NCBI RefSeq assembly: GCF_019733395.1
Contig: NZ_JAIHOO010000001.1
Span: forward strand, 3,658,501 to 3,722,500
Direction of reading: 5' to 3'
Length of the DNA: 64,000 nucleotides
Source: Lysobacter sp. BMK333-48F3
GTDB lineage: Bacteria; Pseudomonadota; Gammaproteobacteria; Xanthomonadales; Xanthomonadaceae
Both the position numbers and the translations under genes were made by a program. The notes beneath the pieces are model-generated. The model searched no databases, was not told the origin of the DNA, and was given only the letters and a program-made list of their open reading frames with translations. This document shows, one piece after another, positions 1 to 64,000 of this stretch (the stretch's first letter is position 1; each line of letters opens with the position of its first letter).

Positions 1-130
1 GCGCCGCGTGCAGGCTGGCGCCGTAGACCGCGCGCAGGTGCTCGGCGGATTTGATCCCCAGGGGGGCGATCCGGTACAGCTCGGACAGTTCCTCCCAGTC
101 CAGGCCGTCGGTGTCGTGGCTCCATCGCAT
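1..130 (-). CDS. GNAT-family N-acetyltransferase, 5' part only
   Basis: Only the first 43 codons lie in the window; the gene runs off the left edge. The reading starts at an ATG (128-130) and gives MRWSHDTDGLDWEELSELYR followed by IAPLGIKSAEHLRAVYG. Such a beginning, with an aromatic/acidic stretch and 'LYRIAPLG', is typical of small bacterial GNAT acetyltransferases, which transfer acetyl from acetyl-CoA to an amine. The acetyl-CoA binding motif would lie outside the window, so the family is inferred from the N-terminus alone. It is divergent from the zinc-ribbon gene at 308. Confidence 0.6.
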   Translation of the reverse strand, partial: MRWSHDTDGLDWEELSELYRIAPLGIKSAEHLRAVYGASLHAA

Positions 131-307
131 GCTCGCGCTCCGCAGAATCGATGGCCACAGCCTAGGCCGGCGGCGAGGTGCTGTGGGAGCCAGTTGGCGC
201 GGCTTTGCGGGTGCCAGCCGGGCGGCTTCACAGGCCGGCCCCGGCTGCGTTGTGGCGGGTGCGGCGGCGCGATTCCCGTGCCGTGGCGCCAATGCGAGGA
301 CACCGCG

Positions 308-514
308 ATGAGCGACACCTTCGAACAAACCTGCGATTACTGCGGAGCCAAGTTCCGGGTCGAAGTACCGCGCCTGGAGGGCCACGAAGAGCAGGAGGAG
401 TACAACTGTCCCAGCTGCAACAAGCAATTCAAGACACGGGCCGCCTACACTCCGACGGTCACCCTGATCAGCGCCCGGACCGACGGCCGGAACGACCAGT
501 ACAACAACGGTTGA
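308..514 (+). CDS. small zinc-ribbon protein
   Basis: A 68-residue protein with two CxxC knuckles (Cys9/Cys12 and Cys34/Cys37), the spacing expected for one zinc-ribbon fold. Between them is an acidic stretch (EGHEEQEEY), and the tail is polar. There is no signal peptide, so it is presumably cytoplasmic. The ATG at 308 is chosen because longer in-frame readings run into sequence with no protein character. Function is unknown; proteins of this kind can bind nucleic acid or regulate partners, but nothing here decides that. It is convergent with the DUF1684 gene. Confidence 0.72.
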   Translation: MSDTFEQTCDYCGAKFRVEVPRLEGHEEQEEYNCPSCNKQFKTRAAYTPTVTLISARTDGRNDQYNNG

Positions 515-559
515 ACCGGCTGGCGCGCCGGCCGGTCGTGGCCGGCGCGGCCGGCGCGC

Positions 560-1426
560 CTACTTCAGCAGCGGCGGATATTTCTCGCCGTACTCCAGCG
601 CGGTGTCCAGGCGCGTGGTGAGCTTGATCGGGCAGTTGTAGTAGTCCGAATGCGCGCACAGGAAGGCGTAGAGCGTGTTCAAGTTGAAACGCATCGCCGC
701 CGGCGGCTGGCCCTTGGCGAAGTGGGCTTCGAGCACGCGGCCGCCGCCGTAGCTGGTCTTGTTCGAGGTCCGGTCGGTCACGAACAACAGCACCGCTTCG
801 ATCTTGTTCCAGTCCTTTTCCTTGTTGTAGGCGCGCAGGCGGTAAGTCTTGCCGCGCAGCGGCAGTTCGACGTCGCCGACCCAGTACATCAGCCCGGTAT
901 GGTTGCGCGAGTCGAGGTGGCTGACGCCGACCGGCACCGGCTTGCGCTGGAACTTGCCCTCGACCACGCCGCTGGCGTCGTAGGGGAAGAAGCTGAGTTC
1001 GCGGAAGCGCCGTTGCGACAGGGTCGGGTTGTACAGCCAGGCCTTGATCGAGTCCTCGTAGGCGGTGGCGCGCACGATCAGGCCGTCGGCCAGCGCGTGT
1101 TGCTGCTCCGGCGCGCGCAGCAGGTCGATGCGCTCGCGTCCGGGGACGCGCAGCCAGGCGCGGCCGTCGCGGTATTCGAGCCGGGTCGCGGCGTCGGATT
1201 TGCCGCCGTCCTCGGCCCAGCGCGCGTCGGCGGGCTTGGCCCCGGGGCGCAGGCGCGCGCTCTTGCCCGGCGCGATCACGGTCGCGTCCTGGATCGCGTA
1301 CATGCCGGTCGGGCCGCCGGCGTGCTGGTTCATCGCCGCGCGGAAGGCGTCGTACTCCTGGCGCGGGTCGGCGAAGGCGCTGGCGCCGAGCAGCAGGGCG
1401 AGCAGGGGATACAGCCACAAACGCAT
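560..1426 (-). CDS. DUF1684-family secreted protein
   Basis: 288 residues, starting at ATG 1424-1426 with a clear signal peptide (MRLWLYPLLALLLGASAFA). The mature part contains the signature of DUF1684 proteins: 'LPLRGKTYRLRAY', 'VTDRTSNKTSYGGGR' and the C-terminal block 'LNTLYAFLCAHSDYYNCP'. In this family that block usually reads N-x-Y-x-P-C-A with nearby aromatics. The biochemical role is unknown; the protein is expected in the periplasm. The same frame continues open upstream into the neighbouring gene region, but the signal peptide fixes the start. The VOC gene lies upstream on the same strand, 104 bp away, so they may be cotranscribed. Confidence 0.82.
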   Translation of the reverse strand: MRLWLYPLLALLLGASAFADPRQEYDAFRAAMNQHAGGPTGMYAIQDATVIAPGKSARLRPGAKPADARWAEDGGKSDAATRLEYRDGRAWLRVPGRERIDLLRAPEQQHALADGLIVRATAYEDSIKAWLYNPTLSQRRFRELSFFPYDASGVVEGKFQRKPVPVGVSHLDSRNHTGLMYWVGDVELPLRGKTYRLRAYNKEKDWNKIEAVLLFVTDRTSNKTSYGGGRVLEAHFAKGQPPAAMRFNLNTLYAFLCAHSDYYNCPIKLTTRLDTALEYGEKYPPLLK

Positions 1427-1530
1427 GGTTCGGTCCTCGATGGGGGCGATCGCGACGGCGCGCCGGCGCGACGGCCAGGTGGGGCAGTGGGGCGGCCGCG
1501 GCGAGGCGACCGCGTCGCAGGCGCGCCGGC

Positions 1531-2028
1531 TCAGCCGGCCGCGCGGCGCAGCTCGGCCAGGTCGATCTTCTTCATCTTCAGCATGGCCTGGGTGGCGCGC
1601 TGGGCGCGGCCGGGGTCGGGATCGCTCACCAGCCGGATCAGTTCCTCCGGCACCACCTGCCAGGACACGCCATAGCGGTCCTTGAGCCAGCCGCATTGCT
1701 GCGCGCGCGGGTCGCCGCCGGCGCTGAGCCGATCCCAGTAATGGTCGACTTCCTCCTGCGAGCGGCAATTGACCACCAGCGAGACCGCTTCGTTGAACTT
1801 GAAATGCGGGCCGCCGTTGAGCGCAGTGAAGTCCTGGCCGTCGAGCTGGAAGGCGATGGTCATGATCGCGCCCTCCGGCTGTCCGGAGACCTCGGCGCTG
1901 GCGCGGTCGTAGCGGGTTTCCTGGACGATGCGCGAGCGCTCGAAGGTGTCGAGGTAGTAGTGCACCGCCTGTTCGGCCTGCTGGTCGAACCACAGGAACG
2001 GGGTGATGCGCTGGAAGCGTTCGGTCAT
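1531..2028 (-). CDS. VOC-superfamily protein, PhnB/3-demethylubiquinone methyltransferase-like
   Basis: 165 residues beginning MTERFQRITPFLWFDQQAEQ, from an ATG with a GGAGA ribosome site about 7 nt upstream; a longer reading to 2064 has no such site. The pattern 'ITPFLWFDQQAEQAVHYYLDTF' plus 'GGPHFKFNEAVSLVV' and 'CGWLKDRYGVSWQVVPEEL' is that of PhnB-like VOC proteins, often annotated 3-demethylubiquinone-9 3-methyltransferase although they lack a methyltransferase fold. VOC proteins are built of paired beta-alpha-beta-beta-beta units and often bind a metal. The substrate is unknown. Confidence 0.85.
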   Translation of the reverse strand: MTERFQRITPFLWFDQQAEQAVHYYLDTFERSRIVQETRYDRASAEVSGQPEGAIMTIAFQLDGQDFTALNGGPHFKFNEAVSLVVNCRSQEEVDHYWDRLSAGGDPRAQQCGWLKDRYGVSWQVVPEELIRLVSDPDPGRAQRATQAMLKMKKIDLAELRRAAG

Positions 2029-2279
2029 GGCGATTCTCCGTGCGGTCGGGCGCGGCCGTGCCACGCTAGCGCATCGGCGCGGCCGCGGATTGTCCGGTTG
2101 TCGTCGATTCGACGAACGGGCCGGTCGCGGATCGACAAATCGTCGCGTCGCCTCCGGGGACCGCCTCGTGGAGTGAGCGCCCGCGCACGTTTCGCGACAT
2201 TGGCCGGCGGTCGTTTGTCCTCCGGATTCGGCCCCGGGGCGTTAGCTCAGGGGGAATCCCGCCTGCCGACGAGCCCGCC

Positions 2280-2885
2280 ATGCCCCTGCCGCTGTCTCCC
2301 GCCGAACTGGCCTGGTACGTCACCGGCCGCTTCTACCGCCGCCAGGACGGCGCGTTGGCCGACTACGGCTATTTCCTTCACCTGTCCGGGATCGATGCGC
2401 CGCTGTTCGCCGGCGCGGTCGGCGAGGGCAACGCCTATTTCACCTTCGCCGCGCAGCCGTTCCAGGCCGGCGGCGCGGCCAACGGCGCGCTGCAGCTCGG
2501 GCTGGACCCGGTCGGCGAGTTTTCGGTCTATCTGCAGCGCGAGCCGGCCGGCGATTTCGACGATCCGGCGTCGTTCGCGCGCGGCGAGCGCATCGCCGTG
2601 TTCCGCCGTACCGGGCTGGTGGTCGGCACCACGGTCGACGCCAGCCTCGGCGGCGCGCCGGGCGCGGTGTTCGCCGACAACGTGTTCAGCGCGCTGCTGG
2701 TCGAAAGCCGGCCGTTCCGCTTCGGCGAGCGCGATTACGACCTGGCCGAGATCCTCGGCCGCGGCGTGACCCAGTTCGGCACCGCCGCCAGCGTGCCGGT
2801 GCCGGTGCCGATCACGCCGGCGCCGCCGCATTACGACCTGATCCTGCCGTTCACCGGTTCGGCGATCGCGCTGGCGCGGGGCTGA
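2280..2885 (+). CDS. hypothetical protein upstream of PAAR gene
   Basis: 201 residues, cytoplasmic by appearance, with no signal peptide or membrane helix. It starts MPLPLSPAELAWYVTGRFYR and is rich in Gly/Ala with regular Phe/Tyr, as in a compact beta-rich domain. A 'VPVPVPITPAP' proline linker (residues about 172-182) precedes a short hydrophobic end. I do not recognise the family. It lies 159 bp upstream of the PAAR gene on the same strand, and a link to that spike-tip protein (for example as partner or effector) is only a guess from position. Confidence 0.65.
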   Translation: MPLPLSPAELAWYVTGRFYRRQDGALADYGYFLHLSGIDAPLFAGAVGEGNAYFTFAAQPFQAGGAANGALQLGLDPVGEFSVYLQREPAGDFDDPASFARGERIAVFRRTGLVVGTTVDASLGGAPGAVFADNVFSALLVESRPFRFGERDYDLAEILGRGVTQFGTAASVPVPVPITPAPPHYDLILPFTGSAIALARG

Positions 2886-3044
2886 GGGAGTCACGCCGAT
2901 GCCGCAACTTTCAATTGCTCTTGTATGCGATTCGCGACCGCGTTCACCATGAGCCCGGTCCGGTCGCGCGCCGCGGTAGCTCACGGCGCCTGCGCGGGCG
3001 CGTCTTGCCCTGCAAGGCGCTACGACGCAATGCGGAGGTAGGCG

Positions 3045-3353
3045 ATGGTGCGGCATCCAATCCAGGTCGGCGACACCACCAGCGGCGGCGGCGCGGTCGT
3101 CTCCGGCGCGCCGGCGCAAACCCCGGGCGGGCCGAGCTGGGCCCGGGTCGGCGACGCCGTGCATTGCGGCGTGCACGGCGCGACCACCATCGCCACCGGC
3201 GATCCGGATCGGCGCATCGACGGCCGCGCGGCCGCGCGCCACGGCGATTTCTGCGCCTGCGGCTGCATCCTGATCTCGCAGCGGCAGATCCGTTCGATCA
3301 TCGAGCACGGCCGCGGCTTCGTCGTCGAATACGAGACCGGCGCCGCGGATTGA
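3045..3353 (+). CDS. PAAR-domain protein (type VI secretion spike tip)
   Basis: 102 residues with the look of a PAAR protein: 'IQVGDTTSGGGAVVSG' at the start, then 'ARVGDAVHCGVHGATTIATG', a histidine (RHGD) and a Cys pair 'FCACGC'. PAAR proteins form a small cone on top of the VgrG spike of the type VI secretion system and bind zinc through His/Cys residues. The start has a GAGG-type ribosome site just upstream (gaggtaggcgATG). No VgrG, Hcp or other T6SS gene is in the window, so this is an orphan locus. It is followed 55 bp later by a HAD phosphatase, probably unrelated. Confidence 0.82.
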   Translation: MVRHPIQVGDTTSGGGAVVSGAPAQTPGGPSWARVGDAVHCGVHGATTIATGDPDRRIDGRAAARHGDFCACGCILISQRQIRSIIEHGRGFVVEYETGAAD

Positions 3354-3408
3354 ACCGAGTCCGGCTAGACTGCGCGCCTTCGCGGACTCGCAGGCGGCGC
3401 ACTCGGGC

Positions 3409-4002
3409 ATGGACCTGGCTCTATTCGATTTCGACGGCACCATCACCTTCGACGAAACCTTCCCGGGCTTCGTCCGCGCCAGCGTCGACCGGCGCACCCT
3501 GGCCTGGGGGCAGGTGCTGCTGGCGCCGTACGGAATCGGCTACAAGCTCGGCCTGCTGTCCGGGGCGACGGTGCGCCGGCGCATCGTCGCCTTCGGCTAC
3601 CGCGGCCGCAACGAACAGGAAGTGCGCGAGGCCGGCGCACGCTACCTGCGCGAGGTGGTGGCCAAGCGGCTGCGGCCCGAGGCCCTGCAGCGGATCGACT
3701 GGCACCGCGAGCGCGGCGACCGGGTGGTGGTGGTGACCGCGAACCTGGACCTGTTCGTCGCCGCGTGGTGCGAGGAGCAGGGGCTGGAATTGATCAGCTC
3801 GCGGCTGGAGTCGGCGCAGGGCCGGTTGACCGGGCGCTACCTCGGCGCCGACTGTTGCGGCGAGGAGAAGCCGCGGCGGGTGCGCGAGCGCATCGACCTG
3901 GCCGCTTACGGTACCGTGTACGCCTACGGCGACACGGTCGAAGACCTGGCCTTGCTGGAACTGGCTCAGCGCAAGTACTACCGCTGGCAGGAAGTCGCCT
4001 GA
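3409..4002 (+). CDS. HAD-superfamily subfamily IB phosphatase
   Basis: 197 residues with all HAD motifs. Motif I is FDFDGT at residues 6-11, with Asp7 as predicted nucleophile and Asp9 as acid/base. Motif II is the Thr in 'VVVVTAN', motif III the Lys in 'GEEKPRR', and motif IV 'YGDTVEDLALL'. The layout with a helical cap after motif I matches subfamily IB (SerB-like), enzymes that remove phosphate from small molecules through an aspartyl-phosphate. The substrate cannot be told from sequence. Probably cytoplasmic. It may share a transcript with the PAAR gene 55 bp upstream. Confidence 0.87.
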   Translation: MDLALFDFDGTITFDETFPGFVRASVDRRTLAWGQVLLAPYGIGYKLGLLSGATVRRRIVAFGYRGRNEQEVREAGARYLREVVAKRLRPEALQRIDWHRERGDRVVVVTANLDLFVAAWCEEQGLELISSRLESAQGRLTGRYLGADCCGEEKPRRVRERIDLAAYGTVYAYGDTVEDLALLELAQRKYYRWQEVA

Positions 4003-4344
4003 GCCGGGCGATGCCGCGATGCACGATCGCGCATGACCGCGGTCGCGGTTCGCGATATTCGCCGGCACCGCCACGCCCGCCGGGGCTTCGCCCGCAGCGG
4101 ACGCGTTGGCGACGATTTGCGCCCGCCGTTCGGATCGCTCGCCGCGATCCATGATCGGCTGCGCACTCGCGGCTTGATCGCAGGCACGCCGGTTCACCGA
4201 TGTCGTCGCGCGCATAGCCGGCGGCTATGGCAGCCATCGAATCAAACGATTTCATCCCGCCCGGCGCGCGCACTAGCGTCGATCGGGGCGCCTGCGCGCC
4301 CGCAACCGCGTCTTCCACCCAGCAGGCCAGCAAGGGAGAACGAC
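4003..4344. other. intergenic region, no gene seen
   Basis: 342 bp between the HAD phosphatase and the cytochrome gene. It is full of short CGATCGC/GCGATGC-type words but shows no convincing coding sequence, RNA gene or long hairpin. The ribosome site of the cytochrome gene (aagggagaacgacATG) is at its right end. Any promoter should lie here, but I cannot pick one with confidence. Confidence 0.5.
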
Positions 4345-5739
4345 ATGAGGCAGCGCAAGTCCCCACGGCTGCGGCCGTTATGGTGGTTGTGCGCGGGCGC
4401 GATCGGCGCGTCCGGCATCGCCTGGGCGGCCGACCCGCCGAGCAGCTACATGCCGGTGGTGATCAAGGAAACCTTCGCCGCGATCAAGGCGCGCATGGAG
4501 CGCGACAAGCCCGCGGTGGAGCAGCGCCAGCGCAGCCTGCTCGAGCAGCGCTACGACCTGCGCAACCAGCCCGTGCGCGGCCTGACCATGTCCGGCGGCA
4601 AGCCGGTGCAGGGCGGAGTGCGGGTGCGCCTGGCGGACGGCGCCAGTTGGGAGCAGTTGGGATCGATGACGCCGGAACAGATCCGCGAACGCGGCCTGTT
4701 TCCCGCCGGCTTCCTGCCGTTGCCGCATCCCAATCACCCCGAAGGCGGCATGCTGTTCCCCAAGTTCCACATCGACGCGCTCAAGCGCGCCGAGCAGCGC
4801 GACCTGACGCGCTTCGATCTGGATTTCGATCTGCCGGACCACTTCCTGCCGGACTTTCCCGCGCCGATCTTCCTGACCACCCGGCCGGACCTGGGCGACG
4901 TGTCCAAGGGCCAACTGGTCACGATCAACAACTACTTCGAACTGTTCAACGGGGTGCTCAATCCCAAGCAACTGGAAGGCCTGCGCCTGCTGGTGACGCC
5001 GTTCGCGCAGCAGCAGTTCAACCAGACCGAGGACCGGCGCTCGGCCTTGCCCAGCCGCGGCGTGGCCTGCCTGGACTGCCACAGCAACGGCCATACGGTC
5101 GCGGCCACCCACCTGGTCGGCGACATCCGGCCGCAGCCGTTCCGCCATCGCATCGACACCCCGACGTTGCGCGGGGTCAACATCCAGCGCCTGTTCGGTT
5201 CCCAGCGCGCGCTCAAGTCGGTCGAGGACTTCACCGAGTTCGAGCAGCGCGCGGCCTATTTCGACGGCGACCCGGTGATCGCGACCAAGAAGGGCATCAA
5301 TATCCTCGACCGCGGCCACCAGGTGCATGCGATGGGCGAGTTCCAGGCGCTGTTGGATTTCCCGCCGGCGCCGAAACTCGATCTGCTGGGGCGGCTGAAG
5401 CCGGATGCGGGCGAAGCCGAGAAACGCGGCGAGGCCTTGTTCTTCGGCAAGGCGCAGTGTTCGGCCTGCCATGCGCCGCCGTATTACACCGACAACAGCA
5501 TGCACAACCTGCAGGTCGAGCGCTTCTTCAAGCCGCACACCGTCAACGGCCGATTCGCCAGCGCCGACGGCCCGATCAAGACCTTTCCGCTGCGCGGAAT
5601 CAAGGACTCGCCGCCGTACCTGCACGACGGCCGCCTGCTGACCCTGGAAGACACGGTGGAGTTCTTCAACGTGGTCCTGCAGACCCGGCTGGAGCCGCAG
5701 GAGAAGCAGGACCTGGTCGCGTTCCTGCGCGCGCTGTAG
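4345..5739 (+). CDS. di-heme cytochrome c, cytochrome-c-peroxidase/MauG-like, exported
   Basis: 464 residues. An export signal (residues 1-29, ending GIAWAA) is followed by a domain with two c-type heme sites, CLDCH at 242-246 and CSACH at 372-376. The C-terminal block 'TFPLRGIKDSPPYLHDGRLL' is typical of the bacterial di-heme cytochrome c peroxidase/MauG superfamily, which works in the periplasm on peroxide or protein substrates. The N-terminal 200 residues are longer than in classical CcpA. The start ATG 4345 has a GGGAGA ribosome site. It appears monocistronic and ends at a strong hairpin. Whether it is a peroxidase or another oxidase is open. Confidence 0.85.
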   Translation: MRQRKSPRLRPLWWLCAGAIGASGIAWAADPPSSYMPVVIKETFAAIKARMERDKPAVEQRQRSLLEQRYDLRNQPVRGLTMSGGKPVQGGVRVRLADGASWEQLGSMTPEQIRERGLFPAGFLPLPHPNHPEGGMLFPKFHIDALKRAEQRDLTRFDLDFDLPDHFLPDFPAPIFLTTRPDLGDVSKGQLVTINNYFELFNGVLNPKQLEGLRLLVTPFAQQQFNQTEDRRSALPSRGVACLDCHSNGHTVAATHLVGDIRPQPFRHRIDTPTLRGVNIQRLFGSQRALKSVEDFTEFEQRAAYFDGDPVIATKKGINILDRGHQVHAMGEFQALLDFPPAPKLDLLGRLKPDAGEAEKRGEALFFGKAQCSACHAPPYYTDNSMHNLQVERFFKPHTVNGRFASADGPIKTFPLRGIKDSPPYLHDGRLLTLEDTVEFFNVVLQTRLEPQEKQDLVAFLRAL

Positions 5740-5828
5740 GCGCGTGGCGAGCGTCGACAGCCGGGCCGGAGGCGGTCGATAGGGGGTCGCCGGCACCGGC
5801 TGCGACGCTCTGACCCTGAAAACGCCGA

Positions 5829-5856
5829 AGCGCGGCGGATGTGAATCCGCCGCGCT
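5829..5856. terminator. bidirectional terminator-like hairpin
   Basis: A perfect 12-bp inverted repeat (AGCGCGGCGGAT / ATCCGCCGCGCT) with a 4-nt loop (GTGA) lies between the 3' ends of the cytochrome gene (+) and the S41 peptidase gene (-). There is no long T run, but position and strength suit a shared terminator. Confidence 0.7.
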
Positions 5857-5871
5857 CCGGCGCCGGTCGCA

Positions 5872-7266
5872 TCAGCGCGCGTAACGCTGCGCGCTGCCGT
5901 CCGGGCGCTGCAGTTGCAGCGCGGCGACGCGGCCGTCGCGGTCGCGCTCGAACCGCACCCGCACGCTGGGATCGTCGCCGAGGTAGTAAAGATCGGACTG
6001 CAGCCGGGTCAGCGGTTGCGGCGGACGCTTGCCGTTGCGCAGCGCCAGGCGCGCCTGATCGCGTTCGATCCGGATCCGGCCGTAGTCGCCCAGGTAGGCC
6101 GGGTCGGTCTGTGCCGGCGATGCCGGCGCGCGCAGGGCGTCCAGCGCCCAGCGCGCATCCTCGGCATTGGCGCCGGGCAGGCCGCGCGCGAGCACCGCTT
6201 CCAGCGCCAGGGCCTGGGCGGTGCGCAGGGCCTCGTGTTGCGGCACGCGCACGTCCGGCGCGACGCCGCTGCCTTCCCAGTTGCGGCCGGTGACCGGGCT
6301 GACCGGCGAGCCGTCGGCGACGAACACGCTGAAACCGCCGCCGGCATCGCGCTCGCCGCCGGGATTGGCGGCGCCGGCGCTGGTTTCGCCGACCACGGTG
6401 GCGCGATCGACGTTGCGCAAGGTGTAGGCGAAGGCCTCGGCCGCCGAGGCGGTGCGCGAACTGGTCAGCACGTACAGGGGCAGGTCGGTGCGCGGCGCGG
6501 GGTAGGCGATCTTCGGCGCTTCGCTGCTGCTGCGCACGGTGTCGCCGTCGCGCCAGCGGAAACGGTTGTAGATGTCGCCTCCGGGAGCGACGAAGGCGCT
6601 GGCCAGATAGCCGACCGAGGAGGGCGCGCCGCCGCCGTTGTCGCGCAGGTCGACGATCAGCGCATCGCAGTCGGCGAGGAAGGCCAGCGCCGCATCCAGC
6701 GCGCGCCGCGCCGGCGCTTGCGGGTCGTCGAAATCGATCTGGGCGAATTCGCGCAGGTCCAGGTAGCCCAGGTTGCCCGGCAGCAGTTCGACCCGGCGCA
6801 GGCCGTGGTTGCGCCGGCGCGCGTAGTCGATCGCGGCCGCGTCCGGCGCCGGCCGCAGGCGCGGCCCGGCCAGCGGCGCCGCCGCGCCGGGCGCGCGCCA
6901 GTTGACCCGGAAGTGGCCGTCGTGCGGCTTGATCCGCTCGCTCAGCGCGCTGGCCAGATCGCGCGGGTCGCGGTAGCGGTCGAAGGCGCCGCGCTCGCTC
7001 TCGCTGCGCAGCGCGTCCGCCAGTTCGCGTCCGCGTTGGAGGTCGTAGTAGTGGTCCTGGATGCGCTGCGCCACCGCAGCGACCGCTTTGCGCAGCGCGT
7101 CTTGCGACAGAGCGGCTGGGGCCGCGTCGGCGGCGGCGCTGGCCGCAGGCGACGGCTCGGCCGCGGATTGCGCGCGGACGGGCGGGGCCGCGAAGACGGG
7201 CGGGGCCGCGAAGACGGGGACGGCAGCGAGCAGCAGGACGGCGCCGAGGCGCGAGCAGGACGGCAT
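5872..7266 (-). CDS. S41-family (tail-specific protease-like) peptidase, exported
   Basis: 464 residues with a Sec signal (MPSCSRLGAVLLLAAVPVFA). The S41 core includes 'LPGNLGYLDLREFAQ', 'DCDALIVDLRDNGGG' and 'LTSSRTASAAEAFAYTL', where the Ser before AAE is the predicted nucleophile; 'VVGETSAGAANPGG' closes the active site. No PDZ domain is obvious. Family members cleave proteins or peptides in the periplasm or on lipid anchors. The start ATG (7264-7266) has a GGAGA site. The signal region carries an 18-bp tandem duplication (7178-7213), giving a repeated VFAAPP. Too far from the lanthipeptide locus to be assigned to it. Confidence 0.86.
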   Translation of the reverse strand: MPSCSRLGAVLLLAAVPVFAAPPVFAAPPVRAQSAAEPSPAASAAADAAPAALSQDALRKAVAAVAQRIQDHYYDLQRGRELADALRSESERGAFDRYRDPRDLASALSERIKPHDGHFRVNWRAPGAAAPLAGPRLRPAPDAAAIDYARRRNHGLRRVELLPGNLGYLDLREFAQIDFDDPQAPARRALDAALAFLADCDALIVDLRDNGGGAPSSVGYLASAFVAPGGDIYNRFRWRDGDTVRSSSEAPKIAYPAPRTDLPLYVLTSSRTASAAEAFAYTLRNVDRATVVGETSAGAANPGGERDAGGGFSVFVADGSPVSPVTGRNWEGSGVAPDVRVPQHEALRTAQALALEAVLARGLPGANAEDARWALDALRAPASPAQTDPAYLGDYGRIRIERDQARLALRNGKRPPQPLTRLQSDLYYLGDDPSVRVRFERDRDGRVAALQLQRPDGSAQRYAR

Positions 7267-7545
7267 GGTGGTCTCCGGGATTGGCGCCGCCGTGGCCGGA
7301 AGCGCGAGAGGGTCCATGCCGTAGATGCCAGGCGGCGACGATCGGTCGCAGCCAAGCGACGGCGGCGCCTGGGTTGCGTGCGCTATCGTGCCCGCGCTTG
7401 GCCGAAGCGGACGCATTCGCCGCCCGATCGACGCGACCGTTGCTTTCGGCACACGCGCAAACGGTCACGTTTTTCGACCCTGGGCGGCGCGCGGCGCCAT
7501 ACCCGGCTCGCGATCCAGGACCATAGCGTCAGACAGGACCGTCGA

Positions 7546-8001
7546 ATGCCCCTGATCAGTTCGCCCACGACTTCCGGCCCGCAACCCTGGCTGCTGTTCG
7601 CCGCCGGCTTGAACGCCGCGGCCGCCTTGTTGCACGTCGCGGTGATTTTCGGCGGCCCCGCCTGGTACCGCTTCTTCGGCGCCGGCGAGGGCATGGCCAG
7701 GATGGCAGAAGCCGGGCGCGCCTATCCGGCGGTGCTCACCGCCGGCATCGCCGGCGTGCTGGCGTTATGGGCGGGCTACGCCCTGTCCGGCGCCGGCGTG
7801 TTCGGCGCCTGGCCCTTGCTCAAGCCGGCCCTGTGCACCATCACCACGATCTATCTGCTGCGCGGCCTGGCGGTGGTGCCGATGGCGCTGGCGTCGGTGC
7901 CGGAGCCGGCGACGCCGTTCTGGTACTGGAGCTCGGCGATCTGCCTGGGCGTCGGCCTGGTCCATCTGTTCGGCCTGCTGGCGGCCTGGCGCGCGCTGTA
8001 G
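7546..8001 (+). CDS. four-helix integral membrane protein of unknown function
   Basis: 151 residues with four predicted membrane helices (about residues 12-33, 57-79, 86-108 and 120-148). The small loops contain 'GGPAWYRFFGAGEGMARMAE' between helices 1 and 2. This pattern is seen in uncharacterised inner-membrane proteins of Xanthomonadaceae. The start ATG 7546 follows an AGGACC site. It stands alone between the divergent S41 peptidase and the PqaA-type gene. No transporter signature is visible, and I assign no function. Confidence 0.75.
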   Translation: MPLISSPTTSGPQPWLLFAAGLNAAAALLHVAVIFGGPAWYRFFGAGEGMARMAEAGRAYPAVLTAGIAGVLALWAGYALSGAGVFGAWPLLKPALCTITTIYLLRGLAVVPMALASVPEPATPFWYWSSAICLGVGLVHLFGLLAAWRAL

Positions 8002-8088
8002 GCGCGCGGCGCATTCTTCGTCCTGCGACACACGCGCCGCGACGGCGAACCGCTAGGCTGTGCCCCGGCCAACCACGAGGAACCGCGC

Positions 8089-9618
8089 ATGGACCGGCAC
8101 GACGGACGTTTTTCGCGGCACGGACGTAGCGCCGGCGCGGCGGCGTTGCGGCGCTGGAGCGCGCGGCTGGCCTTGCTCGCCGCCGGCTTCGCCGGAGGCG
8201 GCGCGATCGCGGCGCAGCCGCTGCTGGCAGCGTCGGCGCAGGCCGAGGCGGGCATCGACTACAGCCAGGCCTGGCCGGATTACCGCCAGCGCCAGTCGCG
8301 CTTGCCGCTGCGCTACGAAAGCCTCGGCAGCACCGCCCTGGACGGGGTCGAGAAGCGCAGCTACCGGCTGATCTCGCAGCGTTGGCCGGAGAGCGGCGGC
8401 GCGGTGCCGGGCGAATGGACCCATCGCGTCGACATCTACCTGCCGACGGTGGCGCGGCCGAAGACCGCGTTGCTGGCGATCAACAACGGTATCAACACCG
8501 CGGGCGGCAGCGACCCGGCGCGGCCGCCGGGCGATTTCGACGAGGCCCTGGCCCTGGAAGTCGCGCGCGGCACCCAGACCATCGTGGTGTCGGTGTCCGA
8601 CCTGCCCAATCAATACCTGACCCTGCCCGGCGACAGCGTCGCGCGCAAGGAAGACGTGCTGGTCGCGGCGACCTGGCGCCGCTTCCTCGATGCGCCGCAG
8701 GCCAATGCGACCTTGCCCCTGCACGTGCCGATGGCCGAGGGCGCGGTGCGGGCGATGGACCTGGCCGAGCGCGAACTGCGCGCGTGGAAGGTGCGCTCGT
8801 TCGTGGTCACCGGCGCGTCCAAGCGCGCCTGGGCGGCGTGGCTGACCGCGGTCGCCGACCCGCGGGTGGAGGCCTTGGTGTCCTACGTGATCGACCTGCG
8901 CGTCGCCGAATTGATGCAGCACATCCAGCGCGTCTACGGCGGCGGCTGGCCGATCGCGCTGCTGCCGTACCACCAGGAAGGCATCACCGCGCGCTACCGC
9001 GAGCCGAATTTCGCCAAGCTGATGCAGGTCGAGGACGCGTACCGCTATCTGGCCACGCGCCATCGCCATCGCCTGCGGATTCCCAAGTATCTGGTCAGCG
9101 CCAGCGGCGACGACTTCTTTCCGCCCGACGCGCAGCGTCTGTACCTGGACGAACTGCCGGGCGCGACCGCGTTGCGCGCCGCGCCCAACGCCGACCATGG
9201 CGGGGTGCGCCGGCACATGCGCGAGACCCTGATTCCGGCCCTGCAGCGCTGGCAGCGCCACGCGGCGCTGCCGCAGGTGCGCGCATCGCTGCGCCGCGAC
9301 GGCGACGGCTTGCGCCTGAGCGCCCAGGCCAGCGAGCGGCCGGTGTCGGCGACGCTGTGGCAGGCCGACAATCCGGCCGGCCGCGATTTCCGCTACGCCT
9401 GCGGCATCCGCTACCGCGACAGCGCGCTGGCGTTGCGCCGCAACCGGGTCGAGCTGCCGTTGGCGACGCCGGCCAGCGGCTGGTCGGCGGCCTTCGTCGA
9501 GTTCCGCTTCGCCGACGGCTTCGTCGCCACCACGCCGGTGTATGTGTATCCGCAAGAGCGCTACCCGGACCGGCCGCCGGCGAATGGGGCGGGGGCGTGC
9601 CTGATGGTGCCGCAGTAG
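8089..9618 (+). CDS. pqaA: PhoPQ-activated pathogenicity-related (PqaA-type) protein
   Basis: 509 residues of the PhoPQ-related family, an alpha/beta-hydrolase-like group first noted as PhoP/PhoQ-activated in Salmonella. The nucleophile elbow is the Ser in 'VVTGASKRAWAAWLTAVADPRV', a hallmark of the family. 'YLVSASGDDFFPPDAQ' supplies the acid and 'APNADHGG' the histidine. 'DLPNQYL' and 'YGGGWP' are further family words. The N-terminus has Arg-rich residues and a hydrophobic stretch (about 27-48), suggesting export. The substrate is unknown. Nothing in the upstream region lets me confirm PhoP control. Confidence 0.85.
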   Translation: MDRHDGRFSRHGRSAGAAALRRWSARLALLAAGFAGGGAIAAQPLLAASAQAEAGIDYSQAWPDYRQRQSRLPLRYESLGSTALDGVEKRSYRLISQRWPESGGAVPGEWTHRVDIYLPTVARPKTALLAINNGINTAGGSDPARPPGDFDEALALEVARGTQTIVVSVSDLPNQYLTLPGDSVARKEDVLVAATWRRFLDAPQANATLPLHVPMAEGAVRAMDLAERELRAWKVRSFVVTGASKRAWAAWLTAVADPRVEALVSYVIDLRVAELMQHIQRVYGGGWPIALLPYHQEGITARYREPNFAKLMQVEDAYRYLATRHRHRLRIPKYLVSASGDDFFPPDAQRLYLDELPGATALRAAPNADHGGVRRHMRETLIPALQRWQRHAALPQVRASLRRDGDGLRLSAQASERPVSATLWQADNPAGRDFRYACGIRYRDSALALRRNRVELPLATPASGWSAAFVEFRFADGFVATTPVYVYPQERYPDRPPANGAGACLMVPQ

Positions 9619-9846
9619 AGGCCGCAGTGAGTGGAGAGGAGTGAGTCGGACCGGCAGAGGCCGGACTTGGCGTTAACCGCTCCTCGCGCCTCTGCGCTCG
9701 TTTCTGGCCGGGATGGATTATTGAGACGTTCGTCGCATTTGCGTCCGCCCCCAGCCTTCGCCGCGGCGCCGCCCGCGGTATAACTCGCCCGGGGGCGGTC
9801 CTGGCCCGGCCGACGACGGGTCGTACTCGCTGCATGAGGTGATGCG

Positions 9847-10542
9847 ATGAACGCTGGCGCCGTGCGCGGACGCAACCGCCGCTCCTCCATCCTGCTGCTG
9901 CCGGCGCTGCTGGTCCTGTCGGCCTGCGGCGCCGACCGTGCCGAGCGCCAGGCGGCCCAGCCGGCCGCCGCCGGGCAGCCGATCGACCGGGTCGAAACCG
10001 CGCAGCGGCTCAACGCGATGCGCGGCCAGGCGATGGCCGGCGATCAGGCCGCCCTGCAGCAAAGCGTGTCCGAACTGGACCGGGACCTGCGCCGGGCGGT
10101 GCGGCTGGTCGACCCGGAGCGCAAGATCGATCGCGAAAACGCCCGCATCGCCGCCAAGAGCGTGGCCGGAGTGCGCTCGGCGGTGTGGGTCGACGAGGAG
10201 AACCTGTTGGCCATCGTCGATCGCAACGCGCAGCGCAGCTACGGCACCATCGACGCGATCTGCACCCGGCTGGAGCCGATGGGCGACACCCTGGGCGTGG
10301 TGGTCAACCTGCAAAGCGGCGCCGCGCGCAACGGCGATGAACTGGAGATCCTCAGCCGCAACTGCGAACTGCCGCCGGGCCAACGCGCCCAGGCCCAGGC
10401 CCATCGCCAGATCGACGTATTGCCGCCGCAAGTGCGCGCCCAGCACCGCGCCAACGCCGACGCCGCGCTGGCCGCGCAGGGCCGCGGCGCCGAGCGCGAG
10501 GAAAGCGAACGCATCATCCAGGCCAGCACGCCGGAGATGTGA
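9847..10542 (+). CDS. putative lipoprotein, unknown function
   Basis: 231 residues. The N-terminus is a lipoprotein signal (basic RGRNRR, hydrophobic LLLPALLVL, lipobox LSAC with Cys at about 27), so the mature protein should be lipid-anchored in the envelope. The rest is charged and helical. A middle part contains 'SVAGVRSAVWVDEENLLAIV' and 'ICTRLEPMGDTLGVVVNLQS', which may be a small alpha/beta domain. The tail is Ala/Arg/Gln-rich and probably coiled. The start is preceded by GAGGTGATGCG. I do not recognise the family. Confidence 0.72.
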   Translation: MNAGAVRGRNRRSSILLLPALLVLSACGADRAERQAAQPAAAGQPIDRVETAQRLNAMRGQAMAGDQAALQQSVSELDRDLRRAVRLVDPERKIDRENARIAAKSVAGVRSAVWVDEENLLAIVDRNAQRSYGTIDAICTRLEPMGDTLGVVVNLQSGAARNGDELEILSRNCELPPGQRAQAQAHRQIDVLPPQVRAQHRANADAALAAQGRGAEREESERIIQASTPEM

Positions 10543-10617
10543 GTCCGCACACAGGCGGGGCGCCGCAACAAGTATTCCTCCGCCCCGTCCCAGCCGTCTC
10601 CCCGAATCCCAATGCTT

Positions 10618-10715
10618 CCCCCCTTTGAAAAAGGGGGGCAGGGGGGATTTGCTTTTCCCGATTCCCGATTCCCGATTCCCGATTCCCGATTCCCGATTCC
10701 CGATTCCCGATTCCC
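10618..10715. repeat. hairpin plus eight-copy GATTCCC heptamer array
   Basis: The CCCCCCTT/AAGGGGGG hairpin (10618-10638, loop TGAAA) is followed 21 bp later by eight perfect head-to-tail copies of the 7-mer GATTCCC (10660-10715). The array stops 74 bp before the RidA gene start. The copies are identical with no spacers, so it is a simple tandem repeat (possible phase-variable spacer), not CRISPR. The hairpin looks like a dispersed genomic repeat. Confidence 0.85.
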
Positions 10716-10788
10716 GCCCCCAATGTGCTTCCCCTCCAGCACCGCACCTTGCCGCACAATGGCCGCCCCACAACAACGAGGTGCCGCA

Positions 10789-11133
10789 ATGATCCAGCGA
10801 TTCGACGTCGGTTCGCGCCTGTCGGAAATGGCCGTGTACAACGGCGTGGCCTACCTGGCCGGGCAAGTGCCCGACAGCGAGGACCTGGACATCGCCGGCC
10901 AGACCCGCGAGACCCTGGCCTCGGTCGACGCCTTGCTGGCCCGCGCCGGCACCGACAAGAGCCGGATCCTGATGGCGCAGATCTTCCTCGCCGACATGGC
11001 CGACTTCGCCGGCATGAACGCGGTCTGGGACGCCTGGGTCGCCGAAGGCCAGGCTCCGCCGCGCGCCACCGTGCAGGCGCCGCTGGCCAATCCGAAGTTC
11101 CGGGTCGAGATCGTGGTGACCGCGGCCGTTTGA
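10789..11133 (+). CDS. RidA-family protein (YjgF/YER057c/UK114)
   Basis: 114 residues, the usual size for Rid proteins. These form trimers; RidA itself hydrolyses reactive enamine/imine intermediates of amino-acid metabolism. Visible signatures are 'YNGVAYLAGQVPD', 'QTRETLASVDALLARAG', 'ILMAQIFLADMADFAGMNAVW' and 'PPRATVQAPLANPKFRVEI', with the Arg of PPRATV at the expected substrate-binding place. The start at 10789 (gaggtgccgcaATG) is preferred, because upstream in-frame sequence is only the heptamer repeat. Subfamily (RidA or Rid2-7) is not decided. Confidence 0.9.
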   Translation: MIQRFDVGSRLSEMAVYNGVAYLAGQVPDSEDLDIAGQTRETLASVDALLARAGTDKSRILMAQIFLADMADFAGMNAVWDAWVAEGQAPPRATVQAPLANPKFRVEIVVTAAV

Positions 11134-11144
11134 AGCAGAAAAAA

Positions 11145-11230
11145 TAGCGGGTAGGAGTGAGGAGTGAGCGGGCCCCGACCTCCACTCACTCCTCGCTTCC
11201 CGCTCCTGGCTTCCCGCTCCCCGCTGCATT
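11145..11230. repeat. GGAGTGAG/CTCACTCC-rich intergenic element
   Basis: Between RidA and the C26 peptidase lies GTAGGAGTGAGGAGTGAG followed by CACTCACTCCTCGC and then three TCCCGCTCC-type words. A related stretch with GGAGAGGAGTGAGT and CGCTCCTCGCGCC occurs at about 9627-9710. They look like two copies of a degenerate dispersed palindromic repeat. The C26 coding end overlaps the right part. Confidence 0.45.
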
Positions 11231-12004
11231 GCGCGCCGCCTCGATGAAGGCCATCAACAACGGCCGCCCCGGCAACAGATCGGGGAAGCGGCGGTCGTGG
11301 AATTCGGGGTGCCATTGCACGCCGACCACGAAGCCGTCTTCGCGGCCGCGGATGCATTCGGGGATGCCGTCCTGCGACCAGGCTTCGACCTCCAGCCCGG
11401 CGCCGAGCTCCTTGATGCCCTGGTGGTGGATCGAATTGACCCGCGCCTGGTCGTGTTGCGGGTACAGCGCCTGCAGCCAACCGCCGGGGCGCAGATCCAG
11501 GGCGTGGGCGTGCTCGTCGTAGCGCGCCGGGATGTAGTGCTGGTCGCCGGTCGCGCCGCCGCCGATCAGGTCCTGGTACAGGCTGCCGCCGTGGGCGACG
11601 TTGATCAGCTGCATGCCGCGGCAGATGCCCAGCACCGGCTTGTCCGCCTCGACGAACGCGCGCAGCAGGCTCAGCTCGAAGCGATCGCGATCCGGGTCGG
11701 TGGTCATCAGCAGCTCGCTGGGCTGCTCGCCGTAGGCCTGCGGATCGATGTCGGCGCCGCCTTGCAGGATCAGCCCGTCCAGCGAGCGCGCGTAATCGCT
11801 CACCGACAGGTCGCTGGCCTGGACCTCGCCCAGCGCATCGACGGTGGGGATCATCGCCACCAGGGCGCCGCTGGACATCACCCAGTGCGCCATCGACTGC
11901 TCCAGGTACTGCAAGGTCTTGTTGCGGAAGCCGTATTCCGGCGGCAGGTTGCGCATCAGCCGCGGGGAGAGGCCGATCAGCAGTTTGCGTGCGGGCGAGT
12001 TCAT
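11186..12004 (-). CDS. peptidase C26 / gamma-glutamyl-gamma-aminobutyrate hydrolase (PuuD-like)
   Basis: 272 residues of the class I glutamine amidotransferase-like C26 family. The nucleophile is Cys128 in 'VLGICRGMQLINV'. 'GLILQGGADIDPQAYGE' forms the oxyanion region and 'VVGVQWHPEF' supplies the catalytic His. PuuD-type enzymes hydrolyse gamma-glutamyl amides such as gamma-glutamyl-GABA in putrescine breakdown. No other puu gene is present. Directly upstream on the same strand is a YbdK-type ligase, which makes or handles gamma-glutamyl bonds, so the pair may act on the same substrate class (inference). Confidence 0.87.
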   Translation of the reverse strand: MNSPARKLLIGLSPRLMRNLPPEYGFRNKTLQYLEQSMAHWVMSSGALVAMIPTVDALGEVQASDLSVSDYARSLDGLILQGGADIDPQAYGEQPSELLMTTDPDRDRFELSLLRAFVEADKPVLGICRGMQLINVAHGGSLYQDLIGGGATGDQHYIPARYDEHAHALDLRPGGWLQALYPQHDQARVNSIHHQGIKELGAGLEVEAWSQDGIPECIRGREDGFVVGVQWHPEFHDRRFPDLLPGRPLLMAFIEAARNAAGSGKPGAGSEE

Positions 12005-12076
12005 GGCGATGTCGGCGCAGTGGAATCGTTCGGGATCGGGGCGAGTCGGAGCTAGGGGCTTGCGAGCGGGCTGGCT

Positions 12077-12136
12077 TGGGTGGGGACGCTGTGGGTGGGG
12101 ATGCTGTGGGGCGGGATGCTGTGGATGGGCACGGGG
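12077..12136. repeat. 15-bp tandem repeat, about four units
   Basis: Units TGGGTGGGGACGCTG, TGGGTGGGGATGCTG, TGGGGCGGGATGCTG and a decayed TGGATGGGCACGGGG run head to tail in the gap between the YbdK and C26 genes. The array ends 4 bp before the YbdK stop. Confidence 0.8.
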
Positions 12137-12140
12137 CGGT

Positions 12141-13271
12141 TCAAAGCCCGGAAACCGTAGTCTGCAGCAACCAGTCGACCACGCCGCGCAGCGCGGCGCT
12201 GCGGCTGGCGCCGCGTTCGCGCTGTTCGCGATAGCAGGCCAACTGGGCTTGGGCGCTGTTGCCGCGTTCGACGATCGCGTCCAGCGCCTGCAGCGCCTCG
12301 ACGCAGTCCAGCGCGCGCGCGTCCTCGGCGCACAGTTCGCGCAGGCGCCGCAATTGCTCCAGCGCCGGCTCGGTGCGGCCTTGCTGATCGAGGAACTGCG
12401 CCTGCAGGCCGAAGCGCTTGGCCCGCCAACGGTTCTCGTCGATCACCCGGCGCAGCGCGGCGTCGTAGGGCGGGGCCTGCGTGGGATGCATCGCCAGATG
12501 CCGCATCAGGCAGCGGTACAGGGCGGCGATGGCCAGGCTGTCGTCGAGCCGGGTGCAGGCGTCGGCGATGCGCAGCTCGACGGTGGGGTAGTTCGGCGAA
12601 GGCCGGATCGCCCACCACAGCGAACTGGCGTCGGCGATCGCGCCGGCGCGCACCAACACCGCGGCGAACGCGTCGTAGGCGGCCTCGTCGGCGAAGAAGT
12701 CGGGGATCCCGGTGCGCGGCCACTCGTCGTACATGGCCTGGCGATAGCTCATCAGCCCGGTGCGCAGCCGGTCCCAGAACGGCGAGGAGGCCGACAGCGC
12801 CAGGAACAGCGGCAGCCAGGGCATGGCGCGGTTCATCGCCTGCACCCGGTCGACGTCGTCGGGCAGTTGCACGTGCACGTGCAGGCCGCAGACCAGGCTG
12901 CGCCGGGCGACGATCTGGAAATCCTCGACCAGGCGGCGATAGCGCGGCTTGTCGGTTTCGATCTGCTCGCGCCACAGGCCCAAGGGATGGGTGCCGGCGG
13001 CGAGCAGGGCCAGGCCGTGCTCGCCGGCCAGTTCGGACAGCCCGCGGCGCAACTGGCCGAGCTGGCGCCGGGCCTGGGCCATGTCGCATTGCACCGGCGA
13101 AGCGATTTCGATCTGCGCCTGCAGCAGCTCGCTCTCGATCGACTCGCCCAGTTCGGCGCGCGCGCGCTTGAGCAGGCGCGCCGGCACCTGGGCGGCGAGT
13201 TGGCGGGTCTCGGGCCGGACCAGGAAGAATTCTTCCTCGATGCCGAAGCTGTAATCGCACTGCGCGCTCAT
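12141..13271 (-). CDS. ybdK: YbdK-family carboxylate-amine ligase (glutamate-cysteine ligase type 2)
   Basis: 376 residues, close to E. coli YbdK (372). The start 'YSFGIEEEFFLV' holds the Glu residues that bind magnesium and glutamate. 'SLVCGLHVHVQLPD' (the usual G-x-H-V-H-V), 'MPWLPLFLALSASSPFW' and 'PNYPTVELRIADAC' are family signatures. YbdK has weak gamma-glutamyl ligase activity; its true substrate is not settled. The protein has no signal and is presumed cytoplasmic. The C26 gene follows after a 136-bp spacer with a 15-bp tandem repeat, possibly in one transcript. Confidence 0.88.
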   Translation of the reverse strand: MSAQCDYSFGIEEEFFLVRPETRQLAAQVPARLLKRARAELGESIESELLQAQIEIASPVQCDMAQARRQLGQLRRGLSELAGEHGLALLAAGTHPLGLWREQIETDKPRYRRLVEDFQIVARRSLVCGLHVHVQLPDDVDRVQAMNRAMPWLPLFLALSASSPFWDRLRTGLMSYRQAMYDEWPRTGIPDFFADEAAYDAFAAVLVRAGAIADASSLWWAIRPSPNYPTVELRIADACTRLDDSLAIAALYRCLMRHLAMHPTQAPPYDAALRRVIDENRWRAKRFGLQAQFLDQQGRTEPALEQLRRLRELCAEDARALDCVEALQALDAIVERGNSAQAQLACYREQRERGASRSAALRGVVDWLLQTTVSGL

Positions 13272-13442
13272 CGCGGGAATTCCCGCGACTGCGACCGGGT
13301 GGACATCCTCATGCGCCCCACGGTAGCCGGGCGGATGTAAGTTCCAGTTGAAGACGATGCGCCGGGCCGGGCGAGGGCGAGCGACGCAAGCGCCCTGGCG
13401 CGCAGGCGACGCGGGCGTGCCGGAGCGCGCCCGCGGCGCGGC

Positions 13443-14303
13443 TCACTTCAACGGCAGGCAGATCGCGGTCTTCCACTCCGACGGCGGCAACTGCGAGGGA
13501 TCGTTGAGGTATTCCTCGTACACCGGCGCGTCGCCGGCTTCCTCGCCGCTGGCCGGCAGCCATTGGCAGAACAGCCAGTCGTAGGCGCGCTGCAGTTCGG
13601 CGTAGGGTCCGGTGTGCACGACCACCGCGTGGCGGCCGCCGGCGATCTCGACCCGGCGCATGCCTTCGCCGGGCACGGCGTCGGTGGCGGCGCTGATGCA
13701 GGCCTCCGAGCGCAGTTGCTCGACCGGGGTGTCGGCGGGGCTGTCGTAGTAGATGCCGATGCCGCGCGTGTCCGCGCGCATCAGCCCGCGCGGGCCGGCC
13801 CAGGCATACAGGGCGTGGAAGCTTTGGCCGATGGTCTGGTAATCGCCGCGGTGCGGCAGGGCGATCACGCGGATCGGGGCGAGGGTATTGATCTGGGCGG
13901 TGTACATCAGCGTCTCCAAGGTCGGGTCGAAGGTCGCGCCGGGCAGCGCGGGCAGGGCGGCACGACGCTTGCGGAACGCCGCCGGCGCATCGCCGTACAC
14001 CGCGCCGAAGGCGCGGGTGAACGCCGCCACGCTGCCGTAGCCGGCGCGGGCGGCGATCCGGGCGATCGCCTGGCGCTCGCCGATCAGCTCCGCCGCGGCG
14101 CGGTGCAGGCGCAAACGCCGCTGGGTGCTGGCGATGGTCTCGCCCATCAGGCCGCGATAGACGCGATGGAAATGGAACGGCGAGAAATGGCCGGCTTCGG
14201 CGAGTTGGGCCAGGGTCAGCGGCTGGTCGAGGCGATCGGTGAGGAAGGCCACGACCTTCTCGATCCGGGCGCTGTACTGCTCGAAGGTGTTGCGGCGGCT
14301 CAA
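13443..14303 (-). CDS. AraC-family regulator with GyrI-like effector domain
   Basis: 286 residues. An N-terminal AraC-type double helix-turn-helix (about residues 5-110: 'PLTLAQLAEAGHFSPFHFHR', 'IARIAARAGYGSVAAFTRAF', 'GDAPAAFRKRR') is joined to a GyrI-like small-molecule-binding domain (about 130-286: 'VIALPHRGDY', 'YYDSP', 'GGRHAVVVHTGPY', 'VYEEYLND'). This order is that of the Rob/SoxS-like regulators with an effector domain. The start must be TTG at 14301-14303, with GGAG upstream; the next ATG would cut the first helix-turn-helix. No target gene is evident. Confidence 0.85.
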   Translation of the reverse strand: MSRRNTFEQYSARIEKVVAFLTDRLDQPLTLAQLAEAGHFSPFHFHRVYRGLMGETIASTQRRLRLHRAAAELIGERQAIARIAARAGYGSVAAFTRAFGAVYGDAPAAFRKRRAALPALPGATFDPTLETLMYTAQINTLAPIRVIALPHRGDYQTIGQSFHALYAWAGPRGLMRADTRGIGIYYDSPADTPVEQLRSEACISAATDAVPGEGMRRVEIAGGRHAVVVHTGPYAELQRAYDWLFCQWLPASGEEAGDAPVYEEYLNDPSQLPPSEWKTAICLPLK

Positions 14304-14683
14304 AGCGGAACTCCGGTGGCGTCGTGCCCGGGCAGTCTGCGCGGGCCGGATTGATCCAGGTTGCGCTTTGCGCGCGCGGCCGCCCAGGGTAGGCGATCGT
14401 CGTCGACTTGGGGCGCCGGCGTTGCGACGGCGCTGTAGGACGGGGCGGTGCCGGCGTCCCGTTGTCTGGAAAGGGGAAAGGCGGCGCCGGACGCGCCCAG
14501 CGGCAGCCGGTGCCGGCTGCCTGCGAGAGTCGCGGCTTGCGTCGCCCCCGCAGCGGAAGGGGCGCATGCAGGAGCGGCGTAAGCCGCGACGTTTACCCGT
14601 ATCGATGACGCGGCCGGCACCGAGCGTTCGCCGCCGTTCGCGCCAAGGCCCGCGTCGCTCGACGAAGGCAGGCGCAGTGCGGG
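14304..14683. other. intergenic region with GGAGCGGCG repeat element
   Basis: 380 bp upstream of the AraC gene and downstream of the secreted-protein gene. It holds one copy of the dispersed element GGAGCGGCGTAAGCCGCGAC (14571-14590) and a nearby inverted half (GTCGCGGCTTGCG, about 14530). No gene is supported. Confidence 0.6.
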
Positions 14684-15505
14684 TTACAAATCGTCGATCT
14701 GCACGCCGCTGACCGCGCGGGTGGCGCTGATGCCGACCGAGGACGGGCTGGTGACGGCTTCCACGCGCACTCCGACCAGGCCCAGGCCGGCGACATCGAC
14801 CCGGCCTTCGAGACCGAGCTGCACCGGTTGATGGGCGATGAACACGTTGCGGGTGCCGACGCCGAACACGGTCGACCGGTTCAGCGTCAGCGCGCCGCCG
14901 ACCGGCACTTCGATCGGAATCCCGAGCACGGTCAGGCGCAGGGTGCCACCGACCGGCAGGCTGAAGTTGCGCGGGATCGGCGCAGGCAGGTCGATCAGGT
15001 CGCCGCCGGCGATGCGCACGCGCGCCACCCGGGTGCCGGCGTCGCATTGCACGACGCTGTTGCCCGACAGCGAGTCGCAGGACAGCTCGCCGCGCACGCC
15101 TTCGATGGTGACCAGGTCCTGCACCAGACTCAGTCCGGCCGCCTGCGAGGCGCCGTCGAGCGCGGTCGCGCCGGGCAGATGGGTGTAGATGGCTTCCTGC
15201 TGGGTGGCGCCGACTTTCAGCAGGCCGACGATGCCGAGCAGGCTGAGGTCGATGCTGGCGGCCGAGGTGTCGTCGCGGCCGGGGGCCGTGCGCAGCGCCT
15301 CGCCGGCGCAGGGCAGCGGCAAGGTGGTGGTCAGGCCGAGCACGGTGAGGCTGACGCTGCCGCTGGCGGCGCAGGCGCGCACGTTGGCGGAAGCCACTTC
15401 GCTGCTCTGGGCGAAGGCGGCGGGGGCGATGCCGGCGGCGCCGAGCGCGCAGGCGAGCGCGGCGAAACGCAGGCGCAGGGAGGTCGGGATTTGGCGCGTG
15501 GTCAT
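14684..15505 (-). CDS. secreted protein of unknown function (choice-of-anchor-P-like, tentative)
   Basis: 273 residues from ATG 15503-15505, with a clear signal peptide ending 'GIAPAAFAQ'; a longer reading to 15676 adds non-protein-like sequence. The mature part is beta-rich and repetitive. It contains 'SVSLTVLGLTTTLPLP', 'LRLTVLGIPIEVPVGG' and 'FGVGTRNVFIAHQPVQLGLE', with two Cys pairs. The repeated TVLG strands resemble proteins labelled choice-of-anchor P, but I cannot verify this. It probably sits in the periplasm or outside. No enzyme motif is visible. Confidence 0.68.
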   Translation of the reverse strand: MTTRQIPTSLRLRFAALACALGAAGIAPAAFAQSSEVASANVRACAASGSVSLTVLGLTTTLPLPCAGEALRTAPGRDDTSAASIDLSLLGIVGLLKVGATQQEAIYTHLPGATALDGASQAAGLSLVQDLVTIEGVRGELSCDSLSGNSVVQCDAGTRVARVRIAGGDLIDLPAPIPRNFSLPVGGTLRLTVLGIPIEVPVGGALTLNRSTVFGVGTRNVFIAHQPVQLGLEGRVDVAGLGLVGVRVEAVTSPSSVGISATRAVSGVQIDDL

Positions 15506-15924
15506 GTCGATGTCCTGGTCGTGGAGTCGTGCGCGATGGGGGCGTGGCGAAACGGCCACGCCGCGGCCGGCGTCGGCTGCGGCGATCGGTCCCGCGGATG
15601 CGAAACGCAACAGGGGGTGCGCCAAGTGCAGACAAGGCCGGACCGGGCGGGGCCGGTAACCGGCAGGAGCGAACACGCCGCTTCCCTGGCGTGATGTGGA
15701 GGGCCACAGCGTATGAATGCGCGCGTTCGCGAAACCTTGATGTCTCGCGCACTAGCCGCAACCGCGCCGACGGCTTGTGCGATCTGCGATGCAGTCGACC
15801 CTGATCGGATCGGCGCAACCGCGCACGATCGCCGCGGTTGCGCGCGTTCGCCGCGGATGTTTCGGCGGTTGCGCGAGCTTGTCGGCGACGGCAAACCCGA
15901 ACTGCGGTCGCGGCAAGATTTTCC
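15506..15924. other. intergenic region with a 10-bp-stem hairpin
   Basis: 419 bp between two minus-strand genes. It contains the perfect inverted repeat CGCAACCGCG / CGCGGTTGCG (15814-15823 and 15833-15842, 9-nt loop), which lies downstream of the Gfo/Idh/MocA gene and may end its transcript. I see no gene. Promoter elements for the secreted-protein gene should be here but are not clear. Confidence 0.55.
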
Positions 15925-17022
15925 CTAACGCGAAATCGCGTCGGCGGCGAAGGCCGCGTGCTCGGCTTCGCTGAGCGGAAGCGACAGGCTGTGTCCGTGC
16001 GCGGCGGCGGTTTCGGCGGTTTCCAGCACCGCCATCACCGCCAGCGCCTGCGCCGGAGTGACCGGGTTCGCGCCATGTCCGAGCACGGCGTCGCGGATGC
16101 CGGCGTAGTAGCGGCGCTGGTCGCCGGCCGGAGTCGGCAGCGCGTGGCGGCCGGCGTCGTCGTAAACGATCGTCGGGTCCTCGTCGCGGCCCCAGTCGGG
16201 TGCGCCCGGCCGGATCCCGGCCAGCAGCTGCGCTTCCTGCCGGTCGGCCAGCGCCTTGACCGCGCTGCCGCGCTCGCCATGCACGGTGAAGCGCGCGCTG
16301 CCGCCGGCGACCAGCATGCTGGCGTGCAGGATCGCCCGGCGCCGGCCGTAGTCGAGCATCACGTGCGCCCAATCGGCGACCTGGGCGCCGTCGCGCTGGA
16401 TCGCCAGGCTGGCCGACACGCGCTGCGGCAGGCCGAACAACTGCAAGGCCTGGTCGACCAGGTGCGGCCCCAAGTCCCACCACAGGCCGCTGCCGGCGCC
16501 GGCCTGCTCGCGCCAGCGTTCGCGCACCTGTGGCCGGTAGCGGTCGATATGCGATTCGAAATGCACCACCTCGCCGAGCCGGCCGCTTTCGATCAGGCCG
16601 CGCACGGCGAGGAAGTCGCTGTCCCAGCGCCGGTTCTGGAACACCGACAGCAGCCGGCCGCGCTGTTCGGCCAGCGCGCTCAGTTCGCGCGCCTGAGCCA
16701 GGTCCAGGGCGAAGGGCTTGTCGACCACCACGTGCTTGCCGGCGTCCAGCGCGGCGCGCGCCAGCGGCGCATGGCTGTCGTTCGGCGTGGCGATGACCAC
16801 CAGGTCGGCGCGGGCGTCGGTCGCCGCGGCGAACGGGTCGGCGACCGTCGTCGCCTCGGCCAGTCCGCTTGCGGCCAGGCCGGCGGCGACCTTGGCCGCA
16901 TCGCGCGAACCGATCAGTTGCAGATGCAGGCCTGGCGTGGCGCCGATCAGCGGCGCGTGGAAGGTCTGGCCGGCGAAGCCGTAGCCGATCAAGGCCACGC
17001 GGATGGGGGCGGGAGTGCTCAT
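15925..17022 (-). CDS. Gfo/Idh/MocA-family NAD(P)-dependent oxidoreductase
   Basis: 365 residues. The N-terminal Rossmann fold has 'VALIGYGFAGQTFHAPLI' (GxGxxG-type loop) and 'VVIATPNDSHAPLARAAL'. 'AGKHVVVDKPFALDL' carries the conserved catalytic Lys, and the C-terminal substrate domain includes 'FQNRRWDSDFLAVRGLIESG' and 'GSGLWWDLGPHLVDQAL'. Such enzymes oxidise or reduce sugars and related hydroxy compounds; the overall pattern is close to the YdgJ/scyllo-inositol dehydrogenase branch. Substrate not assigned. It is divergent from an MFS transporter (135-bp gap), so a shared uptake and oxidation role is possible. Confidence 0.88.
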   Translation of the reverse strand: MSTPAPIRVALIGYGFAGQTFHAPLIGATPGLHLQLIGSRDAAKVAAGLAASGLAEATTVADPFAAATDARADLVVIATPNDSHAPLARAALDAGKHVVVDKPFALDLAQARELSALAEQRGRLLSVFQNRRWDSDFLAVRGLIESGRLGEVVHFESHIDRYRPQVRERWREQAGAGSGLWWDLGPHLVDQALQLFGLPQRVSASLAIQRDGAQVADWAHVMLDYGRRRAILHASMLVAGGSARFTVHGERGSAVKALADRQEAQLLAGIRPGAPDWGRDEDPTIVYDDAGRHALPTPAGDQRRYYAGIRDAVLGHGANPVTPAQALAVMAVLETAETAAAHGHSLSLPLSEAEHAAFAADAISR

Positions 17023-17157
17023 GGCGGTGGGTCGGCGGGGGCGAATGCGGGACGACCGCCCCACCATGCCGGATCGCGGCGCGCGCGGCCAGCGCCGGGC
17101 TTTGCCGGATGGGGCCTGGATCGGGTATCAATTCCCTGTCCCCCGACCGGAACCCGT

Positions 17158-18447
17158 ATGAGCGCCGTCGCGATCGCACCCGCCGCCCCGTCCGCCTCCC
17201 GCGTGCTGTTCGCGAGCCTGATCGGCACCACCATCGAGTTCTTCGATTTCTACATCTACGCCACCGCGGCGGTGCTGGTCTTCCCGCAGTTGTTCTTTCC
17301 CGCCGCCGATCCGAGCACGGCCACCCTGCAGTCGCTGGCGACCTTCGCCCTGGCGTTCCTGGCCCGGCCGATCGGCTCGGCGGTGTTCGGCCATTTCGGC
17401 GACCGGATCGGCCGCAAGGCGACCCTGGTCGCGGCGCTGCTGACCATGGGCCTGTCGACGGTGGCGATCGGCCTGCTGCCGACCTATCACAGCATCGGCA
17501 TCCTGGCGCCGGCGCTGCTGGCGTTGTGCCGTTTCGGCCAGGGCCTGGGCCTGGGCGGCGAATGGGGCGGGGCGGTGTTGTTGGCGACCGAGAACGCGCC
17601 GCCGGGCAAACGCGCCTGGTACGGCATGTTTCCGCAGCTCGGCGCGCCGATCGGTTTCTTCTTGTCGACCGGAATTTTCCTGCTGTTGACCGGAACCATG
17701 GGCGACGCCGCCTTTTTCGTCTGGGGCTGGCGGATTCCGTTCCTGGCCAGCGCGGTGCTGGTCCTGGTCGGGCTGTGGGTGCGCCTGCGGATCAGCGAGA
17801 CCCCGGCCTTCCAGCGCGCCATCGACCAGCACGAACGGGTGCGCCTGCCGATGCTGCAGGTGCTGACCCGCCATCCCGGCGCGTTGATCGCCGGCACCTT
17901 CGCCGCGCTGGCGACCTTCGTCCTGTTCTATCTGATGACCGTGTTCGCGCTGAGCTGGGGCACTTCGCAGTTGGGCTATACGCGCGAGCAGTTCCTGCAG
18001 CTGCAGCTGGGCGGGGTGGTCTGCTTCGCCCTGACCATCCCGCTGTCGGCGGTGTTCGCCGACCGCCGCGGCCGACGCCTGGCGATGATCCTGTCGACCG
18101 GCGCGATCGTGATGTTCGGCCTGTATTTCGCCCAGCTGTTCTCTGCCGGCAGCGGCCTGGGCACCTTGGTCTTCCTCGGCCTGGGCCTGGGCATCATGGG
18201 CCTGACCTACGGCCCGCTGGGCACGATCCTGGCCGAGATGTTCCCGACCGCGGTGCGCTACACCGGCGCCTCGCTGGCGTTCAACCTGGCCGGCATTTTC
18301 GGCGCCTCGCTGGCGCCGTACGCGGCGACCTGGCTGGCCCAGCGCTACGGCCTGGAGTTCGTCGGCTATTACCTCGCCGCGGCCGGGGCGCTGACCCTGA
18401 TCGCGCTGCTGATGGTGCGCGAGGACGAGAGCGACGCCGCGCCCTGA
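17158..18447 (+). CDS. MFS metabolite:H+ symporter (ShiA/ProP type)
   Basis: 429 residues with 12 predicted membrane helices. The start 'LIGTTIEFFDFYIYATAAVL' and the loop 'GHFGDRIGRKATLV' (MFS motif A) identify the metabolite:H+ symporter family. Further support comes from 'CRFGQGLGLGGEWGGAVL' and 'YGPLGTILAEMFPTAVRYTG'. The family imports compounds such as shikimate, proline/betaine, alpha-ketoglutarate or citrate with protons across the inner membrane. The substrate is not predictable here. It is divergent from the oxidoreductase and convergent with the TetR gene, ending 10 bp from its stop. Confidence 0.88.
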   Translation: MSAVAIAPAAPSASRVLFASLIGTTIEFFDFYIYATAAVLVFPQLFFPAADPSTATLQSLATFALAFLARPIGSAVFGHFGDRIGRKATLVAALLTMGLSTVAIGLLPTYHSIGILAPALLALCRFGQGLGLGGEWGGAVLLATENAPPGKRAWYGMFPQLGAPIGFFLSTGIFLLLTGTMGDAAFFVWGWRIPFLASAVLVLVGLWVRLRISETPAFQRAIDQHERVRLPMLQVLTRHPGALIAGTFAALATFVLFYLMTVFALSWGTSQLGYTREQFLQLQLGGVVCFALTIPLSAVFADRRGRRLAMILSTGAIVMFGLYFAQLFSAGSGLGTLVFLGLGLGIMGLTYGPLGTILAEMFPTAVRYTGASLAFNLAGIFGASLAPYAATWLAQRYGLEFVGYYLAAAGALTLIALLMVREDESDAAP

Positions 18448-18457
18448 GCGCCGCGCC

Positions 18458-19111
18458 TCAGCCCCGCTCGGCGGGCGCGCGCCGGCGCGGCGCGCCCAGA
18501 TAGCCGAACAGCGCGCGCAACACCCGCGCCTGCAGCGCCACCGCGTCGGTCTCGCCGCGCTCGCCGGCGGCGTCGACGAGGCCGCGCACGATCGCGATCG
18601 CATCCAGCGCCAGCAACTGCGCCGCGGCGGTGCCGCCGCCGGGCCGCGCCGGCGCGTCCGGCCGCGCGAGCAGGGCCAGCACGCACTGCTGCGCGGCGCG
18701 GTCGACCTGCAGGTCGCGTTCGCGCAGCGGCAGGCGCCGTTCCTCGAAATCCAGCAGCCGCGCCAGCGCCGGGCGCTGCAGCTGATGGGCCACCGCCGCC
18801 CGCACCAGGGCGGCGATGCCGTCGCGGTAGCCGGCCTGGGCCGGAACCGCGGCCAGATCGGCCAGCAGGGTCTGGGTCTCGCGCTCGATCAAGGCCGCGG
18901 TCAGCGCGTCCTTGTTGGGAAAGTACTGGTACAGCGAGCCGATGCTGACCCCGGCGCGCTCGGCGACGGCGTTGGTGTTGTATCCGCGCAGGCCGTGGCG
19001 CTCGAGAATGCGAGCCGCCGCTTCCAGGATCGCCGCGACGGTCTCGGCGGCGCGCTCCTGGCGCGGGATTTTGCGTGGTTTCAGGCTGCTTCGGCGACGC
19101 GGCGCGGGCAT
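18458..19111 (-). CDS. TetR-family transcriptional repressor
   Basis: 217 residues. The N-terminal DNA-binding domain reads 'RAAETVAAILEAAARILERH' then 'NTNAVAERAGVSIGSLYQYF', the classic TetR helix-turn-helix, followed by a helical ligand domain with 'LLDFEERRLPLRERDL'. The ATG at 19109-19111 is preferred; another ATG at 19144 lies inside a perfect palindrome (19130-19151) that is probably its own operator. It is divergent from the darcynin-like gene, so it most likely represses that gene and itself until a ligand binds. Confidence 0.87.
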   Translation of the reverse strand: MPAPRRRSSLKPRKIPRQERAAETVAAILEAAARILERHGLRGYNTNAVAERAGVSIGSLYQYFPNKDALTAALIERETQTLLADLAAVPAQAGYRDGIAALVRAAVAHQLQRPALARLLDFEERRLPLRERDLQVDRAAQQCVLALLARPDAPARPGGGTAAAQLLALDAIAIVRGLVDAAGERGETDAVALQARVLRALFGYLGAPRRRAPAERG

Positions 19112-19129
19112 GGCGGCATGCGAGTAGTG

Positions 19130-19151
19130 AATATGAGCAATCACTCATATT
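19130..19151. promoter_or_regulatory. TetR operator candidate palindrome
   Basis: A perfect inverted repeat, AATATGAG-N6-CTCATATT, sits in the 77-bp gap between the tetR-type start and the divergent darcynin-like gene. It is strikingly AT-rich for this genome. Symmetry, half-site length and position fit an operator for the adjacent TetR regulator. Confidence 0.75.
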
Positions 19152-19188
19152 GTGTCCGCACCTTCCCGAAAACGCCAACGAGGCGACC

Positions 19189-19545
19189 ATGAGCGAGACC
19201 CGAGACAGCTATCCCCTGACCGTTTTCATGCTGGTCAAGACCCAGCCCGAATGGCTGGCCTTCGACATCGACACCCGTTTCCGCCTGCTCGCCGAGCACG
19301 TCGAGCCGATCGTGAATAAACACCGCGACCAGGTGCGGCTGCGCTTCTACGACATCGAGTTCTACAACGCCCGGGTCACCGACCTGTGGCAGTGGGACGC
19401 GCGCAGCCATCACGCTTACGAACTGGTGGTCGAGGCGCTGCGCGAGACCCCGTTCTGGGACCGCTACTTCGCCATCGTCGAGATCCTGCCCGGGGTCGAG
19501 AACGCCTACGCCAGCAACTACGGCCGTCAGCCCTTGGCGGCCTGA
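19189..19545 (+). CDS. darcynin-like small protein
   Basis: 118 residues, cytoplasmic by appearance. The text 'YPLTVFMLVKTQPEWLAFDI' with 'VRLRFYDIEFYNARVTDLWQ' and 'LRETPFWDRYFAIVEILPGV' resembles what is annotated as darcynin, a family of unknown function; this name is from memory. The start ATG 19189 follows AACGAGG. It is divergent from a TetR regulator across a palindromic operator, so it is probably induced by a small molecule. Its 3' end overlaps the convergent metallopeptidase gene by 19 bp. No catalytic motif is evident. Confidence 0.72.
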   Translation: MSETRDSYPLTVFMLVKTQPEWLAFDIDTRFRLLAEHVEPIVNKHRDQVRLRFYDIEFYNARVTDLWQWDARSHHAYELVVEALRETPFWDRYFAIVEILPGVENAYASNYGRQPLAA

Positions 19546-20063
19546 TCGGCCGCGCCTGCGGCCGGTTTCTGCGCAGCCAACTCCAACTGGGTCAGATACA
19601 GCCGCAGATCGAACTCGCGCTGGTGATAGTCCGGACTCATGTGAGTACAAAGCTGGTAGAAGGCCTTGTCGTGGTCGCGGTGCTTGAGGTGGGCCAGCTC
19701 GTGCACCGCGATCATTTCCAGGAATTCGCCCGGCGCGTCGCGGAACAGGGTGGCGATGCGGATCTCGCGCGCGGCCTTGAGCCGCCCGCCGTGCACGCGC
19801 GACACCGCGGTGTGGGTGCCCAGCGCATGCTGGACCACGTGCAGCTTGTTGTCGTAGACGACCTTGTTGAGCGGGTCGCTCTTGCGCATGTAGCGGTCCT
19901 TGATCGCGACCACGTATTCGAACAGCGCCTTGTCGTCGCGGACCTGGTGGCCGGCGCTGTAGCGGTTGCGCAGCACCTCGCCCAGGCGTCCGGCGTCGAT
20001 CAGCGCGCGGACCTGGCTCAGCACGCGCTCGCCGTAGCCGCGCAGGTATCGGAGTTCGTCCAT
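19527..20063 (-). CDS. YgjP-like (DUF45) metal-dependent hydrolase
   Basis: 178 residues with the zinc-protease motif HELAH (121-125) and a third ligand region 'HRDHDKAFYQLCTHM'. The spacing is that of the YgjP/WLM (DUF45) group. Upstream, 'DPLNKVVYDNKLHVVQHALG' and 'GGRLKAAREIRIATLF' are conserved in relatives that start MDELRYL, which is why ATG 20061-20063 is chosen; an ATG at 20081 is also possible. There is no signal peptide, so it should be cytoplasmic. Family substrates are largely unknown. Confidence 0.8.
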   Translation of the reverse strand: MDELRYLRGYGERVLSQVRALIDAGRLGEVLRNRYSAGHQVRDDKALFEYVVAIKDRYMRKSDPLNKVVYDNKLHVVQHALGTHTAVSRVHGGRLKAAREIRIATLFRDAPGEFLEMIAVHELAHLKHRDHDKAFYQLCTHMSPDYHQREFDLRLYLTQLELAAQKPAAGAADQAAKG

Positions 20064-20148
20064 GCGCACACGATACGGCATCGGCGTCCCCGCTCGCGAG
20101 ACGGCGATACGACCGCGGTCATGGATCGGGGGCGCGGTGCGCGGCCGT

Positions 20149-22017
20149 TCAGGGCCGGTATTCGACCCGCAGTCGGGCGCCTGCGCCGCGCTCGATCCAC
20201 AGGTAGTTCGTCGCCCCCGGCGGCTGCTCGAAGCGCAGCCGCAGTTGGGTGCGGCCGCTGCGGTCGATCGCGTTCAGTCCGGCGCCGCCGAAGACGGTGC
20301 TGGTCTGGCGGCCGCCGCCGAAACGCGCCATTTCGGCCACCGCCAGGGCATCGGCGGCCGCGGCGTAGTCGCCGGCTTCGATCGCGCAGCCGCCGTAGCA
20401 GCCCTTGCGCGCGTCGATCAGCAGACGGTTGCCGGCCGGCTGGCCCCAGGGGTCGCCGTAGGCGCTGCGGAAACCGACGCTGAGCGTGGCCGACAGCACG
20501 GTCGCGCCGTCGGGCAGGGCCGAGGTATCGAACGACAGCAGGCTGCGGTTGTGCTTGCCGTCGCTGCCGCGGCCGAGCGCCAGGCCGTAGCTGGCTTCCA
20601 GCGCGCCGATCGCCGGCGCGGTGCCGTCGGCGTTGGCCTTGACGTAGCCGTCGTTGGCGTCTTCGTTGTCGAATTCCATGACCAGCGCCGGGCCGTCGCT
20701 GCCGCCGCTGACCGTGACCGAGACCGCGGCCGAGCTGGCCAGGTTGCCGGCGACGTCTTCGGCGCGGGCCTGCAACACGTGCGCGCCGTTGCTGGCGGCG
20801 GCGCTGTTCCATTGCACGCTGTACGGGGCCTGGGCGTCGCTGGCGAGCACGGCGCCGTCGATCAGGAAGTCGACGCGTTCGACGCCGACATCGTCGCTGG
20901 CGTCCGCGCTCACCGTCACCGCGCCGCTGACCTGGGCGCCGTCGGCCGGGGCGGTCAGCGCGACCTGCGGCGGATTCGGGTCGAGATCGTCCAGGCCCCA
21001 GTAGCGGGCGATGTAGTAGCTGGAGCAGATATCGGCGTCCAGGACGTAGGCGCCGGCGGTGCCGCACTGGGTCTCGCCGCTGCCCGGATCGACCGGCGTG
21101 CCATGGCCCATGCCGGCGATGGCGTAGGTCTCGACCCGCGCGCGGCCGGCGGCGTCGCGGTAGACGCGGTGCGCATGGCCGGCGACCGTGTCCTGCACGT
21201 CGGCGCTCTGGTCGATGCCGTGCACGTCGGTCCATTGCTGCATCAGCTCGGCCTGGTTCATCGGCCGCACCACGTAATCGGCGTCGCCGTGCCAGATCGA
21301 TACGATCGGCCAGGGACCGGCGTGCGCGGTCGCCGCACGCACTTTGTCGCCCCATTGCGCCGGGCTCAGGTCGCTGCCCGGTGACATGCACGAGAACGCC
21401 GCCGCCGAACCCGTCGCGCAACGATAGGGCAGGCCGGCGACGACCGCGCCGCCGGCGAACAGGTCCGGATAGACCGCGAGCAGGGCCGCGGTCATCGCCC
21501 CGCCGGCCGACAGGCCGGTGACGTAGACCCGGTCGGCGGCGCTGCCGTGATCGGCGCGCATGCGCTCGATCATCTGCCGGATCGACAGGGCTTCGCCCTG
21601 GTCGCGCGCGGTGTCGCCGGGCTCGAACCAGTTGAAGCAGGCGTTGGCGTTGTTGGCGCTTTGCTGTTGCGGCAACAGCAGGGCGAAGCGCCAGCGCTGC
21701 GCCAGCATTTCCCACCCGGTTTCGGCGTCGTAGGACGCCGCGCTCTGCGCGCAGCCGTGCAAGGCCACGACCAGCGGCGCGCCGGCCGGCAAGCCGGCGG
21801 GCACGTATTTGTACATGCGCAGATTGCCCGGATTGCTGCCGAAGCCGGTGACCTCGGTCGACGCCGACGCCGAGGACGCCGCGCTCAGTCCGAGCACGGC
21901 CAGTACCGCGGCCAGAGCGCGGCTGCGGCGCGGGCGTGCGGCGAACGGGCGTGCTGCGAACGGGCGTGCGGCGAGTGGGTGATGCGGCGAAGGCGATGAA
22001 CGCAACGATCGGAACAT
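20149..22017 (-). CDS. secreted PHB-depolymerase-family esterase with Ig-like and C-terminal beta domain
   Basis: 622 residues in three parts. After an Arg-rich signal (residues 1-53) comes an esterase_phb domain (about 55-355). It has 'APLVVALHGCAQSAASYD', the lipase box Ser in 'VTGLSAGGAMTA', the acid in 'WHGDADYVV' and His in 'AGMGHGTPVD'. Next is a bacterial Ig-like domain (about 360-450, 'PADGAQVSGAVTVSADASDD'), then a C-terminal beta domain of DNRLRE type ('LLSFDTSALPDGATVLSATL'). Such enzymes hydrolyse polyesters or ester-linked polysaccharide side chains. The start has CAGGAG. The PLD-like gene lies 125 bp upstream on the same strand. Confidence 0.87.
   Translation of the reverse strand: MFRSLRSSPSPHHPLAARPFAARPFAARPRRSRALAAVLAVLGLSAASSASASTEVTGFGSNPGNLRMYKYVPAGLPAGAPLVVALHGCAQSAASYDAETGWEMLAQRWRFALLLPQQQSANNANACFNWFEPGDTARDQGEALSIRQMIERMRADHGSAADRVYVTGLSAGGAMTAALLAVYPDLFAGGAVVAGLPYRCATGSAAAFSCMSPGSDLSPAQWGDKVRAATAHAGPWPIVSIWHGDADYVVRPMNQAELMQQWTDVHGIDQSADVQDTVAGHAHRVYRDAAGRARVETYAIAGMGHGTPVDPGSGETQCGTAGAYVLDADICSSYYIARYWGLDDLDPNPPQVALTAPADGAQVSGAVTVSADASDDVGVERVDFLIDGAVLASDAQAPYSVQWNSAAASNGAHVLQARAEDVAGNLASSAAVSVTVSGGSDGPALVMEFDNEDANDGYVKANADGTAPAIGALEASYGLALGRGSDGKHNRSLLSFDTSALPDGATVLSATLSVGFRSAYGDPWGQPAGNRLLIDARKGCYGGCAIEAGDYAAAADALAVAEMARFGGGRQTSTVFGGAGLNAIDRSGRTQLRLRFEQPPGATNYLWIERGAGARLRVEYRP
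21931..21975. repeat. three-copy 15-bp repeat inside the esterase signal region
   Basis: Three near-identical 15-bp units (CGGGCGTGCGGCGAA and variants) encode repeated AARPF in the positively charged start of the esterase signal peptide. A fourth decayed unit follows. The repeat is in frame. Confidence 0.85.
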
Positions 22018-22142
22018 GCGGCCGGCTCCTGCGCCGGCACGGGCGCCGGCATGGCCGCAGTGGGCCACCGCCGGGGCGCCGGCGCCATCGTCCGATGGGG
22101 CACATTGCGCCGCAGCATGCGCCGCGGCGGCGGAGCGTCGCG

Positions 22143-23645
22143 CTAGTAGCTCGACAGCCCGGTGGCCTCGCCGAAGCGGTACCACAGCCGGCGCAGCGCC
22201 GAGTCGTCGGCGTAAGCGGCGTAGTCGGTGCTGATCCGACGGCCGTCGCCGTTGCGCCAGCTCTGCTCGAAGTAGGCCAGGGCGCGTTGCGCCACCGGCG
22301 CGTCGGCTTCGGCCAGCACGCGCGCGCTGCTTTCCAGGTTGTAGTCGTCGAGATTGCGCCGGGTGTAGTTGGCCGAGCCGGCGATCAGTTCGACTTGGCC
22401 GTCGCCGCCGCGCTTGAACAGCAGTTTGGCGTGACACTGTTCGCCGTGAGTGTCGCACCAGCGCAGCGGCACCCCCGCCGCGTGCAGCTCGGCGGCGACC
22501 TGGCGGTTGGGCACGCCGTTCTTCTTGCGTCCGAACGCGTCCTCGTTCGGATCCAGCAGCACGCGCAGGCGCACGCCGCGCTGCTGCGCGGCGATCAGGG
22601 CCTGGATCAGGCCGCGGTGGGAGAGGTAGAACACCGCCACGTCGATGGACTCGTCGCGGCGCGCGCCCTGGACTGCGGCGATCAGCGCGTCGCGGATGCG
22701 CGCCTCGGTCAGCAATTGCACCCGCGGCGCCAGCCGGGCGTCGACGATGGTCGGCGCGGGCGCGGCCTGCGGCAGCTCCTGCGGCCAGCGCGCGCCCGAC
22801 ATCAGCGCCACCGCGCGCTCGCTGGCCAGCACGTCCAGCGCGGCGGCGCCGTGGAAGCGCAGGGCGACGTTGCCGTGGCGGCTGCTGGCGTCGTGCGGGT
22901 TGGCCGAGGCGACCAGCGCGGTCCAGCCGTCGCCCTGGTCGACGACCAGGGTCTTGCGGTGGTTGGCGTTGAGGTTGAACAGCGCCAGCCAACTGCGCAG
23001 GGTCGTCTGGCCGGGGCCGAACGGGCTCGCCAGCCAGCCGCCGTCGGGGTCGTTGCCGGCCCAGCGGCAGCACAGCTGCCACAGCCCGGACCAGGCCGGA
23101 TTGGGCGCGCGCAGGCGGCCCAGATCGGTGGTCACCACCTCGATGCCGGCCGCGCGCAAGGCCTCCAGGCGCGGCGAACGCTGGCCGCCGTAGACGGTGT
23201 TGATCGGGTCGGTGATCAGCACCGCGCGCAGCTGCGGCACGGCGCGCTTGCGCGCGATCAGCGCCGCGGCCAGTTCGTCGCTGAGCCGGCGATGGGCCTC
23301 GCCGCCGGCCGCGGCGGCGAAATCGTTGAACAGGAACTGGTCGGCGACCACCGCGCGTTGCGCCTGGCCGATCAGACGCAGGCTTTCGTCGAAGATCTGC
23401 TGTTCGCTGCGGCGCTCGCCGTTCGCGTCGACCCAGGTGGTATCGGTGAGCAGGGCGACGTCGCGCGCGGCGCGCAGCGGATGCTCCGCGCCGATGCCCG
23501 GCGGCAGCGGCTTGAATGCGTGGAAGCTGGCCGAAGCGGCCCAGATCAGTACCGCGGCGCACAGTGCGCGCCGCAACCCGCAGCGCTTGCGTATCGGGGC
23601 GGCGTTCGTGGCGGCGTCGGCGGGAGATTGCAAGCGGTCAGGCAT
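22143..23645 (-). CDS. phospholipase D-like protein, membrane-anchored or exported
   Basis: 500 residues with two HKD-type motifs. The first is 'NHRKTLVVDQGDGWTALVAS' with 'ANPHD', the second 'CHAKLLFKRGGDGQVELIAG' with 'SANYTRRNLDDYN'. Each has H-x-K, and the two form the PLD catalytic pair through a phosphohistidine. The N-terminus carries a hydrophobic anchor (about 22-40). 'VALLTDTTWVDANGERRSEQ' and 'VADQFLFNDF' match bacterial PLD-like proteins of unknown substrate. ATG 23643-23645 is chosen; a TTG 18 bp further upstream is also in frame. It probably leads a two-gene unit with the esterase. Confidence 0.85.
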   Translation of the reverse strand: MPDRLQSPADAATNAAPIRKRCGLRRALCAAVLIWAASASFHAFKPLPPGIGAEHPLRAARDVALLTDTTWVDANGERRSEQQIFDESLRLIGQAQRAVVADQFLFNDFAAAAGGEAHRRLSDELAAALIARKRAVPQLRAVLITDPINTVYGGQRSPRLEALRAAGIEVVTTDLGRLRAPNPAWSGLWQLCCRWAGNDPDGGWLASPFGPGQTTLRSWLALFNLNANHRKTLVVDQGDGWTALVASANPHDASSRHGNVALRFHGAAALDVLASERAVALMSGARWPQELPQAAPAPTIVDARLAPRVQLLTEARIRDALIAAVQGARRDESIDVAVFYLSHRGLIQALIAAQQRGVRLRVLLDPNEDAFGRKKNGVPNRQVAAELHAAGVPLRWCDTHGEQCHAKLLFKRGGDGQVELIAGSANYTRRNLDDYNLESSARVLAEADAPVAQRALAYFEQSWRNGDGRRISTDYAAYADDSALRRLWYRFGEATGLSSY

Positions 23646-24004
23646 CGGGACGGTCGAAGGCAAGCGTGATAGTTATCGCGGAATGCGCGCGACGCAAACG
23701 GGACGGAATGCGATGAACGGGCGCTACAGCGGTGCGAACGGATTTTCGCCGACTTCGGCGGCGACCGCGACGTTTTCTTGTGCGGCGCAATAAACAGAAC
23801 CGACAGTTGACACGGAGGCGGGCGAGCGCGCAGCGTGTCGGCGCGGAGTTGCCAGGGGACGGTGTCCGAAGCCGATGAGGCTCGCTCCGCCGTCCGCAAC
23901 GACTCCGTGCACGTACGTCGTCAACGATCGGAATCGGCCCGTCTCCCGGGATCCCGGCGCGGGCCGCCACCGATTCCAATCATGTATTGAACAAGGAGAG
24001 GTTT
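23646..24004. promoter_or_regulatory. upstream region of the lanthipeptide precursor genes
   Basis: 359 bp between the PLD-like gene and the first precursor. It is less GC-rich than its surroundings and contains a TTGACA at 23807-23812 without a good -10 partner, and a CACGTACGT palindromic word near 23910. The very strong ribosome site AAGGAGAGG (23993-24001) stands 3 nt before the first precursor ATG. I see no coding gene here. The promoter of the locus is expected in this stretch. Confidence 0.5.
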
Positions 24005-24181
24005 ATGCAGATCGAAGACATCGTTTCGGGCTGGCTCAACGGTTCGGAAGACATGAACCCGGCGGGTCCGCTGTACATCGAAGGCGTTGCCTCGACCGAG
24101 GCCGCGCTGACCGACACCAGCCTGCCGCTGCTGACCCGCTGCAGCAGCTGCAGCGCTTCCAGCGGCAGCCAGTGCTGCTGA
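24005..24181 (+). CDS. class II lanthipeptide precursor peptide 1 (candidate LanA)
   Basis: 58 residues. The leader starts MQIEDIVSGWLNGSE and continues through 'NPAGPLYIEGVASTEAALTD'. The predicted core is near the end: 'TRCSSCSASSGSQCC', with four Cys (46, 49, 57, 58) and seven Ser/Thr from residue 44 on. That composition suits Ser/Thr dehydration and Cys ring closure by the LanM encoded downstream. It shares 49 of 58 residues with the next gene. The leader lacks a GG/GA site in the usual place, so the cleavage point is unknown. The ribosome site is AAGGAGAGG. Assignment as a LanM substrate is inference from context and Cys/Ser pattern. Confidence 0.82.
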   Translation: MQIEDIVSGWLNGSEDMNPAGPLYIEGVASTEAALTDTSLPLLTRCSSCSASSGSQCC

Positions 24182-24232
24182 CCGCGCTAGCAAATCCGCG
24201 CTAAGAAGTCTGTTACCGACAAGGAGAAGTTC

Positions 24233-24409
24233 ATGCAGATCGAAGACATCGTTTCGGGTTGGTTGAACGGTTCGGAATCGGAAAACCCGGCCGGCCCGCT
24301 GTACGTCGAAGGCATCGCCGCGACCGAAGCCGCGCTGACCGACACCGCTTTGCCGCTGCTGACCCGTTGCAGCAGCTGCAGCGCTTCCGGCGGCGGTTAC
24401 TGCTGCTAA
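24233..24409 (+). CDS. class II lanthipeptide precursor peptide 2 (candidate LanA)
   Basis: 58 residues, a paralogue of the preceding gene with nine substitutions (positions 16, 17, 25, 28, 30, 39, 53, 55, 56). All four Cys are conserved; the core end is 'TRCSSCSASGGGYCC', with Gly replacing two Ser of peptide 1 and Tyr replacing Gln. Only five Ser/Thr remain from residue 44 on, so at most five dehydrations are possible there. It lies 51 bp after peptide 1 with its own AAGGAGAAG ribosome site. The strict conservation of leader and Cys frame says both are handled by the same enzyme. Confidence 0.82.
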   Translation: MQIEDIVSGWLNGSESENPAGPLYVEGIAATEAALTDTALPLLTRCSSCSASGGGYCC

Positions 24410-24430
24410 GCAGACGCTAGCCAGCGCTTG

Positions 24431-24458
24431 CCCGCTCCCGGCTCGCGCCGGGAGCGGG
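24431..24458 (+). terminator. GC-rich hairpin between precursor genes and lanM
   Basis: A perfect 12-bp stem (CCCGCTCCCGGC / GCCGGGAGCGGG) with a TCGC loop lies 21 bp after the second precursor stop and 130 bp before lanM. Only two T follow, so it may end just part of the transcripts. This would give more precursor mRNA than enzyme mRNA, or protect the precursor message. Confidence 0.7.
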
Positions 24459-24588
24459 TTCGATCCACCGGGCCGGCGACGCCGCCCAACCCCGTTCCGC
24501 CGCAGGCCGCGCCGATGCCGCTCCCGCGAATGCGACCGGCGCGCGCCGAGCCTGCGGTTCCGTCGATTCCGCAGGATGCACCGACACG

Positions 24589-27423
24589 ATGAGCGAACCC
24601 AGCAGCGGCGAGTCGTTCCTCCCGATCATCGAAACCTTCACCGCCGCGCATCGCGCCCGACTGGACGCGACCCTGGCCGCGCTGGCGCCGCAACTGGACC
24701 GCGACGAGATCGCGCTGCTGCAGCGGGTCGGCGCGCAGACCCTCAACGACAACGCGCGGCTCAAGCTCAGCCGCACCCTGTTGCTGGAGCTGCATGCCGC
24801 GCGCCTCGGCGGACAGTTGCCGGCGCAGGACGAGGTCGAGCAGTTCCAGCAGTTCATCGCCCTGGCGCTGCAGCCGCCGTTCGACCCGCATCTGCGCCAG
24901 CGCTATCCCGCGCTGCACGAGCGCTTGCAGCGCAGCCTGGAACTGCAGCGCCTGGCGCTGGAAGCGCTGGCCGCGCGCATCGCCCGAGATCGCGAGCGCC
25001 TGGGCGAACTGCTCGGCCACGCGCCCGGCCGCCTGCTGGCGGTGCAGCCGGGCGAGGGCGACCGCCACGCCGGCGGCCAGACCGTGGTGCGGCTGGGCTT
25101 CGAAGGCGGGCGGATCATGTACAAGCCGCGTTCGCTGCGCATCGATCTGGCCCTGGACGCGTTCCTCGCCCAGGTATTCGGCGACGACCCCGACCGGATC
25201 CGGGTGCCGTACGCGCTGGATTGCGGCGACTACGGCTGGACCGGCTTCGTCGACCACCGCTATTGCGACGGCGACGCCGAACTGGGCACGTTCTATCGCA
25301 ACCTCGGCCACTGGCTGGCGGCGATGCAGTTGCTCGGCGGCACCGACCTGCACCAAGAAAACCTGATCGCCGCCGGCCCAGTGCCGGTCGCGATCGACGT
25401 CGAAAGCCTGTTCGCGATCGAAGTCGACGCCCCGCCGTCGCCGCGCGGCCGCGCCTTCGATCTGGCCTCCGAGCTGATCCGCACCTCGGTGCTGCGCACC
25501 GGCATCGTGCCGTTCCGCGCCCCGGTGCTGGGCTTCGGCGGCGTCGATATTTCCGCCGCCGGCGCGCTGCCGGGCGAGCAGCCGCAGATCCGCATGCCGA
25601 GCATCGCCGACGAAGGCACCGCGCGCGCGCGGCTGCAGATCGTCAGCGCCGACTTCGGCCAGTCGCAGAACCATCCCAGCCCCAACCCCGAAGTGAGCCG
25701 GTTCTGGGACCGGATCAGCGAGGGCTTCGTTGCGGCCACCGCGCGCCTGCGCGCGCTCGACGCCGAGGGCGCGCTGGAACCGCTGCTGCGCGGGTTCCTC
25801 GGCTGCCCGGCGCGCGACATCCGCCGGCCGACCCAGGCCTATGTCGAAATCATGCGCATGCTCTGGCACCCGGCCTCGTTGCACGACGAGCCCAAGGCGA
25901 TCGAGCGCGCCCGCGACATCCTGCGCCGCAACGCCGTCGCGCTGCCGATCGCGCCGTCGTCGGCGCACGAAATCGACGGCGAGATCGAAGACATGCGGGT
26001 CGGCGACGTGCCGATCTTCGTCGCCCCGCTGGACCCGGCGCGGATCGAGGAAACCTTGCAGCGTTGGCGGCGGATGCGGGTCGAGCTGGAAGAGCTGACC
26101 ATCCGCAGCGCCCTGGTCACGGTCGATCTGAACCAGCGCCTGGGCAAGAACGAACGCGCACGCGCCGACATCGTCGCCCGCCACCCGCATGCGCAGCGGC
26201 TGGACGCGCGCCGCCGCGCGGCGGCGGCGCAGGCGGTGGCGCAACTGCTGCGTCTGGCGGTGTACGGCGACGACGGCAGCGTGACCTGGATCAGCCCGGT
26301 GCTCGGCGATACCGGCTGGGTGACCCGGCCGCTGCAGGCCGATCTGTACACCGGCCTGGGCGGCGTGGCGCTGAGCCTGGCCGGTTATCTGCACGAATGC
26401 CGCGCCGGTCGCGCCGACCCGGTCGACGGCCTGGAGCCGGCGCTGGAGGGCACGTTGCACGCATTGCGCACGATCGAGCAGGCCGACGCGCCAAGCACGG
26501 TCGGCGGCATGATCGGCTACGGCGGGCAGATCTGGACCTGGGTGAGCTTGCACGACCTGTTGCGACGGCCGCAGATGCTGGAGTGGGCGATCGAGCGCGC
26601 CCAGGCGCTGGAGGCGGCCGGCTTCGACGCCGACCGCTACCTGGACCTGCTCGAAGGCGCCAGCGGCGCGATCGTGCCGTTGCTGCAGCTGGCCGACGCC
26701 AGCGGCGATCCGCGCTGGCGCGAACTGGCCGCGCGCGCGGCGCGGTTCATGGAGTCGCAGGCGATCGTCGACGAGCGCGGCGCGTGCTGGCCGTCGACGA
26801 TCTTCGACGCGCCGATCGGCGGCTACGCGCACGGCGCCAGCGGCATCGGCTGGGCGCTGAGCCGGATCGGCCACAGCGCCGCCGGCAGCGCCGAGGACCG
26901 GGCGCGCTGGCTGAGCCTGGCCGAGCGCGCGTTCGCCTTCGAAGAGGGCCTGTACGACGACGGCGCCGGCTGCTGGCGCGACGCGCGCATCGCCGACGAG
27001 GAGCAGTTCCTGCACAACTGGTGCCACGGCAGCGTCGGCATCGGCCTGGCCGCCTGCGACCTGTACCAGCTCACCGGCGATGCCCGCCATCTGCGCGACC
27101 TGCGCCGCGCCGCGCAGGCCGCGCGCGGCTTCGGCTGGGGCGTCAGCCACACCTTGTGCCACGGCGACCTGGCCTTGTGGGAGTTGCTGGCGCGCGCCGC
27201 GCAACTGGACCCGGAGGGCGGCTGGGGCGACCCGGCCGAACACACGATGCAGATCGTGTCGGCGATCGAGGAGCACCACGGCGCGGTCGGCAGCCGCGCC
27301 CGCGATGCCTTCACCCCGGGCCTGATGACCGGCGTGGCCGGCGCGGTGCACGCGCTCAACCGCATGCACCCGGACTGCCCCCTGGTCACGCCGCTGGTGT
27401 TCGAGCGGCGGGCAGGGCGCTGA
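24589..27423 (+). CDS. lanM: class II lanthipeptide synthetase LanM
   Basis: 944 residues, the normal LanM size. The N-terminal DUF4135 dehydratase (to about 560) has 'GEGDRHAGGQTVVRLGFEGG' and the kinase-like 'IMYKPRSL' (about residue 177). It also has 'GTDLHQENLIAAGPVPVAID' with 'VESLF' (about 250-272), which phosphorylate and eliminate Ser/Thr. The C-terminal LanC-like cyclase has 'GYAHGASGIGWALS' with His748, 'NWCHGSVGIG' with Cys812 and 'LCHGDLALWE' with Cys857-His858; the two Cys and His858 are the expected zinc ligands. All key motifs look intact. It should install lanthionine rings in the two upstream peptides in the cytoplasm. The ATG at 24589 has only a weak AGGA site. Confidence 0.93.
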   Translation: MSEPSSGESFLPIIETFTAAHRARLDATLAALAPQLDRDEIALLQRVGAQTLNDNARLKLSRTLLLELHAARLGGQLPAQDEVEQFQQFIALALQPPFDPHLRQRYPALHERLQRSLELQRLALEALAARIARDRERLGELLGHAPGRLLAVQPGEGDRHAGGQTVVRLGFEGGRIMYKPRSLRIDLALDAFLAQVFGDDPDRIRVPYALDCGDYGWTGFVDHRYCDGDAELGTFYRNLGHWLAAMQLLGGTDLHQENLIAAGPVPVAIDVESLFAIEVDAPPSPRGRAFDLASELIRTSVLRTGIVPFRAPVLGFGGVDISAAGALPGEQPQIRMPSIADEGTARARLQIVSADFGQSQNHPSPNPEVSRFWDRISEGFVAATARLRALDAEGALEPLLRGFLGCPARDIRRPTQAYVEIMRMLWHPASLHDEPKAIERARDILRRNAVALPIAPSSAHEIDGEIEDMRVGDVPIFVAPLDPARIEETLQRWRRMRVELEELTIRSALVTVDLNQRLGKNERARADIVARHPHAQRLDARRRAAAAQAVAQLLRLAVYGDDGSVTWISPVLGDTGWVTRPLQADLYTGLGGVALSLAGYLHECRAGRADPVDGLEPALEGTLHALRTIEQADAPSTVGGMIGYGGQIWTWVSLHDLLRRPQMLEWAIERAQALEAAGFDADRYLDLLEGASGAIVPLLQLADASGDPRWRELAARAARFMESQAIVDERGACWPSTIFDAPIGGYAHGASGIGWALSRIGHSAAGSAEDRARWLSLAERAFAFEEGLYDDGAGCWRDARIADEEQFLHNWCHGSVGIGLAACDLYQLTGDARHLRDLRRAAQAARGFGWGVSHTLCHGDLALWELLARAAQLDPEGGWGDPAEHTMQIVSAIEEHHGAVGSRARDAFTPGLMTGVAGAVHALNRMHPDCPLVTPLVFERRAGR

Positions 27424-27429
27424 CGCGCG

Positions 27430-27455
27430 GGCGGCGGGCCGCGCGGCCCGCCGCC
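27430..27455 (+). terminator. GC-rich hairpin after lanM
   Basis: A perfect 11-bp stem (GGCGGCGGGCC / GGCCCGCCGCC) with a GCGC centre begins 6 bp after the lanM stop and precedes the glycosyltransferase start by 35 bp. It suggests that lanM and the next gene are at least partly separate transcripts. There is no U-rich tail. Confidence 0.65.
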
Positions 27456-27490
27456 ACGATTCGGTCATGGGCGAGGGCTAGGCTGGCCGG

Positions 27491-28705
27491 ATGAACATCC
27501 TGATGCTGTCGGACGTCTACTTCCCGCGGGTCAACGGGGTGTCGACCTCGATCCGCACCTTCGCCCAGTCATTGGCGAGGATGGGGCATTCGGTGACGGT
27601 AGTAGCGCCGGACTACGGCCCCGACAGCGGCCAGGAGCAGCACGACAGCGACGAGTTCGAGATCGTCCGGCTGGCCTCGCGGGTGATCTTCTTCGATCCC
27701 GAGGACCGGCTGATCCGCGCGCCGGAGCTGCGCCGGATCCTGCCCGCGCTGGCGGCGCGGCATTGGGACGTGATCCACGTCCATACCCCGTTCCGCGCCC
27801 ACCGCCTGGGCGTGCGCCTGGCCGAGCTGAGCGCCCGGCCGACGGTGGAGACCTACCACACCTATTTCGAGGAATACATCGGCCACTACCTGCCGTGGGC
27901 GCCGGCGCCGCTGCTGCGCTTCGTCGCGCGGCGGCTGTCGCGCATGCTCTGCCACGGCGTCGACCACCTGATCGTGCCCTCGGCGCAGATGGCCGAAGTG
28001 TTGCGGCGCTACGGCGTGAGCACGCCGGCGACGGTGTTGCCGACCGGCATCGACCTGAGCGAGTTCGCGCGCGGCGACGGCGCGCGTTTCCGCATCGCCC
28101 ACGACATCGCCCAGGACCGCCCGACCCTGGTCACGGTGAGCCGGCTGGCGGTGGAGAAGAACATCGCTTTCCTGTTGCAGGTGGCGCGGCGGCTGGTCGC
28201 GGAGTTTCCGCGGCTGATGTTCATCATCGCCGGCGAGGGGCCGGACGCGCCGCGGCTCAAGCGCCTGGCGCACGAGTACGGCCTGGAGGCCAACGTGCGT
28301 TTCTTCGGCAACCTGGACCGGCGCACGACCCTGCTCGACGCCTACAAGGCCGGCGACGCCTTCGTGTTCGCCTCGCCGACCGAGACCCAGGGCCTGGTGC
28401 TGATCGAAGCCATGGCGCTGGGCGTGCCGATCGTCTCGACCGCGGTGATGGGCACGGCCACGGTATTGCGCGATGCGCGCAGCGCCCTGATCAGCGAAGA
28501 GGACGTCGACGACTTCGCCGCCCATGTGACCCGGTTGCTGCGCTCGCCGGAGCTGCGCGCGCGGCTGGCCCAGGCCGGGCCGCAGGACGCGCGCGCCTGG
28601 AGCACCGAAGGCCTGATGGAGCAGGTGGTGGCCTTGTACCAGCGCCTGGCTCAGGCGCGCCCGGCGGTGCGGCGCAACGCCCAGGCCGCCGCGCAACAGG
28701 GGTAG
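27491..28705 (+). CDS. glycosyltransferase family 4 protein (glycolipid-type)
   Basis: 404 residues with the two-domain GT-B layout. The N-terminal domain begins 'MNILMLSDVYFPRVNGVSTS' and includes 'DVIHVHTPFRAHRLGVRL' and 'TYHTYFEEY'. The C-terminal nucleotide-sugar domain has 'LVTVSRLAVEKNIAFLLQVA', 'FIIAGEGPDAPRLKRLA' and 'FASPTETQGLVLIEAMALG' (EX7E-like). This pattern matches GT4 enzymes that transfer glucose, galactose or mannose to diacylglycerol or related lipids at the membrane. It follows lanM on the same strand, but behind a hairpin, so a role in peptide glycosylation is unlikely though not excluded. It is convergent with the MFS gene (17 bp). Confidence 0.88.
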   Translation: MNILMLSDVYFPRVNGVSTSIRTFAQSLARMGHSVTVVAPDYGPDSGQEQHDSDEFEIVRLASRVIFFDPEDRLIRAPELRRILPALAARHWDVIHVHTPFRAHRLGVRLAELSARPTVETYHTYFEEYIGHYLPWAPAPLLRFVARRLSRMLCHGVDHLIVPSAQMAEVLRRYGVSTPATVLPTGIDLSEFARGDGARFRIAHDIAQDRPTLVTVSRLAVEKNIAFLLQVARRLVAEFPRLMFIIAGEGPDAPRLKRLAHEYGLEANVRFFGNLDRRTTLLDAYKAGDAFVFASPTETQGLVLIEAMALGVPIVSTAVMGTATVLRDARSALISEEDVDDFAAHVTRLLRSPELRARLAQAGPQDARAWSTEGLMEQVVALYQRLAQARPAVRRNAQAAAQQG

Positions 28706-28722
28706 GAGCGGCGTCGGCCGTT

Positions 28723-30306
28723 CTAGCGGGGAGCGGTGGCGACCCGCACCCGCGACGCCAGGCACAAGCCGAGCAAGGCCAGCGCCGCGGCGATCCCGAA
28801 GCCGCACAAGTAGGCCAGCAGATGCGAGCGGGTCAGCAACGCAGCGAACAGCGAGCCGCCGATCGCCAACGCAGTGGCGGTGAAGATCGCATCGCCCAGG
28901 TGCAGGGCGGAGGAACTCTCGCCCTGGCGTTCCGGCGGCGACAGTTCCAGCATCAGCACCGACAAGGTCGGATACATCAGGCCCATGCCGAAGCCGGCCG
29001 CGATCCAGCCGGCGATGCCCAGCGCCAGTGGCGTCGCGGTCCAGGTCAGCGCGGCGATCGCGAGCACGCCCAGGCCGAGCAGGGCCATGCCGGCCTGCAG
29101 GAAACGCGTCGCCGCGGCGCTGGCCGGGGCGCGGCCGCGGATCCAGGAACCGCTCGACCAGCCGATCGCGCCCAGGGTCAGCACCAGCCCGGCCCAGGTC
29201 GGCGACAAGCCGCGCTCCTGCGCCAGCAGCAGCGGGATATAGGCTTCGCTGAGGAAGAAGGCGCCGGCGGCGAGGCCGCGCAGCGCGACCACGGTCGGCA
29301 GCCCGCGTGCGGCGCGCAAGGCGCCGGCCGGCAACAGCCGCGAGGCGGCCGCGACCAGGGCCGCGACCGCGATCGAGATCCACAGCCAGGCGCCGGCATC
29401 GCGCAACTGGCCGCCGTAATGCAGGCCGAGCAGGCTGGCGGTGGCCAGCAACGCCCACAGCAGGCGCGTGCGTTGCGGCCGCGCGACGGCGTTCGCGCTC
29501 GGGCCAAGGCCGCGCAGGGCCGGCAAGACCAGCCACGCCGCCAGCGCCGCGGCCAGCGGCACCGACAAGAACACCCAGCGCCAGCCGATATGTTCGACGA
29601 TCGCGCCGCTGATCGCCGGGCCGACGATCGCCGGCACCACCCAGGCCGCGGCGAAGGCGGCGAAGATGCGCGCATGCAGGCGCGGCGGGTACACCCGGCC
29701 GACCACCACGTACAGGGCCACCGAGATCAACCCGCCGCCGAAGCCCTGGACCACGCGCCCGGCGATCAACCACGCCATCGACGGCGCCGCGCCGGCCAGC
29801 AGCAGGCCGAGCGCGAACCAGACGATGCCCTGGCGCAGCGGCGCGGCCGGGCCGCGCGCGTCGGCCCAGGGGCCGGCGGCGACCATGCCGACCACGCTCG
29901 CGGCGAGGGTGCCGGCGAAGGCCAGCGCGTACAGCGAGAGGCCGTCGAGCGCGCGGGCCACGGTCGGCATCGCGGTGGTCACCGCCAGCGCTTCGAAACC
30001 GACCAAGGCGACCAGGGCCACCGCGCCCGCGGTCAGCGCGCGATAGGCCGGCTGGAACACACCTGATACAGAGGGACCCGATACGGACTGACCCGATACG
30101 GACGGACTCGGCGCATCGAGGCCGTGCTCGGGAGGAGCCGCGGCGACGGACGACCCGGCCCGCTGGGCCAGTTCCGCTTCGCCGGGGACCGTTGCCGCGG
30201 CCCCTCCCGACCATGGCCGCGCGGACTGCGGCGGCGGTTCGTATCCGGCCGGCGCGTTCGAGGCGTCGCCGAGCGCGGCGCCGGCGATGGATTCGTCCTG
30301 ACTCAT
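28723..30306 (-). CDS. MFS multidrug efflux transporter, SoxR-controlled operon
   Basis: 527 residues. An unusually long, disordered N-terminal tail (about 90 residues, Pro/Ser/Ala-rich, with SVSGQ-SVSGP-SVSGV repeats) precedes 12-14 membrane helices. 'GLSLYALAFAGTLAASVVGM', 'AGRVVQGFGGGLISVALYVV', 'GAIVEHIGWRWVFLSVPLAA' (DHA-type motif C) and 'FGMGLMYPTLSVLMLELSPP' place it among drug:H+ antiporters. Its ATG overlaps the quinone reductase stop (ATGA), so the two are translationally coupled. Together they lie behind a SoxR-box promoter, pointing to export of redox-cycling compounds. Confidence 0.88.
   Translation of the reverse strand: MSQDESIAGAALGDASNAPAGYEPPPQSARPWSGGAAATVPGEAELAQRAGSSVAAAPPEHGLDAPSPSVSGQSVSGPSVSGVFQPAYRALTAGAVALVALVGFEALAVTTAMPTVARALDGLSLYALAFAGTLAASVVGMVAAGPWADARGPAAPLRQGIVWFALGLLLAGAAPSMAWLIAGRVVQGFGGGLISVALYVVVGRVYPPRLHARIFAAFAAAWVVPAIVGPAISGAIVEHIGWRWVFLSVPLAAALAAWLVLPALRGLGPSANAVARPQRTRLLWALLATASLLGLHYGGQLRDAGAWLWISIAVAALVAAASRLLPAGALRAARGLPTVVALRGLAAGAFFLSEAYIPLLLAQERGLSPTWAGLVLTLGAIGWSSGSWIRGRAPASAAATRFLQAGMALLGLGVLAIAALTWTATPLALGIAGWIAAGFGMGLMYPTLSVLMLELSPPERQGESSSALHLGDAIFTATALAIGGSLFAALLTRSHLLAYLCGFGIAAALALLGLCLASRVRVATAPR
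30061..30105. repeat. 15-bp repeat in the MFS N-terminal tail
   Basis: Three 15-bp units (ACCTGATACAGAGGG, ACCCGATACGGACTG, ACCCGATACGGACGG) in frame encode the repeated SVSGx in the disordered tail of the efflux protein. Confidence 0.85.
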
Positions 30307-31289
30307 GCGAACGACTCCGACGGCGCGGTCTGGTAGACCATCAGCACCACCTTGCCGCGCGCCGGCTCGCGTTCGACCGCGCGATGCGCTTCGGCGGCGC
30401 GGGCCAGCGGAAACATCTCGCGCACCCGCACCAGCAGGCCGTGGCGCAGATGGGCGCTGACCAGTTCGATCAGGCCGGCCCGGCTGCGCTCGCTGGCGCA
30501 CGGCGTGCGCGCACGCTGGCGAGGCCGGCGCGGCGCGTCGTGCAGGCCGACCACGCGCGGCGGCGCTGCGCCGGAATCCGACCAGGCCGGCGTGGCTGCG
30601 GCGCCTAGCGCGTCGAACACCGCATCGACGCCGTCGGGCGCCAGGGCGCGCAAGCGCGCCGGTGCAGTCTCGTCCTCGTCGATCGCCGTCGCGCCCAGCG
30701 AGCGCAGATAATCGTGATCGGCCGGCGCGGCGCTGCCGATCACCCGCACGCCCCAGGCGCGGGCCAACTGCACGGCGACGCTGCCGATGCCGCCGGCGGC
30801 GCCGCGGACCAGCAGGGTTTCGCCCGCCTGCAGTTCCAGCGCGCGCAATGCGGCCAACGCGGTCTGGCCGGTCGAGGCCAGCGCGCCGGCGACCGCCCAG
30901 GACATGCTCGGCGGCTTGTGCACCACCTGTTCGGCCGGCACGGTCAGCACCTCGGCATAGCTCATCGCCACCGCCCAGCCCAGCACTTCATCGCCGGGCT
31001 TCAGGCCTTCGACGCCGTCGCCGACCTGGTCGACCACGCCGGCGAATTCGTTGCCGAGCCGGCGCGGGAACGCCCCGGGCGCTGCGGCGCGGCCGGCGCG
31101 CAGGGCGATGTCGCGCGGGCGCACGCCGGCCGCGCGGACCCGGATCCGCACCTCGCCGGCGCCGGCCTGCGGCATCGGCAGGTCGATCGCGCGCAACACT
31201 TCGGCGCCGCCATGGCGTTCGTAGACCACCGCCTTGACCTGCGGCGGTGCGGCGGAGGAGGCGATATCGCGGCGTTCGGCGGCGCTCAT
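30303..31289 (-). CDS. zinc-independent NADP-dependent quinone reductase (MDR family)
   Basis: 328 residues of the medium-chain dehydrogenase/reductase family, quinone-oxidoreductase branch. 'MPQAGAGEVRIRVRAAGVRP', 'RRLGNEFAGVVDQVGDGVEG', 'ALASTGQTALAAL' and the nucleotide loop 'GETLLVRGAAGGIGSVAVQL' are all present; catalytic zinc ligands are absent. Such enzymes reduce quinones and enones with NADPH. The ATG 31287-31289 is chosen because an earlier ATG (31322) lies inside the promoter -10 element. It leads the SoxR-controlled operon and shares ATGA with the MFS gene. The C-terminal third (residues about 240-275) is Pro/Arg-rich and poorly conserved-looking. Confidence 0.86.
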   Translation of the reverse strand: MSAAERRDIASSAAPPQVKAVVYERHGGAEVLRAIDLPMPQAGAGEVRIRVRAAGVRPRDIALRAGRAAAPGAFPRRLGNEFAGVVDQVGDGVEGLKPGDEVLGWAVAMSYAEVLTVPAEQVVHKPPSMSWAVAGALASTGQTALAALRALELQAGETLLVRGAAGGIGSVAVQLARAWGVRVIGSAAPADHDYLRSLGATAIDEDETAPARLRALAPDGVDAVFDALGAAATPAWSDSGAAPPRVVGLHDAPRRPRQRARTPCASERSRAGLIELVSAHLRHGLLVRVREMFPLARAAEAHRAVEREPARGKVVLMVYQTAPSESFA

Positions 31290-31317
31290 GGCTTGACCCG
31301 GTTCGGAACTGCGGCGC

Positions 31318-31348
31318 AGCATAGAACCTCAATCAAAGTTGAGGTCAA
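31318..31348 (-). promoter_or_regulatory. SoxR-controlled promoter with SoxR box
   Basis: Read on the minus strand: -35 TTGACC (31343-31348), a 19-bp spacer, and -10 TATGCT (31318-31323). The dyad ACCTCAA-N6-TTGAGGT (31326-31345) fills the spacer and slightly overlaps the -35. Its core CCTCAA...TTGAGG matches the SoxR box. An overlong 19-bp spacer with a central dyad is the hallmark of MerR-family promoters, where the activator twists the DNA. The dyad also covers the soxR ribosome site on the other strand. Confidence 0.88.
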
Positions 31349-31352
31349 GCGC

Positions 31353-31907
31353 ATGAGCATGGCGATGGAACTCTCGGTGGGGCAGGTCGCCGAGCGCTCC
31401 GGCGTGGCGGTGTCGGCCTTGCATTTCTACGAGGCCAAGGGACTGATCCACAGCCTGCGCACCGCCGGCAACCAGCGGCGCTACAGCCGCGACACCTTGC
31501 GCCGCATAGCGCTGATCCGGGTCGCGCAGCGAGTCGGCATGCCCCTGGCGACGATACGTGAGGCCCTGGACACGCTGCCGGATGCGCGCGTGCCGACCCG
31601 CGCCGACTGGGCGCGGTTGTCGGCGGCGTGGAAAGACGAACTGGAGCAGCGCATCGCCCACCTGAGCCTGATGCGCGACACTCTGGACCAATGCATCGGC
31701 TGCGGCTGCCTGTCGCTGGACCGGTGCAGGCTGGCCAATCCGGGCGACAGTTGGGGCGACCAGGGCTCCGGCGCGCAGCGCTGGGCGGCGGCGCTGGCCC
31801 AGCCGCGGCGGCGCGCCACGGCGGCCGCCGCCAAGAAGCGCACGACCGGCAAGAGCGCGACCTCCAGGATGGACTGTTCCAAGCCCGTCCGCATCGGATC
31901 GGAATGA
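31353..31907 (+). CDS. soxR: SoxR redox-sensing transcriptional activator
   Basis: 184 residues of the MerR family. The winged helix-turn-helix is 'LSVGQVAERSGVAVSALHFY' with 'EAKGLIHSLRTAGNQRRY', then a dimerisation helix. The [2Fe-2S] cluster motif has Cys114, 117, 119 and 125 in 'QCIGCGCLSLDRCRLANPGD', the same C-x2-C-x-C-x5-C spacing as E. coli SoxR. Oxidation or nitrosylation of the cluster turns SoxR into an activator. A basic Ala/Lys/Arg tail (about 145-184) makes it longer than E. coli SoxR (154). It is divergent from the quinone reductase-MFS operon, whose promoter carries its box. Confidence 0.95.
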   Translation: MSMAMELSVGQVAERSGVAVSALHFYEAKGLIHSLRTAGNQRRYSRDTLRRIALIRVAQRVGMPLATIREALDTLPDARVPTRADWARLSAAWKDELEQRIAHLSLMRDTLDQCIGCGCLSLDRCRLANPGDSWGDQGSGAQRWAAALAQPRRRATAAAAKKRTTGKSATSRMDCSKPVRIGSE

Positions 31908-32075
31908 CGGGCGCCGTTGCGTCGGCCGGCGGCATTGCGCAGCGTCGGCCGCCGTTCGGCCAGGCGATCGGCTTCGGGATGGCGTCGGCCGGTTCCGGGC
32001 GAACATCGCGGCCGACCGTCACCGCGTACCGCCGCGGCGGCGTACCATGCGCGCTTTCCCACCACGGTCTTCGCC

Positions 32076-32585
32076 ATGACGATTTCGATGTATTCCGCTT
32101 CGGTGCCGGTGCTCCGGCAGATGCTCGGCAGCCTGTCGACAATCCTGCAGCGCGCGCAGGAGCATGCCGGCGAACGCGGCATCGATCCGGACGCCTATCT
32201 GCAGGCGCGGCTGTTTCCGGACATGTTCCCGCTGCTGCGCCAGGTCCAGATCGCCTGCGATTTCGCCAAGGGCGTGAGCGCGCGCCTGGCCGATGTCGAA
32301 GTGCCGTCCTACCCGGACGACGAGCGCGATTTCGCCGAACTGCAGGCGCGCATCGCCAAGACCCTGGCCTTCATCGACGGCCTGGAACCGGCGCTGTTCG
32401 AAGGCGCCGAAGACCGCGACGTGGTGCTGCGTCCCGGCACGCCGAAGGAACGCCGCTTCGGCGGCCAGGATTACCTGGTCCGTTACGGCCTGCCGCAGTT
32501 CTTCTTCCACGTCACCACCGCTTACGCGATCCTGCGCCACAACGGCCTGGCGATCGGCAAGCGCGACTACATGGGCGAGCACTGA
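32076..32585 (+). CDS. DUF1993-family protein
   Basis: 169 residues. 'SASVPVLRQMLGSLSTILQR', 'LFPDMFPLLRQVQIACDFAK', 'DDERDFAELQARIAKTLAFI' and 'LPQFFFHVTTAYAILRHNGL' are signatures of DUF1993, a family of helical proteins related in fold to DinB-like four-helix bundles. The His residues in the last motif may bind a metal. There is no signal peptide. The function is unknown. It stands alone, 168 bp after soxR on the same strand; no sign of SoxR control is visible here. Confidence 0.88.
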   Translation: MTISMYSASVPVLRQMLGSLSTILQRAQEHAGERGIDPDAYLQARLFPDMFPLLRQVQIACDFAKGVSARLADVEVPSYPDDERDFAELQARIAKTLAFIDGLEPALFEGAEDRDVVLRPGTPKERRFGGQDYLVRYGLPQFFFHVTTAYAILRHNGLAIGKRDYMGEH

Positions 32586-33267
32586 GCGGTTTTTGACCCG
32601 GCCGGCGTCTCGACGCCGGCCGCACGGATCTTGGTTCGACCCCGGCATTCGACCGGATGAGCGCAGGTTGCTGCGCGGGCGGTGCGCGAATCGCGGTGAG
32701 CGCTTCGGCGAATAGCCCGTCTATCGCGCGCCCTCGCCCCAAACCTGCGCCCTCAACCCAACCCCTCTCCCGCAAGCGGGAGAGGGGCTTATCGAAACAC
32801 CGATAGCCGCTGCTTCGCTGCCTCTCCCATTGGCGCGAGAGGGGGCATCAAGACGCTCAGGAACCGCCGCCTTGCTCCCTCTCCCGCCTGCGGGAGAGGG
32901 CCGGGGTGAGGGCGGTCGCCGGATCGCCGTTCTGCCCGGTCCGGCGATCGCCGCCGCTGCGTCTCAAACGCTGATCCCACCCTCGCGCACGCTGCCGATC
33001 CGGTCGGCGCATCCGCTCGTGCGGCAAGCATCGAAGCGCGAATTTTTCGACTCCGGTCGTGCCCCGTCTCGGCCTCTGCGACGCCCTCCTGCGATCATGC
33101 TTTCCCGTTGGCGACAGGACGTCGCAACGGGTCCGGAAGCGGCAGGGAAAGCGATCGAGGAACGGTCGCGCAGTCGATCGGCGCAGGGATGCGCTGTCCG
33201 GAACGTGCCGTTCAAATCGGCCTGCCGTTCAAGCCGGCAATCCCGTTCTCAACCAGAAGGAGTTGGC
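32586..33267. repeat. intergenic region with three CTCTCCCGC palindromes
   Basis: 682 bp without a supported gene. It holds the perfect palindrome CCCCTCTCCCGC-AA-GCGGGAGAGGGG (32762-32787), a related CCTCTCCC...GAGAGG (about 32821-32842) and CCCTCTCCCGCCTGCGGGAGAGGG (about 32877-32900). Together they look like a cluster of the dispersed repeat also present at 62427-62452. The ribosome site AGAAGGAG of the next gene is at the right end. Confidence 0.8.
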
Positions 33268-33735
33268 ATGTTGTCCAAGAGTATCAAGGGGCCCGTCGTG
33301 TTGTGCCTGAGCCTGTTCGCGGTCGGCATCGCCGGTGGCGCCCCGAACCCCATGCTGTCGTCGTTGGCGATGTCGGCCGCGTCCTTCGCCGGCGCCGCCG
33401 CAGCGGTCGAACGCGGCGTGAGCGACCTGGATCGCTACCGGCCGCTCGCCGCCGCCGACCTGGTCACCAACAGCGTCGACGGCGCCGCCGCTACGGTCGC
33501 CCTGCGCGGTTCGATCGGCGATGGCTCGCAGTTGCAATACAGCATCGTCGAAGCGCCCAGTCACGGCGTGGTGCGGCTGCAGGACGGCCGCGCGACCTAT
33601 ACGCCCGATCCGGGTTTCGAAGGCGTCGACACCTACGTCTACCGCGTGCACAGCGGGCAGGCTAGCGTCGATGCGGTGGTCGCGGTGACCGCGATCGGCG
33701 GCAGCGCCATGCCGCGCGCCGTGGCGGCCTTGTAG
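33268..33735 (+). CDS. exported protein with one cadherin/Big_9-like Ig module
   Basis: 155 residues with a signal peptide (MLSKSIKGPVVLCLSLFAVG). After an Ala-rich linker comes a single beta module 'LQYSIVEAPSHGVVRLQDGR' plus 'ATYTPDPGFEGVDTYVYRV'. The pattern P-x-H-G-x-(V)-x-Y-x-P-x-x-x-F-x-G-x-D is that of Big_9/cadherin-like repeats, also found in the giant autotransporter at 37225. It is likely periplasmic or secreted. The start ATG has AGAAGGAG. It may belong to the same surface cluster, as a structural or adhesive piece; no enzyme motif is present. Confidence 0.78.
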   Translation: MLSKSIKGPVVLCLSLFAVGIAGGAPNPMLSSLAMSAASFAGAAAAVERGVSDLDRYRPLAAADLVTNSVDGAAATVALRGSIGDGSQLQYSIVEAPSHGVVRLQDGRATYTPDPGFEGVDTYVYRVHSGQASVDAVVAVTAIGGSAMPRAVAAL

Positions 33736-34329
33736 CTCCGCGCATCCGCTCCGGCGCGCTCGCGCCGGGGCCACCGGTACCCCTCGGAAAGGGGTAGGGG
33801 AACGGTCGCAGGCGCAAGGCGCGGCGACCGACCGCGCGAACCGGCCCGGGTGCGCACGATGCGCGCCGCGGGTCCGCCGCTCGCCGTGTCGTGGCGGCGA
33901 GGGCAGGGACCGCAGCGCCGAGGGCGCGCCGCCGGTTCGCGCCATCCCCGGGGTCGGCCGGTCCGCGGCGCCCGTCGGCCTTGCCGGACGGACGCCGCGG
34001 CCGGTGCGGCACCGCGTCGCGCCGCCCCCGCCCAGGGCGCGGCGAGGACATGAGTTGGAAACTTTCATCTCCGTCAGTGATGAAAGCAGGGACGGGCAGG
34101 GACGCCCGGCCATCGGCGGCTCCGGCCGTCGCCGTTGCGGACTGGGACCGCGGCGACGACGGTCGGGGCCGGCGATCGCTTGTGGCGCACGCTCCCGGCT
34201 CAATGTGCCGGGTGGGACGTGTGCGCTGCGCCCGCGAAGGATCCTGCCGTCGGTCGCGAATCCGCATCCGGGGCTTGCATCGCGCGCCGCCTGCGGTGAC
34301 GATGCGGCCTCGGCTTGGGGAGGCCTGCG
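33736..34329. other. intergenic region with terminator-like hairpins
   Basis: 594 bp. Just after the Ig-like gene are CCGGCGCG-CT-CGCGCCGG (33751-33768) and TACCCCT-CGGAA-AGGGGTA (33778-33796), likely terminators. The rest is GC-rich, with open readings in several frames but none with protein-like composition or a ribosome site. GGGGAGG of the next gene is at its end. Confidence 0.55.
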
Positions 34330-34620
34330 ATGGAACTGTTGACGCTGGAACATTTCGCTACGCACGTGAACGAGACCTACTCGGCGCAACTCAACGACGG
34401 CGAAGTCCCGTTCGTACTGGTCGAAGCGCGCGCGCTCAGCACCCGGCCGCAACAGGCGATGCGCATGCCGTTCTCGCTGCTGTTCCGCAACGGCTCTTCG
34501 TTCCTGTTTCCGCAGCAGACCTATCTGATGCGCCACGATTCGATCGGCGAAATCGGCATCTTCCTGGTGCCGGTCGCGCGCGAGCGCGAAGGCTTCCTGT
34601 ACCAGGCGATCTTCAACTGA
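34330..34620 (+). CDS. DUF6916-like small protein
   Basis: 96 residues beginning MELLTLEHFATHVNETYSAQ and containing 'PFVLVEARALSTRPQQAMRM', 'PFSLLFRNGSSFLFPQQTYL' and 'IFLVPVARE'. Small proteins of this kind (annotated, from memory, as DUF6916) occur next to phage-tail-collar genes in Proteobacteria, just as here. There is no signal peptide. The ribosome site is GGGGAGG. The function is unknown; a role in making or loading the collar proteins is only inferred from the repeated neighbourhood. Confidence 0.75.
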   Translation: MELLTLEHFATHVNETYSAQLNDGEVPFVLVEARALSTRPQQAMRMPFSLLFRNGSSFLFPQQTYLMRHDSIGEIGIFLVPVAREREGFLYQAIFN

Positions 34621-34643
34621 GGCCGTCGCCTCAGGCCGGCGCC

Positions 34644-35225
34644 TCAGTCCGTGGCGACCGGCTCGCGCGCGCGCCAGCGCATCGCGGCGTGGGTCGGCAG
34701 GTTTTCCTCGTGTTCGAAGCCCAGCCGTTGATACAGGCGCCGCGCCGCGTCGTTGCCGTGCTCGACATGCAGGCGCAGGCCGCGTCCCGATGCGGCGGCG
34801 TCGTCCTGTGCGGCCGCGATCAGCGCCGCGCCCAGGCCCTGGCCGCGCTGGTTCGCGTCCAGGCCGATATCGACCAGCAGGTGCTCCGGCGCGCGGCGCA
34901 GCAGGTATAGCCGCCCGATCGGCGCCGCATCGCGTTCGACGATCAGGAACTGCGCGTCGGCGTAGTAGCGGGTGTAATGCTGGTGCTGCAGGGCGAATTG
35001 CTGGTCCAGGAACGCGTCCAGCGCCGCCGCCGGCCAGCCCAGCGGCGCGAACTCCGCGGCGCGCCGCTGGTGGTAATGCCGGCGCAGCCAGGCCATGTCG
35101 TCGTCGCGGGCCGCGCGCAAGCTCACGCCCTGTTCCGACACGCTGGCGGCGAGACGCAGGCACGGGCCGCCGCGATGCGGCGGCGGAAACGACAGCGTCG
35201 GCGACGGCCCGTGCACCGCGATCAA
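34644..35225 (-). CDS. GNAT-family N-acetyltransferase linked to tail-collar genes
   Basis: About 193 residues if read from a TTG (35223-35225) that overlaps the TGA of the collar gene before it; a GTG at 35214-35216 or a later one may be used instead. The GNAT fold is clear from 'VSLRAARDDDMAWLRRHYHQ', 'DIGLDANQRGQGLGAALIAA' (acetyl-CoA pyrophosphate loop) and 'LHVEHGNDAARRLYQRLGF'. It transfers an acetyl group; the target could be a product of the same operon. It is the last gene of a four-gene minus-strand unit with the three collar proteins. Confidence 0.85.
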   Translation of the reverse strand: MIAVHGPSPTLSFPPPHRGGPCLRLAASVSEQGVSLRAARDDDMAWLRRHYHQRRAAEFAPLGWPAAALDAFLDQQFALQHQHYTRYYADAQFLIVERDAAPIGRLYLLRRAPEHLLVDIGLDANQRGQGLGAALIAAAQDDAAASGRGLRLHVEHGNDAARRLYQRLGFEHEENLPTHAAMRWRAREPVATD

Positions 35226-35749
35226 CCGAACGAGGGGAACACGCCCTGCAGGGCGATGCAGAAGTTCATCGCCAGGTAGGGCTGGCGGTTCTCGTGCGGC
35301 TGGCCGCCGCCGGCGGGCTGGACCACGGTGGGCGGGAACGGCGCATTGGCCGCGCCGTTGAAGAAGGCCGAAGCCACCGGGCTGCCCAGGGCGTTGCCGA
35401 CGGCCGGCGACGCCTGCCGCTTGCTCACGTCGTTCTGGTTGTAGATCTGCATCGTGTGGGTGTGTTGCGGCATTTGCTGCGTGGTCAAGGTCACGCTGTT
35501 GCTGCCGAAGGTCTCGCCGATGGTGCGGTCGGTCAGGGCCGGCCCCTGGCCTTGCTCGCAGGCGGCGCGATTGGCGAAGTTGGGCAGTTGGAACGTGGTC
35601 TGGCCGTTGCCGCCGTACTGAGTGCCGAGCAGCGAGAACAGCGCGGTGTTCTGCTGGATCGCCAGGGTGGCGCCGTTGCAGAACGCCCAGCCGCGCGGCG
35701 GGAAGTTGAAGCCGAACAGTTGGATCTGGCCGATGAAAGGTTCGGACAT
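35222..35749 (-). CDS. phage-tail-collar-domain protein 3 (microcystin-dependent-protein type)
   Basis: 175 residues, third of three paralogues. It starts MSEPFIGQIQLFGFNFPPRG, then 'WAFCNGATLAIQQNTALFSL' and 'LGTQYGGNGQTTFQLPNF', the tail collar domain. The middle 'QMPQHTHTMQIYNQND' carries the conserved HTH triad, and 'HENRQPYLAMNFCIALQGVF' ends it. Such proteins are found in non-phage loci, may be exported, and are assumed to form trimeric fibres. Only the collar domain is present, with no phage tail genes around it. It ends in overlap with the acetyltransferase start. Confidence 0.88.
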   Translation of the reverse strand: MSEPFIGQIQLFGFNFPPRGWAFCNGATLAIQQNTALFSLLGTQYGGNGQTTFQLPNFANRAACEQGQGPALTDRTIGETFGSNSVTLTTQQMPQHTHTMQIYNQNDVSKRQASPAVGNALGSPVASAFFNGAANAPFPPTVVQPAGGGQPHENRQPYLAMNFCIALQGVFPSFG

Positions 35750-35795
35750 GGTCTTGCTCCTGGTGCTGGCGCGGCCCGCGTGGCGGGCCGGCGCA

Positions 35796-36326
35796 TCAAT
35801 TCTGCGACGGGAAAATGCCGGCCCAGGCGATGCAGAACTGCACCGTGAGGGTGGGCATGAGGTTGTCGTGCGGCTGGCTGCCCCCGGCCGGCGTGACCGC
35901 CGCGGCCGCCTGCGGAATCGGCGGCAGGCTGGCGATGTCGGTCAGGTACATGGTGTCGCCGCTGAGCGCGCCGAGCTCGACCGTCGAGCCGGGCTGATTC
36001 GCCGTCGACAGCAGGGTGGTCGCGACCATCGTATGGGTGTGTTGCGGCATCTGGTTCGAGATCAGGGTGACGTTTTCGTTGCCGCCCCTCTGGCCGATCA
36101 CGTAGGGGCTCAGGCCCTGGCCGTTGCCGAAGTGCACCGGCGCGCGTCCGCGCAGATCGGGCACGGCGAAAGTGGTCTGGCCGTCGCCGCCGTAGGTGGT
36201 GCCGAGCAGGACGAACAGGACTTCGTACTCGGAAATCGGGTAGAGGCTGCCGTCGCAGGCAAACCAGCCGGTGGGAACACGGCCGAATCCGAACATGCGG
36301 ATCTCGCCGACGTAAGGTTCGCTCAT
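35796..36326 (-). CDS. phage-tail-collar-domain protein 2
   Basis: 176 residues starting MSEPYVGEIRMFGFGRVPTG. The collar core is 'WFACDGSLYPISEYEVLFVL' with 'LGTTYGGDGQTTFAVPDLRG'. 'ISNQMPQHTHTMVATT' holds the HTH motif, and 'QPHDNLMPTLTVQFCIAWAG' with IFPSQN closes the protein. It is the most divergent of the three copies (WFACDG for FCNG). It lies 46 bp upstream of copy 3 and 64 bp after copy 1 on the minus strand, so one transcript is likely. The function is unknown. Confidence 0.88.
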   Translation of the reverse strand: MSEPYVGEIRMFGFGRVPTGWFACDGSLYPISEYEVLFVLLGTTYGGDGQTTFAVPDLRGRAPVHFGNGQGLSPYVIGQRGGNENVTLISNQMPQHTHTMVATTLLSTANQPGSTVELGALSGDTMYLTDIASLPPIPQAAAAVTPAGGSQPHDNLMPTLTVQFCIAWAGIFPSQN

Positions 36327-36390
36327 GGTGTGGACTCCGTAACGCGAATGCTGAAAGAAAGCCGGACGAACCGGCGCATGGACCGGTGCG

Positions 36391-36921
36391 TCAGTTGCGC
36401 GACGGGTAGATGCCGACCAGGGCGATGCAGAAATTGATGGCGAGATAGGGCTGCAGGTTCGGATGGGGCTGGGTGCCGCCTTGCTGGCTGAGCACGGCTG
36501 CCGACAGCGGCACCTGCGCACCGTTGGTGTTGGCGTACATCGACAGGGTGGATTTGGCGTAAAGCGCGTCGCGCGCGGCGCGTACGTTGGCGGTGCCGTC
36601 GGTGCCGACCAGGCCGTGGGTGTGGGTCGGCATTTGCGTGCTGAGCAGGGTGACGTTCTCGGTCCCGCCGATCTCGCCTATGTTGTAGGGCGAGGGATTC
36701 CAGCCCGGGTCGACCGAGTTGCCGAACCCGACCGGGGTGCGTCCCTGCAGGTTGGGCAAGGCGAAGTTGGTCTGGCCGTTGCCGCCGTACTGCGTCCCCA
36801 ACAGCGAGAACAGGGCCTGGTTCTGGGCGATCGCCAGAAGCTGGCCGTTGCAGAAGGCGAAGCCTTTCGGAGGGAAGTTGAACCCCCCCATGATGATTTG
36901 TCCCAAGAATACTTCTGTCAT
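36391..36921 (-). CDS. phage-tail-collar-domain protein 1
   Basis: 176 residues starting MTEVFLGQIIMGGFNFPPKG, then 'FAFCNGQLLAIAQNQALFSL' and 'LGTQYGGNGQTNFALPNLQG'. 'STQMPTHTHGLVGTDG' has the HTH motif, and 'QPHPNLQPYLAINFCIALVG' with IYPSRN ends it. It is the first gene of the minus-strand unit, with a GGGGAAGA ribosome site. Proteins of this family have been called microcystin-dependent or tail fibre proteins. A divergent giant autotransporter starts 303 bp away, so the two transcription units may be coregulated. Confidence 0.9.
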   Translation of the reverse strand: MTEVFLGQIIMGGFNFPPKGFAFCNGQLLAIAQNQALFSLLGTQYGGNGQTNFALPNLQGRTPVGFGNSVDPGWNPSPYNIGEIGGTENVTLLSTQMPTHTHGLVGTDGTANVRAARDALYAKSTLSMYANTNGAQVPLSAAVLSQQGGTQPHPNLQPYLAINFCIALVGIYPSRN

Positions 36922-37224
36922 CTCTTCCCCCGGAGGATGTCGTCCGCCCCCTCTCGGGTCCGGACTGCGGGCCGGATCGGACCGGCCCGCCGCCGCAGGG
37001 AGCGGGCGGAGAGCAGGCTGAGCCGGCATGGCGCATGCGCGCCATGACCTGGCTTAACGCAAAGCCGCGGAAAAGGCGGCCGCTTTTCTTGCCGAATTGC
37101 GTGTTAGCTCGTGATAGGGGTGCGCCAGGGCTGTCGGGCGCGCGATGCGGCATACAACGCAAGGCGGAACTCCAGCCGGGATCGCCAGGGGACGGCGTCG
37201 CGGCGGGGTCGGGGGAACGGCATC
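36922..37224. promoter_or_regulatory. divergent control region, collar operon / autotransporter
   Basis: 303 bp between divergent starts. It contains an inverted repeat CATGGCGC-ATGC-GCGCCATG (37027-37046) and an imperfect AAAAG-GCGGCCG-CTTTT palindrome close by (about 37073-37089). Either could be a regulator site. No gene is supported. Promoters for both units must lie here, but I cannot define -10/-35 boxes safely. Confidence 0.55.
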
Positions 37225-40200
37225 ATGGATCGGCATTTCGTGCTTGGCGCAGACCGGGCTCCAGCCCGTCATTCGAATCCCGGCGGGCTGTGGAGCGCGC
37301 TGCTATGCCTGTGCGGCCTGCTGTCGTTGTGGTCGGGAACGGCTTCGGCCCAATCGGTGCATTGCGCGCCGATGACGATCTCGGTCGCGAACGGCGCCAC
37401 CCACGTCATCGACGCCAGCGCCTGCGACGGCCCGGACGATGGCGGCATCGGCGGCATCGCCACCCCGCCCACTCACGGTACCGCGACCACCAATGTGTTC
37501 GCCCAGACCGTGACCTACACCCATAACGGCAATACCGCGACCAGCGACAGCTTCGCCTTCGAGGACGGCGTCGGCGGCACCGTGGCGGTGACCGTCAACA
37601 TCGGCGCGCCGACCAGCCCGATCACGGTCACTCCGGCGACCCTGTCGCCGGTGCTCGGCCAAGCCTTCAGCGCGACCATGGGCGCCAGCGGCGGCACCGA
37701 TCCTTACACCTTCGTCCATACCGCCGGCACCCTGCCGACCGGAATGACCTTCTCGGCCGGGACCTTCGGCGGCACGCCGACCCAGCGCGGCACCTTCCCG
37801 ATCTCGATCACGGTGACCGATTCGAGCACGCCTACGCCGCTGAGCACGGTCAAGAGCTACAGCATCGTCATCCCGACAGTGGCGCCGACGATCTCGCCGA
37901 CCACCTTGCCGGCGCCGGCCGTCGGCATCGCTTACAACGCCACCCTCAGCAGCAGCGGCGGCGTGGCGCCCTACACCTATTCGGTGCAGGCCGAGCCCAA
38001 TCTGCTGCCGCCGGGCCTGAGCCTGGCCAGCACCACCGGCGTCATCAGCGGCACGCCGACCACGACCGGCACCTACACCTTCCGTATCCTCTCCGACGAC
38101 GACAGCACCGCGCAGGACGGTTCGCCCAACATCGGCAGCCGCCTCTACACGGTTACCGTCGCCGCTGCGCCGACCATCGTCGTCAACCCGACGACCCTGC
38201 CCAACGCCACCGCCGCGGTCGCTTACAGCCAGACCATTACCGCCAGCGGCGGCACCGCGCCGTACAGCTTCGCGATCACCGCCGGCACCCTGCCGGCAGG
38301 CCTCACCCTGTCTTCGACCGGCAGCCTCAGCGGCACGCCGAGCGCGGTCGGCACCTTCAATTTCACCGTCACCGCCACCGACGCCAACAGCTTCGTCGGC
38401 AGCCGCGCCTACAGCGTGGTGGTGGCGCCGCCGAACATCAGCGTCGATCCGCCGACCCTGCCGGCGGCCACCGTCGGCGTGGCCTACAGCCAGGCCCTGA
38501 GCGCCAGCGGCGGCAACGGCAGCTACACCTTCTCGGCCCCGCCGGGCACGTTGCCGCCGGGCCTGAGCATCAGCGCCGGCGGCGTCCTGTCGGGCACGCC
38601 GACTGCGGGCGGATCGTTCAACTTCATGATCATCGCCGCCGACCAGAGCACCGGCGCCGGCGCGCCGTACACCGGCTCGCGCGCTTACATCTTCACCGTC
38701 AATCCGGCGACGGTGACCCTGCCGGCGACCGCCCTGGCCAACGGCACGGTGGCTTCGGCCTACAGCGCTACGCTCAATCCCGCCAGCGGCGGCACTTCGC
38801 CCTATAGCTATGCCCTGACCGCCGGCGCGCTGCCGCCCGGCATGACCCTGGCGGCCAGCACCGGCACCCTCAGCGGCACGCCGACCGCGCCGGGCACCTT
38901 CAATTTCGCCGTCGTCGCCACCGACTCCAGCACCGGCTCGGGACCGTACAACTCGGCGCCGCGCGGCTACGCGCTGCAGATCGTCGACATCGCGCCGGTC
39001 GCCAACCCGGTCTCGGCCACCGTCGCCTACAACGCCGGCGCCACCCCGATCACCTTGTCGATCACCGGCGGCACGCCGGCCTCGGTGGCGATCGGCAGCG
39101 CACCGGCGCACGGCACCGCGATCGCCAGCGGCACCTCGATCACCTACCAGCCGACCGCCGGCTACTACGGCGCGGACAGCTTCACCTACACCGCGACCAA
39201 CGGCGCCGGCACCTCGGCGCCGGCGACGGTCACCATCACCGTCGCCCCGCCGGCGGTCACGGTCACCCCGTCGGGCCCGCTCAGCACCCAGGTCGGCGCC
39301 AGCTACAGCGTCAGCTTCACCTGGAGCGGCGGCACCGCGCCCTACGGCAGCTACAGCGCCAGCGGACTGCCCGCAGGCCTGGGCCTGACCGCCACCGGCA
39401 GCGACAGTCTCACCATCAGCGGCACGCCGACCCAGGCCGGCAGCTTCACCGTCAATGTCCAGGCCACCGACAGCAGCACCGGCGATGGGCCGTCGACGAA
39501 GTCGGAATCGTTCACCCTCACGGTCGGCGCGCCGACCCTGAGCATGACTCCGGCCGCCGGCGCGATACCGATGCCGTACGGCGTCGCCACTACGGTGAAC
39601 TTCAGCGCCAGCGGCGGCACCCCGACCTACTCGTTCTCGCTGACCGCCGGCGCGCTGCCGGTCGGGGTCAGCCTGTCCTCGGCCGGCGTGCTCAGCGGTA
39701 CGCCGACGGTACCGGGCCTGTACACGCTGAGCATTCGCGCCACCGACTCCAGCACCGGCACCGGCGCGCCGTTCCAGATCACCCAGAACTACGTGATCCA
39801 GGTCGGCGCCCCGACCATCACCATCGACCCGCCGAGCCTGCCCGACGGCACCGCCGGCACCGCCTACAGCGCCAACTTCAGCGCCAGCGGCGGCATCGCG
39901 CCGTACAGCTACTCGCTGCTGGCCGGTTCGCTGCCGATCGGCATGAGCTTCAGCTCGGCCGGGGCACTGTCCGGCGTCCCGCGCAGCGACGGCAATTTCA
40001 GCATCACCGTGCGCGCCACCGACGCCAACGGCCAGAACGCGGCGGTCGTGCGGACCTTCCGCATCGATCCGGCGACGGTGGTGATCTCGCCGGCGACCCT
40101 GCCGAACGGGGTGGTCGGCACCGCCTACGGCCAGAGCCTGAGCAGCAGCGGCGGCATCGCGCCGTACACCTACTCGATCGTGTCCGGCGCGCTGCCGGTC

Positions 40201-42258
40201 GGAATCGCGTTCTCGTCCGCCGGTACGTTCAGCGGCACGCCGGTGCTGGCCGGCAGCTACAGCTTCACCGTCCGCTCCACCGACGATGCCGGCTACAACA
40301 GCACCGTCGCTTACACCATCGTCATCGCCGACGCGGTGCCGGTCGCGGTCGACGACAGCGCCAGCACCCTGGCCAACAGCCCGGTGACGATCAATGTGGT
40401 CGCCAACGACACCGGCATCATCAGCTCGATCGCGATCGCCACTCCTGCCAGCCACGGCAGCGCCGCGGTCAGCGGCACCAGCGTGATCTACACGCCGGCC
40501 GCCAACTACTTCGGCAGCGACAGCTTCACCTACACCGCGACCGGACCGGGCGGCACCTCGGCCCCGGCGACCGTGACCGTTACGGTCGCGGCGTTGCCGG
40601 TGCCGGTCGGCCAGCCGCAGACCGCGACCACCCTGTCGACCACGGCGGTGACCATCGATGCGGCGACCGGAGCCACCGGCAGTCCGTTCACCGGCGTGAC
40701 CCTGCTGGCGCCGCCGAGCTCGGGCACGGCGACGGTCGACGGAACCCGCATCACCTACACCCCGGCCGCGGACACGGCCGGCGCGATCGTCCTGAACTAC
40801 ACGCTCAACAACGCCTTCGGCCCGTCGGCGCCGATCGCCTCGACCATCACCGTCAACGCGGTGCCGGTGGCGGTGTCGCAGCGGGTGCGCACGGTCGCGG
40901 GCGCGGCGGTCGTGGTCGAGCTGACCACCGGCGCACGCGGCGGCCCGTTCACCGCGGCCACCCTGGTCTCGCTGACTCCGGCCAGTTCGGGCACGGCGAC
41001 GATCGTCGGCTCCGGCGGCGGCTTCCAGTTGCGCTATACGCCGGTGATCGGCTACGCCGGCGTGGCCGTGGCCAGCTTCACGATCAGCAATGCGCACGCG
41101 ACCTCGACGGTGGCGACGATCGAAATAGAGGTCGCCCCGCGCAGCGATCCGTCCAAGGACGCCGAAGTGCTCGGCCTGCTCGGCGCGCAAACCTCGGCGG
41201 CGCGGCGTTTCGCCAATTCGCAGATCGGCAACTTCCAGCAGCGCATGCAGGGGCTGCACGAAGGCGGCGAGAACGGGGCGCGTTTCGACAACGGGCTGAG
41301 CTTCTCGATCGATTCGCGCTGCCGCGACGAAGCGCGCCGCACCCCGGGCAGCGATTGCCGTCAGGCCTTGCTCGGCGACGACGCCGCGACGATGCAGGAA
41401 CCCGCGCCGGTGGCCGGCAGCGGCAGCCGTTACGGCGTGTGGACCGGCGGCACCATCAACAGCGGCAACCGCGACGGCCGCAGCGGCTCGGCCGGCTTCG
41501 ATTTCGAGACCAGCGGCATCAGCGCCGGCGCCGACGTGCGCCTCAGCGATGCCTTCGCCCTCGGCGGCGGCATCGGCTACGGCCGCGACGACACCGACGT
41601 CGGCCAGCGCGGCAGCCGCAGCGAGGCCGAGAGCTACAGCCTGGTCGGCTATGCCAGCTACCACCCGGGCAAGACCTTCTACCTCGACGGCCTGCTCGGC
41701 TATCAGTGGCTGTCGTTCGACACCCGCCGCTACGTCACCGACACCGGCGGCATGGTGCGCGGCTCGCGCGACGGCAAGCAGTGGTTCGGTTCGGTCTCGG
41801 CCGGCTTCGAGCACCAGCGCGACCGCCTGCGGGTGACCCCGTACGCGCGCCTGGACATCGCCCGCGCGCGCCTGGACGGCTACACCGAGCACGGCGACCC
41901 GCTGTATGCGCTGCACTATCGCGACCAGGACGTCGACACCACCACCACCAGCCTGGGCCTGCGCATCGACTACCGCTACGACATGAGCTGGGGCCGGTTG
42001 TCGCCGCGGGTGCTGCTGGAGTACCAGCACGACTTCGAGGACGACAGCATCGCGACGATGAGCTACGCCGACATGGTCGGCGGGCCGTTCTACCGCGCGC
42101 GCATCCTCGGCCTGGACCGCAACCGCTACGTGTTCGGTCTCGGCGCGGTGCTGCAGGGCGAACGCGACTGGGCGCTGCGCTTCGAGTACCGCGGCCTGTT
42201 CGGCAGCGGCAACGACGACGATCACAGCTTCCTGATCAACTTCGAGAAGAAATACTGA
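37225..42258 (+). CDS. giant Ig-repeat autotransporter (putative adhesin)
   Basis: 1677 residues. A long signal (1-44, ending GTASAQ) leads into a passenger of repeated beta modules. I count nine He_PIG-type putative Ig domains, each with a form of 'VGxAYSxxLSASGGxxPYxY', 'AGTLPxGLxLS' and 'LSGTPTxxG'. There are also two full and three looser Big_9/cadherin-like units ('YYGADSFTYTATNGAGTSAP', 'YFGSDSFTYTATGPGGTSAP'). A linker (about 1300-1400) joins an autotransporter beta-barrel (about 1403-1677: 'YGVWTGGTINSGNRDGRSGS' to 'SFLINFEKKY') ending in an aromatic residue, as outer-membrane proteins do. It should expose the passenger on the cell surface. ATG 37225 follows GGGGGAA. Confidence 0.92.
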   Translation: MDRHFVLGADRAPARHSNPGGLWSALLCLCGLLSLWSGTASAQSVHCAPMTISVANGATHVIDASACDGPDDGGIGGIATPPTHGTATTNVFAQTVTYTHNGNTATSDSFAFEDGVGGTVAVTVNIGAPTSPITVTPATLSPVLGQAFSATMGASGGTDPYTFVHTAGTLPTGMTFSAGTFGGTPTQRGTFPISITVTDSSTPTPLSTVKSYSIVIPTVAPTISPTTLPAPAVGIAYNATLSSSGGVAPYTYSVQAEPNLLPPGLSLASTTGVISGTPTTTGTYTFRILSDDDSTAQDGSPNIGSRLYTVTVAAAPTIVVNPTTLPNATAAVAYSQTITASGGTAPYSFAITAGTLPAGLTLSSTGSLSGTPSAVGTFNFTVTATDANSFVGSRAYSVVVAPPNISVDPPTLPAATVGVAYSQALSASGGNGSYTFSAPPGTLPPGLSISAGGVLSGTPTAGGSFNFMIIAADQSTGAGAPYTGSRAYIFTVNPATVTLPATALANGTVASAYSATLNPASGGTSPYSYALTAGALPPGMTLAASTGTLSGTPTAPGTFNFAVVATDSSTGSGPYNSAPRGYALQIVDIAPVANPVSATVAYNAGATPITLSITGGTPASVAIGSAPAHGTAIASGTSITYQPTAGYYGADSFTYTATNGAGTSAPATVTITVAPPAVTVTPSGPLSTQVGASYSVSFTWSGGTAPYGSYSASGLPAGLGLTATGSDSLTISGTPTQAGSFTVNVQATDSSTGDGPSTKSESFTLTVGAPTLSMTPAAGAIPMPYGVATTVNFSASGGTPTYSFSLTAGALPVGVSLSSAGVLSGTPTVPGLYTLSIRATDSSTGTGAPFQITQNYVIQVGAPTITIDPPSLPDGTAGTAYSANFSASGGIAPYSYSLLAGSLPIGMSFSSAGALSGVPRSDGNFSITVRATDANGQNAAVVRTFRIDPATVVISPATLPNGVVGTAYGQSLSSSGGIAPYTYSIVSGALPVGIAFSSAGTFSGTPVLAGSYSFTVRSTDDAGYNSTVAYTIVIADAVPVAVDDSASTLANSPVTINVVANDTGIISSIAIATPASHGSAAVSGTSVIYTPAANYFGSDSFTYTATGPGGTSAPATVTVTVAALPVPVGQPQTATTLSTTAVTIDAATGATGSPFTGVTLLAPPSSGTATVDGTRITYTPAADTAGAIVLNYTLNNAFGPSAPIASTITVNAVPVAVSQRVRTVAGAAVVVELTTGARGGPFTAATLVSLTPASSGTATIVGSGGGFQLRYTPVIGYAGVAVASFTISNAHATSTVATIEIEVAPRSDPSKDAEVLGLLGAQTSAARRFANSQIGNFQQRMQGLHEGGENGARFDNGLSFSIDSRCRDEARRTPGSDCRQALLGDDAATMQEPAPVAGSGSRYGVWTGGTINSGNRDGRSGSAGFDFETSGISAGADVRLSDAFALGGGIGYGRDDTDVGQRGSRSEAESYSLVGYASYHPGKTFYLDGLLGYQWLSFDTRRYVTDTGGMVRGSRDGKQWFGSVSAGFEHQRDRLRVTPYARLDIARARLDGYTEHGDPLYALHYRDQDVDTTTTSLGLRIDYRYDMSWGRLSPRVLLEYQHDFEDDSIATMSYADMVGGPFYRARILGLDRNRYVFGLGAVLQGERDWALRFEYRGLFGSGNDDDHSFLINFEKKY

Positions 42259-42267
42259 GGCGCCGGC

Positions 42268-42289
42268 GGGCGCGGCCACGGCCGCGCCC
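42268..42289 (+). terminator. hairpin after the autotransporter
   Basis: GGGCGCGGCC-AC-GGCCGCGCCC, a 10-bp perfect stem starting 9 bp after the stop codon. No T run follows. It probably ends the autotransporter transcript. Confidence 0.65.
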
Positions 42290-42370
42290 GTCGCCAGGGC
42301 AGGGCGGGGCGGCCCACGGCGGCCGCCGAAGTGCCAAGATGGGGGCCCGCGCCACTGCGTCCCCGCCGCG

Positions 42371-43039
42371 ATGTCCGACTCTTCTCCCCCCTCCGCCGAA
42401 CGCGAGCCCGCACGCCTGTCCGACGCGGCCCTGGCGCAGTTGCCGCTGCAACTGCCCGAGGAACTGCGCGGCGCGCTGGAAGCCGCTTATGCGGCGCCGC
42501 CGCGCGCTTACCACAACCTCGGCCATGTCGCCGAAGTGCTGGGCCATTACGCCGACGTCGCCGCCGGCCCCGGCTGGCGACAGCCGGTCGAGGTCGCGCT
42601 GGCGGTGCTGTACCACGACGCGATCTACCACGCCGGCCGGCGCGACAACGAGGCGCGTTCGGCGCAGTTGGCGCGCGAGCATATCGCGCGCTGGTTGCCG
42701 CAGGCCGGCATCGATGCCGACCGCGTCGCCGGACTGATCGAGCTGACCGCGCGCCACGGCGCGATCGCGCGCGAGGACGTGGACGAGGAAGCCCGGCTGT
42801 TCCTGGACGGCGACATGGCCATCCTCGGCGCCGCGACCGCGCAGTTCGACGCTTACGATCGCGGCATCGCTTCGGAGTACCGCGGCCACGTGCCGGGGCC
42901 GTTGTTCCGGCTCAACCGCAGGCGCTTTCTCAAGGGCCTGCTCAAGCGCGAGCGGATCTTCCTCAGCGACTACTACCACGCCCGCTACGATGCGGCGGCG
43001 CGCAACAACCTGCGCCGCGCCGTCACCACCAAGCGTTGA
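42371..43039 (+). CDS. HD-domain predicted metal-dependent phosphohydrolase
   Basis: 222 residues. HD-superfamily metal ligands are visible: His48 and His52 in 'RAYHNLGHV', His82-Asp83 in 'AVLYHDAIYH', and an Asp in 'LFLDGDMAILG'. The pattern 'YHNLGHVAEVLGHY' followed by 'LYHDAIY' is that of small uncharacterised bacterial HD proteins related to N-methyl-D-aspartate-receptor-binding-protein-like hydrolases. They are thought to cleave phosphate from nucleotides or other small molecules. Cytoplasmic. It starts 112 bp after the autotransporter and ends at a hairpin shared with the convergent HPF gene. Confidence 0.83.
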   Translation: MSDSSPPSAEREPARLSDAALAQLPLQLPEELRGALEAAYAAPPRAYHNLGHVAEVLGHYADVAAGPGWRQPVEVALAVLYHDAIYHAGRRDNEARSAQLAREHIARWLPQAGIDADRVAGLIELTARHGAIAREDVDEEARLFLDGDMAILGAATAQFDAYDRGIASEYRGHVPGPLFRLNRRRFLKGLLKRERIFLSDYYHARYDAAARNNLRRAVTTKR

Positions 43040-43080
43040 GGCCGCCGCAGCGGAGCGCGCGCCGGTCGGCGCACAAGAAA

Positions 43081-43105
43081 GGCGCGCCCGCAGGACGGGC
43101 GCGCC
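43081..43105. terminator. bidirectional hairpin between HD and HPF genes
   Basis: A 10-bp perfect stem GGCGCGCCCG / CGGGCGCGCC with loop CAGGA lies between two converging genes, preceded by AAGAAA on the plus strand. It suits termination from either side. Confidence 0.7.
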
Positions 43106-43197
43106 CGGAGGGGCGACCGGTTCGCGGTCGCCGGGGCCGCAGCGCCCGGCAAGGACCGGCCGGGGCGCGCGGAACGTGACGGGCAGGGAGGCGGCGC

Positions 43198-43509
43198 TTA
43201 CGCCCTCAGGCGGCCCAGCGAGCCGTCCAGCACGCGCTGCAGCTTGCGCGCCGCGCCGCTGATCGCCGCGCGCATGGTGTCGGCATCCTCGGTCGCGGCC
43301 ACCGGCGGCCGGCCTTCGAGGCGGGCTTCGATGGTGCAGTGCTTGTCGCCGCCGCCGGACTTGGCGCCGTTGACGTCGCGCAGATGCACTTCGACCCGGG
43401 TGACCTGGTCGCGGTAGCGACCCAGGCTGTGATCGACCACGCCTTCGACGTGTTGGGCGAGCGATTCGTCGCCGCGCAGGTGATGGTCGGTGTTGAGCTG
43501 AACCTTCAT
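43198..43509 (-). CDS. HPF/RaiA-family ribosome-associated protein
   Basis: 103 residues, starting MKVQLNTDHHLRGDESLAQH, with 'VEGVVDHSLGRYRDQVTRVE', 'HLRDVNGAKSGGGDKHCTIE' and 'DADTMRAAISGAARKLQRVL'. This is the beta-alpha-beta-beta-beta-alpha fold of hibernation factors, which bind the 30S subunit when growth stops. It lacks the basic end of classical HPF, so ribosome binding is a family inference. It has a textbook AAAGGAGG ribosome site, suggesting strong expression. Single gene, divergent from TrhO across 287 bp. Confidence 0.85.
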   Translation of the reverse strand: MKVQLNTDHHLRGDESLAQHVEGVVDHSLGRYRDQVTRVEVHLRDVNGAKSGGGDKHCTIEARLEGRPPVAATEDADTMRAAISGAARKLQRVLDGSLGRLRA

Positions 43510-43796
43510 GCAGACGCCTCCTTTGGCGCAGTGAGAGGGCGAAGCCGCCGCCCCTGCGGCGGCTTCTCGCACGGTCCGCGCATTCGCGTTGCGGCCATGC
43601 CCTAAGTCCGACCGGGGATGCCGCGGAAGGTTCTCGCGGCGTTCAGCTTCGGCCCAGGCGGAACATGCGAGCCTCGCGGATCGGCTGCGCGGGCCGGAGC
43701 CCGATTCGGCAAAGACGGCCGCAAGGGCCGGACGCCAGGGGCGGGCGTCCGGGCTGGGCGTCCGGGTTGAAACGGCGCCCAAGGTAGAATGGACCG

Positions 43797-44537
43797 ATGA
43801 TCGTCAATATCGCCGCCTACCATTTCGTCGCCATCGCCGATCCGCCGGCGTTGGCCGCGCGCCTGCGCGAGCGGGCGCAGGCGCTGCAGCTGCGCGGCAC
43901 CGCCCTGGTCGCGGAAGAGGGCATCAACCTGTTCCTGGCCGGCACGGCCGAGGCGATCGAAGACTTGCTGGCCGAGCTGCGCGCCGATCCGCGCTTCGCC
44001 GATCTGATCGTCAAGTACAGCCGCAGCCGCAGCGCGCCGTTCGCCCGGCTGAAGGTCAAGCTCAAGCGCGAGATCATCGCTTTCCGCCGCGACGGCGCCT
44101 CGCCGCTGCAAGAGCGCGCTCCGGCGGTGTCGCCTCAGACCCTGGCGCGCTGGCTCGACGCCGGTCGCGACGACGCCGGCCGGCCGGTGGTGTTGCTGGA
44201 CACGCGCAATCGCGAAGAGATCGGCTACGGCAGCTTCGCCGATGCCTTGACCCTGCCGATCGACAACTTCACCGACCTGCCCGAAGCGCTGGCGCCGCAC
44301 CGCGCCGCGCTCGCCGACGCCACCGTGGTCAGCTTCTGCACCGGCGGCATCCGCTGCGAAAAGGCGGCGTTGTGGCTGCGCGCCGACGGCATGGACAATC
44401 TGCTCCAGCTCGACGGCGGCATCCTCGGCTATTTCGAGCAGGTCGGCGGCCGCCACTACGACGGCGGCTGCTTCGTGTTCGACGAGCGGGTCGCCCTGGA
44501 TCCGCAGCTGCAACCGCTGCACGACGCCGCGGCCTGA
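43797..44537 (+). CDS. trhO: oxygen-dependent tRNA uridine(34) hydroxylase TrhO (rhodanese family)
   Basis: 246 residues. An N-terminal acylphosphatase-like domain ('VNIAAYHFVAIADPPALAAR', 'GTALVAEEGINLFLAGT') is followed by a rhodanese domain with 'VVLLDTRNREEIGYGSFADA' and the active-site loop 'VVSFCTGGIRCEKAALW' (Cys181). This is the TrhO/YceA arrangement; TrhO hydroxylates U34 of tRNAs to 5-hydroxyuridine. It is shorter than E. coli TrhO (about 350 residues) because the C-terminal Cys-rich part is missing, as in many relatives. Cytoplasmic. Confidence 0.9.
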   Translation: MIVNIAAYHFVAIADPPALAARLRERAQALQLRGTALVAEEGINLFLAGTAEAIEDLLAELRADPRFADLIVKYSRSRSAPFARLKVKLKREIIAFRRDGASPLQERAPAVSPQTLARWLDAGRDDAGRPVVLLDTRNREEIGYGSFADALTLPIDNFTDLPEALAPHRAALADATVVSFCTGGIRCEKAALWLRADGMDNLLQLDGGILGYFEQVGGRHYDGGCFVFDERVALDPQLQPLHDAAA

Positions 44538-44727
44538 CCGTTTCGACGGATTTCGCGACTTTTACCGTTTCTTACAAACTATTAACCCGGCCACGCCGGG
44601 CGAACGGTTAGTCTGCGCGTTCGTGTCGCGCCTGCGCCTTCGCGCCGGCCTCCCCCGACGACGCGCCGCGAGCGGGCGGCCTGCGCAACGGCAGGCGCCC
44701 GCGCTTGCATCAGAACGAGGATTTTCG

Positions 44728-45363
44728 ATGAACCGACGCTCGCTTTCCGCCCTGTCCGCGCTCGCGCTCGCGCTCGCCGTCGCGGCGCTCGCCGCGTGCA
44801 GCCAGGGCGCGCCGGTCAATACTGCCGCCCCGCAGGAAACCACCGCACCGCCGCCGCCGGCACCGCAGTCGGTGCCCGATCCGGCCGCCGACCCGGGCAC
44901 CCGCGCCTCGCCGCCGGTGCTGACTCCGGTCGCGCTGGGCACGTTCGAACCCGGCAACCCGCTGGCCGCGGCGATGACCGGAAAACTGACCATCGACGAT
45001 CTCGAGCTCAAGGGCGAGAACGGCGCGCTGTACAAGACCGAGCGCGTCGCCCTGGTGCGCGGCGGCGACCAATACGCCGCCGGCGAAACCTATGGCGCGG
45101 TCATGCAGGTCGAGGCCAGCCAGGCGATCGAGTTGCGTCGGGTGATCGAGCAGACGCCGCCGGAAAAGGCCCCGGCCAATGCCTATTGCGGCACCACCCC
45201 GACCGGTTTCATCGCCCTGGCCAAGGTCAGCGAGGCCGGCGGCGACGTGATCAAGCTGATCGCGCTGCAGGGCAGCGACCTGCCGGCGGCGACGTCGCAG
45301 GGTGTGGGCCTGTGCGCGTCGATGTTCTATATGGGCAAGGCGCAGGAGAAGGCCGCGGGTTGA
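44728..45363 (+). CDS. putative lipoprotein, unknown function
   Basis: 211 residues. The N-terminus is a lipoprotein signal (MNRRSLSALSALALALAVAA then LAAC, Cys at about 24). A Pro/Ala-rich linker (about 30-65) leads to a compact domain with 'KLTIDDLELKGENGALYKTE', 'RRVIEQTPPEKAPANAYCGT' and 'VIKLIALQGSDLPAATSQGV'. Two Cys (CGT and LCAS) could form a disulfide in the periplasm. A ribosome site ACGAGG precedes ATG 44728. I do not recognise the family. It follows TrhO by 190 bp and is convergent with the flavoprotein gene. Confidence 0.75.
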   Translation: MNRRSLSALSALALALAVAALAACSQGAPVNTAAPQETTAPPPPAPQSVPDPAADPGTRASPPVLTPVALGTFEPGNPLAAAMTGKLTIDDLELKGENGALYKTERVALVRGGDQYAAGETYGAVMQVEASQAIELRRVIEQTPPEKAPANAYCGTTPTGFIALAKVSEAGGDVIKLIALQGSDLPAATSQGVGLCASMFYMGKAQEKAAG

Positions 45364-45437
45364 GCGGCCTTGGCGTTGCGCGATCCAAGCTTCGAGCGCT
45401 CGGGGCTTCGGCTGCGGCGCTCCCGTACACCGCTGCG

Positions 45438-45470
45438 GATGTCGCGGCTCACGCCGCTCCTACAGGAGAC
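45438..45470. repeat. dispersed GTAGGAGCGGCG element supplying a stop codon
   Basis: Read on the minus strand, CTGTAGGAGCGGCGTGAGCCGCGAC overlaps the 3' end of the flavoprotein gene. The TGA between the two GC-rich arms is that gene's stop codon. Other copies lie at about 14571, 28702, 48525, 48591, 48986, 57783 and 57941. Confidence 0.85.
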
Positions 45471-46717
45471 CGCGTCGCCAGCAGGCGGCGGGCGGCGGCG
45501 TCGCCGGCGATCAGGCCGCTGGCGAAACAGGCGGTCAGCAGGTAGCCGCCGGTCGGCGCTTCCCAATCGAGCATTTCGCCGGCGCAATACACCGCGTCGG
45601 CTAGCCCTTGCAGCCGCAGTTGCGCGTCCATCGCCTCCAGGCGCACTCCGCCGGCGCTGCTGATCGCCTCGGCGATCGGGCGCGCGCTGCGCAGGCGCAG
45701 CGGCAGGCGCTTGATCGTGCGCGCGACCGTGGCCGCGTCGTCCAGGCCGTGCTTGCCGAGGATCTCGAACACCAGCGCGGCCTTGACTCCGTCCAGCCCG
45801 GTCTGCCGGCGCAGGTGCTCGCCGACGCTGCGGCCGCGCCGCGGTTGGGCGAAATCGCGTTGCAGTCGCTCCAACTCGCGCCCCGGAGCGAGGTCCAGCT
45901 CCAGCACGCTGTCGCCGTGCGCGGCGATGGCGTCGCGCAGCCGCGCCGACAGCGCATAGATCAGGCTGCCCTCGATGCCGCCGGCGGTGACCACGCATTC
46001 GCCCTGCAGCGCCTGTTCGCCGTCGGCGTCGCGCCAGTGCGCGACCACCGGCTTGAGCGGCGCGCCGGCATGGCGCGAGGCGAAATGCTCGCTCCAGCCG
46101 ATGTCGAAGCCGCAGTTGGACGGCAGCAGCGCGGCGACGTCGATGCCGCGCTCGCGCAGCGGCGCCACCCAGGCGCCGTCCGAGCCCAGTTCCGGCCAAC
46201 TGCCGCCGCCGAGCGCGAGCACGCTGGCGGCCGCGCGCGCATGCACCTCGCCCTCGGGCGTGTCGAAGCGCAACGCGCCGTCTTCGGCCCAGCCGGTCCA
46301 GCGGTGCTGGACATGGAAGCGCACGCCGTCCTCGCGCAGCCGGCGCACCCAGCCGCGCAACAAAGGCGCGGCCTTGCGGTCGAGCGGGAACACCCGCCCC
46401 GAGCTGCCGACGTAGGTATCGACGCCGAAGCCGCGCGCCCACTCGCGCAACGCGTCGGCGTCGAAGCGGTCGAGCCAGCGGCCGACGGCTTCGGCGCGCG
46501 CGCCGTAGCGGCGGTCGAACGCCGGCCGCGGCTCGCAGTGGGTGAGGTTGAGCCCGCCCTTGCCGGCGATCAGGAACTTGCGCCCGACCGAGCCCTTGGC
46601 CTCGAACAGGTCGACCTCGACCCCGAGCGCGCGCGCGGTTTGCGCCGCCATCAGGCCGGCGGGGCCGCCGCCGACGATGGCCAGGCCGGGCAGGGTACGG
46701 GAGGAAACGGCGGACAT
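45449..46717 (-). CDS. NAD(P)/FAD-dependent flavoprotein, HI0933/YhiN family (TIGR03862 type)
   Basis: 422 residues. The N-terminal FAD-binding fold is 'LAIVGGGPAGLMAAQTARAL' with 'VEVDLFEAKGSVGRKFLIAG' and 'KGGLNLTH', the signature of HI0933/YhiN flavoproteins. 'SVLALGGGSWPELGSDG', 'VVTAGGIEGSLIYALSARL' and the C-terminal FAD block 'YCAGEMLDWEAPTGGYLLTA' complete it. These proteins bind FAD and are presumed oxidoreductases of unknown substrate. Start ATG 46715-46717. The last four residues and the stop come from a dispersed repeat element. Confidence 0.88.
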   Translation of the reverse strand: MSAVSSRTLPGLAIVGGGPAGLMAAQTARALGVEVDLFEAKGSVGRKFLIAGKGGLNLTHCEPRPAFDRRYGARAEAVGRWLDRFDADALREWARGFGVDTYVGSSGRVFPLDRKAAPLLRGWVRRLREDGVRFHVQHRWTGWAEDGALRFDTPEGEVHARAAASVLALGGGSWPELGSDGAWVAPLRERGIDVAALLPSNCGFDIGWSEHFASRHAGAPLKPVVAHWRDADGEQALQGECVVTAGGIEGSLIYALSARLRDAIAAHGDSVLELDLAPGRELERLQRDFAQPRRGRSVGEHLRRQTGLDGVKAALVFEILGKHGLDDAATVARTIKRLPLRLRSARPIAEAISSAGGVRLEAMDAQLRLQGLADAVYCAGEMLDWEAPTGGYLLTACFASGLIAGDAAARRLLATRSPVGAA

Positions 46718-46834
46718 GCGGCGGCAGCGGTGCGGGGGCCGGATAGTATGCCGCGCCGGCGATCCGCCCGTTCCGACCCTGGCGCGGCGGCGCGGCATCG
46801 CCCACAGTGCGGATTGCATCCGCGGAACCCGACC

Positions 46835-48484
46835 ATGCCCCGATCCGACTGGAAGACCCAAGGCGCCGGCCTGCTGCTGTGCCTGAGCGCGAGCGCCGCC
46901 GCCGTGCCCGCGACGGCTCGGCCCGCTGCCGACCAGCCCGCTGCCGAGCCGGCGCCGCTGCCGGAGCAGTTGCGCGACTTCGACGCCTATGTCGAAGGCG
47001 TGCGCCGCCAGTTCGAGGTGCCCGGCATCGCCGTCGCCATCGTCAAGGACGGCCGGGTGGTGCTGGAACGCGGCTACGGGGTCCGCGAGCTTGGCAAACC
47101 CGACACCGTGGACGCCCACACCCTGTTCGCCATCGCGTCCAACACCAAGGCCTTCACCGCCGCCGCGCTGTCGATGCTGGCCGACGACGGCAAGCTGAGC
47201 CTGGACGACCGGGTCATCGACCATCTGCCCTGGTTCCGCATGGCCGACCCTTACGTGACCCGGGAAATGCGCCTGCGCGACCTGCTCGCCCATCGCAGCG
47301 GCCTGGGCCTGGGCGCCGGCGATCTGCTGTACTGGCCGGGCACCGATTACAGCAACGAGGAAGTGGCGCGGCGCCTGGCCGAAGTGCCGCTGAGCGGCGG
47401 CTTCCGCGCCCAGTACGCCTACGACAACATCCTCTACGGCGTGGCCCAACTGGTGATCGAAAAGGCCAGCGGGCAGAGCTATCGCGAGTTCCTGGCGCAG
47501 CGCATCTTCCGACCGCTGGGCATGGACGAGACGCGCTACAACAGCGATGCCTTGCGTTCTGGCGACAAGGTGTCCAGCGGTCACGCCAAGGCCGATTTCA
47601 AGGATCTGCAACCGGCGCCGCGGATGACCTGGGCCAATGTCGCCGGCGCCGGCGGCCTGTATTCCAGCGTCCACGACATGAGCAAGTGGATGCGGGTCCA
47701 ACTCGACGGCGGCGTGTACGCGCGCAGCGGCGACAAGGAGCAGCGCTTGTTCAGCGCCAGGCGCCAGCAGGCGATGTGGTCGGTGGTGACGCCGATGCCG
47801 ATCGCCGAGCCCTCGGTGCCCGAGCTGGCCGCGGTGAAACCGAACTTCGCCGGCTACGGCGAGGGTTGGCAACTGACCGATTACCGCGGCCGCAAGCTGG
47901 TCTGGCATACCGGCGGCTGGCCGGGCATGGTCTCGCGGGTGACCCTGGTGCCCGAGCACAAGCTCGGCGTGGTGGTGCTGACCAATGCCGAACTGGCCGG
48001 AGCGTTCCAGGCGGTGACGATGCGCGCGCTGGACGCCTACCTGGACGCGCCGCGCACCGACTGGAACGCGGCGTATGCGGCGGCCCTGGCCAAGAGCCGC
48101 AGCAAGGCCGACGACGACTGGGCCAAACACCTGGCCGCGCGCGCGCCGGACTCGCGTCCGTCGCTGCCGGCGGCGGGCTATGCCGGCACCTACCGCGACC
48201 CGTGGTACGGCGACGTGCGCATCGAGGCCGCCGCCGACGGCAAGCTGCGCCTGCGTTTCAGCCGCACCGCGGAACTGGTCGGCACGCTCGAGCACTGGCA
48301 GCACGACAGCTTCATCGTGCGCTGGGATCGTCGCTGGCTCAACGCCGACGCCTTCGTCAATTTCGCCCTGACCGAGGACGGCAAGGTGCGCGAGTTGCGC
48401 ATGGAGGCGGTGTCGCCGCTGACCGATTTCAGTTTCGACTTCCAGGACCTGCGCTTGAGTCCGGTCGCGGCGTCCGGTTCCTGA
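46835..48484 (+). CDS. serine hydrolase, class C beta-lactamase/PBP-like, exported
   Basis: 549 residues. After a signal peptide (1-28) and an Ala/Pro linker comes the beta-lactamase-like domain. Its motifs are Ser102-x-x-Lys105 in 'FAIASNTKAFTAAALSMLAD', Tyr196-Asp-Asn in 'QYAYDNILYG', and His358-Thr-Gly-Gly in 'VWHTGGWPGMVSRVTL'. A C-terminal DUF3471-like beta domain ('GYAGTYRDPWYGDVRIEA') follows. Proteins of this layout are esterases, D-aminopeptidases or peptidases rather than true beta-lactamases. It should act in the periplasm. It is divergent from the flavoprotein gene by 117 bp. Confidence 0.89.
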   Translation: MPRSDWKTQGAGLLLCLSASAAAVPATARPAADQPAAEPAPLPEQLRDFDAYVEGVRRQFEVPGIAVAIVKDGRVVLERGYGVRELGKPDTVDAHTLFAIASNTKAFTAAALSMLADDGKLSLDDRVIDHLPWFRMADPYVTREMRLRDLLAHRSGLGLGAGDLLYWPGTDYSNEEVARRLAEVPLSGGFRAQYAYDNILYGVAQLVIEKASGQSYREFLAQRIFRPLGMDETRYNSDALRSGDKVSSGHAKADFKDLQPAPRMTWANVAGAGGLYSSVHDMSKWMRVQLDGGVYARSGDKEQRLFSARRQQAMWSVVTPMPIAEPSVPELAAVKPNFAGYGEGWQLTDYRGRKLVWHTGGWPGMVSRVTLVPEHKLGVVVLTNAELAGAFQAVTMRALDAYLDAPRTDWNAAYAAALAKSRSKADDDWAKHLAARAPDSRPSLPAAGYAGTYRDPWYGDVRIEAAADGKLRLRFSRTAELVGTLEHWQHDSFIVRWDRRWLNADAFVNFALTEDGKVRELRMEAVSPLTDFSFDFQDLRLSPVAASGS

Positions 48485-49257
<773 letters not shown>

Positions 49258-50167
49258 TCATTCCCAGGCCGCGGCGCCGTCCCGCGGCTGCAGCCGTTCG
49301 GCGAGGAAATCCAGGAAGCAGGCGATGCGCGAGGCCAGTTGGGTGTTGCGGTAGTACACCGCGTTGATCGGCTGGCGCACGTCCAGGGTCTGCTCGGCCA
49401 GCAACTGCACCAGCTCGCCGCAGCGGCGATCCTCGCGGGTCATGAAATCCGACAGGCAGACGATGCCTTCGCCGGCCAGGGCCAACTGGCGCAGGGTCTC
49501 GCCGCTGGAGGCGTGCAACTGCGCGGCGATCTCGAGTTCGGCGCCGTGCGCGTCGCGCAGCGGCCAGCGGTTCAAGGTCGCGGTCGGGGCGAAACCGAGC
49601 AGGCGGTGCGCGGCCAGTTCGGCGACGCTGCGCGGTTCGCCGCGGGCTTGCAGATAGGCTGGGCTGGCCAGCACGCGCAGGCGGCTGCTCGGCAGCGGCC
49701 GGGCGTGCAGGCTGGAGTCGGCCAGGCGGCCGATCCGGATCGCGACGTCGGTGCGCTGTTCGATCAGGTCGATGATCCGGTCGTTGCTGTCGAGCTCCAG
49801 CTCGATCTGCGGATAACGCTCGCCGAACGCGCCGATCAGCGGCACCACCACGTGCAGCATGAACGGCGAGGCCGCATTGATGCGCAGGCGCCCGGCCGGT
49901 TGCTGGCGGCGCAGCGCCATGTGTTCTTCGGCGTCTTCGACCGAGGCCAGGATCGCGCGCGCGGGCCAGAAAGGCCTCGCCTTCCTCGGTCAGTTCCAGG
50001 CGCCGGGTCGTGCGCCGCAACAGGGTGGTGCCGAGCTTGTCCTCGAGCCGGCTCAGCGCGCGGCTGACCCCGGACACGGTCTGCGCCAGCGATTGCGCCG
50101 CGGCGGTGATCGATCCGGTGTCGACCACGGTGGCGAAGGCCTGCAGTTCTTCGAGGGCGATCTTCAT
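49258..50167 (-). pseudogene. LysR-family regulator, broken by a frameshift
   Basis: The N-terminal helix-turn-helix is in one frame ('MKIALEELQAFATVVDTGSI', 'VSGVSRALSRLEDKLGTTLL', 'LTEEGEAFLARAR'). The effector domain continues in another ('EEHMALRRQQPAGRLRINAA', 'LELDSNDRIIDLIEQRTDVA', 'GEGIVCLSDFMTREDRRCGE'). The switch falls in a CGCGCGCGCG run at about 49954-49963; adding two nucleotides would join the frames into a normal protein of about 300 residues. So either a CG unit was lost in this strain or the sequence has an error. It is divergent from a PQQ-type dehydrogenase, its likely former target. Confidence 0.85.
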
Positions 50168-50282
50168 CGTCCGCATTCTAGGCACAGGACGCGCGGGCGG
50201 GCGGAGCGCAGTGACCGGGTTCTCAGCCCGCTAACGGCGCCGCGGGCATGCTGGCGGCACGCTGCGAACCAGGAGAATCCGC

Positions 50283-51590
50283 ATGATCCGAGCGCTGCGA
50301 CGGCTGGCGCCGCTGTGCGCCGCCCTGGCCCTGTGCGCCTGCGGCGAATCGGCGAGCCTGCAGGTGTCCGACGGTACCGGCCCGCGGCCCAGGCTGCCGG
50401 CGCCGAACCGGACCACGATCCCGACCGTCAACATCGCCCCGGCGGTGGGCTGGCCGGACGGCGTCGCGCCGACCGCGGCCGCAGGCCTGGCGGTGAACGC
50501 CTACGCTACCGGCCTGGACCACCCGCGTTGGCTGCACGTGCTGCCCAACGGCGATGTGCTGGTCGCCGAAAGCAACGCGCCGGCGCGCAAGCGGTCCGGC
50601 CTGAAGGCGTGGATCGCCGGCAAGGCGATGAAGCGCGCCGGCGCCGCGGTGCCCAGCGCGGACCGGATCAGCCTGTTGCGCGACGCCGACGGCGACGGCG
50701 TGGCCGAACTGCGCACGGTGTTCCTCAAGGGCCTGCATTCGCCGTTCGGCATGGCCCTGGTCGGCGAAGATTTCTACGTCGCCAATGCCGACGCGGTGTG
50801 GCGGTTCCGCTATCGCGAAGGCGCGACCCAGATCGCCGAGGCGGGGACCAAGATCACCGACCTGCCGGCCGGGATCAACCATCACTGGACCAAGAACCTG
50901 ATCGCCAGCGGCGACGGGCGCAAGCTCTACGTCACCGTCGGCTCCAACAGCAACGTCGGCGAGAACGGCATGGAGATGGAGGCCGGCCGCGCCGCGATCT
51001 GGGAACTCGACCGCGCCAGCGGCCAGAAGCGTCTGTTCGCGACCGGGCTGCGCAACCCCAACGGCCTGGCCTGGGAGCCGCAGACCGGCGCGCTGTGGAC
51101 CGCGGTCAACGAGCGCGACGAGATCGGCAGCGACCTGGTGCCCGACTACGTCACCTCGGTGCGCGACGGCGGTTTTTACGGCTGGCCCTACAGTTACTAC
51201 GGCCAGCATGTCGACGTGCGGGTCAAGCCGCCGCGGCCGGACCTGGTGGCCAAGGCCCTGGCGCCCGATTACGCGCTCGGCCCGCACACCGCTTCGCTGG
51301 GCATCGCGTTCTCGCACGGCACGCGTTTGCCGGAGCGCTATGCCAACGGCCTGTTCGTCGGCCAGCACGGCTCCTGGAACCGCAAACCCAAGAGCGGCTA
51401 CAAGGTGATCTACCTGCCGTTCCGCGACGGCCGCCCGGACGGCGCGCCGCTGACGGTGCTGGACGGTTTCCTCGACGCCAAGGAGCAGGCGCGCGGCCGC
51501 CCGGTCGACGTGCGCCTGGACCGGCGCGGCGATCTGCTGGTCAGCGACGACGTCGGCAATGCGGTGTGGCGGGTGACGGCGGCGCGTTGA
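50283..51590 (+). CDS. PQQ-dependent sugar/sorbosone dehydrogenase-like lipoprotein
   Basis: 435 residues. A lipoprotein signal ('[16 protein letters not shown]', lipobox Cys at about 20) anchors it in the envelope. The six-bladed propeller of the GDH/L-sorbosone dehydrogenase family shows '[20 protein letters not shown]', '[20 protein letters not shown]', '[20 protein letters not shown]', '[20 protein letters not shown]' and '[18 protein letters not shown]'. Such enzymes use PQQ to oxidise sugars or aldehydes in the periplasm. No PQQ synthesis gene is in the window. It is divergent from the broken LysR gene. Confidence 0.88.
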
Positions 51591-51611
51591 ACGCTTCGCC
51601 GCTCGTCCGGC

Positions 51612-52190
51612 TCAGTCGCAGCCGTCGCGGCGGCCGTCGAACAGGGTCTGGGCGATCGGCGGCCGGCGCGGCCGCAGCGGGCCCAGGCCGTCGATGCTCA
51701 GGTGCAGGCGCTCGTCTTCGACTTCGATCCGCAACCGTTGCGCGCCGGCGCTGGCGCGGTACTCCAGAGTGGTCGCGCCCGACGCCGCATCCGCCACGGC
51801 CCGGCCGGCGCCGAGCACGCGGACGAAATCGATCCGGGTGCGGGTTTGCTGGACCAGGCCTTGCGGCGCGGAGCCGCCGGCATCGGCGGCCGGCGCGGCG
51901 CGGGTCAGGCTGGCGCGTTCGCCGTCGCGCGAGAATTCCAGTTGCAGGCGGCGGTCGGGATCGTCGCCGTCGGCGCGCTGGATCTGTCCGCCCAGCCAAC
52001 CCGGGCGATCGTGGTCGGGCAGCAGCCGCAACAGGCGCGTGGCCTTGCCGTCGGGTTCGACGCGCTGGATCCAGCAGCCGCGCACCCGGTCCAGATCGGC
52101 GGCGGGCGAGGCGGCGGGCGGCGCCGCTGGGCAGGCCGACGACAGCGCAAACAGCGCCGCGACGGCGGCGACGGAACGGGGTGGGGACAT
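51612..52190 (-). CDS. exported protein of unknown function
   Basis: 192 residues with an Ala-rich signal (MSPPRSVAAVAALFALSSAC); the Cys at residue 20 may make it a lipoprotein. The mature part has 'LDRVRGCWIQRVEPDGKATR', 'DHDRPGWLGGQIQRADGDDP' and 'LEYRASAGAQRLRIEVEDER', a beta-rich small domain like those of uncharacterised Xanthomonadaceae lipoproteins that start with 'GCWI'. Two Cys near the ends might pair. No enzyme motif is seen. It is convergent with the dehydrogenase gene (21-bp gap). Confidence 0.72.
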   Translation of the reverse strand: MSPPRSVAAVAALFALSSACPAAPPAASPAADLDRVRGCWIQRVEPDGKATRLLRLLPDHDRPGWLGGQIQRADGDDPDRRLQLEFSRDGERASLTRAAPAADAGGSAPQGLVQQTRTRIDFVRVLGAGRAVADAASGATTLEYRASAGAQRLRIEVEDERLHLSIDGLGPLRPRRPPIAQTLFDGRRDGCD

Positions 52191-52366
52191 CGCGGCGCTC
52201 GTTGGGAACCGGACCAGTGCGTCACCTTAAGCCGGCGCCGCGCGCTTGTCGCGCTGCGGCCTGGGTTCGCTCAGGCGCCGCTCAGCGCCGCGGGACGGCG
52301 GCACTTGGTCGCGACCGCCGCGGCGCTTAAGCTCGGACGCGAAATCGGCAACAGCGGAGGCGATGC

Positions 52367-52519
52367 ATGAGCGTGGTGGCGATCCTGGTCTTGGCGGCCG
52401 GTCTGTATCTGGCCTTCAAGCTGGTCGGGTTCCTGCTCAAGGCGGCGATGTGGGGCGTGGTCGCCGCGGCCCTGTACTGCCTGGCGGCGCCGTCGCTGGG
52501 CTGGCCGCTGCCGTGGTGA
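52367..52519 (+). CDS. 50-residue membrane peptide
   Basis: A 50-codon gene with a good ribosome site (GCGGAGGCG). The product, starting MSVVAILVLAAGLYLAFKLV, has two close hydrophobic stretches (about 3-24 and 28-45) with one Lys each and ends PLPW, so it is a small inner-membrane protein. Similar tiny membrane proteins are common in Lysobacter relatives, but none is characterised. It lies 48 bp before the next gene and may be cotranscribed with it. Confidence 0.6.
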   Translation: MSVVAILVLAAGLYLAFKLVGFLLKAAMWGVVAAALYCLAAPSLGWPLPW

Positions 52520-52567
52520 GCATCCGCGCGGTGCCGTAGTTCTTTTCCCGAACCAGGACGGTAGGCC

Positions 52568-53074
52568 ATGAACGACAGTATCGATTCGACGCACAGCTAC
52601 GACGCGCAGGACACCCAGGATCCGATTCCCTTCGAATGGCAGCAGGACGTGCAGGACATCGGCCGCCTGGTGCGCGCGGTCTACGCCTGCATTTCCGGCC
52701 CGGCCGGCGCGGCGCGCGATTGGGCGCGTTTCCGCTATCTGCAGCATCCGCGCGCGCTGTCGTTGCGCACCGTGGTCGAGGCCGACGGGTCGACCCGCGC
52801 GGCGGTCTTCGATGTTGAAACCTATATCGCCGACGTCGCGCCGCTATTCGCCGGGCATGCCTTCTACGAGGTCGAGACCGACCAGCGTATCGAACGCTTC
52901 GGCCAGGTCGCCCACGTCTGGAGCAAGTACGAGGCGCGGCCGGCGCCGGATTCGCCGGTGCTGCTCAAGCGCGGCGCCAACAGCATCCAGCTGTGCCACG
53001 AACACGGCCGTTGGTGGGTGTTCTGCACGGTCTGGGACAACGAGCGCGACGGGTTGCGCTTCGACTTGTTCTGA
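52568..53074 (+). CDS. hypothetical protein, possibly NTF2/SnoaL-like
   Basis: 168 residues with no signal peptide. After a polar start come a helix ('[20 protein letters not shown]'), then '[20 protein letters not shown]', '[20 protein letters not shown]' and '[16 protein letters not shown]'. The final pattern (Gly-Arg-Trp-Trp-Val ... Trp) and the layout of strands resemble nuclear-transport-factor-2/SnoaL-like proteins, in which a cone-shaped fold holds a small molecule or enzyme site. No catalytic residues can be named. It may be transcribed together with the 50-residue peptide upstream. Confidence 0.72.
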
Positions 53075-53223
53075 GGCGCCGCCCGCGGCTTTGCCGAATG
53101 TGGCGCCGAGCGATCGATCGGCGCCGCATCGGCAACACTGCGTATCCGGATACGATCCGCCGCGGCGCTGGAATCGCGTGCCGCGGACCCCAAGTCGTGG
53201 GGATCTCCTCCGGATCGCCGCGC

Positions 53224-54219
53224 ATGCTGCCGTTTTCCGTACTCGATCTCGCCCCCGTCACCGAAGGCAGCGACACCCGCCAGGCCTTCGCCAACAGCCT
53301 GGCGCTGGCCAAGCACGCCGAGGCCCTGGGCTATACGCGCTACTGGCTGGCCGAACACCACAACATGCCTGGCATCGCCAGCGCCGCGACCGCGGTGCTG
53401 ATCGGCCATATCGCCGGCGGCACGTCGACGATCCGGGTCGGCGCCGGCGGCATCATGCTGCCCAACCACGCGCCGCTGCAGGTCGCCGAGCAGTTCGGCA
53501 CCCTGGCCTCGCTGTACCCGGACCGGATCGACCTCGGCCTGGGCCGCGCGCCGGGCACCGACCACGCCACCGCGCGCGCGCTGCGCCGCTATTACGACGG
53601 CGCCGACAGTTTTCCGCAGGACGTGGCCGAGTTGCTGCATTACTTCGAACCGGCCCAGCCCGGGCAGGCGGTGCGCGCGGTGCCGGGCGCCGGCCTGGCG
53701 GTGCCGGTATGGCTGTTGGGTTCGAGCCTGTTCAGTGCGCGCCTGGCCGCGGCGATGGGCCTGCCGTTCGCGTTCGCCTCGCATTTCGCCCCGGACGCGA
53801 TGGACGAGGCGCTGACCCTGTACCGGCGCGATTTCGTCCCCTCGGCGCGGTTGCCGCGGCCGCATGCGATGCTGGCCTTGAACGTGGTCGCGGCCGAGCG
53901 CAGCGATGAGGCGCGACGCTTGTTCACCACCCAACAGCAGGCCTTCGTCAATCTGCGTCGTGGCCGGCCCGGGCTGATCCCGCCGCCGATCGACGACATC
54001 GAGCGGTTCTGGACGCCGCTGGAGAAAGCCGGCGTGGCCCAGGCGCTGGCCTGCGCGGTGGTCGGCGACGCGGCGCAAGTCGGCGAGGGCATCGCCGCCT
54101 TCGTCGCCCGCCACCGCCCGGACGAGTTGATGCTCACCGCGAACATCTACGACCACGCCGCGCGCCTGCATTCCTTCGCTCTGGCGGCGCAAGCCTGCAA
54201 GACCTTGCGCGCGGCCTGA
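53224..54219 (+). CDS. LLM-class flavin-dependent oxidoreductase (luciferase-like)
   Basis: 331 residues, a TIM-barrel bacterial-luciferase-like protein. Family words: '[20 protein letters not shown]', '[20 protein letters not shown]', '[20 protein letters not shown]', '[20 protein letters not shown]' and '[20 protein letters not shown]'. It belongs to the group typified by E. coli YhbW, which uses reduced FMN and oxygen on unknown substrates. No monooxygenase partner or flavin reductase gene is near. Cytoplasmic. The start ATG 53224 is chosen by the family beginning. Confidence 0.92.
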
Positions 54220-54265
54220 GCCGCGCGCCGGCCGCGTCGCGCGCCGATCGGCGCGCACGACGGGT

Positions 54266-54784
54266 TCAGCGTTGTTCGACGCCGAGCAGTTCGACCTCGA
54301 ACACCAGCGAGGTGTCCGGCGGGATCACCCCGCCGCCGGCGCCGGCGGCGCCGTAGCCCATGTCCGGCGGCACCATCAGCACGCGCTTGCCGCCGACTTT
54401 CATGCCGGCCACGCCGTCGTCCCAGCCGCGGATCACCCGCCCGGCGCCGAGCAGGAACTCGAACGGACGGCCGCGGGGCAGCGAACTGTCGAACTGGGTG
54501 CCGTGCTTGTCGGCGGCCTTTTCGTCGTACAGCCAGCCGGTGTAGTGCACGATCACGGTCTGTCCCGGCTGCGCCACCGCACCGGTGCCGACCTGCTGGT
54601 CGATGGTCTGGAACTGAGCGATGCGGCCGCTGTAGACCTTGGCCGCCGCGCCTTCGCCCGCGGCCTCGGTGCCGGGGCGCTGGCAGGCGCTGACCGCCAG
54701 CGCGGCGCAGAGCAGGGCGGCGCCCAGGCGCGCGGCGCGCAGGCCGCGCGGCAGGGACGCAAACACGGAAACGGAATCGGACAC
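54266..54784 (-). CDS. FKBP-type peptidyl-prolyl isomerase lipoprotein
   Basis: 172 residues from a GTG (54782-54784) with a GAGG site 6 nt upstream. A lipoprotein signal ends 'ALAVSAC'. The FKBP domain (about 70-172) has 'TVIVHYTGWLYDEKAADKHG', 'TQFDSSLPRGRPFEFLLGAG', 'VIRGWDDGVAGMKVGGKRVL' and 'PPDMGYGAAGAGGGVIPPDT', with the active-site Tyr, Asp, Trp and Tyr in place. It should speed proline isomerisation of periplasmic proteins. Single gene, convergent with the luciferase-like gene. Confidence 0.92.
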   Translation of the reverse strand: MSDSVSVFASLPRGLRAARLGAALLCAALAVSACQRPGTEAAGEGAAAKVYSGRIAQFQTIDQQVGTGAVAQPGQTVIVHYTGWLYDEKAADKHGTQFDSSLPRGRPFEFLLGAGRVIRGWDDGVAGMKVGGKRVLMVPPDMGYGAAGAGGGVIPPDTSLVFEVELLGVEQR

Positions 54785-54848
54785 GCGCGACCTCGAAGTT
54801 CGCCGACAAGGGCGCACAGCTTAGCCCCTGCCGGCGACGGCGGCGCGC

Positions 54849-55403
54849 TCACCCGGCCGGGATGCGGCGTTCGTACTCGGCTTCCAGGCGGGTGTGGTTG
54901 CGCCAGAACCCGCCCGGCTCCTGATCGGACAGCTGCGCCAGCAACACGTCCAGATGGGCGTGCCAGCCGCTGGCGACGCTGACCATGGCGTTGCGGTCGG
55001 CGAGGCGGCGGTGGGTGACGATCAACTGCACTTGCTCGCCGCGTTCGCTGAGTTGGAACTCGACCTCGGACGACTCGTCGCCGGCCTCGTTCCAGGTATA
55101 GGCCAGGCGATGCGGCGGGTCGATCGCGGTGATGCGGCCGTATTCGCGTATTTCCTGCGTGCAGTGCGAGTACTTGGCCGGCGGCGGATCGTCGCCGCGG
55201 CTCAGGCGGCCGTGGTCGAAGCGCAGCTCGACCGCGCCGCCGGGGCGCAGGTCCATGTCGCCGCCGGCCAGCCAGCGCGCGCGCAGATCGGCGTCGGTGA
55301 GATAGGCCCAGACCCGGTCGATCGGGCCGGGCAGCATGCGTTCGATGCGCACCGTGTCGGAAGCGACGACGGTGCCGTAGTCCAGGGGCATCAGCGAGTT
55401 CAT
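54849..55403 (-). CDS. SRPBCC/AHSA1-family protein paired with ArsR regulator
   Basis: 184 residues. 'VRIERMLPGPIDRVWAYLTD', 'ARWLAGGDMDLRPGGAVELR', 'RLAYTWNEAGDESSEVEFQL' and 'ASGWHAHLDVLLAQL' are the marks of AHSA1-type START/SRPBCC proteins, which have a deep hydrophobic pocket. The ribosome site is GGAGG. In many bacteria an ArsR-type repressor gene precedes such a gene; here it lies 356 bp upstream on the same strand, across a degenerate repeat tract. The ligand is unknown. Confidence 0.87.
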   Translation of the reverse strand: MNSLMPLDYGTVVASDTVRIERMLPGPIDRVWAYLTDADLRARWLAGGDMDLRPGGAVELRFDHGRLSRGDDPPPAKYSHCTQEIREYGRITAIDPPHRLAYTWNEAGDESSEVEFQLSERGEQVQLIVTHRRLADRNAMVSVASGWHAHLDVLLAQLSDQEPGGFWRNHTRLEAEYERRIPAG

Positions 55404-55759
55404 GGCGAAGTCCTCCGGCCGCGCAGCGGCCTGTCGGGGGTGGGCGGACGACGCGGGCCGGCACGCGCGGGGTCCTGGAGCGAGGTCGTTCTGTGGCGAT
55501 GGGGTCGAAGCGAATCGCGTCGGGCGGGTGGTGCTGAGCGGGCTGTGTCGAGCGGGGCGAATCGTACGGATGGCTATGAGTGAGCTGTCGCGAAGCGAGC
55601 CGTTATGGGGCGAGCGGCTATGAGAAGAGCTGTTGTGGGGCGAGCTGTTGTGGGGAGAGTTGTCGTTAGGCGAATCGTCTTGGAGCGGGTCGTTGCGGAC
55701 TTGTCCTGAAGCGAGAGGGCGCGAACGCAAGCGAAGCGGCGAATGCGCGCCGGCCGAGC
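55404..55759. repeat. degenerate short-repeat tract between arsR-type and SRPBCC genes
   Basis: 356 bp with many imperfect copies of words such as GTGGGGCGAGCTGTT, GGCGAGCGGCTATGAG and GGGAGAGTTGTCG (about 55490-55720). The units are 14-16 bp and poorly kept. No gene is supported. The tract separates two genes that are usually adjacent. Confidence 0.6.
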
Positions 55760-56170
55760 TCAGCCGCGCGCTGGCGGCTTGCGCCTAGGCGCCGGGGCTG
55801 GGGCCGCTGCGGACCCCAGGGCGGTGCCAGCGCCGCGCTGGCGGTCGTCTTCGCGCAGCAGCGCTTCGAGCAGGTCCAGGCGCTGGTTCCAGAAGCGTTC
55901 GTAGTGACGCAACCATTCGTAGCCGCCGTGCAAGGGTGCGGCCTGCAGGCGGCAGACGTGGCTGCGGCCCTGCACCGAGCGCTCGATCAGGCCGGCGCGC
56001 TCCAGCGACTTGATGTGCTTGGAGGCCGCGGCCAGGGTCATGCGGAACGGTTCGGCGAGTTCGCCGACGCTGCGTTCGCCCTCGGCCAGGCGGCGCAGCA
56101 TCGCCCGCCGGGTCGGATCGGCGAGGGCATGGAATACGGCGTCGAGCCGTTCGGAATGATCGTCAACCAT
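55760..56170 (-). CDS. ArsR-family winged-helix repressor
   Basis: 136 residues. 'LDAVFHALADPTRRAMLRRL', 'GERSVGELAEPFRMTLAAAS' and 'KHIKSLERAGLIERSVQGRS' form the ArsR winged helix, and 'YERFWNQRLDLLEALL' is the typical end of the SRPBCC-linked subgroup, which carries no metal-site Cys. ATG 56168-56170 sits inside one of two identical TCAACC-N4-GGTTGA palindromes, so the protein very probably represses its own gene. The downstream SRPBCC gene is its usual partner. Confidence 0.9.
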   Translation of the reverse strand: MVDDHSERLDAVFHALADPTRRAMLRRLAEGERSVGELAEPFRMTLAAASKHIKSLERAGLIERSVQGRSHVCRLQAAPLHGGYEWLRHYERFWNQRLDLLEALLREDDRQRGAGTALGSAAAPAPAPRRKPPARG

Positions 56171-56218
56171 GAGGTTGAATATCCGCCCGGGTCGGGCGAT
56201 TGTCAACCGATTGGTTGA
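56163..56218. promoter_or_regulatory. twin ArsR operators
   Basis: Two identical palindromes TCAACC-N4-GGTTGA, at 56163-56178 (covering the arsR-type start codon) and 56203-56218, lie with centres 40 bp apart. That is close to four helical turns, so both sites face the same side. Bound repressor would block transcription start and perhaps bridge the two sites. Confidence 0.82.
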
Positions 56219-56258
56219 GTGTTTCGTGCCCCGCCGACCAACGGTAAAGAACGGTAAA

Positions 56259-56298
56259 GGGACGGAGGGGGTTAAGCGCGCTTAACCCCCTCCGTCCC
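56259..56298 (-). terminator. 40-nt perfect palindrome ending the XRE gene
   Basis: GGGACGGAGGGGGTTAAG and its exact complement flank a CGCG centre; an 18-bp stem begins 6 bp after the XRE stop. On the minus strand it is followed by CTTTACCGTTCTTTACCGTT, a T-rich tail made of a repeated 10-mer. This is the strongest terminator in the window. Confidence 0.85.
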
Positions 56299-56303
56299 TG
56301 GGC

Positions 56304-57119
56304 TCAATGATTGAGCGGTACCGGCTCCAGGCTCGCGCCGAACGCGCGCATCGCCTGCGCGGTGGCGGCGTCGGCGGGGAAGAAGGATTCGATCGCCAGT
56401 TCGGCCAGGGTCACGTCGAGCGGGGTGCCGAACACCGTGGTGGTGCTGATGAAGGCCAGTTCGCCGAATTCGCTGCGCACCCGGAACGGCACCGCGACGT
56501 GCGCCGTCGCCGGCACCATGGATTCGTCGTAGTCGTCGTCGCAGGGATAGGCGGCGAGCTCGGTGTAGAGTTCGGCCAGCACCGCATCGCCGGTGGCGTC
56601 GGCCTGGTGGCGCAGGCGATGCAGCAGGTGCGCGCGCCATTCGCCCAGGTTGACGATGCGCGGCGCCAGGCCCTCGGGGTGCAGGCTGACCCGCAACACG
56701 TTGGACGGCCGCGCCAGCAGATGCTCGGCGACGCCGGCCAGCAAGGGCGCGACCGCGCGGTTGTGCGATATCAGGTTCCAATGCCGGTCCACGGCCAGGG
56801 CCGGATGCGGCTCGTGGCCGTACAGCACCAGGTCGATCGCGGCCTGGGCCTCGCGCAACGCCGGGTCTTCCAGCCGGCGTTCGGCGTACATCGGCGCCAG
56901 CCCGGCCGCGGTCATCAGCACGTTGCGCTCGCGCAGCGGCACTTCGAGGCGATCGGCCAGGCGCAGCAGCATGGCCCGGCTCGGCAGCGATCGGCCGGTC
57001 TCGATGAAGCTGACGTGGCGGGTGGAGATCTGCGCCATCTCGGCCAGATCGAATTGGGTCAGGCGGCGACGCTGGCGCCAATCGCGCAACAGCTCGCCCA
57101 CGGGGCGCAGATCGTTCAT
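56304..57119 (-). CDS. XRE-family regulator with MmyB-like ligand domain
   Basis: 271 residues. The N-terminal helix-turn-helix reads 'PVGELLRDWRQRRRLTQFDL' with 'AEMAQISTRHVSFIETGRSL'. The C-terminal MmyB-like/PAS-related domain has 'AIDLVLYGHEPHPALAVDRH', 'WNLISHNRAVAPLLAGVAEH' and 'PFRVRSEFGELAFISTTTVF'. MmyB-type regulators bind fatty-acid-like ligands and are common in natural-product makers. It is divergent from a small membrane protein (131-bp gap), its likely target. It ends at a strong terminator. Confidence 0.9.
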   Translation of the reverse strand: MNDLRPVGELLRDWRQRRRLTQFDLAEMAQISTRHVSFIETGRSLPSRAMLLRLADRLEVPLRERNVLMTAAGLAPMYAERRLEDPALREAQAAIDLVLYGHEPHPALAVDRHWNLISHNRAVAPLLAGVAEHLLARPSNVLRVSLHPEGLAPRIVNLGEWRAHLLHRLRHQADATGDAVLAELYTELAAYPCDDDYDESMVPATAHVAVPFRVRSEFGELAFISTTTVFGTPLDVTLAELAIESFFPADAATAQAMRAFGASLEPVPLNH

Positions 57120-57250
57120 GGACGCCACCTTAGCCCAGCGCCGCAGGCTCCTGGGATTACGTCGCAGGTAATCGACCGGCCGCGGGCGCAGGTGTGTGAT
57201 GGCACTCGAACTTCGAACGAAACCATCCGCGAACCCGAGAGGAATCGACC

Positions 57251-57661
57251 ATGGCCATTGCCGCCCCCGTCCGTCCCGCTTCCCTGTTGCGCCGTGCGCT
57301 CGCCGCCGACGCCGTCGTCTCCGGCGCCGCCGGCGCGCTGCAACTCGCCGCCGCCGGCCCGTTGTCCGCGCTGCTGGCGCTGGACGCCGGCCTGCTGCGC
57401 GGCAGCGGCCTCTTCCTGTTGCTGTGGACCGCGTTCCTGGTCTGGGTGCTGGGCCGCAAGAGCGTCGGCGCCGGCCTGGCCTGGACGGTGATCGGGCTGA
57501 ACCTGGCCTGGGCCGCCGGCTCGGTGGCGTTGTGGCTGCAGGGGGCGGTCGCGCCGAACGCACTCGGCCTGAGCTATCTGCTGGCCCAGGCCGCGGCGGT
57601 GGCGGTGTTCGCCGAACTGCAGTTCTTCGGCCTGCGCCGGCAGCAGCGCGGCGCGGCCTGA
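57251..57661 (+). CDS. four-helix membrane protein, target of the XRE regulator (inferred)
   Basis: 136 residues with four hydrophobic helices (about 14-38, 48-68, 75-97 and 104-128), a layout seen in small uncharacterised bacterial inner-membrane proteins. It starts 'MAIAAPVRPASLLRRALAAD' with a GAGAGGA ribosome site. 'GSGLFLLLWTAFLVWVLGRK' and 'WTVIGLNLAWAAGSVALWL' are the most regular segments. It is divergent from the MmyB-type regulator, and such pairs often form a regulator-target unit. The function is unknown. Confidence 0.78.
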   Translation: MAIAAPVRPASLLRRALAADAVVSGAAGALQLAAAGPLSALLALDAGLLRGSGLFLLLWTAFLVWVLGRKSVGAGLAWTVIGLNLAWAAGSVALWLQGAVAPNALGLSYLLAQAAAVAVFAELQFFGLRRQQRGAA

Positions 57662-57958
57662 GGCCACGGCCGGTGACGCATCGTCCAGCCCGGGGCGACG
57701 AACGTCGCTCCGGGTTAATGCTGTCGCGCCGTTCCCACCCTCAAGACGTGTACTGGGCGACATCGCGAGGCGGCGCGGCCCCCTGTAGGAGCGGCGTCCC
57801 ACGGGATTTCCTCCGGTCATGAGCCGCGACAATCGAAGCGAGGCACGCAAGCGCAGTAACCGAAGCCCGGATCGTCGACAAGAACGCTTCGCCGCAGCCC
57901 GGGCTCCGGCTGGCGACGTGATATCGAACCGCTTCGGATGTCGCGGCTGACGCCGCTC
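57662..57958. repeat. intergenic region with two dispersed elements
   Basis: Contains a split copy of the dispersed element, CTGTAGGAGCGGCGTCC at 57783-57799 and GAGCCGCGAC at about 57821-57830, separated by about 21 bp. A full inverted copy TCGCGGCTGACGCCGCTCCTACAG at 57941-57964 overlaps the greB stop. No gene is supported. Confidence 0.8.
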
Positions 57959-58468
57959 CTACAGAGGGGCGCGGTAGCCGACTTCGACGATGACGAAGCG
58001 GGTCGGGCCGGCCGGCAGCATCGCTTCGAATTCGTCGTCGACCCGGCGCTTGAGCATCGCGCGCGCCAGCGGCGAGTCGATGCTGATGTGGCCGAGCCGG
58101 GCGTCGGTTTCGTCCGGGCCGACCACGCGATAGCGCGCGGTCTGCCCGTCGGCGAGGTTCTCGACCTCGACCCAGGCGCCGAAGAACACCGCCTGCGGGT
58201 CGCTGGGCACGGTGTCGATCACCCGCAGCAGCGGCAGGCGCTTGCTCAGGTAGCGCACCCGCCGGTCGATCTCGCCCAGCTGCTTCTTGCGATAGGTGTA
58301 CTCGGCGTTCTCCGAGCGATCGCCCTCGGCCGCCGCGGCGGCCAGGGCTTTGACGACTTCGGGGCGGCGCAGCCGCCACAACTCGTCCAGTTCGTGCTTC
58401 AGCCGCGCGTGGCCCTCCCGCGTGATCAGGGCCGTGCCGTGTTCGGCGGGAGGGCGCCAGCGACTCAT
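57959..58468 (-). CDS. greB: transcription elongation factor GreB
   Basis: 169 residues. The N-terminal coiled coil has '[20 protein letters not shown]' with '[20 protein letters not shown]' and '[20 protein letters not shown]'. At its tip '[11 protein letters not shown]' holds the acidic residues that reach into RNA polymerase and trigger transcript cleavage in backtracked complexes. The C-terminal FKBP-like domain ('[20 protein letters not shown]', '[15 protein letters not shown]') fits GreB rather than GreA. The TAG stop lies in a dispersed repeat. It lies 7 bp after the NlpE-like gene, so it is part of that operon. Confidence 0.92.
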
Positions 58469-58475
58469 GCCCGGG

Positions 58476-58979
58476 TTACTGCGCCGCGGTGGCGCGTTTG
58501 AGGCTGTAGTTGAGCTCCGACTCGATCTTCTTGCCTTCCTGGTCGAGCAGGCGGATCTCGTCGTTGGACACGACCTCGTACAGGCGGTCCTGGTCGCTCT
58601 TGCTGTTCGGATCCAGGCGCAGGCGCTTGCCGTCCTCTTCCGCGGCCCAGTGGCCGTCGCCCTTGGCGTTGCCGTCCTTCTTGCCCTGGTAGGTCTCTTC
58701 GACGGTGTAGCTGCCGTCGGCCTTGAAATCGACCTTGGTGTCGATGCCGCTGCAGTCGGCGCAGGGCAGGGTGCCGGCGAAGGCGCCGGCGAAGGCGGCG
58801 GCGTCGAAACCGGCCTTGGGCGCTTCGGCGACCGGCATCGGCTCGGCCGGAGCGGCCGGGGCCGGAGCGGTTTCGGCGGCCTTGGGCGCATCGGCCGCGG
58901 GGGCGGCGTCGTCGGGCTTCTTGCAGGCGCTCAGCGAGAGCGCGGCGAGGCAGGCGAGGGCGAGCAGGTGCTTGGTCAC
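58476..58979 (-). CDS. NlpE-like copper-resistance/envelope-stress lipoprotein
   Basis: 167 residues from a GTG (58977-58979) with AGGA upstream. The lipoprotein signal ends 'ALSLSAC'. After an Ala/Pro linker (about 25-65) comes the NlpE N-terminal domain: '[20 protein letters not shown]', '[16 protein letters not shown]' and '[16 protein letters not shown]'. The C-x-x-C pair in PCADC is the family mark and may bind metal or sense redox. E. coli NlpE also has a second domain that signals to Cpx; that domain is absent here. Operon: HerA-like ATPase, this gene, greB. Confidence 0.87.
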
Positions 58980-59040
58980 GGGCGGATCCTGATGGAGTGG
59001 ATGGGACGGCGGCCGCACGGCCGCCGCAGTGCGGGCGGCG

Positions 59041-60576
59041 TCAGCGCTTGCCGCCGAAAATGCCGCCGAGCAGGCCGCGCAGGATCTGCCGGCCGATCTG
59101 GCTGCCGACGGTGCGCGCGGTCTGCTTGGCCATGGTCTCGACCATGCCCTGGCGGCGCTTGGTGCCGAATACCGCGTCCTTGACCGCCTGGCCGAAACCG
59201 CCTTCTTCCTGGTCGTCCTGTTCGCGGGTCTTGGCCGCCGGCGCGTCGGCCTGGGCGGTCGCGGTCTCGGCGCGCTTGGCCAGCATTTCGGCGGCCGATT
59301 CGCGGTCGATCTCCTGGTCGTACTTGGTGCCGATCGGGCTGCCGGCGCGGACCTGCTGGCGCTCGGCCTCGGTGATCGCGCCCATCCGGCAGCGCGGCGG
59401 CGCGACCAGGGTGCGTTCGACCGGCATCGGCACGCCCTTGTCCTGCAGGGTCGAGACCAGCGCCTCGCCGGTGCCGAGCTTGGAGATCGCCTCGGCCACG
59501 TTCAGCGCCGGATTGGGCACGAAGGTCTCCGCGGCGGTGCGCACCGCCTTCTGGTCGCGCGGGGTGAAGGCGCGCAGCGCGTGCTGCACTCGGTTGCCGA
59601 GCTGGCCGAGGATGGCGTCGGGCACGTCGTCGGGGAACTGCGAGCAGAAGTACACGCCCACGCCCTTGGAGCGGATGATCCGCACCACCTGCTCGACCCG
59701 CTGCTGCAGCGCCGCCGGGGCGTCGTCGAACAGCAGGTGCGCTTCGTCGAACACGAACACCAGCTTGGGCCGGTCGAGGTCGCCGACTTCGGGCAACTGT
59801 TCGAACAGCTCCGACAGCAGCCACAGCAGGAAGCTGGAATACAGGCGCGGCTTGAGGATCAGCGAGTCGGCGGCGAGCACGTTGATCAGGCCGCGGCCGT
59901 CCTGGGTGGTGCGCATCAGGTCGGTCAGCTCCAGCGCCGGCTCGCCGAAGAAATGCGCGCCGCCTTCCTGCTCCAGGCGCAGCAGGGCGCGCTGGATCGC
60001 GCCGATCGACTGCGCGCTGACCAGGCCGTAGCTGGTCGAGATGTCCTTGCGTTCCTCGGCGACCAGGCCGAGCAGGGCGCGCAGGTCGGCCAGGTCGAGC
60101 AGCAGCAGGCCGCGGTCGTCGGCCAGCTTGAAGACGATGTCGAGCACGCCGGACTGGGTGTCGTTGAGTTCCAGGATGCGCGAGATCAGGGTCGGGCCCA
60201 TCTCGCTGACCGTGGTCCGCACCGGATGGCCGAGCTTGCCGAACAGGTCCCAGAACACCACCGGATTGGCCGCCGGCGCGTAGTCGGTCAGGCCGATCTC
60301 GCTCAGCCGCGCCTGCAGCTTGTCGTTGAGCGTGCCCGCCGCGGCCAGGCCGGCGACATCGCCTTTGACGTCGGCCAGGAACACCGGCACGCCCTGGCGC
60401 GAGAAGCCTTCGGCCAGGGTCATCAGGGTCACGGTCTTGCCGGTGCCGGTGGCGCCGGCGACCAGTCCGTGGCGGTTGCCGAGCTTGGTGTGCAGGAACA
60501 CCTGGCCGCTGTCCGGCGTGGTCACCGCCTTGCCGATCAGGATGTCGTTCGGGTTTGCGCCGGGGGTCGGGGCCAT
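59041..60576 (-). CDS. HerA-like DUF853 ATPase (YjgR family)
   Basis: 511 residues. Walker A is 'GLVAGATGTGKTVTLMTLAE', Walker B 'KLVFVFDEAHLLFDDAPAAL', plus 'VPVFLADVKGDVAGLAAAGT', 'LINVLAADSLILKPRLYSSF' and 'GVYFCSQFPDDVPDAILGQL'. This is the DUF853/YjgR set of HerA-FtsK-like ATPases, whose cellular role is unclear. The C-terminus has the usual 'RTVGSQIGRQILRGLLGGIF' helix. Cytoplasmic hexamer expected. It is the first gene of an operon with NlpE-like and greB. Confidence 0.9.
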   Translation of the reverse strand: MAPTPGANPNDILIGKAVTTPDSGQVFLHTKLGNRHGLVAGATGTGKTVTLMTLAEGFSRQGVPVFLADVKGDVAGLAAAGTLNDKLQARLSEIGLTDYAPAANPVVFWDLFGKLGHPVRTTVSEMGPTLISRILELNDTQSGVLDIVFKLADDRGLLLLDLADLRALLGLVAEERKDISTSYGLVSAQSIGAIQRALLRLEQEGGAHFFGEPALELTDLMRTTQDGRGLINVLAADSLILKPRLYSSFLLWLLSELFEQLPEVGDLDRPKLVFVFDEAHLLFDDAPAALQQRVEQVVRIIRSKGVGVYFCSQFPDDVPDAILGQLGNRVQHALRAFTPRDQKAVRTAAETFVPNPALNVAEAISKLGTGEALVSTLQDKGVPMPVERTLVAPPRCRMGAITEAERQQVRAGSPIGTKYDQEIDRESAAEMLAKRAETATAQADAPAAKTREQDDQEEGGFGQAVKDAVFGTKRRQGMVETMAKQTARTVGSQIGRQILRGLLGGIFGGKR

Positions 60577-60801
60577 GTCGCGTCCGTGGTTCAGGAATGA
60601 AGTGCGGGGACCGATTCTAGCGGCAGGCGCCGACAGCGGGCGTGCCGGGGATGAACCGCGGCCGCGCGCGCGGCGGCCGCATTCATGGCGCAGCGCGCGA
60701 CTCGACCGACCGGGCAATCCGGTAATGTGTCGCAGTCCTTGCCCGGCCCGGACCGGCGCCGTTACCCTGGCCCCCCGCAAAAAGGACGCGCTGCACGCCT
60801 C

Positions 60802-62376
60802 ATGCCCGCTTTCTCCCGCATTCCCGGCGCGCTGGCGCCGCTCGCCGCGGCGCTCGCGCTGTACAGCCTGTCGCCGCAAGCCGCCGCCCTGTCCAAGCGC
60901 GACCAGGCCGCGGTCGATGCCCTGAACCAGCGCATGCAGTCGGCCGAGGCGCGCTACCAGTCGGCCCTGGTCAAGATCCGCAACGCCGATCCGGCCGGTC
61001 GCCAGGACGGCGACGCCGCGCTGGAGGACATGGAGGACGTGATCGCGGCCTGCATGAAGCAGAAGGGCTGCCAGACCAACACCTTGCTGGCGGCCTACAA
61101 GCGCCTGCTCAAGGCCAATGCCGACGCGTCCGCCAGCGTCGACGACGACGGCGAGGACGCCGGCACGCTGGACAGCGAGGGCCTGGCCGCCGATGTCCCG
61201 GAGGCGGCGCGCGCGGCCGCGCTGCTCAGCGCCGACGGCCAGCGCTTCGTCAAGATGGTGCAGTACAACCCGGCGGTGCAGGCCGGCATCCGCCGCTGGC
61301 TGACCGACATGCGCGGCTCGCTGATGCAGAGCTACGACAACTACCAGTACATGCGCCAGATGATGTGGCCGCAGTTCGACCGTGCCGGCCTGCCCGAGGC
61401 GCTGCTGTTCGGGATCATGGCCAAGGAGTCCAACGGCAAGGTCCATGTGACCTCGCGCGCCGGCGCCGCCGGCCCGCTGCAGTTCATGTTCGCCACCGGC
61501 AAGCGCTTCGGCCTCGGCGACGACGGCTCGGGCTTCGACACCCGCTACGACCCGCGCGAGTCCTCGCAGGCCGCGGCCGAGTACCTCAACGAGCGCCTGG
61601 GCCAGCTCAACAACAGCATCGAGATGTCGCTGGCCGCCTACAACGGCGGCGAGGGCCGCGCGCTGCGGATCAACAACGCCAGCGGCGGGCGCAATTTCTG
61701 GGACGAGTCGGTGTACAACCAGTTCCCGGCCGAGACCCGCGATTACGTGCCGATGGTGGTCGCCGCGGCCTGGCTGTTCCTGCACCCGCGCGAGTACGGG
61801 CTGAACTTCCACAAGGTCGATGCGAAGCCGGCGCAACTGCGCCTGAGCCGGCCGAGTTCGATCTACGAGCTGACCATCTGCCTGGGCAGCAGCGGCACCC
61901 GCGAGGGCTACATGCGCGCGCTGCGCAACCTCAACCCGCGCTACCAGGCCGACACCTACCTGTCGGCCGGCACCACCCTCAACGCCACCGTGCGCATGGT
62001 CGGCCTGTACAACCGCTGGTGCCTGCAGGGCAAGCGCGCCGACCTGGCCCGCACCCTGGTCAACAGCGATGTCGCCAGCGCCATCGTCCGCACCGGTCCG
62101 CTGACCGTGGTGCCGAGCACCGGCAGCGGCGAGGACGGCACCCTGGCGACCACCGTCGCCACCGGCGTGCCGGCTCCGGCCGCGAGCGCCAGGCCGGCGC
62201 CGGCGAAGAAGCCGGCCAAGCCAGGCAGCTACAAGGTTCGCCGCGGCGAGACCCTGACCGACGTGGCGCAGAAGTTCCAGTGCGACACCAAGCAACTGGC
62301 CAAGGCCAACGGGATCAAGGCGCCGCGCTACATGGTCAAGCCGGGGCAGACGCTGAAGCTGGCCGGCTGCGGCTGA
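60802..62376 (+). CDS. membrane-bound lytic transglycosylase with LysM (MltD-like)
   Basis: 524 residues with a signal (1-29). The lytic-transglycosylase domain (about 180-320) has catalytic Glu209 in 'FGIMAKESNGKVHVTS', then 'RAGAAGPLQFMFATGKRFGL' and 'NNSIEMSLAAYNGGEGRALR'. A C-terminal LysM domain (about 477-521, 'YKVRRGETLTDVAQKFQCDT') binds glycan. It cleaves the MurNAc-GlcNAc bond of peptidoglycan with an anhydro product, in the periplasm. There is no lipobox. A 120-residue N-terminal part is Asp/Ala-rich. It is divergent from the HerA-like operon. Confidence 0.9.
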   Translation: MPAFSRIPGALAPLAAALALYSLSPQAAALSKRDQAAVDALNQRMQSAEARYQSALVKIRNADPAGRQDGDAALEDMEDVIAACMKQKGCQTNTLLAAYKRLLKANADASASVDDDGEDAGTLDSEGLAADVPEAARAAALLSADGQRFVKMVQYNPAVQAGIRRWLTDMRGSLMQSYDNYQYMRQMMWPQFDRAGLPEALLFGIMAKESNGKVHVTSRAGAAGPLQFMFATGKRFGLGDDGSGFDTRYDPRESSQAAAEYLNERLGQLNNSIEMSLAAYNGGEGRALRINNASGGRNFWDESVYNQFPAETRDYVPMVVAAAWLFLHPREYGLNFHKVDAKPAQLRLSRPSSIYELTICLGSSGTREGYMRALRNLNPRYQADTYLSAGTTLNATVRMVGLYNRWCLQGKRADLARTLVNSDVASAIVRTGPLTVVPSTGSGEDGTLATTVATGVPAPAASARPAPAKKPAKPGSYKVRRGETLTDVAQKFQCDTKQLAKANGIKAPRYMVKPGQTLKLAGCG

Positions 62377-62426
62377 GTCGCCGCACGATCCGGCATTCGC
62401 CGCGACCTGTCCGGCCCTCACCCCAA

Positions 62427-62452
62427 CCCCTCTCCCGCAAGCGGGAGAGGGG
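62427..62452. repeat. CTCTCCCGC palindrome, second locus
   Basis: CCCCTCTCCCGC-AA-GCGGGAGAGGGG, identical to the copy at 32762-32787, lies 51 bp after the transglycosylase stop and may serve as its terminator. Confidence 0.85.
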
Positions 62453-62635
62453 CTAGTAGCGGCGGGGAGCATTCGGAATGCGGGAGAGCAGCGGCGATTC
62501 GGCTGCTGTTGCAGTATGAAAATCTTCAACGCTGGCAGCGCGAAGCTTGCGTCGTTTCGCGGCTCGGCGCTGCGGCGTCCGGCTAAGCTGAGCGGCTTGC
62601 GCGGCCGTCGCCGCGCGTCGAGGAGTTCCGCGCCG

Positions 62636-63316
62636 ATGCACAGCTCAACGATGCGATCGCCGACCCCGTCCGCGGCCGTGTGGCGGACCGTGGTCGCGGT
62701 CGTGGCGGCGCTCGCCATCGTCGGCGCCTATGCGGCGCCGTGGCTGCATTACCTGTGCAAGCCGGCGGCGACGCTGTCGATCGCGGCGATGGTGCTGCGC
62801 CTGGGCGCCGGCGCCGAGCCCGGCTATCGGCGCGCGATCGTCGCCGGCCTGCTGCTGTCGACCGCGGGCGATGTGTTCCTGATGCTGCCCGGCGACTGGT
62901 TCGTGTTCGGACTGGCCTCGTTCCTGTGCGCGCACATCGCCTATCTGGTCGGCCTGTGCCGGCGCGCGCGGCCGTTCGCGGCGCTATGGCCGTTCCCGGC
63001 CTACGCGGCGCTCGCCGGCACGGTGTTGTGGGTGTTGTGGCCGCATCTGCCGGGCGAGCTGCGCGTTCCGGTGGTCGTCTACGTCGCGGTGCTGGCGGCG
63101 ATGGCGGCGCAGGCGGCGGCGGTGTGGCGCCGGCGCGCCGGTTCGGCCGCCGCGGCGGCGGCCGCGCTCGGCGGCGCTTGCTTCGTGCTGTCCGATGCGA
63201 CCCTGGCGATCGACCGTTTCGCCGCACCGTTCGCCGCCGCGCAGGCGCTGGTACTGGCCAGCTACTGGGCGGCGCAGTGGTGGATCGGCCGTTCGGCGAC
63301 GCTGGCGCGGGATTGA
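62636..63316 (+). CDS. lysoplasmalogenase-family (YhhN) membrane protein
   Basis: 226 residues with seven to eight membrane helices. 'WLHYLCKPAATLSIAAMVLR', 'LLLSTAGDVFLMLPGDWFVF', 'FLCAHIAYLVGL' and 'CFVLSDATLAIDRF' are conserved in YhhN/TMEM86; the two Asp (GDVFLM and SDATLA) are likely in the active site. Family members hydrolyse the vinyl-ether bond of lysoplasmalogen in animals and some bacteria; the bacterial substrate is often uncertain. Start ATG 62636 with GAGGAG; a second ATG 15 bp later is possible. Confidence 0.87.
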   Translation: MHSSTMRSPTPSAAVWRTVVAVVAALAIVGAYAAPWLHYLCKPAATLSIAAMVLRLGAGAEPGYRRAIVAGLLLSTAGDVFLMLPGDWFVFGLASFLCAHIAYLVGLCRRARPFAALWPFPAYAALAGTVLWVLWPHLPGELRVPVVVYVAVLAAMAAQAAAVWRRRAGSAAAAAAALGGACFVLSDATLAIDRFAAPFAAAQALVLASYWAAQWWIGRSATLARD

Positions 63317-63405
63317 ACGAGCCGGCAGCGGCGGCGACCCGGCGGTCGACGCCGTGCGCCCGTCCGCCGGCGTGCGGGAGCGGGCGCCGGCATCGATGCA
63401 GAGGC

Positions 63406-64000
63406 TCAACCGGCCGGCGCGGCCGGAGCGGTTTTGTCCGCCGGAGCGTCGGGCGACGGCGTCAGCGCCTCGCGCGCCTTGTTCCACAAACTGCCGGCGG
63501 CTTCGCCGGCCTGGCCGACGCCTTTCTGCAAGGACTCGCCCATCGGCCGCAGCTTCTGCTCGTCGGCCAGGTTTGCGGCGGCACGCACGGCGGTGGGGCC
63601 GTGCTGCTTGGCCGCGTCCCAGGCCAGGGTGGCGATCAGGCGCGGCATGAAGGCGAAGGAGTCGACGTCGCCGCCCTTGGCTTCGGCCTGGGCGATCAGC
63701 GCGGTCAGCTCCTTGCGCACGCCGGCCGGGACGCTGGGGTCCTGGCTCAGCCGCTTGAGTTCGACCAGCGCCTCGCCGACGCGGCCTTCCTGCACCGCCA
63801 CGCCGACCGCGGCGATCTTGCCCAGCCAAGGCGCCTGCAGCATCTGTCCGAGCGCGTCGGCGTGGATCTGGGCGCGGTCCCAGCGTTTTTCGCTGACCGC
63901 CAGATAGCCCAGGCCCAGGTGCAGGGTCAGCATCTGTCCGGCCGGCGTCTGCTCCGCGCCGGGCGCGCGCGGCACGGCCCAGACCCGTTCGCTCTCGGCC
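63406..64000 (-). CDS. hypothetical protein, 3' part only
   Basis: The gene runs off the right edge; about 198 C-terminal residues are visible. They are helical and Ala-rich, with 'LTLHLGLGYLAVSEKRWDRA', 'GVAVQEGRVGEALVELKRLS' and 'RKELTALIAQAEAKGGDVDS', which look like TPR-type helix pairs. 'FAFMPRLIATLAWDAAKQHG' follows, then a Pro/Ala tail 'SPDAPADKTAPAAPAG'. I do not recognise the family. No start or N-terminal domain can be judged here. Confidence 0.65.
   Translation of the reverse strand, partial: AESERVWAVPRAPGAEQTPAGQMLTLHLGLGYLAVSEKRWDRAQIHADALGQMLQAPWLGKIAAVGVAVQEGRVGEALVELKRLSQDPSVPAGVRKELTALIAQAEAKGGDVDSFAFMPRLIATLAWDAAKQHGPTAVRAAANLADEQKLRPMGESLQKGVGQAGEAAGSLWNKAREALTPSPDAPADKTAPAAPAG

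Follow-up and report, generated by a model that had tools for sequence, protein, structure and literature searches.

A putative minimal class II lanthipeptide operon with twin DUF6229 precursors in Lysobacter sp. BMK333-48F3

In the genome of Lysobacter sp. BMK333-48F3, a host close to L. antibioticus, we identified three genes, two for short DUF6229 peptides and one for a LanM synthetase, that would together constitute a minimal class II DUF6229 lanthipeptide operon. The locus lies within a 64,000-nucleotide stretch of DNA (the window, to which nucleotide positions refer unless another locus is named) and is a real, correctly read and ordinary member of the known DUF6229 class II lanthipeptide family. 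Judged from sequence, the LanM very probably turns both peptides into lanthipeptides (probability about 0.93). Profile matches above cut-off for precursors and enzyme (PF19740, TIGR03897), retained catalytic residues and a constant pairing with LanM across genomes uphold the class II interpretation put forward in an earlier note on this DNA.

Two tandem precursors and a complete LanM

The features of the locus are as follows.

23993..23998, + strand: ribosome-binding site AAGGAG of lanA1, read from the sequence
24005..24181, + strand: lanA1, an ORF for a 58-aa DUF6229 precursor (PF19740, E 4.8e-21)
24134-24178, + strand: predicted ring-bearing part of lanA1, Thr44-Cys58
24221..24226, + strand: ribosome-binding site AAGGAG of lanA2, read from the sequence
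24233..24409, + strand: lanA2, an ORF for a 58-aa DUF6229 precursor (PF19740, E 6e-23)
24362-24406, + strand: predicted ring-bearing part of lanA2, Thr44-Cys58
24430..24459, + strand: hairpin of 12 exact pairs (13 with one G-U), a perfect inverted repeat in the lanA2-lanM gap
24589..27423, + strand: lanM, a 944-aa class II lanthipeptide synthetase (TIGR03897, DUF4135, LANC_like, catalytic and zinc residues)

All three genes follow one another head to tail on the + strand. The spacing from AAGGAG to the ATG is 6 nt for lanA1 and lanA2 alike, and the same AAGGAG precedes the precursor genes of two related genomes (G116 and G157). An upstream TTG would extend lanA1 to 64 aa; the ribosome-binding site and the relatives both support the ATG as the probable start.

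Domain analysis placed both peptides firmly in PF19740 (DUF6229), with scores of 74.9 bits for precursor 1 and 81 bits for precursor 2 against a curated cut-off of 25, so that the family tentatively named in the earlier note proved correct. An NCBIfam profile search of the two precursors at E 0.1 returned no match, and neither did a plasmid search with precursor 2 as query. The peptides are identical at 49 of their 58 residues and have Cys 46, 49, 57 and 58 in common, while the nine differing residues (16, 17, 25, 28, 30, 39, 53, 55 and 56) include all three positions that had been singled out as variable, namely 53, 55 and 56; precursor 1 has Ser at both 53 and 55, where precursor 2 has Gly. 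At the nucleotide level, changes between lanA1 and lanA2 fall on codon positions 1, 2 and 3 in the ratio 11/3/12, and dN was lower than dS in every differing pair among the six tandem genes compared. The PF19740 matches, the tandem pairs of the same core type in two further genomes (G116 and G500) and the excess of dS over dN confirm, at the level of sequence, that the precursor pair is beyond chance.

The leaders of both peptides carry the motif [NS]PAG.L, which is present in 78 of 79 distinct precursors. A double-Gly cleavage site is absent from both leaders, and the core boundary is therefore a guess. A promoter scan found none.

The synthetase matched the NCBI profile TIGR03897 with 502.3 bits (cut-off 304) and combines, in a single protein, a dehydratase domain at residues 106-478 (Pfam DUF4135) with a cyclase domain at 581-927 (LANC_like). 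It matches the solved LanM structures LicM2 and CylM at the sequence level. The residues that serve catalysis and zinc binding in CylM (PMC4550811) correspond to D158, H160, K179, D253, H255, N258, D270, R409, T415, C812, C857 and H858 of the window enzyme, including a CylM-type Cys-Cys-His zinc site; the CylM residues were placed from pairwise alignments, of which the one across the zinc site is weak (5.3 bits), with the same Cys and His also covered by LicM2. All 12 residues are kept in every aligned LanM row (17 rows representing 15 distinct proteins, that of the window among them and the rest from related loci). A LanM with a lost active site is thus ruled out, 12 of the 12 checked residues being kept, and the earlier description of two 58-residue genes directly before a complete LanM holds. 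The adjoining precursors, each with a leader and a Ser/Thr/Cys-rich C-terminal core, are likewise what a class II system possesses. In the mechanism we propose, LanM would bind the shared leader with its near-invariant NPAG motif, phosphorylate and then eliminate core Ser and Thr residues, and add the Cys thiols to form lanthionine rings.

The hairpin between lanA2 and lanM has counterparts elsewhere. Our sample covered 61 of 87 places, giving 59 distinct 70-nt stretches after the precursor stop, two of which separate tandem precursors. Of the 59, 33 contain a stem of at least 8 pairs and 26 do not; in 40 plain letter shuffles the number of such stretches averaged 0.9 and never exceeded 3. The hairpin sequence itself varies among the stretches (the window; L003-L026, L041-L061, L099-L114), and no stem of at least 8 pairs follows the first gene of L018 or L019, the two tandem pairs inspected. 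Folding of the whole 186-nt gap gave only a weakly better result than shuffled sequence (z -1.82), which did as well in 9 of 200 cases, and it is the local hairpin that stands out. This element may serve as a leaky terminator or a processing stem, either of which would yield more precursor than enzyme.

Pairing of DUF6229 with LanM and relatives of the locus

To survey the prevalence of DUF6229 peptides, we searched genome sets sampled at one per species, those of the family and the order being drawn from a larger group. They turned up in 15 of the 198 genomes searched for the family, in 44 of 398 for the order and in 16 of 20 for the genus, these sets overlapping. The family and order searches together yielded 71 distinct DUF6229 places in 48 genomes, of which 69 have a same-strand LanM 62 to 599 bp downstream, as measured between matched stretches rather than gene ends; the remaining two, seemingly unpaired, have a LanM alongside by tblastn. 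In the genus, LanM sequence also lies downstream of all 16 additional places examined (of 20), where only the first part of LanM falls inside the locus. In total, LanM sequence follows at 87 of 87 DUF6229 places examined. DUF6229 peptides without LanM, whose wide occurrence the earlier note had named among the outcomes refuting its proposal, were thus seen at none of these 87 places and are rejected as a widespread condition, and the homologous precursor-LanM pairs that it had suggested seeking do exist in other genomes.

Viewed from the enzyme, 80 LanM places scored above the cut-off in the family and order, a lower bound given that the order search scored two candidates per genome. A DUF6229 match precedes 63 of these, with two precursors before the LanM in 6 of the 63. 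The other 17 have no preceding DUF6229 match, and other precursor types are therefore likely there; examples include G090:C13, G138:C1:4141400 and G298:C11.

The source genome (5.2 Mb) itself contains two DUF6229 peptides and one LanM. This economy, the intact LanM residues and the unbroken pairing all argue against the view that LanM does not act on the peptides, the enzyme being degenerate or serving another peptide, which we consider highly improbable.

The nearest named relatives found are L. antibioticus HS124 (L036, with a LanM 94% alike), L. antibioticus 13-6 (L035, 79%) and Luteibacter rhizovicinus (L037, 56%), in that order. While the tandem pair recurs as noted above, G157 and G497 carry a single 61-aa precursor in its place, and the window locus has flanking genes in common with G116 and G157. 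The Luteibacter relative belongs to a family of loci, f12 (L037, L043-L051, L053), with cores mostly of the form [ST]xCSSCTASRPGxCC and with RPV in L052. These cores agree with the window in all four Cys and in having Ser/Thr at 6, 9, 12 and 14, and their LanM proteins are 55-56% alike to that of the window in three loci compared. They differ in having a 62-aa precursor, one match per place and Arg-Pro where the window has a Gly-rich linker.

Core pattern and the predicted fourth ring

Contrary to what the earlier note had thought possible, the family is not uncharacterised. In 2022 rhodanocin, the DUF6229 peptide (LanII) of Dyella sp. 333MFSha, was co-expressed with its LanM and proven to be a class II lanthipeptide. 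It is dehydrated four times and carries Thr18 as Dhb, its three rings being Thr6-Cys11, Cys8-Ser14 and Thr12-Cys23; the same study proposes the name rhodanocins and divides DUF6229 into at least two groups by ring pattern (PMC9576775). A 2024 preprint on 24 Lysobacter genomes catalogues 72 class II clusters, whose unique precursors, 27 in number with 21 from DUF6229, form six families, and reports that the Lysobacter cores place Cys, Ser and Thr unlike the Dyella peptide (PMC11451712). These clusters agree with the window in genus, family and class, and the window may belong to one of the six precursor families described there. PMC10745450 states that no lanthipeptide had yet been isolated from the genus Lysobacter. 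In the main texts of the literature searched, the core strings CSSCSAS, CSSCTAS and TRCSSC do not appear, though supplements or figures may hold the sequences. The novelty was overstated in the earlier note, the kind of compound being known.

Rhodanocin resembles the window system in pairing a DUF6229 precursor with its own class II synthetase. Its T6, C8, C11, T12 and S14 correspond to T44, C46, C49, S50 and S52 of the window peptides, a match made by numbering. Rhodanocin forms its rings with three Cys, the last of them at 23, and has Thr18 dehydrated and a possible double-Gly motif; the window core, with its shorter tail, has its four Cys at positions 8, 11, 19 and 20 and a Ser at 9, and lacks both Thr18 and a double-Gly site. 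We do not file the window peptides as rhodanocin because the three-Cys arrangement ending at 23 and Thr18 are both missing from them.

Comparison across the 79 distinct precursors from the 87 places revealed the motif [TS]xCxxC[ST]xS in 27 and other patterns in 52; in shuffled cores the motif arose at rates of 1.1% (core 2) and 4.2% (core 1). Among the 27 bearers, 20, the window included, have four Cys, at 8, 11, 19 and 20, with Ser/Thr at positions 6, 9, 12 and 14 in 20 of 20. Position 9, which is Ser47 of the window, is Ser in 20 of 20 four-Cys peptides and neither Ser nor Thr in any of the 7 three-Cys bearers (0/7), a comparison among peptides selected by the motif and kin by descent, and hence not 27 independent cases. 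Four of these seven are, by numbering, rhodanocin-like, with Cys at 8, 11 and 23 and Ser/Thr among other places at 6, 12, 14 and 18; in the other three the last Cys is at 24. Two leader types, VSGWLNG and AQWRTDA, carry the four-Cys core; they share descent and do not count as independent cases.

Modelled on rhodanocin, the window peptides would have Thr44 joined to Cys49, Ser52 to Cys46 and Ser50 to Cys57 or Cys58, the other terminal Cys pairing with Ser47. Since four Cys meet four constant partners, a fourth ring from Ser47 to Cys57 or Cys58 is predicted; going by the sequence pattern, we put this thioether at slightly under even odds. Two points weigh against this ring prediction: the divergent residue placement reported for Lysobacter cores (PMC11451712) and the rate at which the motif arises in shuffled cores. 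The four Cys and their four key partners do not differ between the precursors, so near-identical products are expected; Ser53 and Ser55 lie outside the four constant ring partners. Calculated monoisotopic masses of the two precursors are 5964.68 and 5877.68 when unmodified and would be 5892.64 and 5805.64 after four dehydrations.

In a competing interpretation, part of the C-terminal Cys pair goes unused: the peptide has three rings, like rhodanocin, the fourth Cys stays free or enters a disulfide, and Ser47 is kept for another reason. Three rings are the sole solved DUF6229 pattern that we found, and a free Cys is kept in another LanM product, LanII-2B (both PMC9576775). The strict association of Ser at position 9 with the extra Cys, present in all 20 four-Cys peptides and absent from all 7 three-Cys motif peptides, speaks against this interpretation, which we regard as possible though rather doubtful. 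The wider four-ring proposal, that the core represents an interlocked extension of the rhodanocin fold through an extra C-terminal Cys and an inter-Cys Ser, found on two leader types and carried by a cassette without its own exporter or protease that relies on the host for both, is one we hold tentatively, just short of an even chance.

Export, trimming and role of the product

A LanT transporter with a C39 peptidase is usual, though not obligatory, in class II clusters. Among the 32 ORFs flanking the window locus (Pfam scan, 8.1-48.5 kb of the window), no Peptidase_C39 or ABC transporter match was detected, and so no LanT/C39 gene was found in the cluster. The neighbouring genes that may bear on export or trimming, all named from Pfam, are these.

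11186-12004: Peptidase_C26 (amidotransferase) gene, candidate for export or trimming
15838-18447: MFS gene, candidate for export or trimming
19527-20081: YgjP-like metallopeptidase, candidate for export or trimming
20149-22002: PHB-depolymerase-type esterase with a minor Peptidase_S9 match, candidate for export or trimming
28723-30501: MFS gene, candidate for export or trimming

Two C39 hits lie elsewhere in the genome, about 2 Mb or more away. We do not take them as a dedicated exporter, the precursors having no double-Gly site, and action in trans is conceivable. The first hit (L087 126-5076; G000:C1 about 937125-942075) stands beside an HlyD-like and an ATP-grasp-like gene and is ABC-transporter-like by eye; this gene set, named by eye, is perhaps a graspetide cluster. 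The second (L088 30-4635) is a 242-aa C39 peptidase beside repeat proteins with a recurring NIGxNVAAGVGN, and by eye it looks like a surface or amyloid system. Export and trimming would most likely depend on factors encoded elsewhere.

The window also contains three consecutive ORFs on the - strand (35222-37029), each with a phage tail collar domain (PF07484). On the + strand follow a 1715-aa protein (37111-42258) with many Ig-like repeats and an autotransporter beta-domain, and a 958-aa ORF (45608-48484) with a Beta-lactamase (PF00144) domain and DUF3471.

As for its role, we infer that the product is somewhat more probably than otherwise a small antibacterial peptide. It could instead be a signal, cell-surface or intracellular peptide, in which case the missing dedicated transporter and immunity gene would follow from that role. 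The empty C39/ABC result among the flanking ORFs accords with such a role, as does the comparison with distant loci, which have LanM in common with the window and otherwise only weak matches at 29-33% identity (in L091, L062 and L063), the comparison having been made for ORFs of at least 100 aa and for the window against the others. The Dyella relative, however, inhibits Klebsiella pneumoniae, albeit weakly (MIC 126 uM for a peptide whose cut site is probably not the native one; PMC9576775), and we consider a non-antibacterial role unlikely.

Collectively, the suspected family is real, its members adjoining LanM at every place examined, and the antibacterial lanthipeptide remains our preferred interpretation of the product. 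The interest that remains lies in the missing exporter and in the fourth-ring prediction, for which the four-Cys core offers a clear and cheap target: whether the added Ser-Cys pair would close a fourth ring.
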